Source: Quercus robur (Eukaryota; Streptophyta; Magnoliopsida; Fagales; Fagaceae). From it: a DNA stretch of 64,000 nt. The notes beneath the pieces were generated by a model. That model did no database searches. It worked only from the letters and a program-made list of their open reading frames with translations, and had not been told where the DNA came from. The stretch covers positions 48,271,854-48,335,853 of the forward strand of contig NC_065536.1 in assembly GCF_932294415.1 (NCBI RefSeq), read 5' to 3'. Made by a program: the position numbers and the translations under genes. Shown piece by piece: positions 1-64,000 of this stretch (its first letter is position 1; every line of letters starts with the position of its first letter).

Positions 1-235
1 GTGTACAAATCACATATATATATATTTTTAATTAAACAAAATACTTATTCCTTCACATTTAGGGGCATTTCTCGAATGAGAAAGTTTAAAGACACAACTT
101 TTGCTACAATTATGATATGTGCAATCGTGAGTGGTAGAGAAAAAGTAATGAGCTCATGTTAAGGTGGTTCACAAACTACAATTGCATATATCATTAAGTT
201 GGGGCAAAATTTGTGAAAAAAGATATTGTAGAGAC

Positions 236-943
236 ATGATTTTAGTTGGCCCGATCCTGGATGGTCAGGCCTTGGCCCAAAAGGTCCCAACAATGAATTT
301 TTGTAGAGTGTGGGTTGAAGAACTTGGTTCCAGTTGGCTTAAACGGTTCATTGCATGAGCTCAGGAGATATAAAAACAAGAACGAAAAGAGTGAATGTGA
401 AAGGGGAAATTTTATTCATAGGTATGCATTCGTATAGTGAAATTTTGCTCCTCCGTTCCTTCTCTCCTTTTTTTCTCCGTCTCCCTCTCTTGGGGGATTC
501 TTACATATTATATAGGCCTTCTTTTATCATCTGGACCTTACACTTGTTGATCATCCGAACCTCTACTTGAGCACTTGTCCCATCAGACACCCTTACCAGT
601 TCTTTGTGAGTTGCGGTGACCAAGGTAGCACTGTTCAGGGGTCTTTTCTTCATTAATGCGGTTAGGAGAGTAGCTGTGGTGCATTTAATGTGGTGGTGAA
701 AGCCTTTGCTGGGATATTTTGGGTCTCCTTTCTTTTTACGTGCTTGGAGTGTGGGTTATAGTAGCTGGGATGTACCTTTGACCTGGACTTTGGAATGTCC
801 GAGGAGGAATTACTCCTCGGACGTGTCCTCTTTGCTCCAGTGGGCCTGAGCAAGGATTTTGGGCTGCGACGTCTCCTCGGACATAATGGTCCTTGGACGG
901 GCCCAGGGCCCAGCCAACCTACTATTCTGGGCCGGTCTCCATA
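236..943. mobile_element. LTR-like remnant with CCTCGGAC palindromes
   Basis: This GC-richer stretch between AT-rich flanks carries several copies of a CCTCGGAC-type motif. One is a hairpin at 797-822 with 10-bp arms (GTCCGAGGAG and its complement) around a 6-base loop. The composition, the TATATAG-like box near 509-516 and the absence of coding frames resemble a gypsy LTR. No matching target duplication was found and the boundaries are approximate. The assignment is inference. Confidence 0.35.
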
Positions 944-952
944 GATATGATC

Positions 953-1127
953 ATTGTTTTAAAAACCAGACCAGAGCTCAACTTGGAACCAAACTTGAAA
1001 TTAGTTTGGTCAAAACCTAGAAAACCGGAAAATGGGTCAAAATCAGGAAAAATCGATCAATAACCAGTAAAAATTGAGAACCGGTCTCTTTTTTGGTTTT
1101 TTAACAGTTTTAATTTTTAAAACCATG
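953..1127. mobile_element. 175-bp MITE with 9-bp target duplication
   Basis: A short non-coding element is bounded by exact direct repeats GATATGATC at 944-952 and 1128-1136. Its ends share the inverted motif GTTTTAAAAA just inside each edge. The interior is rich in AACCGG/GGTTTT-like words. A 9-bp target duplication fits a Mutator-type non-autonomous element; hAT elements normally make 8 bp. The family was not identified. Confidence 0.6.
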
Positions 1128-1436
1128 GATATGATCCTACAAAAACTGCTATATTTTAAGAAGCCTATGCCATGGCCTAGGCATAAGGTTGGTGATGTGA
1201 AGATGGACTACTCCTTGTGTCACATATAATTTTTAACAATATTCCAAAATTTAAAGAATTATTTTAGGACCATGTATTTGGCATATACTTTTTTCACAAC
1301 TTGCTTAAATGTCAATTGATGATTGGATTACATAATTTACACAATTTTTTTTTAGGAGAATCCACATCGACTAACTTTTATTAACCTCTAGAAAAATTAG
1401 AAATGTTTGGAGGAATATACTCCATATCTAAACTAA

Positions 1437-1906
1437 GAGCATCCACAACATGGAATCAAATTTTTAGCTTTTTAGTATCACAAAAAGTCATTTTATCTAC
1501 TTTACCTTTTCACATCTAACAACAGTGGTTTTATTTTAGATTTTAACACAATAAAATAATATAAACATTACAATAAAATAATATTTCATTCAACCACCAA
1601 AACACAACCACAACCAAAAGTAGTGTGAATGCATGGTGGACATTGGGAGATACATGGAGAGTAGTGAGGAGAGAGACAAAAGCAGTGTGAACGCAAAATA
1701 AATTTTTTATTTTTTTTTTATTTTACCTTTTAGCTAACGCTACCGTGCACAACCAAAAGTAGTTGTGCACAGTCAAAAGTAACTGTGCACTGTAGCTGTG
1801 GAGTTAAAAAATATAGTTTTAGCTCCATTATTGTAAGGTACATTTTGATATTTAGTAGTACTAAAAATAGTTCTATAGCTATTTAGTACCACTATTACTA
1901 GTGCTC
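1437..1906. mobile_element. PIF/Harbinger-like MITE
   Basis: The element starts GAGCATCCAC and ends with GTGCTC, giving a short imperfect inverted terminus (GAGCA). TAA trinucleotides flank it at 1434-1436 and 1907-1909, the target duplication expected of PIF/Harbinger (Tourist-like) elements. The interior contains repeated CAACCAAAAGTA and TGTGCAC words and has no coding frame. The inverted repeat is short, so the call is moderate. Confidence 0.45.
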
Positions 1907-1924
1907 TAATAAAAGAAAAGAATG

Positions 1925-2090
1925 TCTAGCTTTCCTAAATAAAGTGAGTTACAACATTGCCCCGTCGCGTAATACAAGAGAAGGAAATGCCCACTAAAGA
2001 GCCAATTATAGACAAAGTGTCTTTTACTAAATGTCCAATGGACGAGAGAGAAGAACCAACATGGTTTAAGTTAATAACAACCTCCGAATC
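1925..2090 (-). pseudogene. LINE RNase-H-like (RVT_3) domain, downstream half
   Basis: Read on the minus strand this encodes the second part of a plant LINE-type RNase H-like domain. It opens with DSEVVI, the position of the conserved GDSxxVI strand, and later has an RRGNVVTH motif matching the family's RxGNxxAH. It ends at a stop near 1930. The first half lies at 8026-8300, on the far side of the MULE. It is a decayed retroelement fragment, not a host gene. Confidence 0.65.
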
Positions 2091-2099
2091 ACCATAAAA
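2091..2099. repeat. MULE target-site duplication, left
   Basis: ACCATAAAA lies directly outside the left terminal inverted repeat and is identical to 8017-8025. Nine bases is the standard Mutator target duplication length. Confidence 0.9.
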
Positions 2100-2360
2100 G
2101 GCGAAAATGGGTAATTACCCATCAAAAGCAAACTATATAGTTAAGAGGACCGGTTTACAAACTATATGGATTTTTAGCAACTCGAGCCTTAAAGGCTCGA
2201 TTTTGGGCTTCAAAATCGAGTCTTTAAGGCTCGGTTTGTATGCTTGACCACGTCTGATGTGGCAGAGTTGCCATCTGGTATTGACATGGAAATCGAGTCT
2301 CTTAGACTCGATTTCCACGTGTATTCCAACCGGAAATCGAGTCTTAGAGACTCGGTTTCC
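2100..2360. repeat. Left MULE arm: terminal inverted repeat plus palindromic units
   Basis: After the 26-bp perfect terminus, the arm holds about four short self-complementary units of the type CGAGTCTCTTAGACTCG, near 2178-2197, 2215-2233, 2292-2311 and 2336-2354. The related right arm is at 7637-8016. Each unit could form a hairpin in single-stranded DNA or RNA. Confidence 0.75.
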
Positions 2361-2394
2361 AATTGGGGTTTTTCAAAATTAACGTCTTCGTCTA

Positions 2395-2790
2395 TTGCAT
2401 TTGTCTCACTTTCACTCACACTCACGCTCACACCCTCTCACTCTCACACAAACCAGAGCGCTCTCACTCTCTCACCCTCAGTCTTACATTTTCATTTCCC
2501 ACACTCACAAAACTCTCTCATTTTCTCTCTATCTCTCACACGGTCTCTCACATTCACACACGCTCACACACACACAGAACCCCGCCGGCGTCGACGAGCA
2601 GAGCCCAGCCCAGCCCAGCGACGACGCCGACGAGGCTAAGCCCAGCCATCGGCTCCTCTCCTCATCGATCTCTCTCTCCCTCACTAGGAGATCCTTTCTC
2701 CTTTTCTCCCTCTCTCTCATTACCACCCCCGTCCCCATTCATTTTTCCTCACCATACCCATACCCATACCCATTCCGATTTTGGTTGGTA
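2395..2790 (+). promoter_or_regulatory. CT/CA-rich probable 5' leader of the PMD gene
   Basis: This stretch is dense in CTCTCAC and CACACA words, typical of a plant 5' leader. It ends at a good donor (GGTTG|GTAAGT near 2789). A matching acceptor, TTCTTCAG, lies at 3742-3749, one base before the PMD start codon. The reading is therefore a leader exon followed by a long 5'-UTR intron. The overlapping open frames are low-complexity and were not called. Confidence 0.4.
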
Positions 2791-3750
2791 AGTTATTTAT
2801 ATGATTTTTTGTTTTGATTAATGTGAAATTTTGGGTTTGGATTTGGATACTTAACATCTAGGTTATTTATTTAATTTTCAGTTTTGATTTTTGTGAAATT
2901 TGGGTTTGGATTTTGTGGTAGATACTTTATTTAATTTTTATTTTATGATTTTTATGAAATTTGGGTTTGGATTTGGTGAGTGCAGATGACATTGTTGCTT
3001 GGATAGTGCATATTGTTGCTGCCATCCTTAAGAGTTTCCAAATTTCTGCCTTCAGGTTAGATTGTTATTGCTGATTAGGATTATAGCTTTTACGAGAGAA
3101 TTGTATATCTCATTAGGCCCATTTGCTTGTCTATTAGGAGCTTAGAACTTACAAGTTTATATGAAATAGTTATCTCATATATTTATAGTGCTTGCGTACC
3201 ATTACAAATTACTAAATTATATGCATATAAAAAAGCACTTAGTAGTTTGCTATTGAAGAAACAAATTACATAGTCTTTTTTCAGTTATGTATTTTGGTTG
3301 ATTGGTTATGATTTAGGTTTTTCGGTTAGGAATGGTTTTGTTTAATTAGTTTAAATAGATGGATTAGATTTAGTTTTGATTAAGGGATTTTGGTTAGAAG
3401 TTTTGTTTACGTTAGCTGGCTTGGCATAAATTGGTTTTAGGTATCTAGAATCGATTTTGCATATTTGGGTGGCTTTGATTCGGTGAACAAAGCACATAGA
3501 ACTTACGGCTTTAAGCTACGGGTGCTTTTGAACTCTAGGAACCAAATGCCTCTTTGAAACTGTAACCTTAAAAATAAAATCCTAAGTCTAAAAAGCTTTG
3601 TGTTCATATTGGTCTCTTTTGGTTTAGTCTTTCATCTTTTACTGAATTCTCATTGTACAAATTGGTTTTAGTTGCTCTAACTCATACCTATATATTTAAG
3701 CATATTGTGTGTTCAATTTTGAAACTAACTGCTTATCATTCTTCTTCAGT

Positions 3751-4677
3751 ATGTCTGCTGCAAATGCTGGACGCATTGACTATACACAGCCTGGACCCAT
3801 TGACGACTCGGTGTTGTCACAGCAGGCGACGCATCGGTCTGAAGCTATTTGGAATGGGCGGGTAAAACACTCAACTAAATATTTACGTGTGCACATGCAT
3901 TTAATCCATACAATGTACACGTATTTGCATATACTATATTAATCCATAACGAGATGTTATGTGCAGGATCCAGGGTCCATTACCTGCCGTAGTCGTAGTT
4001 CAGAGTTCTCCAAGCAACCTCCAATGATGGACGACCGAGTGAGGAACATCATCACCACAATTGGTTTGGAGGGACTCCTGTGGGTCCCGGGTAGAGAGAT
4101 TGACAATGGCCTCATAACGGCCTTAGTGGAGCGATGGCCGCCCGAGACTCACACCTTTCACATGCCACATGGTGAGGTGACCATCACATTGCAGGATGTG
4201 GAGGTTCTTCTCGGGCTTCCTGTTGATGGTGAGGCTATAACAGGGAGCACACAAAAAACTTGGGTGGATGTGTGCCGGGACTTCCTTGGCTTTCGACCTG
4301 TAACTCAAAACAACCATAAGCAACTTGATGGGCAGAGGATTCTCATCAACCGCCTTTTGGAGGAAGTTGCTAACCCATTGCCGCCTGATGCTGAAAAGGA
4401 TCAGCTGCATAAGTATGCACGATGCTACATCCTAGCGCTATTGGGGCACACAATATTCATGGACAAATCCGGCGATAGGGTGCATCTAATGTGGGTGCAG
4501 CAGTTGGAAGACCTTCACAACCCACGGAGGTACAGTTGGGGAAGTGCTTGCCTTGCATGGTTGTATCGAGAGCTATGCAGGGCAAGCGAGGACACCAGTC
4601 AGATTGGTGGGTGCTTGCTGTTGCTCCAGTACTGGGCATGGGCCAGGTTCCCCTATTTGTGCCCGACAGTTGAGTGA
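3751..4677 (+). CDS. Plant mobile domain (PMD/MAIN-like) protein, C-terminally short
   Basis: Two coding exons are supported, 3751-3861 and 3967-4677, joined in phase 0 by GT-AG sites and giving about 273 aa. The start is the first ATG after a TTCTTCAG acceptor. The product matches the aminotransferase-like plant mobile domain of transposons and of the domesticated MAIN/MAIL1 proteins. Recognisable segments are GLEGLLWVPGREID, LITALVERWPPETHTFH, GEVTITLQDVEVLLGLPVDG, and the late AWLYRELCRAS and LLLLQYWAWARFPYL. Domain order is intact from about residue 55 to the end. The frame stops just after RFPYLCPTVE, where family members usually continue for a hundred or more residues, so it is probably truncated. 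PMD proteins are nuclear and linked to silencing or genome stability when domesticated; the function inside transposons is unknown. Confidence 0.8.
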
Positions 4678-4730
4678 GGCCCGCCAGTGGGTGCTTACGG
4701 TCCTCCAGTACGTGGTCCACTATCCCTGAA

Positions 4731-6200
4731 GTAAGTCTCTACCTCATACTGCTATAACATACTGTCTTCACCAAAGCACGAGTCTTATATTATGTTTTGA
4801 GTTCTTTTTCTATTTGGTTCTAACTTCTTCTTGAGTATTTTTATTTGCTATTTGAAGTCCTAGTCTCTTTAGGTTATTTATAAAGGCTTTATTGTAATCA
4901 GTAACACTCATAGAGAGAGTGAATTTTAAAAGAATGATGACAGCTTATTTTACGCTTTGCCTTTGAGAGTGTTTGTTTAGGGTTTATCTTTCTTTGTTTC
5001 CCATTCTATTCACTCTTTTAAACCAAACAACAACTGACTCATTCAAGATCCAATCTTTTTATTGATTAGCCCAACCCACACCATCAAATATCAAAGTCTA
5101 TTTAAGAACCCTTCAAGATTTGATCAAAAACCTTAATTTAGTACTGAATTTTTAAAGATCCTACATCGATTGTCCTCTTATTATACTGTCTAATATTATG
5201 CAAATGACAGCCTAGATACTGAGTAATTATAGTCTGAACAAAATGCAAGACTGTCTTGCACATAAATAAGCTGCGAATGGTTACATGCTTGCAACCAAAC
5301 TTTTGATGTGCTTGCCCTCTGAATTAAAATTATACCTAGTCGTCAACATGATATTTTAATCCCTCAAATACCAAAGATTGGACTGCCCTGAAGCCTTTCC
5401 AGCAGACAAAATGATACTTGATATACTATTTTTCCCTTCAAATGGAGGTCCATTGAAACTTCTATAGCACAAACTATGCAGACAAGACGCAATTTACACC
5501 ATGGAAAATTCAAAACTGTTTAGCTTTAAACTGCAAGACTTGGGTGCACAAGATAGATGCCATGTTTTAGTGTTTTATTGAGGATTTTGTGTTTTAGTGT
5601 TTTAGTGTTTTATTGATTGGTACATAGGATTTTGCTCTTTCTTTGTTTTTAGCCTCTTTTTTTTGGGATTTGGTGGTTTAATTTGCCGTGTTTTTGAGGT
5701 TTTGTAGTGTGGCTGATTGGTTTGGGTTCTAGTTTGTTGTGTGATGCCATGGTTTTTTAGCTTGGTTGTTTTGGGGATTTTCGCTAAAATTTTGGTTGTG
5801 GAGCTGGATATTGGCTTGTTAGAAGGCTTATTTGGGAAATTGGATTTGGGCTTTTTGATGTGTTTGCTTCTGTGAAGTTTGATTGAGGAAGCTGAATAAT
5901 CGATTTTTTTCATTTGCTTGAGTTGCCTTCTGAAATGGGAGTTGATGGATATGGAAGTTCTTTTGAGCATTTTTTAATTGTAGAATGTGTATTTGATGTG
6001 CTATTATGTAACAACATCATTCAAGTAATTTTAAATTAATGCCATACCCAATTACACTACTATTGATGAAATAACATAGAGCAGGGTTCATCAGACAAAA
6101 AAAGAAAAAAAAAACACTAATGTGAATATAATCATGATCAATCAAATTAGACATATCATCTAATTTAATATATAAATATAAATATATTTATATATTTAGC
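4731..6200. other. MULE interior without a recognised gene
   Basis: Downstream of the PMD frame there is no further coding match. A lysine-rich minus-strand frame at 5602-5970 comes from low-complexity T/G-rich DNA with the repeated word GTGTTTTAGTGTTTTA near 5567-5615, and was not called. The region may include the PMD 3' UTR. Confidence 0.5.
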
Positions 6201-6207
6201 CTATTTA

Positions 6208-6916
6208 TACAACTATATAATTAAATATTTATATAAATATATTTATATTTAGCCTATTTATACAACTATATAATTAAATATTTATATATTTATATAAATA
6301 TATTTATATAAGTATTTATATATATAGTTGTATAAATATAAATATATTTATATAAATATTTAATTATTTAATTATATAGTTTTATAAATATATAAATAAA
6401 AATATGTATATATAAATATTTAATTATATAGTTGTATAAATATACATATAAATATAAATATAAATATATATACGTATTTTTTTTTTAAGCCAAACGTATG
6501 CAGCCACAAATACATAAACACCTTTATACCTATGCTCAAATAACAAAAAGCAAATACCATGTACTATCCAACTAAGAGAGCCTCAAAAAGCTTATTAATC
6601 TCAAAGAACTAGAACCTTAAACCACAAAACATTCCCAGCTAAACAAAAGCTACAACTATATAATTAAATATTTATATAAATACATTTATATAAATATATT
6701 TATATTTAGCCTATTTATACAACTATATAATTAAATATTTATATATTTATATAAGTATTTATATATATAGTTGTATAAATATAAATATATTTATATAAAT
6801 ATTTAATTATTTAATTATATAGTTTTATAAATATATAAATAAAAATATGTATATATAAATATTTAATTATATAGTTGTATAAATATAAATATAAATATAA
6901 ATATATATACGTATTT
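6208..6916. repeat. Duplicated AT-rich palindromic segment in the MULE
   Basis: Two near-identical AT-rich copies lie at about 6208-6480 and 6651-6916, separated by about 170 bp of ordinary sequence. Each opens with TACAACTATATAATTAAAT and closes with its inverted counterpart (ATTTAATTATATAGTTGTA), so each can fold into a long imperfect hairpin. Both end ATATATACGTATTTTT. The interior is ATATTTATATAAA-type repeats. Confidence 0.8.
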
Positions 6917-7636
6917 TTTATAAGGAAACAAATATACATATTTTAATACAAACAAATATCTTATTAGGAAACAAATATATTTGCCTAATACAAACAAATA
7001 TTTTATTACGAAATGGCATATACACTAAAACAATGCAAGCAATAATGGTTAAAGCAGCTATATACACTAAACAACTAATTAGAGAGTGAGGAGACCCTTA
7101 CTTGACATAATGATGTGCAAATGTACTGCTGAGATTGTATGAGAGTGAGAGGAGCAATGCTTTGCTGCTAAATATGTATGAGAGTTTCAGTCTCTGTGAG
7201 AGTTCTTAAGAGAGGTTCTGTGATTGAAGTTGCTGAAGGTGTGAGAGTTGTTGAGGCTTTGTGATTCAAGTTGTTGAAGGTGTGAGAGTTGTGTTTAGTC
7301 TGAGAGTTGTGGTTCAACATAGTCTGAGAGAAGTTTTTGGTGCTTGTGCTAGTTTAACATATTTTTTGAATATGTCTCAAAACAGACAAATTATATTCAC
7401 ATGTCCTTCAGCAACGTACTCAATTAATAGTGTACCTGCAACAAAGACTGTTGTTGACTAGCACAAGCACCAAAATAGACTAATAGGCTAACAAGCAACA
7501 GACAAATTATATTCACATGTCCAGCACAAGCTTAATAGACTAGCACAGAGCACAATGTATTCAGCTAATAGACTAGCACAGAGCACAGCAAAGACAGCTT
7601 GATATGACCAGACAAGCAGACGAGAGTGCTTTGAAA

Positions 7637-8016
7637 CTCGAGTCTCTAAGACTCGAGTTCAGTTTGCCTTAAAACTCGAGTCTCTAAGACTCGGTTTCAA
7701 AGTTAAACATGCGCGCGTTTTTTTGCTTAAAACTCGAGTCTCTGAGACTCGGTTTACTTAAAGTGAAACCGAGTCTCAGAGACTCGATTTTAACACGTGG
7801 CATCTATGTGGAACTTGAGTTTCTGAGACTCGAGTTTCATGTAAACGCCACGTGGATTTTTGCCACATCAAACAACCTAAACCGAGCCTCAGAGGCTCAA
7901 TTTAGGGGCCCAAAATCGAGCCTCTGAGGCTCGAGTTGCTAGTTTCCCAATTTCTTTCAAAACCGGGCCAACTAACTGAATAGTTTCATCTTGATGGGTA
8001 ATTACCCATTTTCGCC
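7637..8016. repeat. Right MULE arm with about seven palindromic units
   Basis: Units of about 20 bp based on CTCGAGTCTCTAAGACTCGAG lie near 7637, 7675, 7733, 7766, 7815, 7882 and 7916. They vary by A/G and C/T changes that usually keep the self-complementarity. The outermost units are the inverted counterparts of those in the left arm. The arm ends in the 26-bp perfect terminus. Confidence 0.75.
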
Positions 8017-8025
8017 ACCATAAAA
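8017..8025. repeat. MULE target-site duplication, right
   Basis: ACCATAAAA lies immediately outside the right terminus and is identical to 2091-2099. Confidence 0.9.
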
Positions 8026-8300
8026 TATAGAGTTATTCAACCCAAGTTCACGAATGAAAGTCACAGCCCTTTGAGCAACCAACATTTCCAGCAAGACAAC
8101 AGATGCAGGCAAAGAAATGTTTTTTGATAGCGCTGCCATGACCTCATCCCTGCAATTCCAAACCACCACCCCAATCCCAGCTTCATTAGTTTCTGCGAAA
8201 ACAGCACCATTAAAATTTGTTTTAAAACAATTAATCAGCAGCCAGGGCTTTCCACTTAACCATTCTAGCTTGAGCGTTGTCGAGGTACTGTGGGAGGCTT
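8026..8300 (-). pseudogene. LINE RNase-H-like (RVT_3) domain, upstream half
   Basis: Minus-strand reading gives the first strand of a plant RVT_3 RNase H-like domain: FNGAVF and AGIGVVV, then an EMLVAQRAVTF helix. Family consensus features are FDGA, GxGVVxRD and EAxAxxxAL. The frame runs up to the MULE insertion point and resumes at 2090. A poly-T run at 8299-8313 breaks the sequence on the 5' side. It is a decayed LINE ORF2 C-terminus. Confidence 0.65.
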
Positions 8301-8313
8301 TTTTTTTTTTTTT

Positions 8314-9410
8314 CGCCGAAACTCTTGTAACAAAAGACTAGCTGACTTGACTATTCTTTGAACCGGAAGGCATGACTTGACTTGACTTTTCAACCCAGGT
8401 CTCGACACTTTTATTGAATTAATCCAACATGATTTACACATAGATCAACCACTTAAAGTTTTTCAATCACTAATTTACACTCAAGTAAATTGTAATATAA
8501 TTCTGTCTATAGATTTTTTTTTTTTTGAAATTTAAATTAGATATATATTATATTTTAATAGTAAACTGCCAAATGTCTCGGTATTGTGAAGAGAAGAAAA
8601 CAGGAGTATTACTAATTAAGACACATATTAATAAACTATTTTAAAATTTTTTTATATAAAAATGAAAAATTACTGTTGTAACTTTTTTAATAATTTTTTT
8701 AATTTTTTATAAGTTATTTTTAAAAATAAATGATTAATATGAGTCCGAATTAAAAAAAAAAAAAAAAAAAAACAAATATACTGATATTTCCGCAAAACAT
8801 GTTCCACGTTTTGTATGTAGTCGTTAAAATATTCAGCTCACCACAATAACCCTGTCCACGCAAACTAGGACTGAGGTGGCGATTCTACGGCTAAGTGAAA
8901 TACCCATAATGCCGTACGGAGTCAAAAGTCTTTCTAAATTCATTATAGTGAACTACCAAATATACCCTTGAGCTTATCCTGCTTTCGTCTCCGCACCGGA
9001 CACTAATGAACGTTGGATAGAATTTTGCACATGATGATGTGTCAATAATCCAAAAGTCTCAGAGACTCCGTAGTCCGTACCAAGAAGTCAGCAATATAGC
9101 TCTGATTAGTAATTACACCGTGACAGGGTTACTCTAGTAATTTCATATAATACGATAAGATTACAAAAGTAGTTCCCTTTTGGAAATTGTAAAAGAGAAA
9201 TATTCCGCTGCGACAAAGTATTAAAAGTTTCTCTTTCCAAAAATTTGTGACCAATACTACCTAACCACGTCACATAAATATAAAATGTTATTTTTATCGA
9301 AGTAGCAGAGAATTTGCGCACCTTTTCTTTTTGCACCTGCACCGCAGTTTCGTCGTCGGTCATTTTTGTCTTTTACAGAGTCTCAAACTCAAAGTGTACA
9401 GTACCGTAAT
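8314..9410. other. Intergenic, probable CAMTA4 upstream region
   Basis: No coding match. AT-rich with homopolymer runs (A tract 8753-8772). The part from about 8800 is less AT-rich and leads into the CAMTA4 promoter. Confidence 0.4.
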
Positions 9411-9416
9411 CAAATC

Positions 9417-9577
9417 TATATATCTCTCTTTCACGCACTCTCTCACAGTCTCTCTTTCTCAGTGTCCGTTGAGTTGGGGACAAAATGACAAATCTCGCAG
9501 CTTCTCTTGGAGTTCTGTAGTGAATTGAACTGTGGATGAGACGCTCTCTCTGCAATTCGTCTCTGTAAAATTTCACC
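9417..9577 (+). promoter_or_regulatory. CAMTA4 core promoter and CT-rich 5' leader
   Basis: A TATATA box lies at 9417-9422, followed by a CT-rich stretch (TCTCTCTTTC repeats) typical of plant leaders, 155 bp before the start codon. The transcription start would fall near 9445-9460 by usual TATA spacing. This is inferred from sequence only. Confidence 0.45.
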
Positions 9578-12500
9578 ATGATGCAATCAGGTATGCTTCA
9601 TGTGATTTCTTCTTCTATGTCACTCACTCTCTGATTTTTTTTTGTGTGAATCTTTCTTCCTCCTTTATGTGACGCCTTTGATTCTGAATGTTAAACAAGA
9701 AAAGAAAATTTTGTAAAAACTAGTAGTGTTTTTTTTATATATATATTTTTAGATGTTAATGGTTGATTAGGTTCGGTTTGGATCTCGAAAATTTGGGGGA
9801 TATGACAATATGAGTGAGAAGAGAGAAGTTACCATTGAAGGAGGGTTTTTCTTGGAAAACATTTTATACTCTTAAAATAAAATAAAATAAAAGTTTTCCA
9901 CTCTACTGGGCTTTTTACTTTGTTGACCAGAAAAAAATTTCCATTGACTCACGTTTTCCGCCATACCAAACACTGGAAATTGCTGGGAAAATCTCTTACG
10001 TCAAAACTAATGAAGCTTAACATTGAAAATTTGACTATGGATCAAGGTTACAATTTTTTTTTTTTAATAGGTATATACAATTCAAACCATGTATCCATTT
10101 AAAATTAACTGAGACCTCACCTTGGTCACACCATCCACCCATTTTTTTTATGTGGGGAGGAGAGGACATTTGGTATGCCAATTTGTACTCTCTCAGTCTG
10201 TTTTTACAAGTGTAAATTCCATATTGAAAATTTGGGTTAATCATGTAGTTTGCAATTGTGCATAATACTAGAAAATTCATATTGAAATGTTGAGTCAGAT
10301 GCACCTATGCTCCTTGTGGTTTAGTGTAGTTTTACTGACATCCCCTGGTTTTATGTTTCTAATTTTCCAATCACACTCTGACTGGTATACAATTGGTCTA
10401 ATTAATTACTTCCCTCCATTTTCTGTTAACTTTATTTACAGAAATAATTTAGTGACATGAGATTCACCAACTTCATACAGTTAACCATATTACACTCTCT
10501 GTAATCACACTTCCTTTGCTATCCAATTATTTTAATGTGACTAATTTTCATTAATGATTTTTGCAATAAGCGGATGAAAATAGTTTATTACAACAATTGG
10601 ATAGCACAAGATGTGTGATTGGAATAAACACAATCCAAGGCTATCAATGGAAATACTTCAAACTACAAAATGAGTATGTCTATTACATCTTTTTATTTTT
10701 CCTATAAATTAAAATTGGAGATTTGACACTTATTAAACATATTATTAAAAGAAGTAATGATTTTTGTTATGAGTTCCTTGCTGAAATTCATATGCTTATA
10801 TGTTTAAGTTTATTAAAAAAATGTGACAATACAGATCATTATGTATTAGCTCATATTATCAAATGAGCTCTAGCTCAAATGACACCTTGAGAGTAACGTT
10901 TTAGACCCCAAATTGATCATGAGGAAAATTTATCAATTTATGTCCAATTAAACTAATTATGTGATCACAATTATATGGATGTAATCAATGAAACCAGCAA
11001 GTCACCAAATCTGTAAATCAAGTAGTAAAAGCATTAAAAACAATAAATAGATGACACAGTGATATGGTAACAAAGTGGAAAACTAATGGAGAACTTCTCC
11101 AAAGGAAAATCCACTATCAAGCAAGGCAATCCACTATATGAGAAGGAATTTACAATCTTGGACAAACATTTGTAACCTAGACTCTAGAATCCTAGTAGAT
11201 GAACTCACTATTGAGATTGACAGCAGCTTCAAAACATCTGAATTTATCATACATGGATCTCTTCATGAACGACACACCTGTGTAAATGACCAAAACCTCT
11301 GACCAACTCCAAGCACCTCCTCTAAGATTTGATGCCACAGTGAATGTCACTAAGTTGTGGTTTCAAGCTTCGATCACACCAACTCAAAAGAATTTAGCTT
11401 TGTGAACTCATGGGTAGACTGGGATGGAAGTTATATTTTCTTCTCTATGTAGAACAGGGTTTTTGCCTCTTTTTACCACTGTCACTGAAATCGTGTTATG
11501 AAGGGCCTTATATAGGCAATGCAAGTAGGGTTAAAAACAAATGCATCGACTTCTTTAAAACAGGTGACTGAACAAAGTCTGCGATTTTCTATCATTGATC
11601 TAATGATAATTGAAATCTTGACAAAATGTCTTCTTGAGCTGCCGCTTCACAGATTTTTCTTGAAGACCTCAATGTTTGTTGCAGACGCAACAAATATTAC
11701 ATTGTCATGGAACTTGTCAATTTAAAATCTTAACACCTCCTACCCATCAAAGAGTAAGGTGGAGAGGTTGAGGTTGGAGGTTCAAGGCCCACATGTTTTG
11801 TGTAACTAACAATACTATATATTTGTTTTAGGTATTTTATTAATAAAACTAGGGATGCATTAGACACTGTTTCTGCTTTTCTGTAGCTTTTCAAATAGAT
11901 GATCAATATTAATATATTTCCTTTACATATATTAATATTGAAAATCTATTCGAACCACAGCCACAAAAGTTCCACTTATACGCATCTGACTGCTGTTCTT
12001 CGAATAAACACAGGATATGATATCAATGATCTATTTCGAGAAGCTCTAACCCGTTGGCTGAAGCCTGCAGAAGTACTCTTCATTTTACAGAATCATGACA
12101 AATACCAGCTCACTGAGGAGCCCCCTCAACAGCCAACTAGTAATGTTTATGCCTATCTAGACATTTTGTCAGGATTCTGACATCTTACTGGCTGTACATA
12201 TTACTGACTACTGATTCTTTAACAGGTGGATCTTTGTTTCTATTTAACAAGAGGGTGCTTCGGTTCTTTCGTAGGGATGGTCATAATTGGCGTAAAAAGA
12301 AGGATGGAAGAACTGTTGGAGAAGCACATGAACGACTTAAGGTATGCCTATGCATTTATGGTTACCGGCCATCCTTTACTAGGAGGAACTCTTCCCTTTA
12401 TTACTCCGATGCATCATATCTTTTTCTTGCTAATTTTCTGGGGAAGAAATCAATCTGAAATTCTTTTGGTTTACTTTTCGATTTTTGGCATATCACTTGC

Positions 12501-15500
12501 TAATTCCAATGCATCTTCAAATTTCTCAGTGTGTTTATTTTTGGAGATCAATATTTTTATTTCTTAACATGGTTTTTATGTTCCAGTTTATCATAATTCC
12601 ATATTTATTCAAGAATACATGTGGCTGACCATGATTAGTTTGTTGAGGATTCATAGTTGACCCCAGGATTTTGGAACTAAGTCTTGGTAGTAGTTGTATT
12701 TAATAATACTTCATTTGCATGAAAGAGTGGTCCCCAAACAATTATAGACAAATCATGGAAAAGACTGGGACACTAGTGTTGTGTTTGGGTGAAGCATTTG
12801 TAGGCAGCATTTGGGCACATGAAAAAAATTTAAAATTCTTTCAAATAAAATTCTTGTTTGGGTGCGTCATAAGAAGAAATTCAAATATTGTGGAGGAAAT
12901 TTTTTCCAGAATTTGGGGGACTTGAAATTCTGTATTCAAATTCCACCTCTAGAGGTGGAATTTCTAAAATTCTTTATATATTCTCTCTTTCTTCATTCAA
13001 TGAAAAAACCTTTAAGAGCAGTTAGGCAAATGAGTGTTGTTGTGAACAACACCAGTGAACTTAAACGACTCAGTGTAGAACCCAGTTCATTGAGACTGAG
13101 TCCATATTTGGAACCAGCCGCTCTGTTAAGCCTAGATTAAACTCTTCACAAGTCTCCCTACTGGCATCTTGAAATTCTCAACTTGATGCCATTTTGCTTA
13201 GCTCCTCACCACATTTTAGCATTTTCACCCAGCTCCCAACCTCTCTGATCTAGCTCCTCCTTCATTGCCATCTCTGCCACCATATTCTACTTCATATTTA
13301 GATCTCAATTACCCAACTTCTCTGTTGGTGACATTGCCATCAGCAACTTCAATCTAATGATGTTGACGTCGTCTTCATTGGCCCCAATTATGTTGCTAGA
13401 TAACGTCACTTCAGAACCAAGCATGGGGTTTACTACCAACAATAAAGCTTTGTTGGTGGAGGTTTGGGAGTCTTGGCCTTCGTTAGCGTCATCTAGGAGA
13501 TCATCTCTGAGTGAGGTGCTAAGGAATTTCTTGGTTGGGTTGGATGAAAAGTCCATAAATCCCTCCCCTTCTCAAACAAATAAGATATATAATTACTGGG
13601 GTTATAAAAAATGGAATTGTAAATCACGTCATTTGAGATTTTATCTTCAAAACTCAATTTCTTCATCCAAATACAGTGTAGATGTTTTGCTTATAAATTT
13701 CAAATATTAGTTTGCACCTAAAATGGTTTAGCTAGAATGTTATGATCCTAACTTCCCACATGGATAAGTGTAAGCTTAACCATGTGTTTATAAGTTTTTG
13801 GGCACCCTCCCCTTGCAAGCCGATTTTCAAGGGTGAGTCTAACGTGGAATAAGTAAAAGTTGTTCAAACGTGTAGCTGGACTAAGTTGTGTGTGGTTGTG
13901 TTATGTTCCTCTGTTATCATTATCATACGTAATTTTTGTGTTTAACATTTGTTCTGGCATTAATGGATTTCTATATATTGATTTTTTCTTCAGTTTTGAG
14001 TATGACAGTTTATCTGCATGGCTAGGTCGGAAATGTTGAAGCGTTAAATTGCTATTATGCACATGGAGAGCAAAACCCAAGTTTTCAGAGACGTAGTTAT
14101 TGGATGCTGGATCCGTGAGTGGAATTTTATTTATTAGCAGACTATATATAATCTTATACCTTTAAGTTTCATGCTATGACCTATGAGTTATGGTTTTACC
14201 AGTGAAAAATTGTTTAGACAGATTTATGTTAGGCAGAGTTTAGATGGGCCTTGGAGTTTCAGCGTGTGTGCTTGTTCATATTATATTTATAGTGTCATTT
14301 TGCAGTTGCTATGTCAATGGATATATATTTCTGAATGTATTGAGTATCATATTTACATGCATGTTATTTTGGTTGGCAGGGCATATGAGCACATCGTTCT
14401 TGTACATTACAGAGAGACTAATGAGGTGAGTTTGTAGATCCTGATTATAAGCTAGGCTGATCTCACTGTACTTTTACTTGATTCTTATAACCTCTTTGTT
14501 GGCCTCTCCTGACCTATTTATAATGGCTTAGACCAATCACATTTCCCAGTTATATGTTCTTAATTTTGTCTGCATAGTTTTTCAATTCTTTTCAGCCACA
14601 GGTCGCTTTATCCTATCCTGGTGGGCCTAATTACCTTTGAATGTTTTGTTGATCATTTCTACTAGACCATCAATATCATAGAACTAGTATGAGTTAATAA
14701 TGCTTTAAAGTTTCTCATTTGTCAGGTGCTTCTGTATCAAGGGTCAACCATGACTATTTACTAGTTATGATCCAAGTGTCCCAAATATGTCCCCTCCACC
14801 ACCACCACCCCCCCCCCCCCCCCCCCCCAACCAAACACTCGTGGGAACTTTTCACTTGCCCATGTAATTTGAAGATTGCATGGATCCTAGATGTAGTTGT
14901 TTCTGTAAAACATAATCTGCTACTTCTCTGCTTGTGTGCTATTTAATTTTTTCATTGTTTTCAATAGTGAGATTCATCTTAAAATAAAAATAAAAATGGT
15001 TGTGTTATTGGTTTCAGGGAAAGGCCACTTCTGCATCTGTTACACTCTTATCTCCAGGATCCTCTTCTACCTTCAGTCAGAGTCCTAGCTCTTATACTAA
15101 AAATCCAGGCTCTAACTCCATAATTAGTGATTTCTTTGATCCTTACCAGAGTTTATCTAGTCCAGAAGTGAGTTCTGAGATAGCCATCAAGGATAATGGG
15201 ATGGATCACCTGGACAGGGTAGATAGAAGAGAACAGAGAGAGAGTTCTCCTGAGCTTGAGGTTACTCAAGCTTTACGAAGGCTTGAGGAGCAATTAAGTT
15301 TAAATGAAGACAGCGTCAAATATATTAGTACATTCTATAGTCAAGATGAAAATTCTAATGATTCAGATATCCTGCAATACGAAAGGGAGAATGCAAAGCA
15401 GGATCAATCTGCAGCTTTACTGCATGGACCAGAACATATTGATCAGTTTTATGGGGGACATGTTGTCATTCAGGACTCAAACAACCTTGAGTTTCTTTCT

Positions 15501-18353
15501 GCTGCAGGTTCTTTTTTTCCCCCGGTCATCCAGTGCATAGAATTGTTATAATGAACTTGTGTGTGTCTTTAACAGATCTGGTATATTGTTGAAACTACAT
15601 TCTTCTTGGCTGTGTTTGGTTTCAGTTAAATTAGTTCTATATTTTTTGACATCTTGCTCATTATTGATGATATTTGTTGTGGAATCTAATATGATTTTCT
15701 ATCTTCTTATGTTGTGTTTTATAGTTTCGTCATCTTGTACAAGTCCTAGGTCATGAATGAGCGGTAGTGTTAATTTTTGATATGATAATTATCATAACTA
15801 CTTTGACTCTTTTTTAGATCCATCACAAATCCACATCATGTCATCTGCATCTGGTGTAATGTATCAAAGCCAAAAAAGAAAATACAGATAGGATGTGCCA
15901 TTGTTTGTGCAAAGAAACCCCAAATTCATACTCAAGCATTAAAAGGGGGGTTTTTTTTTTCTATATCAGTTTTTGAAACATATGACGTGCTTACTGTGAG
16001 TGAAGTTACCACATGAAAGAAGGTTGAAGGTTAAAAAACATCTGTGAGAAAAATGCCTACCTTCCTAGGTACCTAGCTAGGGGTGTCAGCACAAGCTTTA
16101 GAAATATGACAAGTACTGCCTGTAGAATTATGTTTTATATAAAAGAACATGTAATTGCAATGCGCTATCAAAGAGTACTTTGGGGGTAGGCTTTAAATGA
16201 ACGGGGCTATTCAGCTCAGGCTCTACTTGGGAAAAGCTTGTTATGTTCATTTATTTAATAAATGAGCCATGCTCAAGCCAAACGTTAGACTTGACTAAAC
16301 ATGCTGAGCTCAAAGAAAATAATGTGCTCATGAACAAGCTTATGAATATGAGGCTTAATTTAAGTAATATTATATTATATGTTTATATGCATATATGTAT
16401 AAATTGATGTTTATGTTTTGAAATGTTGTAAGATATGTTCACCTTTAAAAGGCTGTATTCATGGTACAATGCTCCCCCTTTTATGGGGTTTGGGAAAGGT
16501 GGTTGGTAGCTAGCCTTGCCCCCAACTTTGGAGTGTTTGATTTCCAGAACCCACGACGCATTGCTTGTGTGAAAGGCACTTGCTATTGCCCAAAGGTTTG
16601 ACCTAAGGTGTTCACCTTTAAATTTGTTTTTAAATTTAAGAATAGAGAACCTAAATCCTTTAGACGATAAGGCTATTCATTTCCTTAAATTACTGTAGAA
16701 ACATGGAGGAAAAAGCAGTCAAAATTGTATGCCTCTGTCCTGTTTAAAAGAAAGTAAACTCTGATACATCAACTTTCAAGAGTTGCTAGGTCAGTCCTTT
16801 AGATTTTCTTCAGTTTGATCACTCAAAACATTGATTTGCCTACCTGCTTTCTTTCTCACTTCTTTTGCCTGAGATTTTCTGTGCATCCAATAGTTTCCAG
16901 TTTGTAAAATGTTAAATGTCATAATGTTCTCAAATTTTCAAGTCTTAAGCTTCTGCTTCGTTTGCTTTCCCTATTACTTCTTTTCTTTGTTATTGTAAAA
17001 ATAATTACATGGGAAAAGAAAACAAGAAAGAGCTGATGGAGTCATTTTTGTAGGTGACAGTGGTAAAAATCACAATCAATCGTTTGGGCATGATTTTACT
17101 GATGGAAGTAAAGGATCTTTATCTTGGACAGAGATGTTTGAGTCATATAACACTTCATCAGGTGTTGAGTCCCAGAGTGAAAACTTGTACATATTGGATG
17201 GAAATGTGAGTATCACAAAGAATCTCATGGCGTCTTTTATTTCACATCTATGATCTCTCTCATGTTTGATCCAGACTCTGATTTATTCCTGGTAGTATCT
17301 GTAATTTTTTATTAAGGGACTCAAAACTTTTTCTACTTATTCTTTACAATACGCCTTAATTCTGTCTGTCCACTGTATGGGTTTTTTTGTGTGTGTGTGA
17401 GTCTCTATATAGTATTTGTTAAATAATCCTTTTGAATACCCAAAAAAAAAAAAAAAAGGTGTTATTTTTAATTCAGTTTCATCTGTCCAACAGGGAAAAC
17501 CTCCTTCTTCAGGGAAGGCACCTAAGGAAGAGCAGGAACATGGTCATTGGATAAATTTCGATGTAGATAATTTTGAAAACAGTATGATTTCCTCTGCTTC
17601 TGATAGTAACTAGCTTGTAACTCCCTATTTATGCACATACTCATTTTAAAACAAACACCATTAGATACATATAAAACGTTTCTATCTTAGTTTAACTTTG
17701 TTGGTATTCATTTTAGGACTTTTTTTCAATTCTTGAAAAAACTTTGTAAGGATAATGTTTGGTAGAGTATGCTAAGTGGAGGGTGAGGTCATGGGTTCAA
17801 GACTCATTGGATGCATGTGTAACTTACCAATAAATAAATAAAAAAGATAATATTTGGTAGAGTATGCAAATTGTTCATTATTAATTGTTTCATTTTACTT
17901 CAAGGAAAAAACTGTAGTTTACTAAGCTATTTGTATACTTAGTTTTTACTTCTTAATGTAATTTTTGTTCTTGTAATGTAATAAATTTATTTAGTACTTA
18001 CATTTTTACAAATAATTTTCATAACTGAGTTTTTATGAAAATATATTGAGAAGGAACAGCAAATTTTTTAGAACTTAAACTTTCTTGAATTAATAATAAT
18101 TTTTGTAATGAAAAATTGGATTAGTTTAAAATGAGTTGAAAGTAGTTTTAAATAAGCCTCAAGTACAATTAGATAGAAGTGGTTTTAACTGGGCTTGAAT
18201 AGTAATGGGTTAGAAGTAATTTTAATTGGAGGGACATGGCACAAAATTAGAGTGCAATTAAAATCTAATTTTGATGAAGTAGAAAGCTAAATAAATAGAA
18301 TTCCCTTTCCTTTTCAAAAAATGTGCCACTTGATGGAATCTTAGACAACTATA

Positions 18354-18384
<31 letters not shown>

Positions 18385-20789
18385 TTTTCTTTTTTTGATG
18401 CTGTTTTAGCCTTAGTGAAATTTTATGAAGTATTGACAACCATCTTGTATTACCAGCTTCTATGTCTCTGGCTGAGGAAGCTGACAGGTTCAAATTTCCT
18501 GCGTATTCTTCAGAGATAGAATCTCATGAAACCAATTCCAACTACTACATGACGTTTTTTGACCAAGGCCAAACAGGAATTCCTCTTGAAGCAGACTCAA
18601 GTTTGACTCTCGCACAGAAACAGAAATTTACCATTCAGGAAATATCCCCAGAATGGGGTTATGCCAACGAGGCCACAAAGGTATGTATCATGTAAGTCCA
18701 TGTCTTGGGTGCTATTTCCTAAGATGTATTATGCTTCCTTCGCTGAGATGGCAACATTGTTTCATTGACTGAATACTTGGTTTGTTTACTGGATCTCCTA
18801 TTGCTCTAGAGCATCTAAAAATCAGGCTGCATGTGTTGAGTGATTAACTAAATCCTTATCTGACAACATCATATTCCTGTTTCATGAAAGATAGGTTTAT
18901 CAACTTTAACTAAATGGTTAGGTACAGCACGATTGGTTTGATTCTTTTACTAGACATGGTTTTATTATAGAAGAAAAACCAGAGTATCTTTATAAAATTC
19001 CACTGCTTATCAACCCAGCTTTGAATGATCTACCTCTTCATGACTGGATGAATTTCAGAATTCATATATGGAAAACTACTAGTGGTGTGGACATTAGATA
19101 TAGGCCTCCAATTAATCTTACTTATGGACACCGATGCCAGAAGACATCCCATTAGGGCTTATGGATGGGGCCTACTATTAGTTGGGCCTAAGGGCTAATC
19201 ACTTAATGTCTAAGATTAATTTTAGTTACGTAATTTAGTTATTTCTTTTCCTACTTGGTATAGGAATTTTATTCCATTTCTTAAGGTTGGTAGAGTTATT
19301 TTCTTTTCATACTAAATAAGTTTGGAACTCTATGTAAGAATACAATGTTTAACATTCTTTTATAGCTTTCTTTAGGAATAAAATTATTTATAGTTTTCCT
19401 TCATAGCATCATGCTAATTCTGGGCAACTCTAGTACTGGATTCCTAGGTTTTGCTTTCTTGCTTGGTACCGATTCCACGTAAGTCTAGGTGTTAATTCTT
19501 GGGTTATTTATATTTATATTTTTATGTTCTTTAATTTCAGGGTTGCATCAGTTTTGGTTTTGTCCTGCATCTAATTTTGGTATTAGAGCAAACTCAAATC
19601 CACACAATTAACTGAGAGCCAAGACTAAAATAATTGGTCAATGTCACACATGTTAATTTACCAAACATCGCAAGCAAAACATTGGTCTTTATACCGCTAT
19701 TTATGCCAGACTGCCCTTGGCAATATTTGAGCATGGACTTTATGTTAGGACTGTCATATACCTTTAGGAAGCATGATTCAATTCTAGTAATTGTAGACCG
19801 TTTCTTTAAGATAGCCAATTTCATCTCATGCTCCAAAACCTTGATGCATCCACTGTTGTAAAGCTTTACTCTGATGAAATTATCAAGTTGTTTGGTCTTC
19901 CTAAAACCATAGCGCATGAAAAGGAATTTTGGTTCATGAGTTGCTTTTGGGAAACCCTGTGGCATATGGTAGGCATAAATTAGAAGTTTTTCGCAGCATT
20001 TCATCTTCAGGTTGGGCAAATTGAGGTTGTTAATAAGAGTCTTGGAATTTCTTGAGTCCTAGGGATGCAAAAATGCCCTGCTTGGCCTGTGTTGCCCCAC
20101 TTAGGCTTTCCCTGCCCAGAAGAGGTGATGGGATGAGGATGGGCCTTGCTTGCCCCACTCCGTCTTGCTCTGCCCTGTGTACATGTATTATTTAATGTAA
20201 AATAAATTATTTATGTATATAATATAATCTTCTACATACATATCCAAATTATAATTTGTTTTTTTTATACATATATTATTACCATCCCAAAACACTTGTC
20301 TCTCATTCTCTCTTTGTACTTTCAATTCAGAGCCACCCTTCCCCTTTCTATTTTATCTTTTTTTCATTAATGTCGGAGCCAAATCATTCGGGATATTAAA
20401 ATACCTCTACCTGCCCCATCCATGATCTGTCTTGCTCCTAACCATGCAGGTTCTCCCTGCCCTGCCATATCTTTGGTTTTATTTGCTTGAATTTAATAAA
20501 ATTGATTACAAGTTTCTTCCTTTCCTTGGTTAAAAAGTCATTTCCTTTTCTAACTTGGTTTAGAAGTTATTTCCTTTCCTTTTGTAATGTAACCTGGGAA
20601 ACCTATTTAGATGCCCAAATGTTTAGTATTGTTACATTGACTTGATTATCAAACTTAATATTGAAATTTTTGCCAGTGACTTGGTGTTGACTCGAAGCAA
20701 CTAGGTGTTGACTCTTAGGTTTTACTTTGTTTTTTGCACTTGGTTTTGATTCCAAGCAACCCTAGATTCTGATTTCTAGGTTTACATTT

Positions 20790-20830
<41 letters not shown>

Positions 20831-23800
20831 CCACAAATTCATTGAGAATTTGCTGCTTCATCAACTTCAGTATCAGAACAAATTTTGTGACATTTTTATT
20901 TTCCATAATATAGTTGGTTTTCTCTTGAACTAGATAGCATAAGGTTCATGGACTTAGGTTAGGTCCACTTCAGTGAATTCCTGAATGAATGTCCTCTTTA
21001 ACTTTTTCAAAATGGTAGAATCTCTCTCTGAAACTGAAGATCTACTGGTCATGCCATGTTAAATGGATTTTGATCCACTGGGTCATTAGCCCTGCCCTAT
21101 TATTTCTTTAATGGGGTTCGTCATTTATTGACAGATAATTGAGGATTTATCTTTTTTAGAATTGGATGAAAAAGATTAAAATGACTCTTCAAATTTCACC
21201 TTCATGCTATATAAGGGTTGGTCCTGATCTAATAATTCAACATGCATTCCCTGGATGGATATGCTGAATTCTGCCATAAATTAATTTGTTGGTGCAGCTG
21301 TTATTTTGTGGAGTGTGAAATTACTGATTGTCCCAAACTCTCCCTTTAGTCCCAACACATGGGATTTTTAACATTTTAAATGGGAGGTAGATTGGGGACA
21401 AAAATCAACCTCAGGATCTCCCGCTTGATACCATGTCAAAATCAAAATGAAATAGAGAATATTGGATTGAAGATGGACGCAAGAGAGAGAACACATGAGA
21501 GTTATGTGGTTCGGCCTTGTGGCCTACATCCATGGGACAAGAGCCCAAAGGGCTACAGATTTACATACATCTTTCTTGAATATACATTACAATGGGATCC
21601 ATATTTGTAATGGGATTTACATACACAAGTCTATGATAATTTGAATTTGAACTGCATATTTGTTGCCTCAATCCCACGATTTTATCTAACAATTATTCCC
21701 ATAATTTTCTCTCAAAATCAATGTCTTGATTTGGTCTTCAATGACATGGAAAGTAAATTATACTTTCCAACATGGAGTTTAAGTTCAAATAATTCTAATT
21801 GCAGGTCTTCATCATTGGATCTTTCCTCTGTGATCCATTGGAATCTGCCTGGACTTGTATGTTTGGTGATCTTGAAGCTCCTGTTCAGATCATTCAGGAA
21901 GGTGTCATCTGCTGCGAAGCTCCTCCTCACCTTCCTGGAAAGGTGACTCTCTGCATCACTTCTGGCAATCGGGAATCCTGCAGTGAAGTCAGGGAGTTTG
22001 AGTATCGGATTAAGACTAGTGCTTGTGCTCACTGTAATTTGCCTAATACAGAAGCTGCCAAAAGTCGTGAAGAGTTGCTGTTACTTGTTAGATTCGTGCA
22101 GATGCTTCTTTCTGAATCATTGATGCAGAAAGGAGACACTGTAGAATCTGAAATTCAACTACTTAGAAGATCTAAAGCTGATGAGGATTCATGGGATCAT
22201 GTCATAGAGGCTCTCTTAGTTGGCAGCGGAACTTCATCCAGCATGATTGATTGGATTCTTCAAGAGCTTCTAAAAGACAAGCTGTGCCAGTGGTTTTCAT
22301 CCATATCCCAGGAAGGACCTGACCAGACAGGCTGTTCCTTGTCCAAGAAAGAGCAAGGGATAATACACATGGTTGCAGGGTTGGGCTTTGAATGGGCCCT
22401 AAACCCAATTCTCAATTATGGTGTCAATATAAACTTTCGTGACATTAATGGGTGGACTGCTCTTCATTGGGCTGCACGCTTTGGAAGGTAATTGAAACTG
22501 CTGATATTGCAGCAGAAAAATAAGGATTATAGCTCTTATATGAAGAAGCATTTGTGTTCCCAAAGTTTTTGGAACTGATAAATTGAGGTTTTAGGTGGTT
22601 TTGACCTTGGGTTATTTGAGAGAGAGAAGGGGGGGGGGGGGGGGGGGGATTTCTTTTATCACTTATTGAGTCACATGGTGCACTAAAATCTGAACTAATA
22701 TGTTATTCAAATAATTCTTTATATCAAATTATATTTCAAACTCCATGTTTCAGAAAAGCGTAGAAATATACACCGCTAAACTTCATGTGTAATCTTCTCC
22801 CCAGTTTGAAGTTTGAAATCCAATATACATATATTGAAATCAACTATTATATGTTTTAACTTCCTCGCTTGTTCATGAAATATTGTTCAAAAGACTATGT
22901 TAGACATTTCATAGACTTCCACCCAAAGGGCAGAAAAATACTTGTTTGCAACAACAGTTGAACACATCTATGAATTTCTAGATCATTTTTGATACCTAGC
23001 TAAATGTTCCATATCTCATGTAGCTATGAGAAAGGAATTACAGCTGTGCGTCACTGGTCTATCAGTTCTTTGTATTGCATACCTATGGCCAAAGGGAAGA
23101 AAAGATGCAGGATGACTACTAGTGAAGTAGATACAATGCAAAATAGTATGGGTTAAACGTTACCCTCAAAATGTTCTTGGATGTGCTGCACATGATTGAA
23201 CAGCACCAATTTGTTTATTGTGCTGTGGCTCAGGAGCTGTGGTCTATGATATTTTTTCTGTTTGGTGTTTCTTGGGCGATGCCAAAATAGGTGCAGGAGA
23301 TGTTTGCGTGCTGGAATGAGTGTTTCAGAAGAAGAGGCAATGGGTGGATATGGCAGGCAGTTCCATTATGTCTCATGTGTTGTCTTTGGAGAGTGGAATG
23401 ATTGGTGCTTTGAGGGACATGACCTAAATGCAGCAAAGTTGAAGTATCTATTACTCAAGTCATTATTTGATTGGATTTTGCAGTCTGTTTTTTTTCTGTC
23501 GCGGGGTTCTTGCATTTCCTGGATTCCTTGAGTTTCCACTAGCTCTATATGTTTACTTTTTTTCATCTTGCTTTCTTTTGTTTTCATGTTGTACTATCAT
23601 TACACATCTCATGTACTTGGTCAGAACCTTTATATTTTTCTTCAATAAACTTTTACTTATATAAATAAATAAAAAAGAAGCAAATTCGTATATCACTAAG
23701 GTTGGTTTGGTTAGTAGTAAGCCATAGCATATTATTATCATTAAGGTTCATCACTGAGTCAATTTTTCATATGCAATTAATCTTATCTACAAAATTTTTA

Positions 23801-25881
23801 AGGTTGTTGATCTCTATGCCAAAATTCTTTATACGCTGCATCTGCTATATTATTTAATGCCTACATGTTATTTGATTAGTTTACCATTTACATATTGCTC
23901 TTCTGTAACAGGGAAAAAATGGTCGCTGCACTTATTGCTTCTGGTGCATCAGCTGGGGCAGTGACAGATCCCAATTCACAAGATCCAAGAGGTAAAACCC
24001 CAGCATCTATTGCAGCTACAAATGGGCACAAAGGACTGGCTGGCTACCTTTCAGAGGTGGCATTAACTAGCCATCTGTCATCCCTCACACTGGAAGAAAG
24101 TGAGCTTTCCAAAGGCTCTGCTGAGGTTGAAGCAGAAATAACTGTGAATAGCATTTCAAAAGGAAGTCTTGCGTCAAGTGAGGATCAAATCTCCCTTAAA
24201 GACACCTTAGCTGCTGTCCGGAATGCAGCCCAGGCTGCTGCACGTATACAATCTGCTTTCCGTGCACATTCATTCAGAAATCGACTACAGAGACAAACTT
24301 CCTCTGTTGCTAGTATAGATGAATATGGTATCAATTCAGATGACATTTCAGCACTGTCAAGGCTAGCCTTTCGTAACCCACGTGTTTACAATTCTGCTGC
24401 ATTATCTATTCAGAAGAAGTATCGAGGTTGGAAAAGTCGCAAGGATTTCCTAGCATTTCGCCAGAAAATTGTTAAGATACAGGTATCACCTTTTTCAATC
24501 TGATGACACACTGAACACTGGGAATTTCTCTGTGCTTTAGTAATGTGTGTAGATATTACTCAGACATTTATCAACTCTCATAATGGATGACTCAAGGAGT
24601 ATATAAATTTATCCCCTTTCTTTTTTCTATAATAACAAACTCACATCCATATTAAATTAGTTAGTATAAAAGATTATTAACTTTTCTTGCTTGGCAGGCT
24701 CATGTGAGAGGTTATCAGGTAAGAAAGCATTACAAGGAAATCTGTTGGGCTGTTGGAATTCTAGATAAGGTTGTACTACGATGGAGACGGAAAGGAGTTG
24801 GTTTGCGAGGTTTTCGGAATGACACACAGATCATTGATGAAACTGGAGATGAAGACATTCTCAGGGTGTTTCGCAAACAAAAAGTGGACGTGGCTATTGA
24901 AGAGGCTGTCTCACGGGTGCTGTCAATGGTTGACTCTCCAGAGGCCCGTCAACAATATCATCGTGTGCTTGAGATATACCGCCAAGCTAAGGTTAGTAGG
25001 CAAGAGTTCTTGAATTGATGTTCGACTATAGCTATGTTTGTTGATGATGATCCAACAAGTTAATATGTGATTTCAAATCATTGAATCTCAACCTCAAGTT
25101 CATCATTAAACATTTCATTAATTTGGCAATTGACAACATATAGGATTAGAAACAACTATATGGAAGGGGGAAGGAACTTAAGAGTTCTGATTTTATTTTT
25201 GCTTCTAATTAATGAGAATAAGAATCAGCATTATACTGCATGATATGAAGCAACAGCATCCAAATTTGTGCCTAAGATCAACCCATAGTCATCTATAACC
25301 AAGTGTTTTTTTAGTCCCTTCCCTGATCCCAACACCTTTCATTGCAAAATGCTTGGCAATCCTTGGTAGAGCTTATTTATGATGTCATGCCAAACCTGTT
25401 AAACAAACAAATTCGTGTCTTTTTTTGAAATAGTAAAAGTTTTACCTTACATCTTAGTCACTAGTACCTTTTCATTCTAAGAAGCACAAACACAGTGACA
25501 CGACAGGGAAACAGCAATTAAGTTATATTATATATTAGGCATAATTTATGATCATCTTAGGTTTAAATTGCAATATATTTTATGTGTTGATATATATTTA
25601 TTTATCATTCTTTAGTAAATGTAATTTCTCCCTTAGAAAAAGAAAGGAACCCTATATCATATTATTTTTGTCTGCTTCAATAGAAAAGGCCCTTGTTTAA
25701 AAATAAATAAATAAATAAAAATCATCCAAAGGTCCAGTATCTTATGGAGCCAATTGGCCCAGTCTGTCTGCTCGTACTCTTTCTCATTTACTCTATTCCT
25801 TAATTCCTTCTCACTTTCCTCACTTTTGACCCAAAACAAAAAGAAAAATCTCCTTTTCCTTGAGAGTCATGACACAATATA

Positions 25882-25914
<33 letters not shown>

Positions 25915-27095
25915 GACACAGAGGCGAGATGCCACCAAAGCTCTAAGATTTATGGCCTCCTCGCTAACACTAGATATAAGCTCCTCTGAACTCTGCTGTG
26001 TTGCCCTGTGCCTTGAACATGTTGAGACCGCTCCTCTGACCACAACCATGGTCTCTACAACCTCCTCTCCACTGTAGACTCCCTCTTCAAATTGGACCAA
26101 GCCACATCTCTTAGTAGGCCATCAAGCATCAAGCTCCTCAATTTTAGCCCTTTTTTAACCTTTCAACTTTAAACTGCAGTGCCTATCAAAAAACCTTTAA
26201 GATTGACTGCATCTTGGACTATGTCCCAGACATATTCAAACTGTCCTTGGGATGTTTGTGCATTTTAGGTTTCATTATCTTGTAATTCCCAAGGTATGAT
26301 ACCTTACAACTTCATAGTTACTAGTCATTTTCTCGGTGCTTTGGGTCTCTCATTTTATATACTTGTTAGCATTACTATAGTGGGATTTCAAAGAAATGGG
26401 CTTCATTTTTTTAAGCTTCTCGTTACCCCCAGGAGTCCCACTACCAAGTCTGGCTAAAAGTTGTAACTCCTTAATTGAGCTTTACAAGTTCAGTCAGTTG
26501 CAAGTCATGATTTTTTTTTTTTTTTTAATATGGTCAGGATAGACTGGTTCTCTTGATGTTTTGTTTTGTTTTCAGAGTAAATGCACTCTCTCTTGAGAAC
26601 ACTAATTTCTTTTTCTGTCCAAAATTTATGAGACAGTTTGCGTGTAGATTTCCAACCATACATTTCATTAGGTTAAATGATGGTTCACATATGTTATATT
26701 GGATGCAAATCATATTTTGGAACATTTACAATTTAAGATGTTATTCGAGTTCAATCATGAAGGGTAATTACTTTTGGAGGGTCCCTATTCTATATATTTG
26801 GAAGCCAGGTGTATGACTTCTTTGGCCAAACATCCTTAAATTAACCATAAGAATTAAAAAAAGATAACATGGCTCCAATATCCTATATTATTTAGTAGTA
26901 GTATTTTTTAAGTTTATCCTAATGGCTTTGGTCTCTCTATGTTGGCATTTTATTCGCCTATATGTATAAGTTACTGAATTTATTCAACCATTCATGCAGG
27001 CTGAACTTGTTGGCATGGATAGTGAAGGTGTGGGATCAACTTCTCTAGGTGATGTGTTTGGAATGGAAGATGAAGATTTGTATCAATTCCCATAG
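9578..27095 (+). CDS. CAMTA4: Calmodulin-binding transcription activator, CAMTA4 type
   Basis: Thirteen coding exons in consistent phase give 995 aa: 9578-9590, 12014-12139, 12226-12341, 14026-14114, 14380-14425, 15018-15507, 17054-17205, 17494-17581, 18457-18680, 21805-22487, 23912-24482, 24698-24991, 27000-27095. All introns are GT-AG. Domains in order are: CG-1 DNA-binding domain (about 5-130, with RWLKPAEVLFILQNH and DGHNWRKKKDGRTVGEAHERLK); IPT/TIG fold (431-516); ankyrin repeats (631-725, with GWTALHWAA); three IQ motifs (about 783-880, AARIQSAFRAHS first); and a calmodulin-binding helix (881-906, VVLRWRRKGVGLRGFR). Length and domain order match Arabidopsis CAMTA4 (about 1,016 aa). CAMTAs are nuclear activators that bind CGCG/CGTG elements and respond to Ca2+-calmodulin in cold and defence signalling. 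Exon 1 encodes only four complete codons. Introns 1, 9 and 10 carry transposon remnants. Confidence 0.95.
10900..11725 (-). mobile_element. LTR-like remnant in CAMTA4 intron 1
   Basis: This non-coding stretch resembles a copia LTR read in antisense: a TGGTAACAAAGTGGAAAAC block, serial short motifs and an AGGGCCTTATATAGGCAATGC TATA region near 11500-11522. Boundaries are uncertain and no target duplication was confirmed. Confidence 0.35.
11745..11835 (+). mobile_element. SINE-like fragment in CAMTA4 intron 1
   Basis: The segment has a tRNA-like B-box (GAGGTTCAAGGCC) and a downstream TGTGTAACTAACAATA tail, as in plant tRNA-derived SINEs. The A-box end is not clear, so it may be truncated. Confidence 0.35.
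12342..14025 (+). other. CAMTA4 intron 3, no gene recognised
   Basis: A 1.7-kb intron. It holds a small perfect inverted motif (AAATTCCACCTCTAGAGGTGGAATTT) at about 12939-12964. The reading frames near 13305-13710 lie on opposite strands of the same DNA and match no family I recognise. Confidence 0.4.
14809..14829. repeat. Poly(C) tract
   Basis: About 20 C residues follow a CCACCACCACC repeat in CAMTA4 intron 5. Probably microsatellite expansion; length uncertain. Confidence 0.8.
16470..16610 (-). mobile_element. SINE-like fragment (Au-type) in CAMTA4 intron 6
   Basis: The GGGGTTTGGGAAAGG start, TAGCTAGCCTTGCCCCCAA block and CCAGAACCCACGACGCATT region resemble the body of plant Au-type SINEs, whose B-box region reads GAACCCGTGACC. 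No poly-T tail or target duplication was resolved. Orientation is uncertain. Confidence 0.35.
17773..17845 (+). mobile_element. Short SINE-like insertion with 22-bp target duplications
   Basis: The 73-bp insert contains a B-box-like GGGTTCAAGACTC and a TAAATAAATAAAAAA tail. It is flanked by direct repeats at 17751-17772 and 17846-17867 that match at 21 of 22 bases (GATAATRTTTGGTAGAGTATGC). An A-rich tail plus long variable-length duplications are signs of LINE-assisted retroposition. The 5' half of the SINE is missing. It lies in CAMTA4 intron 8. Confidence 0.65.
18349..18375. repeat. (TA)n microsatellite
   Basis: An alternating TA run followed by a T tract, about 80 bp upstream of CAMTA4 exon 9. 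Confidence 0.9.
19150..20900 (+). mobile_element. Decayed Ty3/gypsy remnant in CAMTA4 intron 9
   Basis: An LTR-like AT-rich stretch ends near 19575 and is followed at about 19578 by TTGGTATTAGAGCA, close to the initiator-tRNA primer-binding sequence TGGTATCAGAGC. At about 19634-19960 a frameshifted integrase core fragment follows (PWQYLSMDF, then IVDRFFKIANFI, then KLFGLPKTIAHEKEF). A second, diverged LTR-like block lies at about 20480-20870 and ends before CAGTATCAGAAC. A separate GC-richer repeat with TGCCCTGC/TGCCCCAC words sits at about 20064-20465. All frames are broken. Same orientation as CAMTA4. Confidence 0.6.
21395..21800 (-). mobile_element. Antisense LTR-like piece before CAMTA4 exon 10
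   Basis: CTTGATACCATGTCAAAATC near 21424 is the reverse of a primer-binding-type TGGTATCA word next to an LTR terminus. The following sequence (TTATGTGGTTCGGCCTTGTGG at about 21498) is a motif often seen in plant retroelement LTRs. The 3' boundary is not defined and it ends close to the exon 10 acceptor. Confidence 0.35.
22627..22649. repeat. Poly(G) tract
   Basis: A run of about 20 G residues in CAMTA4 intron 10 directly after a GA repeat. Its length is prone to sequencing error. Confidence 0.8.
23200..23680 (+). mobile_element. 5'-truncated LINE 3' end in CAMTA4 intron 10
   Basis: With one stop or frameshift, the sense strand encodes the end of a LINE ORF2: ELWSMIFFLFGVSW, then WQAVPLCLMCCLW and a KVEVSI-like end. 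This is the zinc-binding RT C-terminal (zf-RVT) region of plant L1-like elements. A T-rich 3' UTR and an ATAAATAAATAAAAAAG tail at about 23660-23677 follow. It lies in CAMTA4 sense orientation, within an intron. Confidence 0.6.
24992..26999 (+). other. CAMTA4 intron 12, no gene recognised
   Basis: A 2.0-kb intron. It holds a CAGA tetranucleotide repeat near 25887-25912 and a GC-richer patch at 25920-26130 with a frame on each strand. Neither frame matched a family I know. Confidence 0.4.
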
Positions 27096-27691
27096 CATCT
27101 GTTAATCAGTCTAACTAATCATAGGTTGACCATTTTTTAATCTCTCTAGATGGTTTCTGGATTTAGTTTGTGCATAATGGGTTGGATTTCACTAAATTGT
27201 ATAGTGATAGATAAGCTCTTGCTCTAATATATTGATTATGTAAATGCTTCATGTAATTGTTGTAAATGGTTTTTTTAGGGGTTTGAATGGGTTTAAGTAG
27301 AGAGAGACTCCCTTGCCCTTCCTCTCTTTCAGATATCCTTCTCTTTGCACCAGGTAGGCCAGTAAAAGCCTCAGAATTAAATCAAGTCATGGAATCCAGA
27401 TCCTTCTTACAAAGCAATTTTCCCATCTGGCTACGCTGCTGAAACGATTCTGGGGCTTTGGGGGGTTCTATTATTTAAAAGATCGCCATTTGGTGAGAGT
27501 CTGAGCCTTAGATAAATCCCTTTATTCTCTGACCAATAGTCCCACGATTACGGAGCCTTTGTGTACCTATTAGTATCCTAGTTTTACCCTAGTGTGCTGC
27601 AAGATGGGAGTGAAGAATTTATTATGCTTAGAAGTTGGTTCATGCGCCCAAGACTCGTACCTTATCTTCCTAACGTATTCAACGGAGACAT

Positions 27692-27724
<33 letters not shown>

Positions 27725-28690
27725 TTAAAACTATGTTCGATTCAATTGAACATGTTTTTAAGATTAGAGAGATTTTTTTTATTGAAGATAAATTTTGGAA
27801 GAAAAAAAAATGCTGTATTTTGAAAAGGCAAACAGTTTGAAAATGTTATTTCTGATTTGGTCTTTGGCGCAAAATTGGTCCATGTTTATTATTATTTAAA
27901 AAAAAAAAACATTTTCCCAAGTTACTAAAAATAATCCAAAAGAAGTGAAAAGCTTAAAACATTTTTTGAAACACTCGTGTCCTCAAACCAACCTTTATTC
28001 CGTTATGTAACCCGTCTTTTCCCATCATCACCATTGCTATATCTTCGCCATATCTTCGTTGTCATTGTAACCTCAACACTTTAAACATTCTCATTGTAGT
28101 TATTATCATGTATATTGTACAAGTAAAATACTTTGTTTGCACATCAAATATGATTGAGCTTCCAATCGAATATATATATATAGGATTGGGCTTGGGCCTT
28201 AACTTTGATTAAGCTTGTTATTTTTTAACATCTCCTATTTGAAAGCTTGATGACAACTTAAGTTTGTAACGTAAACTTGTGAAAATGCTTTGAATATGCC
28301 TCACAGATGCCTTCAAGATATTTTGAAGATGCTTTCAAGATGGTGATGAAGAATGGACTATGCATAATGTAAAATGAACAGGCAGTGGAGGAATGTCGGA
28401 AAATGGCTACAAGGGCCTAAAACTGGTTGCATCAATAACATAGGGAGCTGTTATGGTCAATGGACTACTATACTAAGCTCGAGGAACATTGGCAAAGGAC
28501 AAAGTCATGATGATGTATGTACAATGAGTCGACAAATTTTGCATAGGTTGAACCAAAAAGAGAAAAAAAGAGAAAAAAGTCCATTTGTGTGATTTGGGTG
28601 TCTCACATGGAAAAGTAGACTCCAAAATCAAAATGTAAGTGAAAAACATAATGGAGTGCATCTAATAAGAAAAAGTCAACTTAAGTCGAT
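27096..28690. other. CAMTA4 3' UTR and intergenic DNA
   Basis: The first about 200 bp would be 3' UTR. A (GA)n microsatellite lies at about 27690-27724. Nothing coding was seen. Confidence 0.4.
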
Positions 28691-28695
28691 AGTTT

Positions 28696-29474
28696 AGGGT
28701 GAGTTTGATTTAGGTTTTTAAAATTGGGTTTTTTGAAAAAGTGGGGTTTTAAAAAAATGTGGTGTGAAATTGGGCTTTTTGAAAAAGTTGACTATTTAGT
28801 AAAAACGGTTAAAAAATGTTTTTTGAAAAAGTTGAGTGCTTGCACTTATAAAAGTGGTGGTTTTAGTGATAAATTACCAAAAAAAACACTTGTATATATA
28901 AGGGAGTTTATTTCATTTTTAAATCAACTACTTTATAATACTTACTCAAAAAAAAAAAAAAAAAGCTACTTAATAATAATAATAAATATATTATTTTCAT
29001 AATTATTTGTTATTACTATTACTATTATTGGTATTATTTTAATAATGTTAGTTTTTTTAGCATCAATTATTTGTTATTCTAAAAATTTTGAACCAAGTAT
29101 GTTATCTGTCTTAATTTAATAATGGTATCTATTTTTAATAATATCAATATTACTATTTTAATAATGTTTTTGTCTTATTGAATATGATGTTATCTGTTCT
29201 GGCATGATGGTTCGAAGGGATTTCAAAGGGTAAAGTTGGGTTTTTAATAAAATAAGTGGGCAATTTGGTAATTGAACTAACAATTTCTAAAAGTTGAAAT
29301 GGCTTTTTTGCAAAAGCTGACCGAAGGTCTTTTAACTTTTCGAGGGTTTTGCACTTTTTGAAAAAGCAACTTTCTTGCTAAAACAGTTTTTTAATACCCA
29401 CCAAACACCTAGCATTTTGAACTTTGAAGTAAAAAGTGTTTTTTGCCATATGAAAGTACAAACAAACGGGCACT
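28696..29474. mobile_element. hAT-like MITE candidate
   Basis: The termini AGGGTGAGTTTG and CAAACGGGCACT are imperfect inverted repeats (8 of 12). The sub-terminal parts share TTTTTGAAAAAG and CTTTTTGAAAAAGC words. There is no coding frame. Flanking TAGTTT/TAGTCT words suggest a diverged target duplication but are not convincing. Confidence 0.4.
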
Positions 29475-29499
29475 TAGTCTGATTCAGGCAGCAATTATT

Positions 29500-29959
29500 G
29501 TAAATACAAGTCAAATTGACCTAGGTAAATACTTACATGGTAAGTAAGCTAACGTGGCAACTAATGTGGCACATGGGGTGCTGTCATGGTAGAGATGACA
29601 TTGCACAAAGGTTAAGCGTAAATTTAGTGTCACGAAATTTTTCATGACTTTATCACAACTTTGTTACGTGATGACCTGTGATTGATGTAAATAAAATAGA
29701 TCCATGTGAGTCTATGATTTCATCACTCACGAGTCGCCACGTAGCAAGGTTGTGGTAAAGTTATGAAAAAAATTGTGGCACTAAATTTACTCCAAAGGTT
29801 GACGTGTATTGCTGGTGTGGCCTTAGAGTTGGCGTGCAATATTGTGTTGACACTTGGTGGCATTCGAAGAGGTAGTCTTGCGGTATGAATGGATCAAGGC
29901 TTGGCTAGGTGTGTAACCAGGGTTGGCTGTAGGTTCAAATGAACCTCCTGGCTTGGCCC

Positions 29960-29990
<31 letters not shown>

Positions 29991-32040
29991 TATAATTTTT
30001 ATTTTTATTTTTTTTTTGTTTTGACCCCTTAAATAAAATTTTGAACACTAACTCTAAATTTTGTTTAAACCCAATGAAATAAATTTGAAATATAATCATA
30101 TTAGTTCTATTTTCACAATAAAAGTTAAGTGATAAGTTGTAATTGATTTTTTATCTAAAGTTATAACTGACATCACTTTTTTACATACCTGTAACAACTT
30201 GCCATCTAGATTTTATTGCATCAATATTTTGTCAGTAGCACTACTCTTAAAATTGCTCTTTTGTTAAAAAATAAATAAACTCTCTCTGGACTCTGGCTTA
30301 CTTTACTGTTGGCTTACTTTACTGTTGATGGTAGAATGAAATTGTTTTTTCCTACACTTTTCTTCTTCATCAACAAAAAATTACCCCACTTGTACAACCA
30401 ACTGATCTATATTTACATCTATGATTATTTTCTCATTCTCTCTTTCTCCCTTCTATATTTTCTTTCTATTTAATCAAGTAGTTTGATAAGTGTTCTACAG
30501 TTTTTCAAGTCTAAAAAGTCTTTTAATGCTTGCTCCAATTCCAAGAGAATGACCACATGTGTGGTTAAAAATCCATATACTTCAAAAGCAAAATCTTATA
30601 TAAGTTACTATTTATTTTCCTTAGTTTAACGTTTACTCTCAGACCTACTCTTAGATGTGTTACTATTCTTCTTTATCATATGTTTTTATTTAATTAATAT
30701 TACATATGATTATAATAAATTATTATTAATTTGACAAATATTATGATTAGTTATGTATTTAAATTTATTTATATGGATTCTATCTCTGTTTTCTTACCGA
30801 TCTTTAAATTATTAATAATTTTTTTAGACTATTTTACAATATAGTTGTATTGTATACTACTTAGAATACTATGTTAGATTATTGTATATAATATGACAAT
30901 TGTATATACAAAATATATATATATATATATATATTCATTTTATTTTTTACTCCCCACAACAAAATCCTAGCTCAAAACACTACTCACCTCCTAAAAGAAA
31001 ATCTTGGAGTTGGCACTGTGTATAAGGCACATGGTCAACAGTTAAATCTTTAGGTAGTGTGTGAAGCACATTTGATCCTTGCCAGAAACTTTTAATAGCA
31101 TGTGTGTTTACTTGGAAGCTTTGATTGACTCGAATTCTTCCGCTGTTGAGAAGATTGGAGGAAGATCTTTTGAATGGTAATGGAGGCTTTGATATGGTGG
31201 TTTTGAGGAAGGTAATGGTTTTGTGGCAGTGGGGCTACACTAGAAACTTCTTACGGTGATAGAGGGATACCAGAGAATTTGGAAGGTTGAAGAAGTTGAG
31301 AGAGAGAGAGAGAGAGAGAACCCAAGGACATTTACGTCCAAGAAGAAAAGAATTTAGTGGCTACATCTTCACAGTACCAAATTGTTCAATTACAATGAAC
31401 CCAATTTGAAATATTAATGGCTTTTGTTAATGGATACATTTCACACTCCTATTAAGGTGGAATTTAATTAGGTGGAATTTAATTGGCAATTGGTCCTCAT
31501 CACATTAGAAAATAGCAATAACAAATAAACAAATACTTATTTAACTAACCAATGTGTAATTATACTCAGAAAAATCGATTGATTATTATCAAGAAAAGTT
31601 TGTTTTACCTTTAGTACTTTTTTAACTGGACAAAGAGAATTTTATTTAAAAAAAGAACGGAAAATAAGCCAAATCTTATAAAAAATTCAATCTTAACCAT
31701 TGTCTCCAAGTACTTGTTAATCCAACCCACCAAAATTTATAGGAGATGAAACCCTAAATTAATTATATACTTATATTTGTACAGGCAGAATACTATACTT
31801 ACACAAGTTGGAACAATTAACACTTTCGTTAAAAACAAGAAGCCGTGCAAGTTAGAATGGCAAAGAAGAAATAGCAAAGACAAAGAGTATAGTAATGAAA
31901 GGGGACCTTACCGTCACTCTCTTATCATGAATCTTTTGAAAAATGGCTGTGGATGGGTCTCATCTTCGTGCCATTACTACTATGATCAGCAAGATGAAAT
32001 TAGCCGCAATTAGTACATTTAGCATTCTTTTTCCCTCAAT
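29500..32040. other. Gene-poor AT-rich region
   Basis: Microsatellites (TA at about 29977-29992 and 30913-30934, GA at 31297-31318) and unclassified repeats. No coding match recognised. The last few hundred bases may hold the promoter of the next gene. Confidence 0.4.
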
Positions 32041-32333
32041 TATTTGGCGTGTTAGGTAGGCCTTCACATCCCTGTCAAATTGAAAGACCGACCACCCTTA
32101 CACTCTATACAGGTAAGTGCCCAATTGATTTGGACAACCTCGTCACTTCAGCCGCACAAATAAAGTAATCAGTGCAGTATGGGCCACGATACAGGTTCAA
32201 AATGCTACGTGTCTTCCAAATATGGTAAGCTTTATTGGACAGTTGGAAGTTTTGACTTGGTTCTCGAACTCTCTCAATCACAGTCTTAGTTTTCTCATCA
32301 AAGTTGCATTGCATCTCTCAAAAGTCATCGGTG

Positions 32334-33689
32334 ATGGAGTCAAATCAGAAGGTGGAGCTAGAACTCATTAACATGGCAATCCAGAGACTTGTTGAGGAGA
32401 AGAAAATCAAAGAAGCCTCTAGTACTGATTGCCTCGATGACCAGCTTCTCCTCTCCAAATTGCTCTCTCAGGTTTATTTGATTGCTTCACCTACTTTCTT
32501 TATTTCTCTCATTCTCTCTTTTTATTGTCAAATTCATTTAAAAAAAAATAATAATAAACTTATAATTTCCTCAGTTTCATGTTGGAATTATTATTATTTT
32601 ATTTTATTTGTGTTAAAAAAAAAAGATCTATATATGTTGTCAGCTCCTCTGTCATCTTTGACTATGTTTACTGCTTTTTTTTTTTTGGGGATAAATCTAA
32701 AAGACCCTTAATTTACCGTTGGATATATGTTTCTTGTAAGGAGATGCTGGAAATGCACACCGTGGAAATAATATCTTCTTTCATTTTTACTCCTGACTTT
32801 GTCCACCTTATTCTTTTTCATATTCTCCCAAATGTTTTCAGTTTCTTCCTGGGCCAATGTCTGTTTGATGCTCCCAGATAATGTCACTGGGAGTCTAGGA
32901 CTTTTTATCCCAGATAATGTCATTGCTAATTACTAGGCTTTGAGTAGCACGAACAACTATAAAACATTCTTGTTTTATGTAAAATATACTGTACAATTTT
33001 GCAAGAAATACTGAACACATGCAATTGACTTAGCAGTGCTAATATATCCTTGCTGGAGTTCACTAGATTGCATTCACTGATGTTCAGGAAATTAGCCTTA
33101 TTTTCTTTTATTACAATGGTAAATAGAAAATTTAAAATCATAGCTTCAAAATCCCAAAAGATACAACAAACTTATGTACCTTTACGCATGTTTAACACAG
33201 TTGGAATCATTGAAAGGAGATGGCACAATTAAGGAACCCGAAGCTTCAACTGAAGCTTCAACCGAGATAGATGAGGTGTCTCCTACAGCAGTCTGTAATG
33301 TTGATAACAAGATGGAGAATGCTGGTCAGCTGAATGGGGGTAGCAACGAAACTGAGAGCGAGATTGTTAAAGAGCTTAAGAAGGTGAAGAGACAGAATTT
33401 TGTAACCCACTGTCTTCTTTCTGTCTTGATTGTATTGACTGCTGCTTGGCAAGTATCTGAGGTAAAACTAATTTTGAAAGTCAAAGAGGGATTTAACCAC
33501 CCATTTCAATCCTTCGGAAGTTTACTCACTGGAATGCTCAAAGGCCCCAATAAAAATGGTGAAGATGCAGAAAAACAGTCCTCACATGCCAAACAACAAA
33601 TCGAAGCCCCTCCACTCCCGGATCTCAAAATTCCAGAACTCCCCCGTGTGGATTTACCAGATTTACGTTTGAATGGTGAAAATAAATGA
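32334..33689 (+). CDS. Small single-pass membrane protein, unknown function
   Basis: Two exons, 32334-32471 and 33201-33689, join in phase 0 with GT-AG sites and give 208 aa. The ATG (MESNQKVELEL) was chosen as the first in-frame ATG. The N-terminus (1-46) is helical and charged. A low-complexity acidic segment follows (55-100). A basic patch (KELKKVKRQN, 103-112) precedes one hydrophobic helix at about 113-131 (CLLSVLIVLTAAW). The tail is rich in Pro, Leu and Asp and ends PELPRVDLPDLRLNGENK. Codon use, clean splice sites and coding-like composition support a real gene. I do not recognise the family. The orientation rule (positive residues before the helix) suggests a cytosolic N-terminus, but this is inference. 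It is convergent with NTF2. Confidence 0.75.
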
Positions 33690-34953
33690 GTGCTGTTTGA
33701 TATGAAGCAATAGCATGTTTCAAGCAGAACAAATCTGCAATGTTCGAGACTAAATTATCTTTAGCCTAATTTCATTTGTTGATATGTTTGAAAGACATGA
33801 TGCAATATATTTTGCTTATAGTCTATGAGCTGGTATATTAAAACGAAATATATCCTCAAATTTCATTTCTTTTAACTAATAACATCAAGAGACCGCACAT
33901 GCAGGCAGACAGTAGTGCTGCTAGTGCTTGTGCACATTTCTGGTTCTTCCTTTTACAGTGCAATTAACATTTCTCCTTTGGCTGGGCACAATGCTAAATC
34001 CTAAGCAGGTACAATCACATAATTCTTGGCATGCGGTTGCCTAATGCCTACTTATATTGCTCAAAAGAGCATTAGAGCAGACTTGATTTCAAAGTGCCAT
34101 GCTGGTCAGGGACAGCCATGGCAGTGCCTGACCTTTCGAAATGGAGAACAAAAGGGCAAGGTTCCAAACAGAAATACCATCCATCTGAGCAAATGTAAGT
34201 CCACATTTGAAATAAGCTGCTAATTTGGGAGGAACCCTATCCTGTAAGATGGACTACAAAGTAGTAAAAATTATTAGGTAGACTGGATAAGTCAAGTTAA
34301 TTATTGGCCAACTTTCAGTGATACTGTGGCATGCTTGGTTGAGATTATTCACCCAAAGTATCAGAAACACTGGCAACCATGCACAAGGGGTAGTTAGACC
34401 TTTTGTCTTAGTTGGAAGAGAGGATAAGAAACAAGAAGTAGAGGGCAAGGAAGAAAAGGAGGTGGACTATGGATTGCTGCAGGGGCATATTGTTCACATA
34501 CCATTCTTCCTTGCCAACAGATTGGGGTCCCTAACCATATTGTTCAGATTGATATTTTTTTTTTTTTTTTTTTTGATAAGTAAAGTTGATATTTTTTAAT
34601 GTAAATAGGTATTAACAAATAACCAAAAGTAGAGCTGATTGCCCATATGTGGGACTCATCCAAGACTAAAATTATACTTATTTGGTATTAGCCAAACTTT
34701 CAGAGCCGATGTAGTAAACCCATTTCATTCAAACAGATATCCATGAAAGTATCTTTCATTTAAACAATCACAACTGAGAAACCTCTGAAATATGGGGACA
34801 AAAGCATAATGAAACCTTAAACACAACCATTCAAAGAAAACCTTCTTTCCATTTGATATGTCTATAATTAAACAATGATAAACAAACATACAATCCGGAA
34901 CATTTTGGATGCATACAACTTCCATTTGTTGAATTTGAGTGGTTATCTTGTCT
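33690..34953. other. Convergent intergenic region
   Basis: 3' UTRs of the small membrane protein and NTF2 lie at its two ends. A poly-T run followed by GATAAGTAA (about 34554-34583) resembles the antisense end of a plant retroposon. No gene seen. Confidence 0.4.
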
Positions 34954-36235
34954 TCATGCATAGTTCAAACGGAATATGTCATTAAACACGTAAAAGCTTC
35001 CCTGCGGTGTTGGTATCAAATGGAACATCTGAGCGCAGAAAGCGTGACAAGAAATTACAGTTAGAACAAAGAAACACAAGAATAAAAGAACTATTTCTTT
35101 TATTGTTAATTTACACACACAATAAGTGAAGAACCTACAATGTACCATTTGAACTAGAGATCATTCATCAGCACAAGAATAAGTTAATACATGAATACAT
35201 ATAATCATAAAACACGCACAAAGAATCAAAGATACAACATGTCAATTTAGGTTTATAATTATTTCAAGCAATGATTCTTAACCACATCATTAGTATATAG
35301 TTGGCTCGCACTTCATGCAAACCATTAACTATTAAAACATATAGGTCTAGAGGCCGCAGAGATTTAAATGCCATGATTCCTATATAAGAACAGAAATTGA
35401 ATAAATAAAAGCAAAAGGTTTAAGAGTCCAATAATAAGTACACCAAAAAATTCATAAAGGCTAGCATAAATACAAGCATAATCAGAATATCAAATGAACT
35501 CAGACATTGAATGCTCGTCTGCCTATCAAGGAGACCGAGTAATGCTACCGCCATAAATTATTTTACAACATTTTTACAAACCGTTAATATGATCAACTTC
35601 TTACTCATCTAGGCCCACCAATAACATCACTTCTTCATTTACCGATAATAAAAAAAGTTTATATCTCTGGCATTACTCTAAAAGACTAGATAGCTTTCAT
35701 ACCAAGAATCTCATTTTTTTTTTTTTTTTTATTTCACCATTAGCGAGTAACACAATCATTCCGATTCCGAAATCTAGAATGTGAACAATTGAGGGAGAAA
35801 AACATTGAAATCGGTACATTCAAAAGCAATATATTCATCCAAAAAGCAGACGATAAACCCTAGATCCGAACAAAAAAAAAAAAAAAAATTCAAAGTAGAT
35901 CTGAGGGATCTGGAATCCGATCGATTCGAAATAGGTACCTGGCTGAACTTGAGGGCGTGTTGTTCACCGGCGAGCTGGAGGTTACCGCTGACGAAGACGA
36001 GCATGCCGCCGGCGGGGCCAGAGGGCTGGCAATCGACGGTGGTGATGCTGTGTTGGCACTGCTGGAAAGGGAGGCTGGTGAGCTTGGCGACGATGTTTGG
36101 GGAGCCTTGGATCTTCTGACCCTCGAAAGTAAGCATGGACTCCTCTTGGTATAGGCTAGCCAATCCGGCACGATTCGCATCGAACGTTGTGTAATAGTGC
36201 TCCACGAATGCTCTAGCCAACTGGTCTGGATCCAT
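34954..36235 (-). CDS. NTF2: Nuclear transport factor 2 (NTF2)
   Basis: Two exons on the minus strand, 36235-35939 (99 codons) and 35028-34954 (24 codons plus stop), join in phase 0 to give 123 aa, the usual plant NTF2 length. The whole protein is the NTF2 cone fold. MDPDQLARAFVEHYY opens it, followed by LYQEESMLTFEGQKIQG, VDCQPSGPAGGMLVFVSG and the C-terminal TPQGSFYVFNDIFRLNYA. NTF2 carries Ran-GDP back into the nucleus and binds FxFG nucleoporins. The start is the ATG of MDPDQ; an upstream in-frame codon at 36256 gives a less conserved extension. A GA/CT repeat near 36317-36336 lies in the probable leader. Confidence 0.95.
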
Positions 36236-36316
36236 CTCTCCGCCGCACCAGATCACTGCCCCTCCTCCGCTTATACCTCACGCTACCAACAGAGAGCTAA
36301 GAGACAGCGAGAAAGA

Positions 36317-36336
36317 GAAAGAGAGAGAGAGAGAAA
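36317..36336. repeat. GA/CT repeat in NTF2 leader
   Basis: GAGAAAGAGAAAGAGAGAGAG-type repeat (CT-rich on the NTF2 strand) about 85 bp upstream of the NTF2 start. Pyrimidine-rich leaders of this kind are common in plant housekeeping genes. Confidence 0.7.
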
Positions 36337-36963
36337 GGTATCCGCGTTTTCTAGAATGGTTGGAAAAATCAAATTTTAATTGTGATAGAGAGAACGACTT
36401 TTTTCTATGTGCGTTTACCGTACGCTCGCCGTTAGAGAATTCTCGAGTCTAAACAAACTGTACTTATATTTTAGCTTAATTTTTGTCTATTTTAATGGGC
36501 GTAATTTTTAGATATAAATACACGTCTAAATTTTAGTTTACTATTTTAATCAAGCTTATCAAGATTGAGATCTTACACAACATTGATGAAAGGATTCAGG
36601 AATCGGTTCATAAGATCGATATCCTCATAATATATATTAAAGAAACATTGAACAAAAGTAATTTTTAACGCAAATTACTAATAAAATGCTAAGTATCAAA
36701 CTACAAATATATAAACAAAACTCTAAGATTTAACACCACAAACATACATAATGTCTCACATAAACAAGTCAAAGCAAACAACAATACCAAGTGTCTCACA
36801 TAATGTCAATGTCAATAGTCTCTCTCATAGCAGTGCCACCATCAGATTTCTCAGCTTCTCACACTCGTCCTCTATTCTCTAGTTTCTTTTCTTCTCTTAT
36901 CTTTATGCGATTTTGTTGATTAGGTTAAAGTGATGTCAAACTTAGATTTTTATTTTTGCATTT

Positions 36964-37918
36964 TGTTGGGTTAAAATGAATTGACCCCTTACAAATTAAT
37001 TAATTATCCAAATTAATTAATTAAGTTCAATTACATGCAATGGCGTGGAAGCAAAAACAAATCACTAATTATACTAAATGCAGCGGAAAATAAATTTGAC
37101 ACAGGTGATTTGTTTACGAATGGGGAAAACCATTGAGGCAAAACTCCACCGGGTGAATTTCAGGTCACCATTCCCAAGAATCCACTATTATCAATCACAA
37201 GCAGTTACAAATATAAGGAATCTTACCAAACCCTTTGGCCTATCCCGAAATATCAATTTACAGTTGAACCCTTACTCCAATACCTAATTGGACTTAGATT
37301 GTAGTGGCAATCTTTCAGTTCAATGCATGAATCCTAGTATGTGACTAACCAATAATGCACGGATCTAAGTACGTGACTAACACTAGCAACTTGAAGAAGA
37401 TGTTGGCTGCAAAATTCTTCACTTCATCAATAATAAAGATCAGGAAGCTCCTTGGTCACAAAACCCTTGGCATAAAAACGCAATAGCTTTTTCAGAGAAA
37501 ATGATGAACTAGGTCACTTTTTGCATTTGGTTATTCAAAAGATGTGTAACGGCCTTTAAAATAATCTTTATATATGTCTAGGGTTGTGAGAAAAGAAACC
37601 CTACACAAATACGTAGGAATATGCGTGTAATCAGATCTAAAAAGTTTGATTTTGTAATTCTCGACAGATACAGCTTGTGTTAAGCTTGTGTCGAGCTTCA
37701 ATATTAAATCTCAATAGAAAGGATTCTATCGAGACATCTGTCGAGCTTTAATGAACAACACTTCCTTCACTTGTTTTTTGGTTAGATTTGCATGGCTTCA
37801 ATACTTAACTTAATCACTTGTTTCTTGAAGTACTAAATCCATCCTAAATCTACCAAATTACAAATAAAATGGGTTTAGCCAAAGGATTAGCCAATTTACA
37901 TAAAATATGTCTCTAACA
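36964..37918. mobile_element. 955-bp solo LTR with 5-bp target duplication
   Basis: The unit starts TGTTGGGTTAAAATG and ends TGTCTCTAACA. It is bounded by CATTT at 36959-36963 and 37919-37923. TG...CA ends and a 5-bp target duplication define a complete LTR, and no internal retroelement sequence adjoins it. It therefore looks like the product of recombination between two LTRs. Repeated TCGAGCTT/TGTCGAG words occur near 37690-37750. Copia-type origin is likely but not proven. Confidence 0.75.
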
Positions 37919-38226
37919 CATTTTTATATTATTTTTATTTATCAATTTGGGCCGGGGCCACTAGGATGATCTTTTTACTACGTTTTTTAATAGTTTAGGG
38001 TCTTTGGGCTCCACTTAGAGGCTCAAAATAAGAATTTTTTTTTTCTTTTAATTTTCCTTCATAGCACAAGATCTTTGATATCACTATGGGATTAGGATCC
38101 TATTAAATCCCAATATCCAAATCAGGATCCCATGTAGATTCTACTTTGGTACATATCCTAGTAAGATCAATGATATTGTAGGATCTTAAGATCTAGAGGA
38201 TCCAGATCGGGATACTAATAACCATG

Positions 38227-40048
38227 TGTTGAGGACCAAAATTTGACAAGAAAGCCCATTCCATGAAAAGTAAGGAAAGACCATAGGCCTTAACAAAAAA
38301 AAGTTCAATTCATGAAGTTAAGAAGGACCATGAAAGCTCAAAGTCCCAAAAAGAAGGAAAAAGAAAGAAATAATAATAATAATAATAATAAAGAGGACCC
38401 TGACTTGGTTAGGCTAGAGGACATGCAGCAGGAAGAAGGATCTCAGTCAAGCCAGAGAACATGCAGTAAGAAGAATCAACATTAAGGCCCTAGGACCTTG
38501 ATGTGTCCTTTTGAAGCCTTGAAAAGAGAACCTTGGCTGACACATGGGAAAGCCAAGGTGTATATTCAGATTTCCAGCAAAAGCCATTAAAAAATCCAAC
38601 AAAACTAGGAATTATCTTTGTAACCCATGGTCCAAGCCCATGGGATCCCAAGTTGGTAGTAAGAGAGAAGTGTTTTGGTCGGTAGGGGATTGATTGCTGG
38701 TGAAAGGAGGATCCCAAAAGTTTCCCTTGGTTCATATATTTGCTTGGAATGCATGAACTAATGGAAAACTCTGTTCCTCCATATGCATGACATCTCCCCA
38801 CAATTTCATCTTAATTGTCATTTTCAATCAAAACTGTCATCCATTGCATTGAGCAGCCCATCCACTCCTTTAACTTTCCAAGAAGAAATCTTCCATTTGT
38901 TGCTAAAGCCAAACACCCCTTTTGAGTTATAATTGCCTAATTAAGTTAAACATCTGCCTAATGCACTTTTTCAGGCTCTAGATGACATGATTGTACCTAG
39001 CAGGCAAAGGAAGTCCTTGCCCGGGGTACCAGACCATGTCTACTATAAAAGGAATACTAAAGCATAGCAAAAAGGGGGGGGGGGGAAATGGGGATTCAGA
39101 TGGAGGAAAAATGGGAGAGTTCAAAAGTTCAAAAAGATAATTCTTTGAGCTTTAAGAGCTCAGCAAGGGAGAGAAGAGAGCCAAGGGGGAGGAATTCACC
39201 CCACATCCTTGAGATCATTCAAAATATCACTTAGCCTCCAAAGAAACATAGGCCAAAACATGCACACATCAGATATAACTCTCTCTCACAGAATCCTCCT
39301 CACTTGACTATCTTGGAAGACAATGCCCAAGCAAAGCTACTTGGACTTGAGTTCCAAATCTCATAACTCTTGTGCAAATGCACTAAGTTTGTGAGAATTA
39401 GGGCCAGGATCCTCGTGGTTGACTCATTCTTTTGAAATTTATTTACATATATGTATATGTATCAGAATGTATATCTTAATTTGAAAAAGACTAACAATTA
39501 TTTGAAGATATGTGTATTGTATAGTTGTTCTTGTGTAGGACCTATAGAGGTAAAGGGAATGGACAAAACTCCATTACATAATAAGCTTGGAGAAATATCC
39601 TATAGTTCAAGGAACCAGAGATTCTGGGTTCTATGGATTACAAACCTAGTACCCTTGGGAGCCATGACATCATGTTCGGGGTACCACAACATCATGCTCG
39701 GGGAACCAAGTGAAGGAACTCTTTTAAATGTTCACACAATAAAAGATAAGTCTTAAATATTCTATTTCAATCTCCTTCTCATTGTGAATATTATGAATAA
39801 TTATTTTACTTATTTCGTAATTGTAAATGGTCATTTTATGACATTAAAACACTTATAATGATATTTTATTACTTAGGAGGAAATCACATTTTTGCCTTGA
39901 GGAGTTTTATGTAATTTGCGCACAAATCGGTTCATATAATGACCCCAATAGGTGGTGGAGAACTAGACCCGGTTCAACCATTCATCCTTGGAGGCCTAAG
40001 ATCCCTTGTCATTAATGGACTTGGGTACTTTCCAAGAAAGGAACCACA
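38227..40048. mobile_element. Probable 1.8-kb solo LTR
   Basis: The stretch begins TGTTGAGGACC and ends GGAACCACA, with CCATG at 38222-38226 and 40049-40053 as a 5-bp target duplication. It has no significant coding frame. Repeated CGGGGTACCA-like words occur near 39018 and 39678. TGTTGAGGAC-type starts are common in large plant gypsy LTRs. The inverted ends match only at TGT, so the call is moderate. Confidence 0.45.
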
Positions 40049-40200
40049 CCATGTGTTTAAGAGTATTCACATCAGCGTTTCTTAAAAAATCCCCATTTTA
40101 CACTCGGAAAAACAATTTTATCCATTTTAGCATATCATTTCACAACTCACCTTACATCTCATCTCTTATTTTTCACATCACATCCAACACTATTTATTTC

Positions 40201-40223
40201 TCTCTCTCTCTCTCTCTCTCTCT
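40201..40223. repeat. (TC)n microsatellite
   Basis: A run of TC dinucleotides within a CCAACCC-rich stretch that matches no gene. Confidence 0.9.
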
Positions 40224-40794
40224 CAAACCCACATCAACCAAGAATAAACCAAACCTATTGTGACCAAACCCATATTAACCCATCATGTTGACCATGACCC
40301 ACCCACAACCCACCACAACAACCCATTGGTGTCGATCAACCCAACAACACACCAAATCAAACCACCCAAAATCATTAACGCACAAAAAACCTTATTGGCG
40401 TCAATCCAAAAAGCCAATTCAAACCACTCGTAGGCAAATTGATGTTCCCAACAATTCATTGAAGCAACCCAGCAAGTTTGAACTAGAAATTTTGAACTAG
40501 CAAGTTTGAATCGGAGGTTAGAGAGAGAGAGAGAATAAAAAAGCAATAGAAGCTACAGTTCATTGTATTTGACTTCTAAATTCTTTTAGGTATAGAGCCT
40601 TGAATGTAGAGGATTTTTTATTTTTATTTGGTTTATATAGATTATAGGGTTTGGGACTCAAAGTTAAACTTTGTGACTTGGTTGGTGTCATGCTTCTATT
40701 TGGCTTTACCTAAACAATTCATTTTGATTTATCTTGCTGATATCTGTCAAAACTATTTGGGTAAGATCACACATGTTTGAATTGGAAAACGAAA

Positions 40795-41130
40795 TAAAAT
40801 GAGATCCTCTTTGTTCTGAAGCTAAAATGGCTCTTCTTGCTATTAACGGTGCTTTGTTTGCTAGTATGGATTACATCATCATTGAGGGTGACTCTCTTAA
40901 TGTTATTGACCCCATTCAAAATTCTACCATTGCTCCTCATTGGACAATATCAAACATCATAAAGGACATTAATGCAGTTTGCTAAATTATTTTCTTGTAT
41001 TTCTTTTTTGTCATGGTGCTAATGCCATCTCCTCTCTCCCCTCCGTCGTTATGCAGGCAAAGAAGGTAGATGGCTGCAGCCTTGGATCTTTTCCTTAATA
41101 AAATTGTATTACTTAGCAAAAAGAAGAAAA
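40795..41130 (+). pseudogene. LINE RNase-H-like (RVT_3) fragment
   Basis: Plus-strand translation gives DPLCSEAKMALLAINGALF, then IIEGDSLNVI and WTISNIIKDI. This matches the EAxALLxAL helix and LEGDSxxVI strand of plant RVT_3 domains. A stop follows DINAVC, then a HGANA-like remnant in another frame and an A-rich tail (AAAGAAGAAAAAGAAAAAC near 41119-41137). It is a dead LINE 3' end. Confidence 0.6.
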
Positions 41131-41228
41131 AGAAAAACTTACATTATATAGTTTCGAACTTTTGTGTACGTTTAAGAGGTTTTTTTTAGTTAATAAGACC
41201 AACTATATTTTTGTTAAATGGATTTTTG

Positions 41229-41230
<2 letters not shown>

Positions 41231-41302
<72 letters not shown>
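41231..41302. repeat. (CT)n(AT)n compound microsatellite
   Basis: About 25 CT units run directly into about 10 TA units. The short frame across it is an artefact of the repeat. Confidence 0.95.
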
Positions 41303-41303
<1 letters not shown>

Positions 41304-42224
41304 CACTATATATATATAAGAGGATTCCCCTCTTTCAATTGGATTTTTACGTGATTTAAAAATGCCCTCATTAATGAAGGGTAACTTCATTTAGAAATAT
41401 GGTCATAAATGTCAAATAACAAATTTCATTTTAAATTCAAAAAAAGAATTCATAAAATTTAGGATTTTTTTCCCCTCACATTTAAAAAAGAAATTACAGT
41501 TACTACTTATCTTTAAAATTTATCCTTTTTATTTGTTTGAAAAAAAATATATTTTTAAATTATAATAGATACAAATTATTAACCTTTACTCAAAAAAATA
41601 GAAAGAGCCTTTGAGCATGCGCATGAGTGTGTGCTCAGAGGCTAGTATATATATTATTTTGATACAAACCTTGATATTATATAAACAACAAACAATCAAA
41701 CACTAAACAATCAAACACTGCATATAAAACTCAGGTATAATATTTTACTATTTTAATCATGATTCATGAATATCATTCTCTTTTCTTTTTTTTTTTTTCT
41801 TTTTTTGAGAGAATTTCAATTTATGGCGTTTGTTCCTGATGATAGCTCTTTATCATTAAACCAATACACCAATCAGTTTTTGGTATAGGTGGGGATTGAA
41901 CCCTATATCTCTTATATATCATTCTCATATATATATATATATATATATAGGTGGTCCCAGGACCACCTTGACTTGGGAAAAAGAAATAGTATATATAAAT
42001 TTCAAAAAATCTATGATTTTTTATCTTAAAAAAAATTTGTGACCACCCTAAATTCTTTTGGGCTCAACATAATTAAATTTTGAACAAAATTTGGCAACAA
42101 ACTTGATTATAGTCTTGTAGACTAAGTTTACAACTTCACTCAACATTTTTTTTTATTGAATGTGAATTTTGACAAATTCATTATTGGATTACATTTTTTT
42201 TCTTACATCCTCCATACTTGCAAG

Positions 42225-42963
42225 ATTTCAAAAAGATCAAAAATCAATAGCTATGTCATCAATCAAATTTTTAAATTTTGAGTTTTTGTAGTATAAAATT
42301 ATACATAAAAAATAAGTTTATGAACTAAATAATAAGTAATATCTGACTGACATCAAATTTGACATGTGTTTTAAGATCATAAAGAATATGCAATTCAATG
42401 GTTAGATTTTCAAAATATATAGTCATATTAATTTGTTTAATGAGAGTTGTAGCATTAGCTTGCAATTAAATTTGTAGCCAAATTTTGTCCTTAAACCTTA
42501 GTCCCTTTAACAATATATAAGGTCTTTACAAACAAAAAGAAAAGGCCAAAGAAAAATTTTATTTAACTAAAATTTTGAAAGAGATTTAGCTTGCAGTATG
42601 GATAATGAGACTATCATACAACGATTTTAAAATAAGAAAATTCGTAGAAGGAAATTGTAAAACTTTATGTATTTGCGTGTTTTTTTTTTTTTGGTCAATA
42701 TATGAAGTTCTCTTTTTATTAGATTTTTTATAATTTAAGTTTCTTAATCGCCATCCTTAAAAAAATTCCTAAAGCCGCCACTAGAACTAGTAACAACTTT
42801 CTACATTGGTTTTGTTGTGAAACTGTTGTACTCGCAGTACTACTCTTTTATACATGGTTTGTATAGTAAAAAGGAAATTGTTATAAAATTTAATTTATTG
42901 TAAATCATAGATGATTTTCAAGATTAAAAAAATGTTGACATCAAATTACAAGATTTCAAAAAG

Positions 42964-43008
<45 letters not shown>

Positions 43009-43303
43009 AATAGCTATGCCATCAATCAAATGTTTAAATTTTGAGTTTTTGTAGTCTAAAAATATACATAAAAAAATAAGTTTATGGATCAAATAATGAA
43101 TAACATTTGATTGACATCAAATTTGACATGTGTTTTAAGAACATAAAGAACATGCAATTTAATAATATGCAGTCATATTAATTTGTTTAATGAAAGTTGT
43201 AGCCTTAGTCTACAATTAAATTTGTAGCCAAAGTTTGTTCTTAAACTTTGGTCCCTTTAACAATATATAAGGTCACAAACAAAAATAAAAGGCCAAAGAA
43301 CAA
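42225..43303. repeat. Duplicated 330-bp AT-rich segment
   Basis: Copy 1 (about 42225-42555) and copy 2 (about 42946-43303) share long matches, e.g. GACATCAAATTTGACATGTG and CCTTTAACAATATATAAGG, with small differences. Copy 2 has a long poly(A) tract (42968-43006) inside it. Copy 2 abuts the truncated end of the gypsy element. Confidence 0.75.
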
Positions 43304-43309
43304 TCATTG

Positions 43310-43874
43310 AGTTATTGGTCGTAGGGAAGTCTAGACGGACCATGCATTTGATCTTATCTCCTTCTAGGCTATGGAGAATTACGCTAGCTCTGCCTGCTTG
43401 CTTATTAGAGGATCCGTCTGTGTGGATGCTCCATTGTGGGACCTCTTTTGACCCCTGGCTTTCTTCGTTAGTGAATTCCGCAATGAAGTTGGCGACCGCC
43501 TATCCCTTAATGGCCGTACGCGGGCAATACTAAACGTCAAACTCACTCAGTTTTATTGCCCATAGTGTCATTCGCCCAGCAGCTTTGGGACTGTTTATTA
43601 CTCGTCATAGAGGCTTGTTAGTTAATACGATGATAGTGTGGGCCTAGAAATATGGCTTTAGTTTATGGGCCGCTATAACCAAAGCGAAGGCAAGTTTCTC
43701 TATTGGTGCGTATCTTTCTTTCACGCCTCTGAGCACTCGACTTGTGTAATATACGGGCTTCTGTACCCTGTCTTCTTCCCTGACTAAGGCTGCGTTGACG
43801 GCTGCCGAGGATACTGCCAAGTAGAGAAATAGTTCTTCCCCGGGCTGGGAAGGACTTAGCAGCGAAAGGGACAT
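43310..43874 (-). pseudogene. Gypsy RNase H region
   Basis: The first part gives EELFLYLAVSSAAVNAALV and PVYYTSRVLRGVKERY, then EKLAFALVIAAHKLKPYF, the usual Ty3 RT-linked RNase H. The second part, down to about 43310, reads IHTDGSSNKQAGRASV and LDFPTTNN, the extra RNase H of Tat elements. The sequence ends there. Nonfunctional by truncation. Confidence 0.7.
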
Positions 43875-43899
43875 AAGGTAGGTCTTTAGATCCTCGAAT

Positions 43900-44650
43900 G
43901 CCTACTGACACTCGGCCGTCCATTCAAAAGATTTCTTTAGTGTGTGGAAGAAAGGTAGGCATTTATCCCTTGCCCTCGGCATAAATCTGTTCAGCGCTGC
44001 TACTTTATCGTTGAGGCTTTGTATTTCTTTTACGTTCCTTGAGGGTGTCATCTCTATTATGGCCTGGATCTTGTTTGAATTGGCCTCGATACCCCTCTGA
44101 GACACCATGAACCCTAGGAATTTTATTGCCATCACTCTGGAGGCACACTTGCCTAGGTTGAGCTTCATGTTGTAAGAATGAAGGGTGTTGAATGTTTCCC
44201 TAAGGTCGTGCAAGTGATCTTCCTCTCTTTGGCTTTTCACTAGCATGTCGTCAACATAGACCCGGACATTTCTCCCAATCTACTGTGCAATTATCTTATT
44301 CATGAGCCTCTGATATGTCGTGCCTACATTTTTTAGGCCAAATGGCATTACTTTATAGCAGAAGAGGCCCTGGCTAGTAATGAACGAAGTCTTCTCCTAA
44401 TCTGCTTCGTCCATCCTGATCTGGTTGTAGCCCAAAAAAGCATCCATGAAACTTAATAACTAATGTTGAGCCGTAGAGTCAACCATAACGTCAATCCGTG
44501 GGAGGGGGTAACTATTTTTCGGGCATGCCTTATTCAAGTTGGTGAAGTCTACGCACATCCTTCATTTATCACTGGCTTTTTTGACCATCACCACGTTTGC
44601 CAGCAAGTTGGGGTAGTAAACCTCCCTAATGACATTCGCCTCTTGTAGCT
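43900..44650 (-). pseudogene. Gypsy reverse transcriptase remnant
   Basis: The conserved FMDAFLGYNQIRMDE segment, the MPFGLKNVG motif and the catalytic YVDD box (about 44244-44256) are visible on the minus strand. They are followed by KLNLGKCA and KFLGFMVSQRGIEAN. In-frame stop codons after the DEAD-like segment and after IIAQ break the frame. Confidence 0.75.
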
Positions 44651-45221
44651 TGTGAACTTCTTTTGCTATAGCTTGATCTCATTTTGGGGTGAATACTCGC
44701 TTCTTCTAACGGATGGGTGTAAAGGAGGGTGACATGTTCAGTTTGTGCACCATGACCGAAGGGTTTATTCCCAGCATGTCTTTATGGCTCCAAGCAAATA
44801 CATTCCAATTATCCTTTAGAAAAGTTGTTAGTGCTTGGCGGACCGTTAGGTTGGCGAGGGTACCAATCCTTGTTATTCAATAATTCCTGGAGTCCCCGAG
44901 AAATATCTCTTCAAACCTTTCAACAAGCTCTGTCACCGTTTGATGTCTTCTATGTTCATGGCCTGGAGGTGGTCGTCCATCTCCATTATAGCTATGTAGC
45001 ATTTGTGCACAACTACCTGATTTACGCGCAGCTCTCCTACTCCATAATTTGTAGGGAACTTGATCATTAAGTGGTAGGTTAAGGTTACAACCTTCCATGA
45101 ATTGAGGGTAGGTCGTCCCAAGATGGCATTATAAGCGAATGAGCAGTCGACCACAAGGAATGTTACGTTCTTAGTGATCTGCTGGGGATAGTTGCCCATC
45201 ATTACAAATAATGTGACTGCA

Positions 45222-45581
45222 TCAAGAGGGAACACCCTCGTTCCTCCAAAACCAATGAACAGAGTGTTCGTCGGAACTAGTCGGCTCTTTGTTAATCCTC
45301 ATCTGTTGGAATGCTAGGTAGTAAAGGATGTCCGCCAAGCTGCCATTGTCAACCAGAACCCGGTGCGTGTTGTAATCCCCTACTTGTATGCTAACGACAA
45401 GTGCATCGTCATGTGGGTGGTGAAGACGTCGGGCATCTTCTTCCAAGAATCTGATGATGGGGTTGTCTATCTGCGCCATTTTAGGTACAGAACTCGTCAG
45501 CTGGACATTCTGAACAATCCTGAGATAAGTTTTACGGGCCTTTTTGAAGGACCCGGTAATCATCGTGCCCCCTACAATCAT
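45222..45581 (-). pseudogene. Gypsy protease region
   Basis: The LVDNGSLADILYY motif carries the DNG active-site triad typical of Tat-type proteases (in place of DTG/DSG). The spacer and ILGRPTLNSW motif follow at 45235-44933 in another frame. Downstream it leads into the reverse transcriptase remnant. Confidence 0.7.
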
Positions 45582-45638
45582 TCTTATATCTCTTATGGGT
45601 GGCCTAGGGTGCTCATTCTCCCGTCGAGGAGCCTGCTC

Positions 45639-46690
45639 TTAAGGTGGGTTCGTCCTCTCCTTGTTGATGAACCTCTGCAGCTTTCCTTGTCTGATAAGGG
45701 TTTCAATTTGTTGTTTTAAGTCGTAACAGTCAGCTGTGTCATGGCTGTGATCACGGTAGAAGCAGCAACACTTGTCTCTAGACCTCTTATTTGGATCTCC
45801 TTTTAGCTTGCCGAGGAAGGTCAGGGCTCTTTCGTCCTTATTTTGCATCAAGACTTGGTCGATCGGGGCAGTCAGCGGTGTGAAACTTACGAATTTTCTC
45901 GTGGGGGGCTTGGAACTCCTGTCCTCTCGCTGTTCTTCGGTCCTAGCCATCTTCCGTCCCCTATCCTGCCGTACATCCTCCTGTCTTTCCCGCTTCCTCA
46001 GCTTTTCTTCTCGGGCCAGCAACGCATCTTCTACGTTCATGTACTTGGTTGCCCTGTACAGTACATCTGACATAGTTTTTGGGTCCTTTTTGTATAGGTA
46101 GAACAGGAACTTACTCTTTTGTAATCTGTTCATGAAGGCAGCCACGAGTATCGGATCGTCTGCTTCATTGATCAAGAAAGCCTCTTTGTTAAAACGGGTG
46201 ATGTAGGACCTCAGCATCTTGTCCTCCCGCTGCTTAATGTTCATCAAGCATGCAGTTGACTTCTTATACCTGTGCCCCTCGATGAAGTGTGAGCCGAATT
46301 GGGCACTTAACTTCTTGAAAGTACTAATGGAGTTAAGCATCAGCCTGCTGAACCAGATCCTTGCGGATCCCTTCAACGTGGTGGGGAAGGCTCAGTACAT
46401 GATCTCATTTGGCACCCCTTGAAGGTGCATTAAGGTCTTAAAAGACTCCAAGTGAACTAAGGGGTCCTTGGGTCAATCATAATTTTCCACCTATGGCATA
46501 TGAAACTTCGATGGGAGGGGGATGTAGTGACAGACGTGAATGGTGAATCAGTCAGATGGACCAAATCATTAAGGTCACTAGACACCCGTCCTCTAAGTGC
46601 ATTCATCATAAAGTCCATCCGTTCCTTCATCATTTGCATCTTGGCGACTATATGAGGTGGAACCGTATTTGTGATGGATGGATGACTCAT
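45639..46690 (-). pseudogene. Gypsy gag remnant
   Basis: The 46376-45639 frame carries the retrotransposon gag core (ARIWFSRLMLNSISTFKKL, KQREDKMLRSYITRFN) and a zinc-knuckle-like end (CCCFYRDHSHDTADCYDLKQQIE). The N-terminal part (DFMMNALRGRVSSDLNDLVH) is in the frame ending at 46457. The two parts are separated by a break near 46380-46460. Confidence 0.75.
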
Positions 46691-47026
46691 GTCCTGTCAC
46701 TCTGGCCTGCTTGGGGCATCGCTTCCTTCCGACCCTTCTTGGTTCCTTCTCTTAATGCTGGTGCCTTCTTTTGTCTTCCTTTTAGGTATCCATTGCTATG
46801 TTCTTCTGGCATAGCTGTTCCTCTAGGTCATGATTTTGCTTGATGAGATGTTCCATTGTTGTTGTGAGGGTTTGGACTTGCCTCTCCAGGGCAGTGGGTC
46901 GCGGTTCGTCGCCCTGATTGTTGGTTGTGGTTTCCATCGAACGAGTAAGTATCATGCAACTTTTTGTCCGGGAAGCGATGAATGTAGCTTATTTCCTGAT
47001 CAATGGTTCCCACGGACGGTGCCAAC

Positions 47027-47534
47027 TGATGATACTAGAAATTGTCAGTACGCCACATGATACTCACGTGCTTGAAATGATGCTTGCAAAACAACATTAG
47101 AGAAAACCCTAAAAAAGTACCGGTGTGATACCAGCCAAAGACTCTCTAAAGATTAAGTCAGAAAACCTTTCTACAACTCTAAAGTGCCAGAGCTGGGGTG
47201 AATTATGTGTACCTTATTTTCTGAGAGTCTTTGGGTTTTTATAGTAGTGTAAAACCGACCTTCCTTTCTTGCGTGGGAAGGCTTTTCCTTATGGAGAAGA
47301 TCATCATTAATGGGCATATATTGCGGGATCCTTCCTATACTAAGATTCTATTCATATTGGGACTCTATTGACTAAGTTCAATCATAGGACGCAAGTTATT
47401 TCCATCTAGGGTTACTTGAAGGTTACTTAAACCATGCCATGTGGCCTTGAGATCCATCCACCTTGAGATCCGTCCACCTCACATCCGTTCATCCTGGGCC
47501 CGTACGCTATTGGACCATTGGTCTAGCATCGTCA
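47027..47534 (-). repeat. 5' LTR of the gypsy element
   Basis: The 508-bp unit has inverted ends TGATGATACTAG and CTAGCATCGTCA (10 of 12 matching). On the minus strand it is followed at 47026 by GTTGGCACCGTCCGTGGGAAC, a primer-binding-type sequence typical of Tat/Athila elements. The partner LTR is absent. Confidence 0.75.
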
Positions 47535-47544
47535 AGTTTATTTA

Positions 47545-49310
47545 AACGGACCTGTCGACTACTATTTTACCCTCTTCACTTCTATTTTACCCTCTTCACT
47601 TCTATTACACCATGTAAATTTTGGAGCATTAAAACCCAAGTCCAATAGAGAACAATCATCCACCGCTCTAGTAAACTCAACAATCTGGTTTGGAAGCTTA
47701 AAACCATTAACCCAATATTGATCAGGGTGTAGTAGTTCACTCAAGTCACCAAGGAGAAGTCATGGAAGAGTGTAGGAAGCTTGTAAATGACGTAATAACT
47801 CCCAAGATTCACCTATCTTCAAAGTTTCTAGATGCCCATAGAAACCAATAAGGCGCCAAATGACACCCTACCCTCTTGACAAAAGCATCAATGTGATGTG
47901 GAAAAGAGGTTCCAACATCCCTTTTGTCAAATCTAATTTCCTTTTTAATCCGGCAAAACCATTCATATCCAGCTAAGTTTCAGAAAGAAATAAGACCCTA
48001 GGACCTTCTTCATTAGCCAAACAGCAAAATTCCTGCACTACCTTTGAGATCCCAAGCCCTTGGCAATTAAGGCTTAAGATTTTCATTTTGGAAGAGAGGG
48101 CTGAAGGTTAACCCCAGCAATGGGATGAGGAGTTAAACTTGCTTGTTTTGTATGGATTGGAATATCCAAAGGTGAAAAGATATTATCAACAAAGGATCAG
48201 TAATAAAATCCAAAATATCTATGGAAATATTATCCAATAGAGAAACTTTTTAATTTGAACGCAGGATAGAGTTATTGAATATATTGGATATTTGAGGAAT
48301 AACATCTCACCCAAGAAGAGTAACCTGTTGAGGGAAGGAAAATTTGAATTTTCTCGCTTAAATTAATTACCAACCTGAGGAAGAGCTTCCAATGGATGGT
48401 GGGTTTGAGATGACTCACCACCTTCTTCCTTAGAGGCATGAACTTCAACATCCTTTACTTCTCTTTCCCTAGAATAAGAATTGTTCTTCTTCTAACCAAA
48501 CTTTTGGGCCATAGCACGTAGCTATGGATCAAATTGAAAATCCCCATCATCTGTCGAATAATACCCCTTTTATTATTATTGATTTTTGAGATTCACGATC
48601 TTGATGGCCAAGTATACCACATCAATAATAGAATATAGGTAGCCTCTCATATTTGAAGAAAACCCACCCTTTCTCTACATTAGCTTTATGTACCTTTTTT
48701 CCTCTCTTTAAAAGTTTTGTGATATCGATGTCTACCTTAATCTGAAGAAAGGGACTCCAAGCCAAACTACTCTTAGGAGCATCAACTATAAGGGAATTAC
48801 CAATTGCATTAGCTATACGAGTACTAACAGTCTTGTTCATACTTTTGAGAGGAATACTAAAAACACGAATCCAAAAAGGAGAGTGTTGAAAAGTAAAATT
48901 ACCAAGGCTAAGATGTTTATTGAAATGCTTCAATAAAATAAGTCTTTTATCAAAAGACAAAGGGCTTTTGTCTTAAACTTCAACCATGTTCTCCTCCTTG
49001 ACAAAGATAGCCAAGAATAAATTATTCCCCACTTTTTTTATGGTCACACCATGAGAGCAACACCAAAGTTGTTGAATAGTAGATTTAAAAGTCTCCTTAT
49101 TGAAATCTTTATTGGTTTGTAACTTGAACAAGAGATTGAATTGGGCTTCTTGTTTAGAGAGAGCCACTTCTTGAGAACTAACAACCATCACACCTTTTTC
49201 TTCATTAGATAAGTGAAATTTTTTCCATAATTCCTCCATAGAAGCATCATGATGGAGTAGGAAAAAATTAGTACAGGGTAGAGAGGAAAAAAGAAAAGAC
49301 AAAGAGGATA
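47545..49310 (-). mobile_element. LINE remnant: ORF1 and endonuclease domain
   Basis: Minus-strand order is DUF4283-like ORF1 start (frame 49302-48973, with MEELWKKFHLSNEE), continuation at 48960-48622 (PFWIRVFSIPLKSMNK, then ANVEKGWVFFKYERLP), and from about 48085 an endonuclease domain with the SLNCQGLG, LSET, LIGFYG and LLGDLSE motifs, ending at APKFTWCN (about 47610). This is the L1-type plant LINE order. Several frameshifts and stops are present. The reverse transcriptase part is missing where the gypsy LTR begins. A 21-bp tandem duplication lies at about 47564-47606. Confidence 0.75.
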
Positions 49311-49499
49311 GGAATGAGAAAAAAAAAAATTTGGGAGAAGGATAAATAGATTAAGAGAAGACTAAGAAAAAACTAAATCCCCTACTAAATCTGAGATAGA
49401 TTAGAGAGGTTTGAAGCTCACTTAGGCAAACATGACTTGGTTTCTTTTACTTTTCGAAGACTACAGAGATCTGTACAGAGAAAAGTATCGCCTTGTGTG

Positions 49500-49960
49500 A
49501 CATGTCTAATATCAGGACACATTAGTCAGAATTAGTCTAAAAAACTTAAATAATTGGTTAAAATAAGTAAAATAATAGATTCAAATACTTAAAATTTAGA
49601 GAGGTAGTATGTCCACAATATTTTCACAACAAATCATATGTGATTAGTTGTTATTAGTTCTAATTTGAACCTACCCCTAAAATTACTTTTCTACACTACC
49701 AATAACAAATGGTAACAACTTGCCACATAAAATTTGTTGTGAAAATATTGTAGACATCAAATTTCTCTAAAATTTATGTCACATTTAAAGTTTAAAATAG
49801 ATTCTCCATGTTCCCCACTTTTGAGGCTAAGATAACTACTTATTAGTACAAAGGGAAAAAAAAAAATACTGATTTCGAGTAGTCTACCACGATACACATT
49901 AATCATAATAAGTCTAAAAAACTTAAATAATTGGTTAAAATAAGTAAAATAATAATTAAA
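49500..49960. repeat. Direct repeat, copies about 380 bp apart
   Basis: AGTCTAAAAAACTTAAATAATTGG and its continuation AAAATAAGTAAAATAATA occur at about 49534-49578 and again at about 49912-49956. Related copies of the tRNA-flanking unit occur between them, showing an older larger duplication. Confidence 0.65.
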
Positions 49961-50154
49961 AAAAAAAAAAAGACCATGTCATGAGTAATACTACAAGCAA
50001 AAACTATTGATGTCACAGATTCTTATTAGTCACTAGCATCACTTTTTTACTTGCTAATAAACACCCACCACAACAGCGGTTTGTGAAAAAAGTTTGCAAA
50101 ATAGTTTGTACCTTTAACAATTTACTTATATTACATTTAAAATTTAAAATAGTT

Positions 50155-50490
50155 TCTCCATGTTCTTAACATTTATGTCACATTTAAAATTTAAAATAGA
50201 TTCTTCATATTCCCTACTTTTGGGGCTAAGAATCCTAAGATAACTACATATTCTTATTACTACAGAGGTAAAAAAAAAAAAAAAAATTACTGATTTTGAG
50301 TTGTCTTCCGCAATACCGGGGGAATCCATATTCTTAACATTTATGTCACATTTAAAATTTAAAATAGATTCTTCATATTCCCTACTTTTGGGGCTAAGAA
50401 TCCTAAGATAACTACTTATTCTTATTACTACAGAGGTAAAAAAAAAAAAATTACTGATTTTGAGTTGTCTTCCGCAATACCCAGGGGAAA
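50155..50490. repeat. Two tandem 168-bp copies next to tRNA-Ser
   Basis: CTTAACATTTATGTCACATT starts at 50166 and again at 50334. The copies then match through GGGGCTAAGAATCCTAAGATAACTAC, an A tract and TACTGATTTTGAGTTGTCTTCCGCAATACC. A more diverged relative lies at about 49780-49890. The frame 50144-50536 is produced by the repeat. Confidence 0.85.
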
Positions 50491-50496
50491 AAAAAA

Positions 50497-50578
50497 CGTC
50501 GACAGCAGGGTTCGAACCTGCGCGGGCGAAGCCCAACAGATTTCAAGTCTGTCTCCTTAACCACTCGGACATATCGAC
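50497..50578 (-). tRNA. tRNA-Ser (UGA)
   Basis: Reading from 50578 down, an 82-nt serine tRNA is intact. The 7-bp acceptor stem is GTCGATA/TGTCGAC (one G-T pair). The D region has CCGAGTGGTTAAGG. The anticodon loop CTTGAAA holds anticodon TGA at 50545-50543. A long class II variable arm (GGGCTTCGCCC) follows, then T-arm GCAGG-TTCGAAC-CCTGC and discriminator G at 50497. CCA is not encoded, as expected for a nuclear gene. A T run on the minus strand follows at once (50496-50487), a Pol III terminator. Confidence 0.96.
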
Positions 50579-50599
50579 GAACTTGAAAGTGTGACATTA

Positions 50600-52340
50600 A
50601 CTATTTAATATAATTACGCAAATAAAGAATATGCAGCATCATGTTCATGGTCGACGCCCTGTAGTATGTATTTTTTTTTTTTTTTTTTTTTTCTCGTTTC
50701 CATATATAAAGTTAACAGCATGGACCCAAAAAAAAAAAAAAAAAAAATCCCATTTCATATAATTAATGTTGGAGATTATAAGTTAGAAATTAGAAAAAGC
50801 TTGTCATTTACTAGCATTATCCGGTTCCTATAGTATAAATATAGAACCTGGGCATTGAATCTCCCTCCAATTTTTGTAAGTTAAAAAGAAAAAAAAGGGG
50901 AAGAATAAGAAGAAAAAAAGAAAGAAAGGAAATTATAGATTACAACATCAAAGGAAAGAGTTGATTTCGCAAGAACATCATAGGAGATTACATGCAAAAA
51001 CGTTCACACACACACCCAAGGGCCCAGATACAAACCTTTTACGAATATAATCAGTTGAGCTAGCAGGTAATTTATCAAAATAAAAGGTCATTTTTCGTAA
51101 ATAAAATGGAGAGCTGGAAGGGCCAATTTGCAGTTATCAAGCATGGTGTTACCAGTAACAATTTGCTGTCAAGTTTGTTTAGCCTGTTCTATTAAATTCC
51201 TGTTTTGAAGTGCCTATTTTGATCTATTAAATCCATTTCCAATATCGAAAGAAAATTTTCTGAACTTGCTTCTAGAACAATTAAAGATAAGTATTACTAC
51301 TTGTATTCAATTACTTAGGGAAATGATTTAGATTTCCAGTAAATACAATAATTTACACACGACACTCAACAGTATAACTTGGTTGTATGCCAAGGGGTTC
51401 AAGAAGTATGTTTGCATTGATACCATACTGAAAATCATAATCAGCCGAAGTGGTTCAAGAAATGTACAAATCAGGCAAGAATGGTGATATTACTCAAATG
51501 TCTAGTGTCTTAGTTACATCAATTCTCTGTTGGACAAACTTTTCGCATTGTTAGGAAAAAAAAAAAGAAAAAGGAAAAAAAAAGGGGTTACTATATAAGT
51601 ACACATCAAACTTCTTTATAGGAGTTGTAGGTAATATGCACAATGCATTCTCTCCTGTTGCCGAGAAGTTATATTTCATTCCTTCAACTGAATCAATGAC
51701 TATAATACAAAAATTGACATTCAGAGAAAGGGTGAGATCTCTTCAAGGAGTGCAATCTTTATTATTGCACTGTGAAAAGGATGCAACCTCAGAGCTTCTA
51801 TGATACATCCAAGTCCAGGGATTTTTCTTGGCCCAGTTAAGGTCCCATCAAAGAACCTTTACTTGCAGAGATACCTCAAATAACTAACCCCTGGTGAAAG
51901 GCTTGGAAATGAGATGAACTTTACACGTGATAAAATGAATTGTCTTCTACATCTGGCTCATCAGAAAAATCAACAAAAACTCAATCCGAACCAATCATGC
52001 ATGGCTATTATATACACTCTGCCACAATCAGCAAATATCTTCCTGTATATATAACAAGTACAAAATAAGTCAACAGACTAGCAGTTTTAACTATACCAAT
52101 TTTAATTCAGAAGAATGATTAAGAAACAAGTTTTTGATGTGAGCTCTTGACACCATTCAAATGAATTAAGTAAACTTTCTAAAGAACATAGTCACCCCTT
52201 AGCAACTATAAAGTCACAAATCAAGTTTTGGTTCAGATGAACTTACTCTTGGAAAGAATTTGAACCCATTTAAGCATTCCTAAGCATCCACGAGAACAGC
52301 TAGTCATGCTTGTATCATTGGCAAGCCATTAGAACAGAAG
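50600..52340. other. Intergenic, including HK3 3' UTR
   Basis: Poly-T (50669-50691) and poly-A (50728-50746) runs and AT-rich DNA. The stretch just below 52347 would be the HK3 3' UTR. No gene recognised. Confidence 0.4.
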
Positions 52341-52346
52341 TCGTCT

Positions 52347-55300
52347 CTATAGAATCCCATTTGGAACTGATTGGAAAAACCGTGAAACCTCCCTATAAAG
52401 TTGTTCAGCTTCAAATGGTTTTGAAACATATCCATCCATTCCACATTTTAGGCATTCCTCGTGTGTAGCCTGGATTACATCTGCTGTCATGGCCAAAATG
52501 GGAACATGCCAATTTGAAACATTATCATAGGCCTCCACAGATGTTTCTCCATGTTTCTCCATTTCCCGAATTAGTTTTGTAGCTTCAAACCTGTGCCAAA
52601 AGGAGATTCAATGGTTCTCAGATCTCGTGATTGATCTACCAATCACGTCTTTAAATTAGTAAAAATGAAAAAATGATCATCAATGGAAAGAGCAAAGCAT
52701 TCAATCCAAAGAGAGTTACTATCAATAATAAATGACAACAAACTTGATAAAATAAAAAAATAAAAAACTTGATAAAAACAGATGCCACAGTGCACAAGGC
52801 AGCCTACAATTACCCAAATGGTTAACTTGACAACTATGAGGACAGATTTTAGACTTAGATCATTAGAATAATATTTTATTTATTTCTTGTTTTCTAAAGA
52901 AAAGCCTCTCTGAAATCATTAGGCAATCAAGCATCACATACCCATCCATTTCCGGCATTTGGATATCCATGAAACAGGCATCAAAGCAGTGAGGTGGCTT
53001 AAGCAATGAGACTGCCTTTCTTCCACTGTCTGCACATTCTACTTCAGCCCCATACTTCTTCAAAGCACCAGCAGCTACTTTCAGATTCACATTATTGTCA
53101 TCTATGATAAGGATTTTTCTCCCAAGAAGAAGATTGCGGAGAGCCCCTTGCTCCCTATTGCGGGCAATCCCCTTGCTCCCAATACCCATGGCTCGCTGTA
53201 ATGAGGCAGCAAGCATGCTTGATCTTAGGGGCTTCATGATGATAGATGGGGTATTATCACCTGAAGTTGTGGCACTTGTTCTGGATGTACTGATAAAATT
53301 AGCTAGAATGAACAACTTAGGAGGAGTCCGACGGTCAATTTTCTTTAAGTTATTAATGAAAAGAGATGAAAGGTGTGAATCCCTATCCCAAACCTCCTGT
53401 TCAACAAGGACAATATCAATAGCCCCATTGCCACTGCTTATGTTAGACCAACCTTGATTCAAATCAGAGACTACTTCAACACTAATTCCAAGCCGTTGGA
53501 TATGATATCTTGAGACCTTAGCCCGTACAGGTCTAGGGTCTACAACTAACGCTGTCATGCCCTGAAATTCTGTGGATGCAGAATTGGATTGGTAGTTAAT
53601 TTTATGGCTTTTATACTCATCGGGATTGGAGCAGCCATTGGTGAAGACAGCAGTAAATGTAAAGGTGGAACCAGTCTTTGGAATGCTCACAAAACCAATT
53701 TCCCCATTCATAAGGCCAACTAAACACTTGCTAATGCTCAGGCCAATACCTGTGCCCCCATGTATTCGGGAGATTGATGGTCCAACCTGCATAAAAGGAG
53801 TGAAAACACGAGATTGCGCCTCCGGAGGGATCCCTGCTCCTGTATCCTCAACAGATACAATTAGGTTGATTGAGTCAGAGGGCAGTGAGAGAGGAAAAGT
53901 GGATCCCTCTTGACTGAAAGCCTTAAATCCTTTCCAACTACAACATCTATCAGTGACAGGGAATCCACTCAAGGTGTTCTCTGATGATGTCTCAACTTCT
54001 GTTGAACCAATCACCTCCTCGACAAGATGAACAGTGACAAATATGTGTCCTTTCTCTGTAAACTGCAACATAATTATCAGTTTTTGTCATTACTTTAGAT
54101 TTCATTAACATTAATCGCTTTCACATTCTAAGATTCCTATGTAATATACCATTATGCCTATAGCACAATTCAAAACAATTTTATTTATTTATTATTTTTT
54201 TGGATGAGAAAAAAAAATTAATTCTTTAAATCTGTTAAATTTCATCATTCTAATCTTTTTCCCCAAGATGAAAATGAAGACACTTCCACCTACAAGCCCT
54301 CATTTTTTAATATCAAACCAAGCTTGCTTTGCATAGAGTAATGACAGAATAGATTCTCATGATTGTTCATTCCCTTCTCCTCTCCCCCCCCCCCCCCCCC
54401 CTCTTTTTTCTGTATATCTTTTAAGTAATGGTAAACACTACTTTTTTTTTTTTTTTTCCCATAAAGTTTTTCCACTTAGAAGGTAATGATTTTATAACCT
54501 ACGGTGTACTTACTTTGATCGAGTTACCCATAAGATTGGTAATGATTTGGCGAAACCTTCCTGGATCACCAATTAGCATTTCAGGAACCCGGTCTGAAAT
54601 ATAAACTGCCAGCTGCTCCACGAGTTTGGCCATGCAAAAGTCCATCAATTCAGTTCATTAACAGCGAAAAGCAGCATGCAATGAGTGATAATGCAAAACT
54701 AGAAAGACTTATTACCTCCACTCCCTTTTCCTGGGACTTTCCAGAAAAGAGTGACAGAACATCATCTAAAATTGCTCGCAGATCAAATTGCACTGCATCA
54801 AGCTCAAGCCTGCCAGATTCAATCTTTGCCTGGTCTAAAACCTCATTTATGAGTGAGACTAGAGCTTTTCCACTGCCTTGTGCAGTTCTGACATAATCTT
54901 GTTGAGTAACATCAAGATCTGTGTCCATGAGCATATGCAACATTCCTGAAAAATTAACAGAATTGCAGTGTCATGGCTCAACAGTTTCTACCTTGAACAT
55001 CATGCAATATCAAGAACTAACTTAAATTACTATGCAACAGTTTGAAAGACTCACCAAGAACACCATTCATTGGAGTTCTGATCTCATGGGAGACAGTAGC
55101 AAGGAACTACAGAAGGTTATAATTTGATTAGGGCCACATGTGCATGATAAGAGCAAGCTAAATAGTGTGATTAAGTAATTAAAGCATCAAGCACCTGAGA
55201 TTTGGCAACATCAGCAGCCTCGGCTTTTTTTTTTAGCTCCATCATCTTGTTGTAATCATCCTCCACTTTAGCAATTCGATTCACAGTTGCATGAAATATA

Positions 55301-57569
55301 TATCCAACAAGATATGCAATCACGAGGATGCCAATTGAAGTTGTTATAGCCAACCATGGCCATGGTGGTTTTTGTTTGAATCTGTGTCAAGAATGAACTT
55401 AGTTTTGCACACGCTTCAAGTCTTCAACTCTTAAATTTCAATTATTGCTACAATTTTCCTCTCACGATACAGGAGACTGGCTCTTTGGGAACCAGTAACA
55501 GTACAGTCACCTCAAGTTATATAGAGGTGGACTAGTCATACGACAGGAGCAACTTATTATAAAGCTTTCAAAATGACAAAATTTTTTCCAGAATCTTGAT
55601 GTGATGCCTCAATTGGTTACAAAATAACCAAAGAGGTCTATATGACCCATAAGCAGAACCCATAATAATCAGCACAGAGAAGAGCTTAATGATTACCTGC
55701 AACGCATCTCATGCTTCCTGAAGGGATCTCCAAAATTAAGAGTGCTAACATGCTGCAAACCATCAGCCGATACATTTGAACCATACATGCTGATTGGATG
55801 TGAGCGATTAGTAGTGTCATAAACATTCACAAGGATGGTCTGTTTACTAGCAAGCTGTTGAAGCAACTTCTCCACAAGTGACTCGACATCAAAGACACCA
55901 CCAATGTACCTGCTTGGCAGAAGTGGAAATGGTGAAAGTCTTATTAGTTTTTTTATTTATTTGATATGCCGTAGTTGAAATTAGTAAGCCTTTTCATTAT
56001 AGTCATCCAATCAAAATCCCCTTTAGTACCACATATGAGTAACAGTAATCCATTATTCACCACAAGATGTATAAGTGCAAACCTTAATCTTTCCAGAATG
56101 AGTTGTGTACAATAAATTTGAGTTTTATTAAGATTCGACATTTTTTCTTCTACACTACCTCAATGTGACATGAGCATGAAAGGGGTTCAAGAATTGCAAA
56201 TTCATCAAACATCCTGGATCAAGTAAAGACTTAGGGATTCCAACAAACCACTGCTACATCTATTTCAATTAGAGTTGTCTTATGGTAATTAGATTACATA
56301 CATCTAGTTCAGATTCCCCTCCCCTAACAACCCCATTTATAAAAATTATAAAATAAAAAGCTAAAATTAGTTTTTTGCCTGAAATCAATATTGGCTGCAT
56401 CTTTTGGTTTGGTGTGACTGGTTATTCCCTACCTCAGAACCAAATTGGTTATTAGGCAATCCCCTTTTGCCCAAATCTTTGATCTTAAGAATTCTAGTTT
56501 TAAGAAAGACTTCTCTGACTCTTACTACCCATTGTTTTGGTGTATTTAGCTTTCCTGGAAGTATGACATGGGTTACTTTAACTTTGTAGTGCCTATTACT
56601 GGAACATTGGCTTGAGGCATCCCAAACCAAAATACCACAAAAACTGCCTCTTTGACGACATGGGAGTAGGAAAGGGCAATATTAAGCTGTTTTAAATTTA
56701 AAATGTATCAGTCAACCTGTCTCTGAATCGATTCTACTCATCAATGAATTCCTAGAATTTTAGGTGGGATGAGGATTGTTATTCTTCCAACTTCTGAGGA
56801 TACAATGCTATAGGTATAATCCCCCCAACAACAACTTTCTTTCAGACTTTTCAATCAATTGATATGACGTTGGAGAGTAGCTTCAAAATCAAGTAACAGA
56901 TAAGAATGTTGGCCATCTGTAGTTGGAATTTTGTTAGTAGGAATATATGCCGAAACATCTCTCAAAAAGGTCTCAACTATTGGTAAAGTCATCATACTTC
57001 AATCATAAAAATGAGAGTATGCGTTGTCTCAACATCTTAAGGGGGTAAACAGATTTGGTCAAACCTTGAACATGTGAGTCTTGAAACCAAACTCCCTTCT
57101 ACTTTTGGACTCAATAGCCATTCTTTGTCTGGCATGAAGAAACTTTTGCACACCTCACCGGTGGAGAAATCTTGTGTTATGTACAGTAAGCTCTATTCAT
57201 TTTTCAATTGGAAATTCAGTATCATTATAAATATCAACAATATCTCTATTATCCTTTCATTAAGAATTCTTTGGCTGGGGTTTTATGAAAAAAGCCAAAG
57301 CCCCTTAATGGATTTAAACCAATGACTCACACCTTAACATGGCATCAGACTCCTTGCATATGGAAAATTTACTAGATTAGTCAGTTTGAATTTGAATGAA
57401 ATGTCAAGCCATCCATAATTTCTTAGTCAGAAAAAAAAAATTATTTTGATTGAACCACATAGTTTTGCTCATTGAAATTTTATTAACTTAAAGAAACTAA
57501 CCTAAATGATAAATGAAGTGACATCTACTAAAGTATTACCACAGAATAATCAGATGAATTTATTCAGCC

Positions 57570-57600
<31 letters not shown>

Positions 57601-59285
57601 GCTTTACAGCCCTCTTTTCCTTGTGGGGGCCCAATCAGGGGACAGGGGTTGAGGGTTCAAGAAACCATAACAAAATGTTCCTAATCGGTATCTATCTAAG
57701 AGAACATACCCATCAGTTGCTTGAATCCTCTCATTTGGGGTAGCATTTGAGGGGAGATCCCTCTTGTAGACAGCATATGTCAATATAACTCCAAGACGGT
57801 TTGATTTCAGTAGCCTGAAAGGAGCAGTTAGAACTCCCTTTCCAGAAGCTCTTGCACGCAATATATTTTCACGATCTTCCTGTTAGTCCATAATTGGTTG
57901 AAAATTTTCATTTGAATATCATATATGAAATCAAATACTTACAAATTTAAAATATTCAGAATGTTAAGACTTATAAGAAGAGCTTTCTGAGTCATAACCA
58001 AATTCTGTTTCAATGTAAATGGTTTGAACTTCAATTCAATAATTCAATCTAGTCAATTGCCTACAAAGAATGACTAGAGAATATGCAGAAGATAGAAAAG
58101 AAACTTACCGTCCCCGACAGCAAATCGATCGAAACCACATGAGAAATGATATCCTGTGCAAAGATGACAGGAGCATATTCTTCTTTAATTGGGGATGGCT
58201 CTAAAGCTTCTGGGGCATAGTCGTCCTTATGGACAGGGTTTTTTTCGAGAGTATCCATCCTCTTAATTGTCCAACCTTGTTGCTCCTCAAATTGTGCCCT
58301 TTCAGAGTGGAGAACCCTTACAGCATATGCCACGCCACTTGTGAGGGGCCTTTCAAAAGCGGTTCTTTCTGTGTATCTCGCGAAAGTCCTCTACAAGTTT
58401 TGAAAGTTAGATTGATTTGTTGACTAAATACAGTGATCATAGTCAAAAGCACTCAGATCTAGTTTTAGATTAAGCTAAATTGACCAAATTAACAACCGGA
58501 ACTGAGACCTTGAACTAATCCCTCCAAATGAAGAAGGCATATCACAAAGTGCAATAGTGTAATGAAATTGTAGCATAATGGAAAGCTAAAGGATTAAGAA
58601 CAGTGCAATTGATCAAAATAAAGGAGGTCACTGGACAAATAGCTCAAGGGTGCTTGTGAATTAAGCCATTTGCATAATTGACATTATTGACCAAAAAAAT
58701 TTAATGAAAGAAACAAGGGTGATATCAAGGGAAATTAAAGCACTTTCATAATGGAGTGTTTGTCCTAAATTGTCCAAATAAGAAAGGAGATCAAGTTACC
58801 TGATCAATAGCAGAGGGTTTCTTGCCATGGTGGAAGGTTGAGATCAGAATGGACATGGCTTGAATATGATTCATACTTACATTAAACTGGTCCTGCAACA
58901 TCCTAGCCCTCTCATCACACATACTTTGAAGGGTCTCTTTCCTCTTCTCAGTAGCTTGTAACCTCATGTACCAGAAGATCGATAAAGAAACTATGAGCCA
59001 ACCAACTACCCATGTCATCAAAAGCTTCTTCCACCATGTTTTGGGGACTCTCTTGGACCCAATATACTGGTAGTAGTGATGGTGGATCATACAGCTGTTC
59101 CCTGAAATTTTTTCCCACCATTTGAGCCACATCTTGCCACTATCACAAAACATTCCAGACTTGGTGTCCATAATCCCACCATTAATGAACCAATTCATGG
59201 AAATTACAGACACAATCCAGCAGCATAGCATCAAAAGCAGATGCCCCACTTTTAGACCAAACCCAACTACGTGAAGCAAACTCAT
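52347..59285 (-). CDS. HK3: Cytokinin receptor histidine kinase, AHK3/HK3 type
   Basis: Ten coding exons on the minus strand give 1,027 aa: 59285-58800, 58390-58109, 57879-57710, 55909-55697, 55381-55195, 55106-55055, 54945-54716, 54612-54514, 54062-52942, 52590-52347. All junctions are GT-AG and in phase. The start [10 protein letters not shown] matches the AHK3 N-terminus; the frame is open 43 codons upstream, but that part is not conserved. Order: membrane segments near 14-30 and 88-107; CHASE cytokinin-binding domain (about 155-380); membrane segment near 393-412; HisKA with phospho-acceptor His453 ([15 protein letters not shown]); ATPase with VEDTGAGIP and [11 protein letters not shown]; receiver-like domain; and receiver domain (889-1020) with DD at 894-895, Asp939 and Lys in YVSKPF. 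The family senses cytokinin, mostly at the ER membrane, and starts His-Asp phosphorelay to HPt proteins and response regulators. Confidence 0.96.
57572..57596. repeat. (TA)n microsatellite in HK3 intron 3
   Basis: An alternating AT run in the 1.8-kb intron between exons 3 and 4. That intron shows no other recognisable insert. Confidence 0.9.
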
Positions 59286-60100
59286 CAACAGCAGTAACCA
59301 ACAACACAACTTAACAACAAGAAACAGTAGCAATATGAAGTGGGTTTGACTTCTTGCTACTTCCAGCGAAATAGATATAGAGATAGAAAGAGAGAGACCC
59401 ACTATCAAATCCACAGAACCTGTCTAGTTAAACCCAACATCAAAAAAGAAAAACTCAAACTTGCAAGAAGTTCAAGAAGAACAAGAAAGAAGAAGAAACG
59501 AAAAGCTCAGCTAGCCTCAAGCTCACCTTCCAACTCCCAACTCCAAATTCACTAGAAACAGGAAAGGTTGATAGTGATGTGTGGAAGTGGGAAGATGCTA
59601 TCTTATCCAACCAAATAGCTTCGAGTTGGGAAATGCAAGTGAAAGCCGGAGAGAAAAGAATTTCACTTCACTTCACACACCCATAAAAAGGAATCAAAGA
59701 ATCCCAAGATTCTGAGTTTCTAATCCCAAACAAATTTTTGTGATTTTATCCTGTTAACTACCAACCAAAACCCAGAACCAGAAAAATGGGCAAACTAACC
59801 AACAAAGATTCTAAATTTAGTTAAACAAATCAGAAAACAAAACCCCCCAACAACAAAAAAAGAATCTAGTTTGTAACTTTCCTTAACTTCCTGAAATAAA
59901 ACAAGGAGGAGTTCAAGTGTTTGAGTTCTGAAGTTTGACTCTTCGAGTAAACCAACCTGAACAACAGTACTCTTAACACAGAAGCAGCTCTATGATAAGG
60001 ACCAAGAATGGTTGTAGAAGAAGCAGTTGCAGTTGCAGTTGCAGTAGCAGTAGAAGAAAAAGAAGCTGAGCAGAGTGACTTCTTCATGGGCATTTAGAAT
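59286..60100 (-). promoter_or_regulatory. HK3 upstream leader with a possible uORF
   Basis: A minus-strand frame starts at 60093 (MPMKKSLCSASF) with a Thr-Ala repeat encoded by a TGCAACTGC-type microsatellite. It runs 75 codons to 59866. A donor-like CAG|GTTGGT lies near 59957, so part of this may be a spliced 5'-UTR exon. No family match was found. The sequence is consistent with a leader upstream of the HK3 start. Confidence 0.35.
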
Positions 60101-60199
60101 CTATCAAAAACAAAAGATAGAGAGAAGAGTATCAAAATATGGTGGTAGAAAGAAATGTCTGCTAGCAAAGGCCATTACCCATTATCTCTATCCATAGTC

Positions 60200-61590
60200 C
60201 ATACCATCCACCCCCCCCAAAAAAAAAAAAAAAAAAAAAAAAGAGTAGAATATAATAATTAATTTAATATAATTATATTTTTTTTATAAAAAAAAAAAAG
60301 AGATATATAGTGTAAAATAATGGAATAAAAGTTTATAAGGGCAGAAAAGGTATACTAACACTCATCAAAAATCACTGCTTTTTCCAACTTTCCATTTGTG
60401 TTCACTGTTCACATCCCTATCCATCCAATACCAGTAGACAACTCCTACACGCTAAGTCGTTAACTCTATGCGTTTGTATGGCTGTAATTTTCTATGGCAA
60501 AAGTACCCTTGCATGGAAACAGAATTTCAACCATCAAACATTTTTAACTTTCTTGCCTCAATCGCATTAGATACCTTGTACTTTTCCTTAATTGCCATTT
60601 GCCCATGAATGACGCCAAGAGTCAAAAAGATTAGGTAAAGAGCTAACCAGCACTCACACTAAAACTGGAAGGAACCTCTCAAGGTGTTATTATCATCTTC
60701 TTTATTATGTTCTGTAATCCAAACCAATTTACAGGTAAACAGCTCTAAAATTTATTCGAAGCAATATTTTTTTTTCTCAGCTTAAAATAGTATGTTACCT
60801 ACCTTTAAGAATTGAATAATTTGATAAGAATGTGACTGATGATTTGAGATTAGTCTTTAAATAAATCTTTTCTACTTATAGTAATTAGTAAATACTAAAT
60901 AGCGTAGCTTTCTTTTGAAGTTAAACGTTACCTTATTTTATATCGTTTGATGCACATTAATAAAGGAAGCTAAAAAACATTATTATTGAGTGTGTTTTTA
61001 TTTTAGAGGTCTAAATTTTGGACTCCCAAAGCATAAAATAATATACGATTCCCTCGAATCAACCAACAAACTAATTGGATCCATAATTTTTTTTCAAAAT
61101 AGGATACATGAAGTTTTGAGAATTTGAAGCTACATAGCGATGGTAATAGTATAGCATTCAAAACGAGGGAGTAATATTTTTTTTGTTTAATGATATTGAC
61201 ATCTTAGCTGATTTTACTCCAACAAGTTTAAAAGGGAGTAAAAGCCCCCACCACACCAATGATAAAATAACACCTTTGTTTTTTTTTATAGTACAAAAAT
61301 GTAGTTGTAACCAACCCCCCCCCAAACCTAAGAGTAATAGGGTGGGTACCTTTTTAGCTTTTTATATAATTTGTTAACCGTATAGGAAGCAACAAGAAGC
61401 AATGGGTGGACAAGGAATTAGGCAAACGAAGAAAATAGGTCGCGTACTCGAGGGTAAAATGGTAATTTGGAAGATAGAAAGAGAGGAGTAAATAGGAAAA
61501 AGTGGTTAGAGCGACAGAAATGACAAAAGAGTAAATAAGTGTGAAAAGGAGGGGCAAAGGTATAAGGGCACTTCAATCAAGGCTTGTCAC
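60200..61590. other. AT-rich intergenic DNA
   Basis: Poly-A/poly-T tracts (60217-60242, 60278-60299) and no recognised gene. The first part may be HK3 promoter. Confidence 0.4.
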
Positions 61591-61659
61591 GAAGTGATTA
61601 GGCCATCACTACTACCCACTTCTTTTTGGTGTCCTCTGGGTCTGGGGAGCTCTTTCTGA

Positions 61660-61810
61660 CAGCGATGTCCCACGTCAGCGCACCGGTTCTCTGCCCCCGC
61701 CCAATGGCGTTGCGCAACGTGTAATGCCCATAATAGCTTTGTCTTGCTACGTGTCATCTGTGGGGGAGGGATAAAATTAAAAGCATCTACCTCTCTCACG
61801 TGTACAAAGA
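61660..61810. promoter_or_regulatory. Cluster of ACGT-core (ABRE/G-box) motifs
   Basis: Four ACGT cores occur in 130 bp, at 61672 (CCACGTCAG), 61717 (CAACGTGTA), 61749 (CTACGTGTC) and 61798 (perfect G-box CACGTG at 61797-61802). A CCAAT word lies near 61710. The patch is markedly GC-richer than its surroundings. Such motifs bind bZIP/bHLH factors. No adjacent gene start was found within the window. Confidence 0.35.
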
Positions 61811-62947
61811 GGGCTTCCCTCTTCTCCTCTTTGGACCATCCATGTCGCATGTCGGCTTCTAAGTGTGCGTGCCTGGCCAACAATAAGTTAAAGGCTTGGG
61901 CCGTGCATCGGAGCCAACACAATCCCAACGCGTTATAGAAATTGGACACTGCATTTGTTTTTTTTTTTGTTGAGTATAATGCTTCGGTACATTGAATATA
62001 AACTATGTCTTGGAATTAATATATTAATGATAATTTTTGTTTATTTATTTTTGTTATTTTTCAATACAATTGGATCCATTAAATTCTTAATTAACGGGTG
62101 CACACTTAGCAATAAGTTAGTTTTTAGTCCTATTTTCAAAAAACTATTTTCATAAAATGTTTTTTAGGTTTTTGAGGAATTTTTCTAAAAACAATTTTCA
62201 GTTTTTTTAACTTATGAAATTGACTATTCTTTTTTTTTTTTTTTTCTCTTTAATAATAATTAAAAAAAATGCACAACCTAGTTGAACCCAAAAAAACCTA
62301 ACAACATAATGTTACAATTAAAGCCCAATCGACAAATCCAAAAAAATTGAACTAAGTGGGATTTGGATTGTGCACTACAAAGTTGAATCAAATTAATCAA
62401 ACCCACGCTTGGTGTATCAACTTTGCCAACAGCTCAGCTTCTTAATCATGGTGGTTTTCATGCTTGTGAGAATCAAATGATGAGGTGGTCAAAATCAGAG
62501 AGTGAGAGAATGAGTTTAAAAAATAAAGTAACAAATTATTTTTAATGAATAATGACTTTGAAAACTAAAATTAAAAATAAATAAATAAAACACCTCCAAA
62601 ACACCTCCATGAGTTGTGCCTTTTGGATCTATATTACTGTCAGTTTCTTTAAGACCTTTTCTCCTCTCTCCATGTGTTTGTGTTAAAATACTTAGTATTC
62701 TATAAATAAATAAAAAACAGTTCTCTAGAGTGAATTTTGGTGAACAATTTTCTAGAAACTGTTTGCAAAATTCATGTGCCAAACACATCTATTATTGGTG
62801 TGACCCACCATTTTATGTATTTAAATTCAGAGAACAATCTTCAAATTTAGATACCAAACAATGCCTTAAGTTGCCCACATTTTTAGGTTGATATTTTTAT
62901 TTAGATTAAGTCATAAATTACGTTCTCTAACTTTGATCTAATTTCAA

Positions 62948-63145
62948 TTTTTTTTTTTTTTTTTTTTTTTTTGAGAATCAATCCCAAGCCTGCAAAGATA
63001 CTTTATTAAGAACTTTGGTAATCTGCCAAAACAATAGATTCAATATCCGATAGAACATCCTCTATCCAAATGAGTAAAAGGAAAAGATAAACGAGCTCTC
63101 TGGATTAAGGCATGTGCCACGACATTGTCTTTGCCTTACAATATG
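62948..63145 (-). mobile_element. 5'-truncated LINE end with poly(A)
   Basis: On the minus strand the sequence GKDNVVAHALIQRARLSFPF matches the conserved end of plant RVT_3 domains (GNxxAHALAxxA). A short decayed tail and then a run of about 24 A residues (T run 62949-62972 on plus) follow. This is a severely 5'-truncated LINE insertion. Confidence 0.6.
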
Positions 63146-64000
63146 AGAGAGAAAAACTTGAAAATGAGTTAACAATAGTTAAAGTGTCTCTAGCTAAAGT
63201 GTTTCAATTTAGTTGATCTAATCCTTTCATTTAGTTCCGTTCTTTTGCAATTGCTCAACAATGTCATTTGAGTGCATTTAATGGTATAAATTAAATAGAG
63301 GTGGACAAATAGACTACATTAAAAAAATGAATAGAAGTTAAATAATTGAAATGAACAATAAAAATTAGAGAACTAAATTGAAAGCATGGCTGAGACTATT
63401 TATGTACGTAATTTATAATTTAATTTTTTTTCCTTTTTATTCTTACATTACGCTTAACTAGCATGTAACTTATGCAAACGTATGGATGCATTTAAAAATA
63501 AGAAAATTTTTTATTATAAAATATAAATAATTAGTCAATTTTTTTTTAAAGTAAACGTAATTAGTCACATATTAAGATTTTTACCTAAATTTAATACCAC
63601 TTATGATCATTTTTTTTTAAATAATTTTTAATAAGATAGAACATGTGGTGATTTTTATTAAGTATATGTGATTTTTTTTTTTATAAAATTTTTAGAGTTT
63701 ATTAATATTAGATTCTTAGTATTTTGGACTCATTAACTCACTTAGTATAAAGATTAAAAAACTTAAGTGGATAATTATAGTGTGATCTCCATATAAATTT
63801 AGACACATGACACAAAATTTGATTATAATTTAAATTTTTTAATTGAACTTTCTTTGAGCTTTATATATATAGATTGGGTTATTGCTTTGATCTACATGCA
63901 CTTCAACTTTTAAAAACCAAAAAGAAAAAAAAGAAAAAAAAAAACAAAACAAAAGAGAGAGAAAGAATAGATTATTATTATTATTATTATTATTATGTAA
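63146..64000. other. AT-rich tail of the window
   Basis: Low-complexity AT-rich DNA ending in an (ATT)n repeat (about 63971-63996). No gene recognised. Confidence 0.4.

Follow-up and report, generated by a model that had tools for sequence, protein, structure and literature searches.

MuDR of maize is an element of about 5 kb whose two-gene core, mudrA and mudrB, is transcribed in opposite directions between long terminal inverted repeats; it makes a 9-bp target duplication and has internally deleted copies. The family of Mutator-like elements (MULEs) described here shares the gene pair in opposite directions, the long inverted ends, the 9-bp duplication and the internally deleted copies, but MuDR differs in its size and in having mudrB where this family has a plant mobile domain (PMD) gene. 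Abermu MULEs of barley and other plants, described in a source that also mentions MuDR, are likewise large and combine a transposase with an extra, oppositely transcribed gene; according to the excerpts of that source, they exceed 8 kb, a size called unusual, and their extra genes are of unknown function, whereas the present family reaches 30 kb and its extra gene is PMD (PMC9168764). The PMD-carrying MULEs of grasses and Amborella, as excerpted, have a PMD of clade C that forms one fusion gene with the transposase (Ikeda et al. 2017, PMC5418596). The present elements are also MULEs bearing PMD, but their PMD and MURA transposase genes are separate and convergent, 4-29 kb apart, and the elements, which also contain pieces of host genes, are 25 kb long at the median.

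Intron-bearing host gene segments between MULE terminal repeats are known from Pack-MULEs (PMC6431247, PMC8903248, PMC13317346). In the excerpts of these papers, Pack-TYPE elements are non-autonomous by definition (PMC8903248) and none of the Pack-MULEs first reported is longer than 7 kb (PMC6431247); in contrast, MURA is present in 12 of 15 end-paired relatives of the element studied here, most of them longer than 16 kb. Thus, elements with captured host genes here also carry a transposase, at lengths of up to 30 kb. VANDAL elements with VANC and Kaonashi with Ulp1, as excerpted, similarly hold a further gene, for anti-silencing or as a long-kept captured host domain (PMC13317346), but they are non-TIR MULEs with other genes, and anti-silencing by the PMD of the present family is hypothetical.

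The window element and its target site

The window, a 64-kb stretch of Quercus robur DNA, contains an element of 5,917 bp at 2100-8016 that was initially annotated as a complete MULE with identical 26-bp inverted termini, an exact 9-bp duplication and a PMD gene. Its features are listed below, two of them relative to E1, a 28.0-kb relative.

2091..2099, no strand: left copy of the exact 9-bp target site duplication, ACCATAAAA
2100..2125, plus strand: left 26-bp terminus, the same as the right terminus, inverted
2100..2359, plus strand: left long terminal inverted repeat, about 260 bp, with four short palindromic modules
3557..3559, no strand: join left by internal deletion A, with a loss of about 3.5 kb relative to E1, by alignment to E1
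3751..3861, plus strand: first coding exon of PMD, with ATG at 3751 and a splice site placed by eye, within frame 3700-3942
3967..4677, plus strand: second coding exon of PMD, with an early TGA stop, matching PF10536 at 12-192 of 347
5998..6005, no strand: join left by internal deletion B, with a loss of about 18.6 kb relative to E1, by alignment to E1
6160..6910, no strand: A+T-rich tract in which direct and inverted repeats overlap, shared with E1
7765..8016, minus strand: right long terminal inverted repeat, with more palindromic modules from 7640 on
7991..8016, minus strand: right 26-bp terminus, the same as the left terminus, inverted
8017..8025, no strand: right copy of the exact 9-bp target site duplication, ACCATAAAA
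8026..8337, minus strand: target sequence, initial part of an RVT_3 (RNase H-like) reading frame, by profile match of the joined frame

The 26-bp termini and the 9-bp duplication are as annotated, and the inverted repeat is longer than claimed. The two ends first differ at position 27 and agree at 49 of their first 60 positions; when gaps are allowed, the repeat extends to approximately 250-260 bp on each side with 74% identity (262 alignment columns), and an ungapped stretch of 138 bp has 79%. Allowing up to three mismatches, the 21-bp core of the terminus occurs only twice in the 64 kb, each time at an element end, and in none of 100 shuffles. All 10 palindromic modules in the window lie inside the element (100 simulated sequences gave a mean of 0.05 and a largest value of 2). 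Both an exact 9-bp duplication and long terminal inverted repeats, by which MULEs are recognized, are therefore present in this copy. A recent insertion is plausible; because insertion does not make the two ends of a MULE identical, their divergence was not used as a clock.

The element inserted into an RNase H-like sequence and thereby made the 9-bp duplication. The interrupted RVT_3 frame goes on in the left flank, at about 1938-2090 on the minus strand. The part at 8026..8337 scores 21.1 bits by itself, under the cut-off of 21.6, and joining the flanks with the element removed restores a frame of 48.0 bits that covers 1-117 of the 123 profile positions.

The annotated PMD gene is real, with a PF10536 match of 175.2 bits (E 2.7e-51), but partial, since the match extends over positions 12-192 of 347 only and a premature TGA, which is CGA in three relatives (E1, E2, and E3), stops it. 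The first coding exon taken alone has no Pfam match, and the C-terminal PMD exon of the relatives has no match in the window copy, whose PMD gene is truncated, stopped, and hence broken. Visual inspection of the open reading frames of at least 60 amino acids agrees with the initial annotation in finding no MURA-like frame; the MURA gene of the relatives sits in DNA absent from this copy. Of the contents of the giant relatives, PMD is present here and none of the other captured pieces is kept. Therefore, "complete" describes the ends and not the interior, of which about 22 kb is missing relative to the nearest relative that was read.

Giant relatives and internal deletions

Copies with the same ends exist elsewhere in the genome. 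The plastid rbcL sequence leans towards a eudicot host, its best solved match being 4hhh of pea (1082.8 bits), with 1wdd of rice at 1068.7 bits. Fifteen relatives were paired by both ends (the pairs being assigned by position, with E1, E2, E3, and L091 alone read through); they measure 6.8-30.4 kb, with a median of 25.2 kb and a majority above 16 kb. A perfect 9-base target duplication flanks 13 of them and is lacking in two, and the terminal inverted repeats of E1-E3 are about 260 bp at 82-86%. PMD is found in all 15, with its exon open in 13, so no end-paired relative lacks it; neither of the two results named in the initial annotation as contradicting it was thus obtained. MURA is full length (1-937) and stop-free in six, one of which, C1:14.9M, is without a target duplication. 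L091, read whole, lacks MURA, and none was seen in C3:1.77M and C5:66k, neither of which was read whole. L091 is an independent 6.8-kb derivative whose joins differ from those of the window copy and whose PMD is broken.

The MURA protein contains PF10551 (62.5 bits), SWIM (26.4 bits), and a MuDR DNA-binding domain at 24.9 bits, just below the cut-off of 25. Searching the genome with the MULE transposase domain, with 150 of 1,249 candidates scored, did not reveal this family, the listed matches having at least 79.5 bits and its MURA 62.5; a search with the MURA protein itself recovered it. The larger relatives encode MURA and PMD as convergent genes together with varying pieces of host genes, and the open, full-length transposase between intact ends marks the giants as apparently autonomous, as far as reading frames can tell. 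E1 and E2 contain an open MURA and thus fall outside the Pack-MULEs as elements with no transposase of their own, whereas the window copy has no transposase but shows PMD alone.

Aligned to E1, the window copy forms three collinear blocks separated by the two deletions, with identities of 95.9, 98.5, 98.8, and, over the last 499 bases, 98.4%. The first block is less similar than the rest, which makes E1 a close relative rather than the parent element. Relative to E1, deletion B took the C-terminal PMD exon, the captured pieces, and MURA. Among the places scored, all 39 candidates for join A and 40 of 76 for join B, neither join was found elsewhere, each being spanned at one place, the window copy itself. 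C39:43.1M was considered as a second carrier of join B (query 63 to 159) and rejected, as it aligned as undeleted DNA like E1 25654-26141.

As a whole, these observations are best explained by a giant MULE from which the window element descends as a non-autonomous copy with internal deletions, a reading to which we assign a probability of about 0.9. The non-autonomous option of the initial annotation was thus the right one. Its other option, PMD as the main cargo, does not suit the window copy with its truncated and stopped gene; it suits the family in that PMD is never missing, but not in that a transposase and host pieces lie alongside. That the 5.9-kb element might be a complete, self-standing type with PMD as cargo is highly improbable. 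Its ends and duplication are intact, as such a type would require, but half of its PMD is missing and the rest stopped, no further copy with its joins was found among the 39 and 40 places scored, and the larger collinear relatives, the giants, together with the private joins contradict it.

Behind the window copy thus lies an apparently autonomous giant MULE with a MURA and PMD core and changing captured cargo. The window copy, or a longer parent, would have been moved by MURA supplied from a relative. Its interior may have been lost through break repair at short repeats, either during the move, as interrupted gap repair, or after landing; both joins show short overlaps. Whether the 5.9-kb form was made in place, a full-length element having landed and lost its interior later so that the deleted form never moved, stands at slightly below even odds: of the places scored, no other shares either join, but a deletion during the move, or in a donor outside the assembly, would look identical.

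Pairing of PMD with MURA

A PMD gene lies within 30 kb of MURA in 43 of 49 scored MURA genes; all 43 pairs are separate genes on opposite strands in convergent orientation. The pairing extends to subfamilies whose MURA is 82-87% identical, with chance placement at 0.7%, and six MURA places are without any listed PMD. Comparisons between subfamilies give a dN/dS of 0.18-0.39 in the PMD exon and of 0.42-0.51 in MURA. The corresponding dS of PMD (0.31-0.47) is about twice that of MURA (0.16-0.20), so that the histories of the two genes may differ. Within the subfamily, the changes in the PMD exon (4 v 2, 1 v 2, and 3 v 0) are too few to be informative. For MURA, dN/dS is 0.29 and 0.32 for E1 against E2 and E3, and 1.18 for E2 against E3 (9 v 2 changes). 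The C-terminal PMD frame gave a dN/dS of 1.37 for E1 against E2/E3, which would count against constraint on that exon; the value was set aside and is not used because the untrimmed interval ran beyond the domain into a probable intron.

It is an even call that PMD is an accessory gene kept for its benefit to the MULE, for example by blunting silencing, a process in which the host PMD proteins MAIN and MAIL1 take part; MURA and PMD would then form a two-gene core like mudrA and mudrB of MuDR. Such a role would supplement the deleted-giant explanation and is compatible with it. The linkage and orientation described above hold across subfamilies, PMD occurs in 15 of 15 end-paired relatives as against 7 of 15 for a captured exon of a KDM3-type demethylase, and all three PMD coding frames are open in E2. 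The low dN/dS between subfamilies points the same way, although that constraint may stem from host genes; the discordant dS, the scarcity of changes within the subfamily, and the six unpaired MURA places weigh against the idea. The steady pairing provides a natural case for the suggestion, published in sources cited here from excerpts, that PMD proteins serve transposons in countering silencing (PMC5418596, PMC8616336).

A passenger origin, in which PMD was captured once or more, retained by chance, and spread as the elements multiplied, may be entertained tentatively, at somewhat less than an even chance. The family carries other host pieces without sign of use, the discord in dS would fit repeated capture or exchange, and PMD is broken in the window copy and in L091. 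However, the constant place and orientation of PMD relative to MURA in 43 of 49 cases, and an exon open in 13 of 15 relatives where other cargo comes and goes, are less readily explained by chance retention.

Captured host gene segments

Captured segments of host genes lie between the ends of E1-E3 and L042. E1-E3 all hold pieces of a KDM3-type demethylase, RPT6, kinesin, and starch synthase, some of them nested, and E1 alone has a piece of RPN10, which interrupts the KDM3 segment. Pieces of ETR1 and of a kelch gene are further captured segments. The same type of repair that may have shortened the window copy, copying from host templates, could have placed these segments in the giants; this would account for the introns and sharp borders of the captured pieces and for their nesting. 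A broader proposal, that self-mobile giants keep PMD as a functional second gene that antagonizes or hijacks the host MAIN/MAIL1/PP7L silencing machinery and refill their breaks with host segments by gap repair, so that a nested cargo grows without loss of mobility, is rather unlikely.

A captured KDM3 acting as a working anti-silencing enzyme was considered and set aside, as both gene ends are missing, 7 of the 15 end-paired relatives have the tested exon whole, and RPN10 splits the segment in E1, while most of it is replaced in E2 and E3. Among element copies, its dN/dS is 0.83-1.03, from few changes. Against the host gene, pN/pS is 0.43 for E1 (pooled, about 13 v 8 changes), 0.75 for E2, and 1.03 for E3, so that weak constraint on the piece, partly on the host branch, may be present. 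E1 and E2 share the outer borders of the KDM3 segment, beyond both of which the host gene continues. With both borders visible, this one segment can be compared with the host gene from which it came, so that the succession of capture, loss, and nested filling can be reconstructed.

Termini and target site of the element

The element, placed with its subterminal modules in the list below, had been described in the initial annotation as having perfect 26-bp termini and an exact 9-bp target duplication. Both descriptions hold, as its outer 26 bp are the same in inverted orientation and ACCATAAAA is found on either side.

Features of the element (window positions)
2100-8016: MULE element, 5,917 bp, with identical inverted outer 26 bp and flanking duplication
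2184-2357 and 7640-7936: subterminal regions with ten palindromic modules (GAGYCT-N1-3-AGRCTC)

A 21-bp terminal core occurs twice in the window (up to 3 mismatches allowed) and in none of 100 shuffles, and the likeness of the two ends persists about 250-260 bp inward at 74%. All 10 palindromic modules of the window lie in the ends of the element, whereas 100 simulated sequences averaged 0.05 modules and never held more than 2; the modules are possible protein-binding sites or sources of hairpins. When the flanks are joined with a single copy of the duplication, a 158-aa minus-strand frame matches RVT_3 at 48.0 bits (profile 1-117 of 123), while the right flank part by itself reaches 21.1 bits, below the cut-off. 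Because the joined flanks restore this frame, the element interrupted continuous sequence.

Relatives and internal deletions

The genome was searched with the left 301 bp (best 40 of 988 candidates scored) and right 317 bp (best 40 of 530) of the element, so that copy numbers are lower bounds. Family members were recovered: at least 15 relatives have left and right ends paired in consistent order and are 6.8-30.4 kb long (median 25.2 kb). End sequences were read for all 15, and 13 carry a perfect 9-base duplication, which in three is offset by one base from the left end and in two of those three is also readable as 10-base; at C1:14.9M and C1:17.0M the ends showed no target duplication. Two short elements, L090 (101-1134, ~1.0 kb) and L092 (101-1221, ~1.1 kb), have both ends related to this family without the exact 21-bp core, and none of the family's proteins was found in them.

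Alignment to the giant relative E1 (C40:1895665-1923663) resolves the window copy into three blocks and a terminal part.

Window copy aligned to E1
element 1-1460 = E1 1-1456: block 1, 95.9%
element 1458-3906 = E1 4971-7411: block 2, 98.5%
element 3899-5418 = E1 25973-27500: block 3, 98.8%
final 499 bases of the element: 98.4%

The window copy thus lacks ~3.5 kb and ~18.6 kb of E1, and the longer stretch contains in E1 the C-terminal exon of PMD, captured pieces and MURA. The two deletion junctions, joins A and B, each show short overlaps. In searches with 161 bp spanning each join, the window copy was the only full match, at one of 39 places for join A (all candidates scored) and one of 40 scored for join B (best 40 of 76 candidates). 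A place partly reaching across join B proved to be undeleted DNA. A further derivative, L091 (C6:28.4M), has different joins. Beyond the directly observed structure, ends, duplications, deletions and gene content, the window copy may have been moved by MURA supplied from a relative.

PMD and MURA across the family

Read from its sequence, the PMD gene of the window copy is broken. The PF10536 match of its second exon (175.2 bits) covers only profile positions 12-192 of 347, and the exon stops at a TGA where E1 and the giant relatives E2 and E3 have CGA. In E1 and E2 a later exon encodes the rest of the domain towards its C-terminus (positions 242-347 and 240-347, respectively), and a C-terminal query taken from the relative L040 found no match inside the window element.

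Larger relatives encode both MURA and PMD, as had been proposed for checking. MURA was seen in 12 of the 15 paired relatives (11 among the listed matches plus E3, whose MURA is in two pieces) and is full (1-937) without stops in six. PMD is present in all 15, so the case in which every relative lacks it did not occur; the searched exon is free of stops in 13. In E1, MURA is an open frame of 937 aa that runs in the opposite direction to PMD; it has MULE (62.5 bits) and SWIM (26.4) domains and a MuDR DNA-binding match slightly below the cut-off. Further listed MURA matches are 82-87% identical to it. Four sister loci were fetched, and two MURA and two PMD of these were checked against Pfam.

The genome searches used the E1 MURA protein (best 49 of 1,692 candidates scored) and the window PMD exon (best 150 of 1,649). 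With 91 PMD places entered, PMD lies within 30 kb of 43 of the 49 MURA places, at 4-29 kb, and all 43 linked pairs are convergent (0.7% expected from chance placement). No entered PMD place lies within 30 kb at C4:79.2M, C38:19.0M, C4:36.4M, C6:5.2M, C1:16.0M or C5:8.5M; DNA just 5' of the window PMD recurs close to two of the six (C38:19.0M and C4:36.4M). PMD places of ~64% identity (for example C2:97671245, C35:10044138 and C40:50861953) make up a second multi-copy group, which shows near-equal scores and a common 258-aa open frame.

MAIN and MAIL1, host PMD proteins, have a role in silencing. Retention in the family and constraint (between subfamilies, dN/dS is 0.18-0.39 in the PMD exon and 0.42-0.51 in MURA) suggest that PMD may be of use to the element, but changes within the subfamily are few, and PMD dS is about twice that of MURA across three subfamilies, though both genes sit in the same elements. 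This discord argues against one simple shared history of the two genes; exchange, repeated capture or different rates are candidate explanations. An anti-silencing use of PMD by MULEs is put forward as a possibility in PMC5418596.

Captured host gene pieces and previously described elements

The giant relatives carry pieces of several host genes.

Captured pieces
KDM3-type JmjC exon: match KDM3B, E 2.3e-21
RPN10 piece: match 8amz_W, E 3.9e-38
RPT6 piece: E 2.2e-39
ETR1 receiver, in L042: match 1dcf, E 1.7e-51
kinesin, starch synthase and kelch pieces: captured in giant relatives

PMD, KDM3 exons, kinesin, starch synthase, RPT6 and MURA are common to E1, E2 and E3; of these three, E1 alone has RPN10. 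By eye, an ETR1-like frame of L042 is present again in E2, and the kelch piece appears to derive from an acyl-CoA-binding protein. Nested host pieces were seen as RPN10 within the KDM3 segment of E1 (L044-L046) the kelch piece in E2 (L075-L077), and the ETR1-like frames of E2 and L042; E3 (L078-L080) also has nested pieces.

The likely KDM3 donor is the gene at C5:74.40M. Two segments of E1, one of 760 bp at 98.9% and one of 3,079 bp at 96.8%, match this gene across its introns as well as its exons and are separated by the RPN10 piece. E1 and E2 agree at both borders of the KDM3 segment, beyond which the host gene extends, and E2 keeps these outer borders with the middle mostly replaced; E3 is similar. 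A single capture, with later losses and nested filling, would fit these observations. The whole KDM3 exon is found in seven of the 15 paired relatives. The join overlaps, the sharp-bordered, intron-bearing segments and the nesting suggest that interiors may have been lost and filled through break repair.

There may be earlier work on plant transposons capturing histone demethylases, which leaves the novelty of such capture uncertain, though literature searches did not surface any. In the titles and abstract openings of a partly covered literature, no MULEs this large with MURA, PMD and multi-gene cargo were found. Earlier reports describe MULE transposases with fused PMD in grasses and Amborella (PMC5418596), mainly genic PMD-C in eudicots (PMC7156037), first Pack-MULEs with none >7 kb (PMC6431247), and MULEs >8 kb with extra genes, termed unusual (PMC9168764).

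Elsewhere in the window, exons resemble by eye a calmodulin-binding transcription activator (21799-24503), an NTF2-like protein (35774-36277) and a hybrid histidine kinase (52863-54086); ordinary genes therefore share the window with the element. A 250-aa open frame at 45639-46391, minus strand, resembles retrotransposon gag by eye. An open rbcL gene lies on contig C42 (L093), which resembles a plastid genome.
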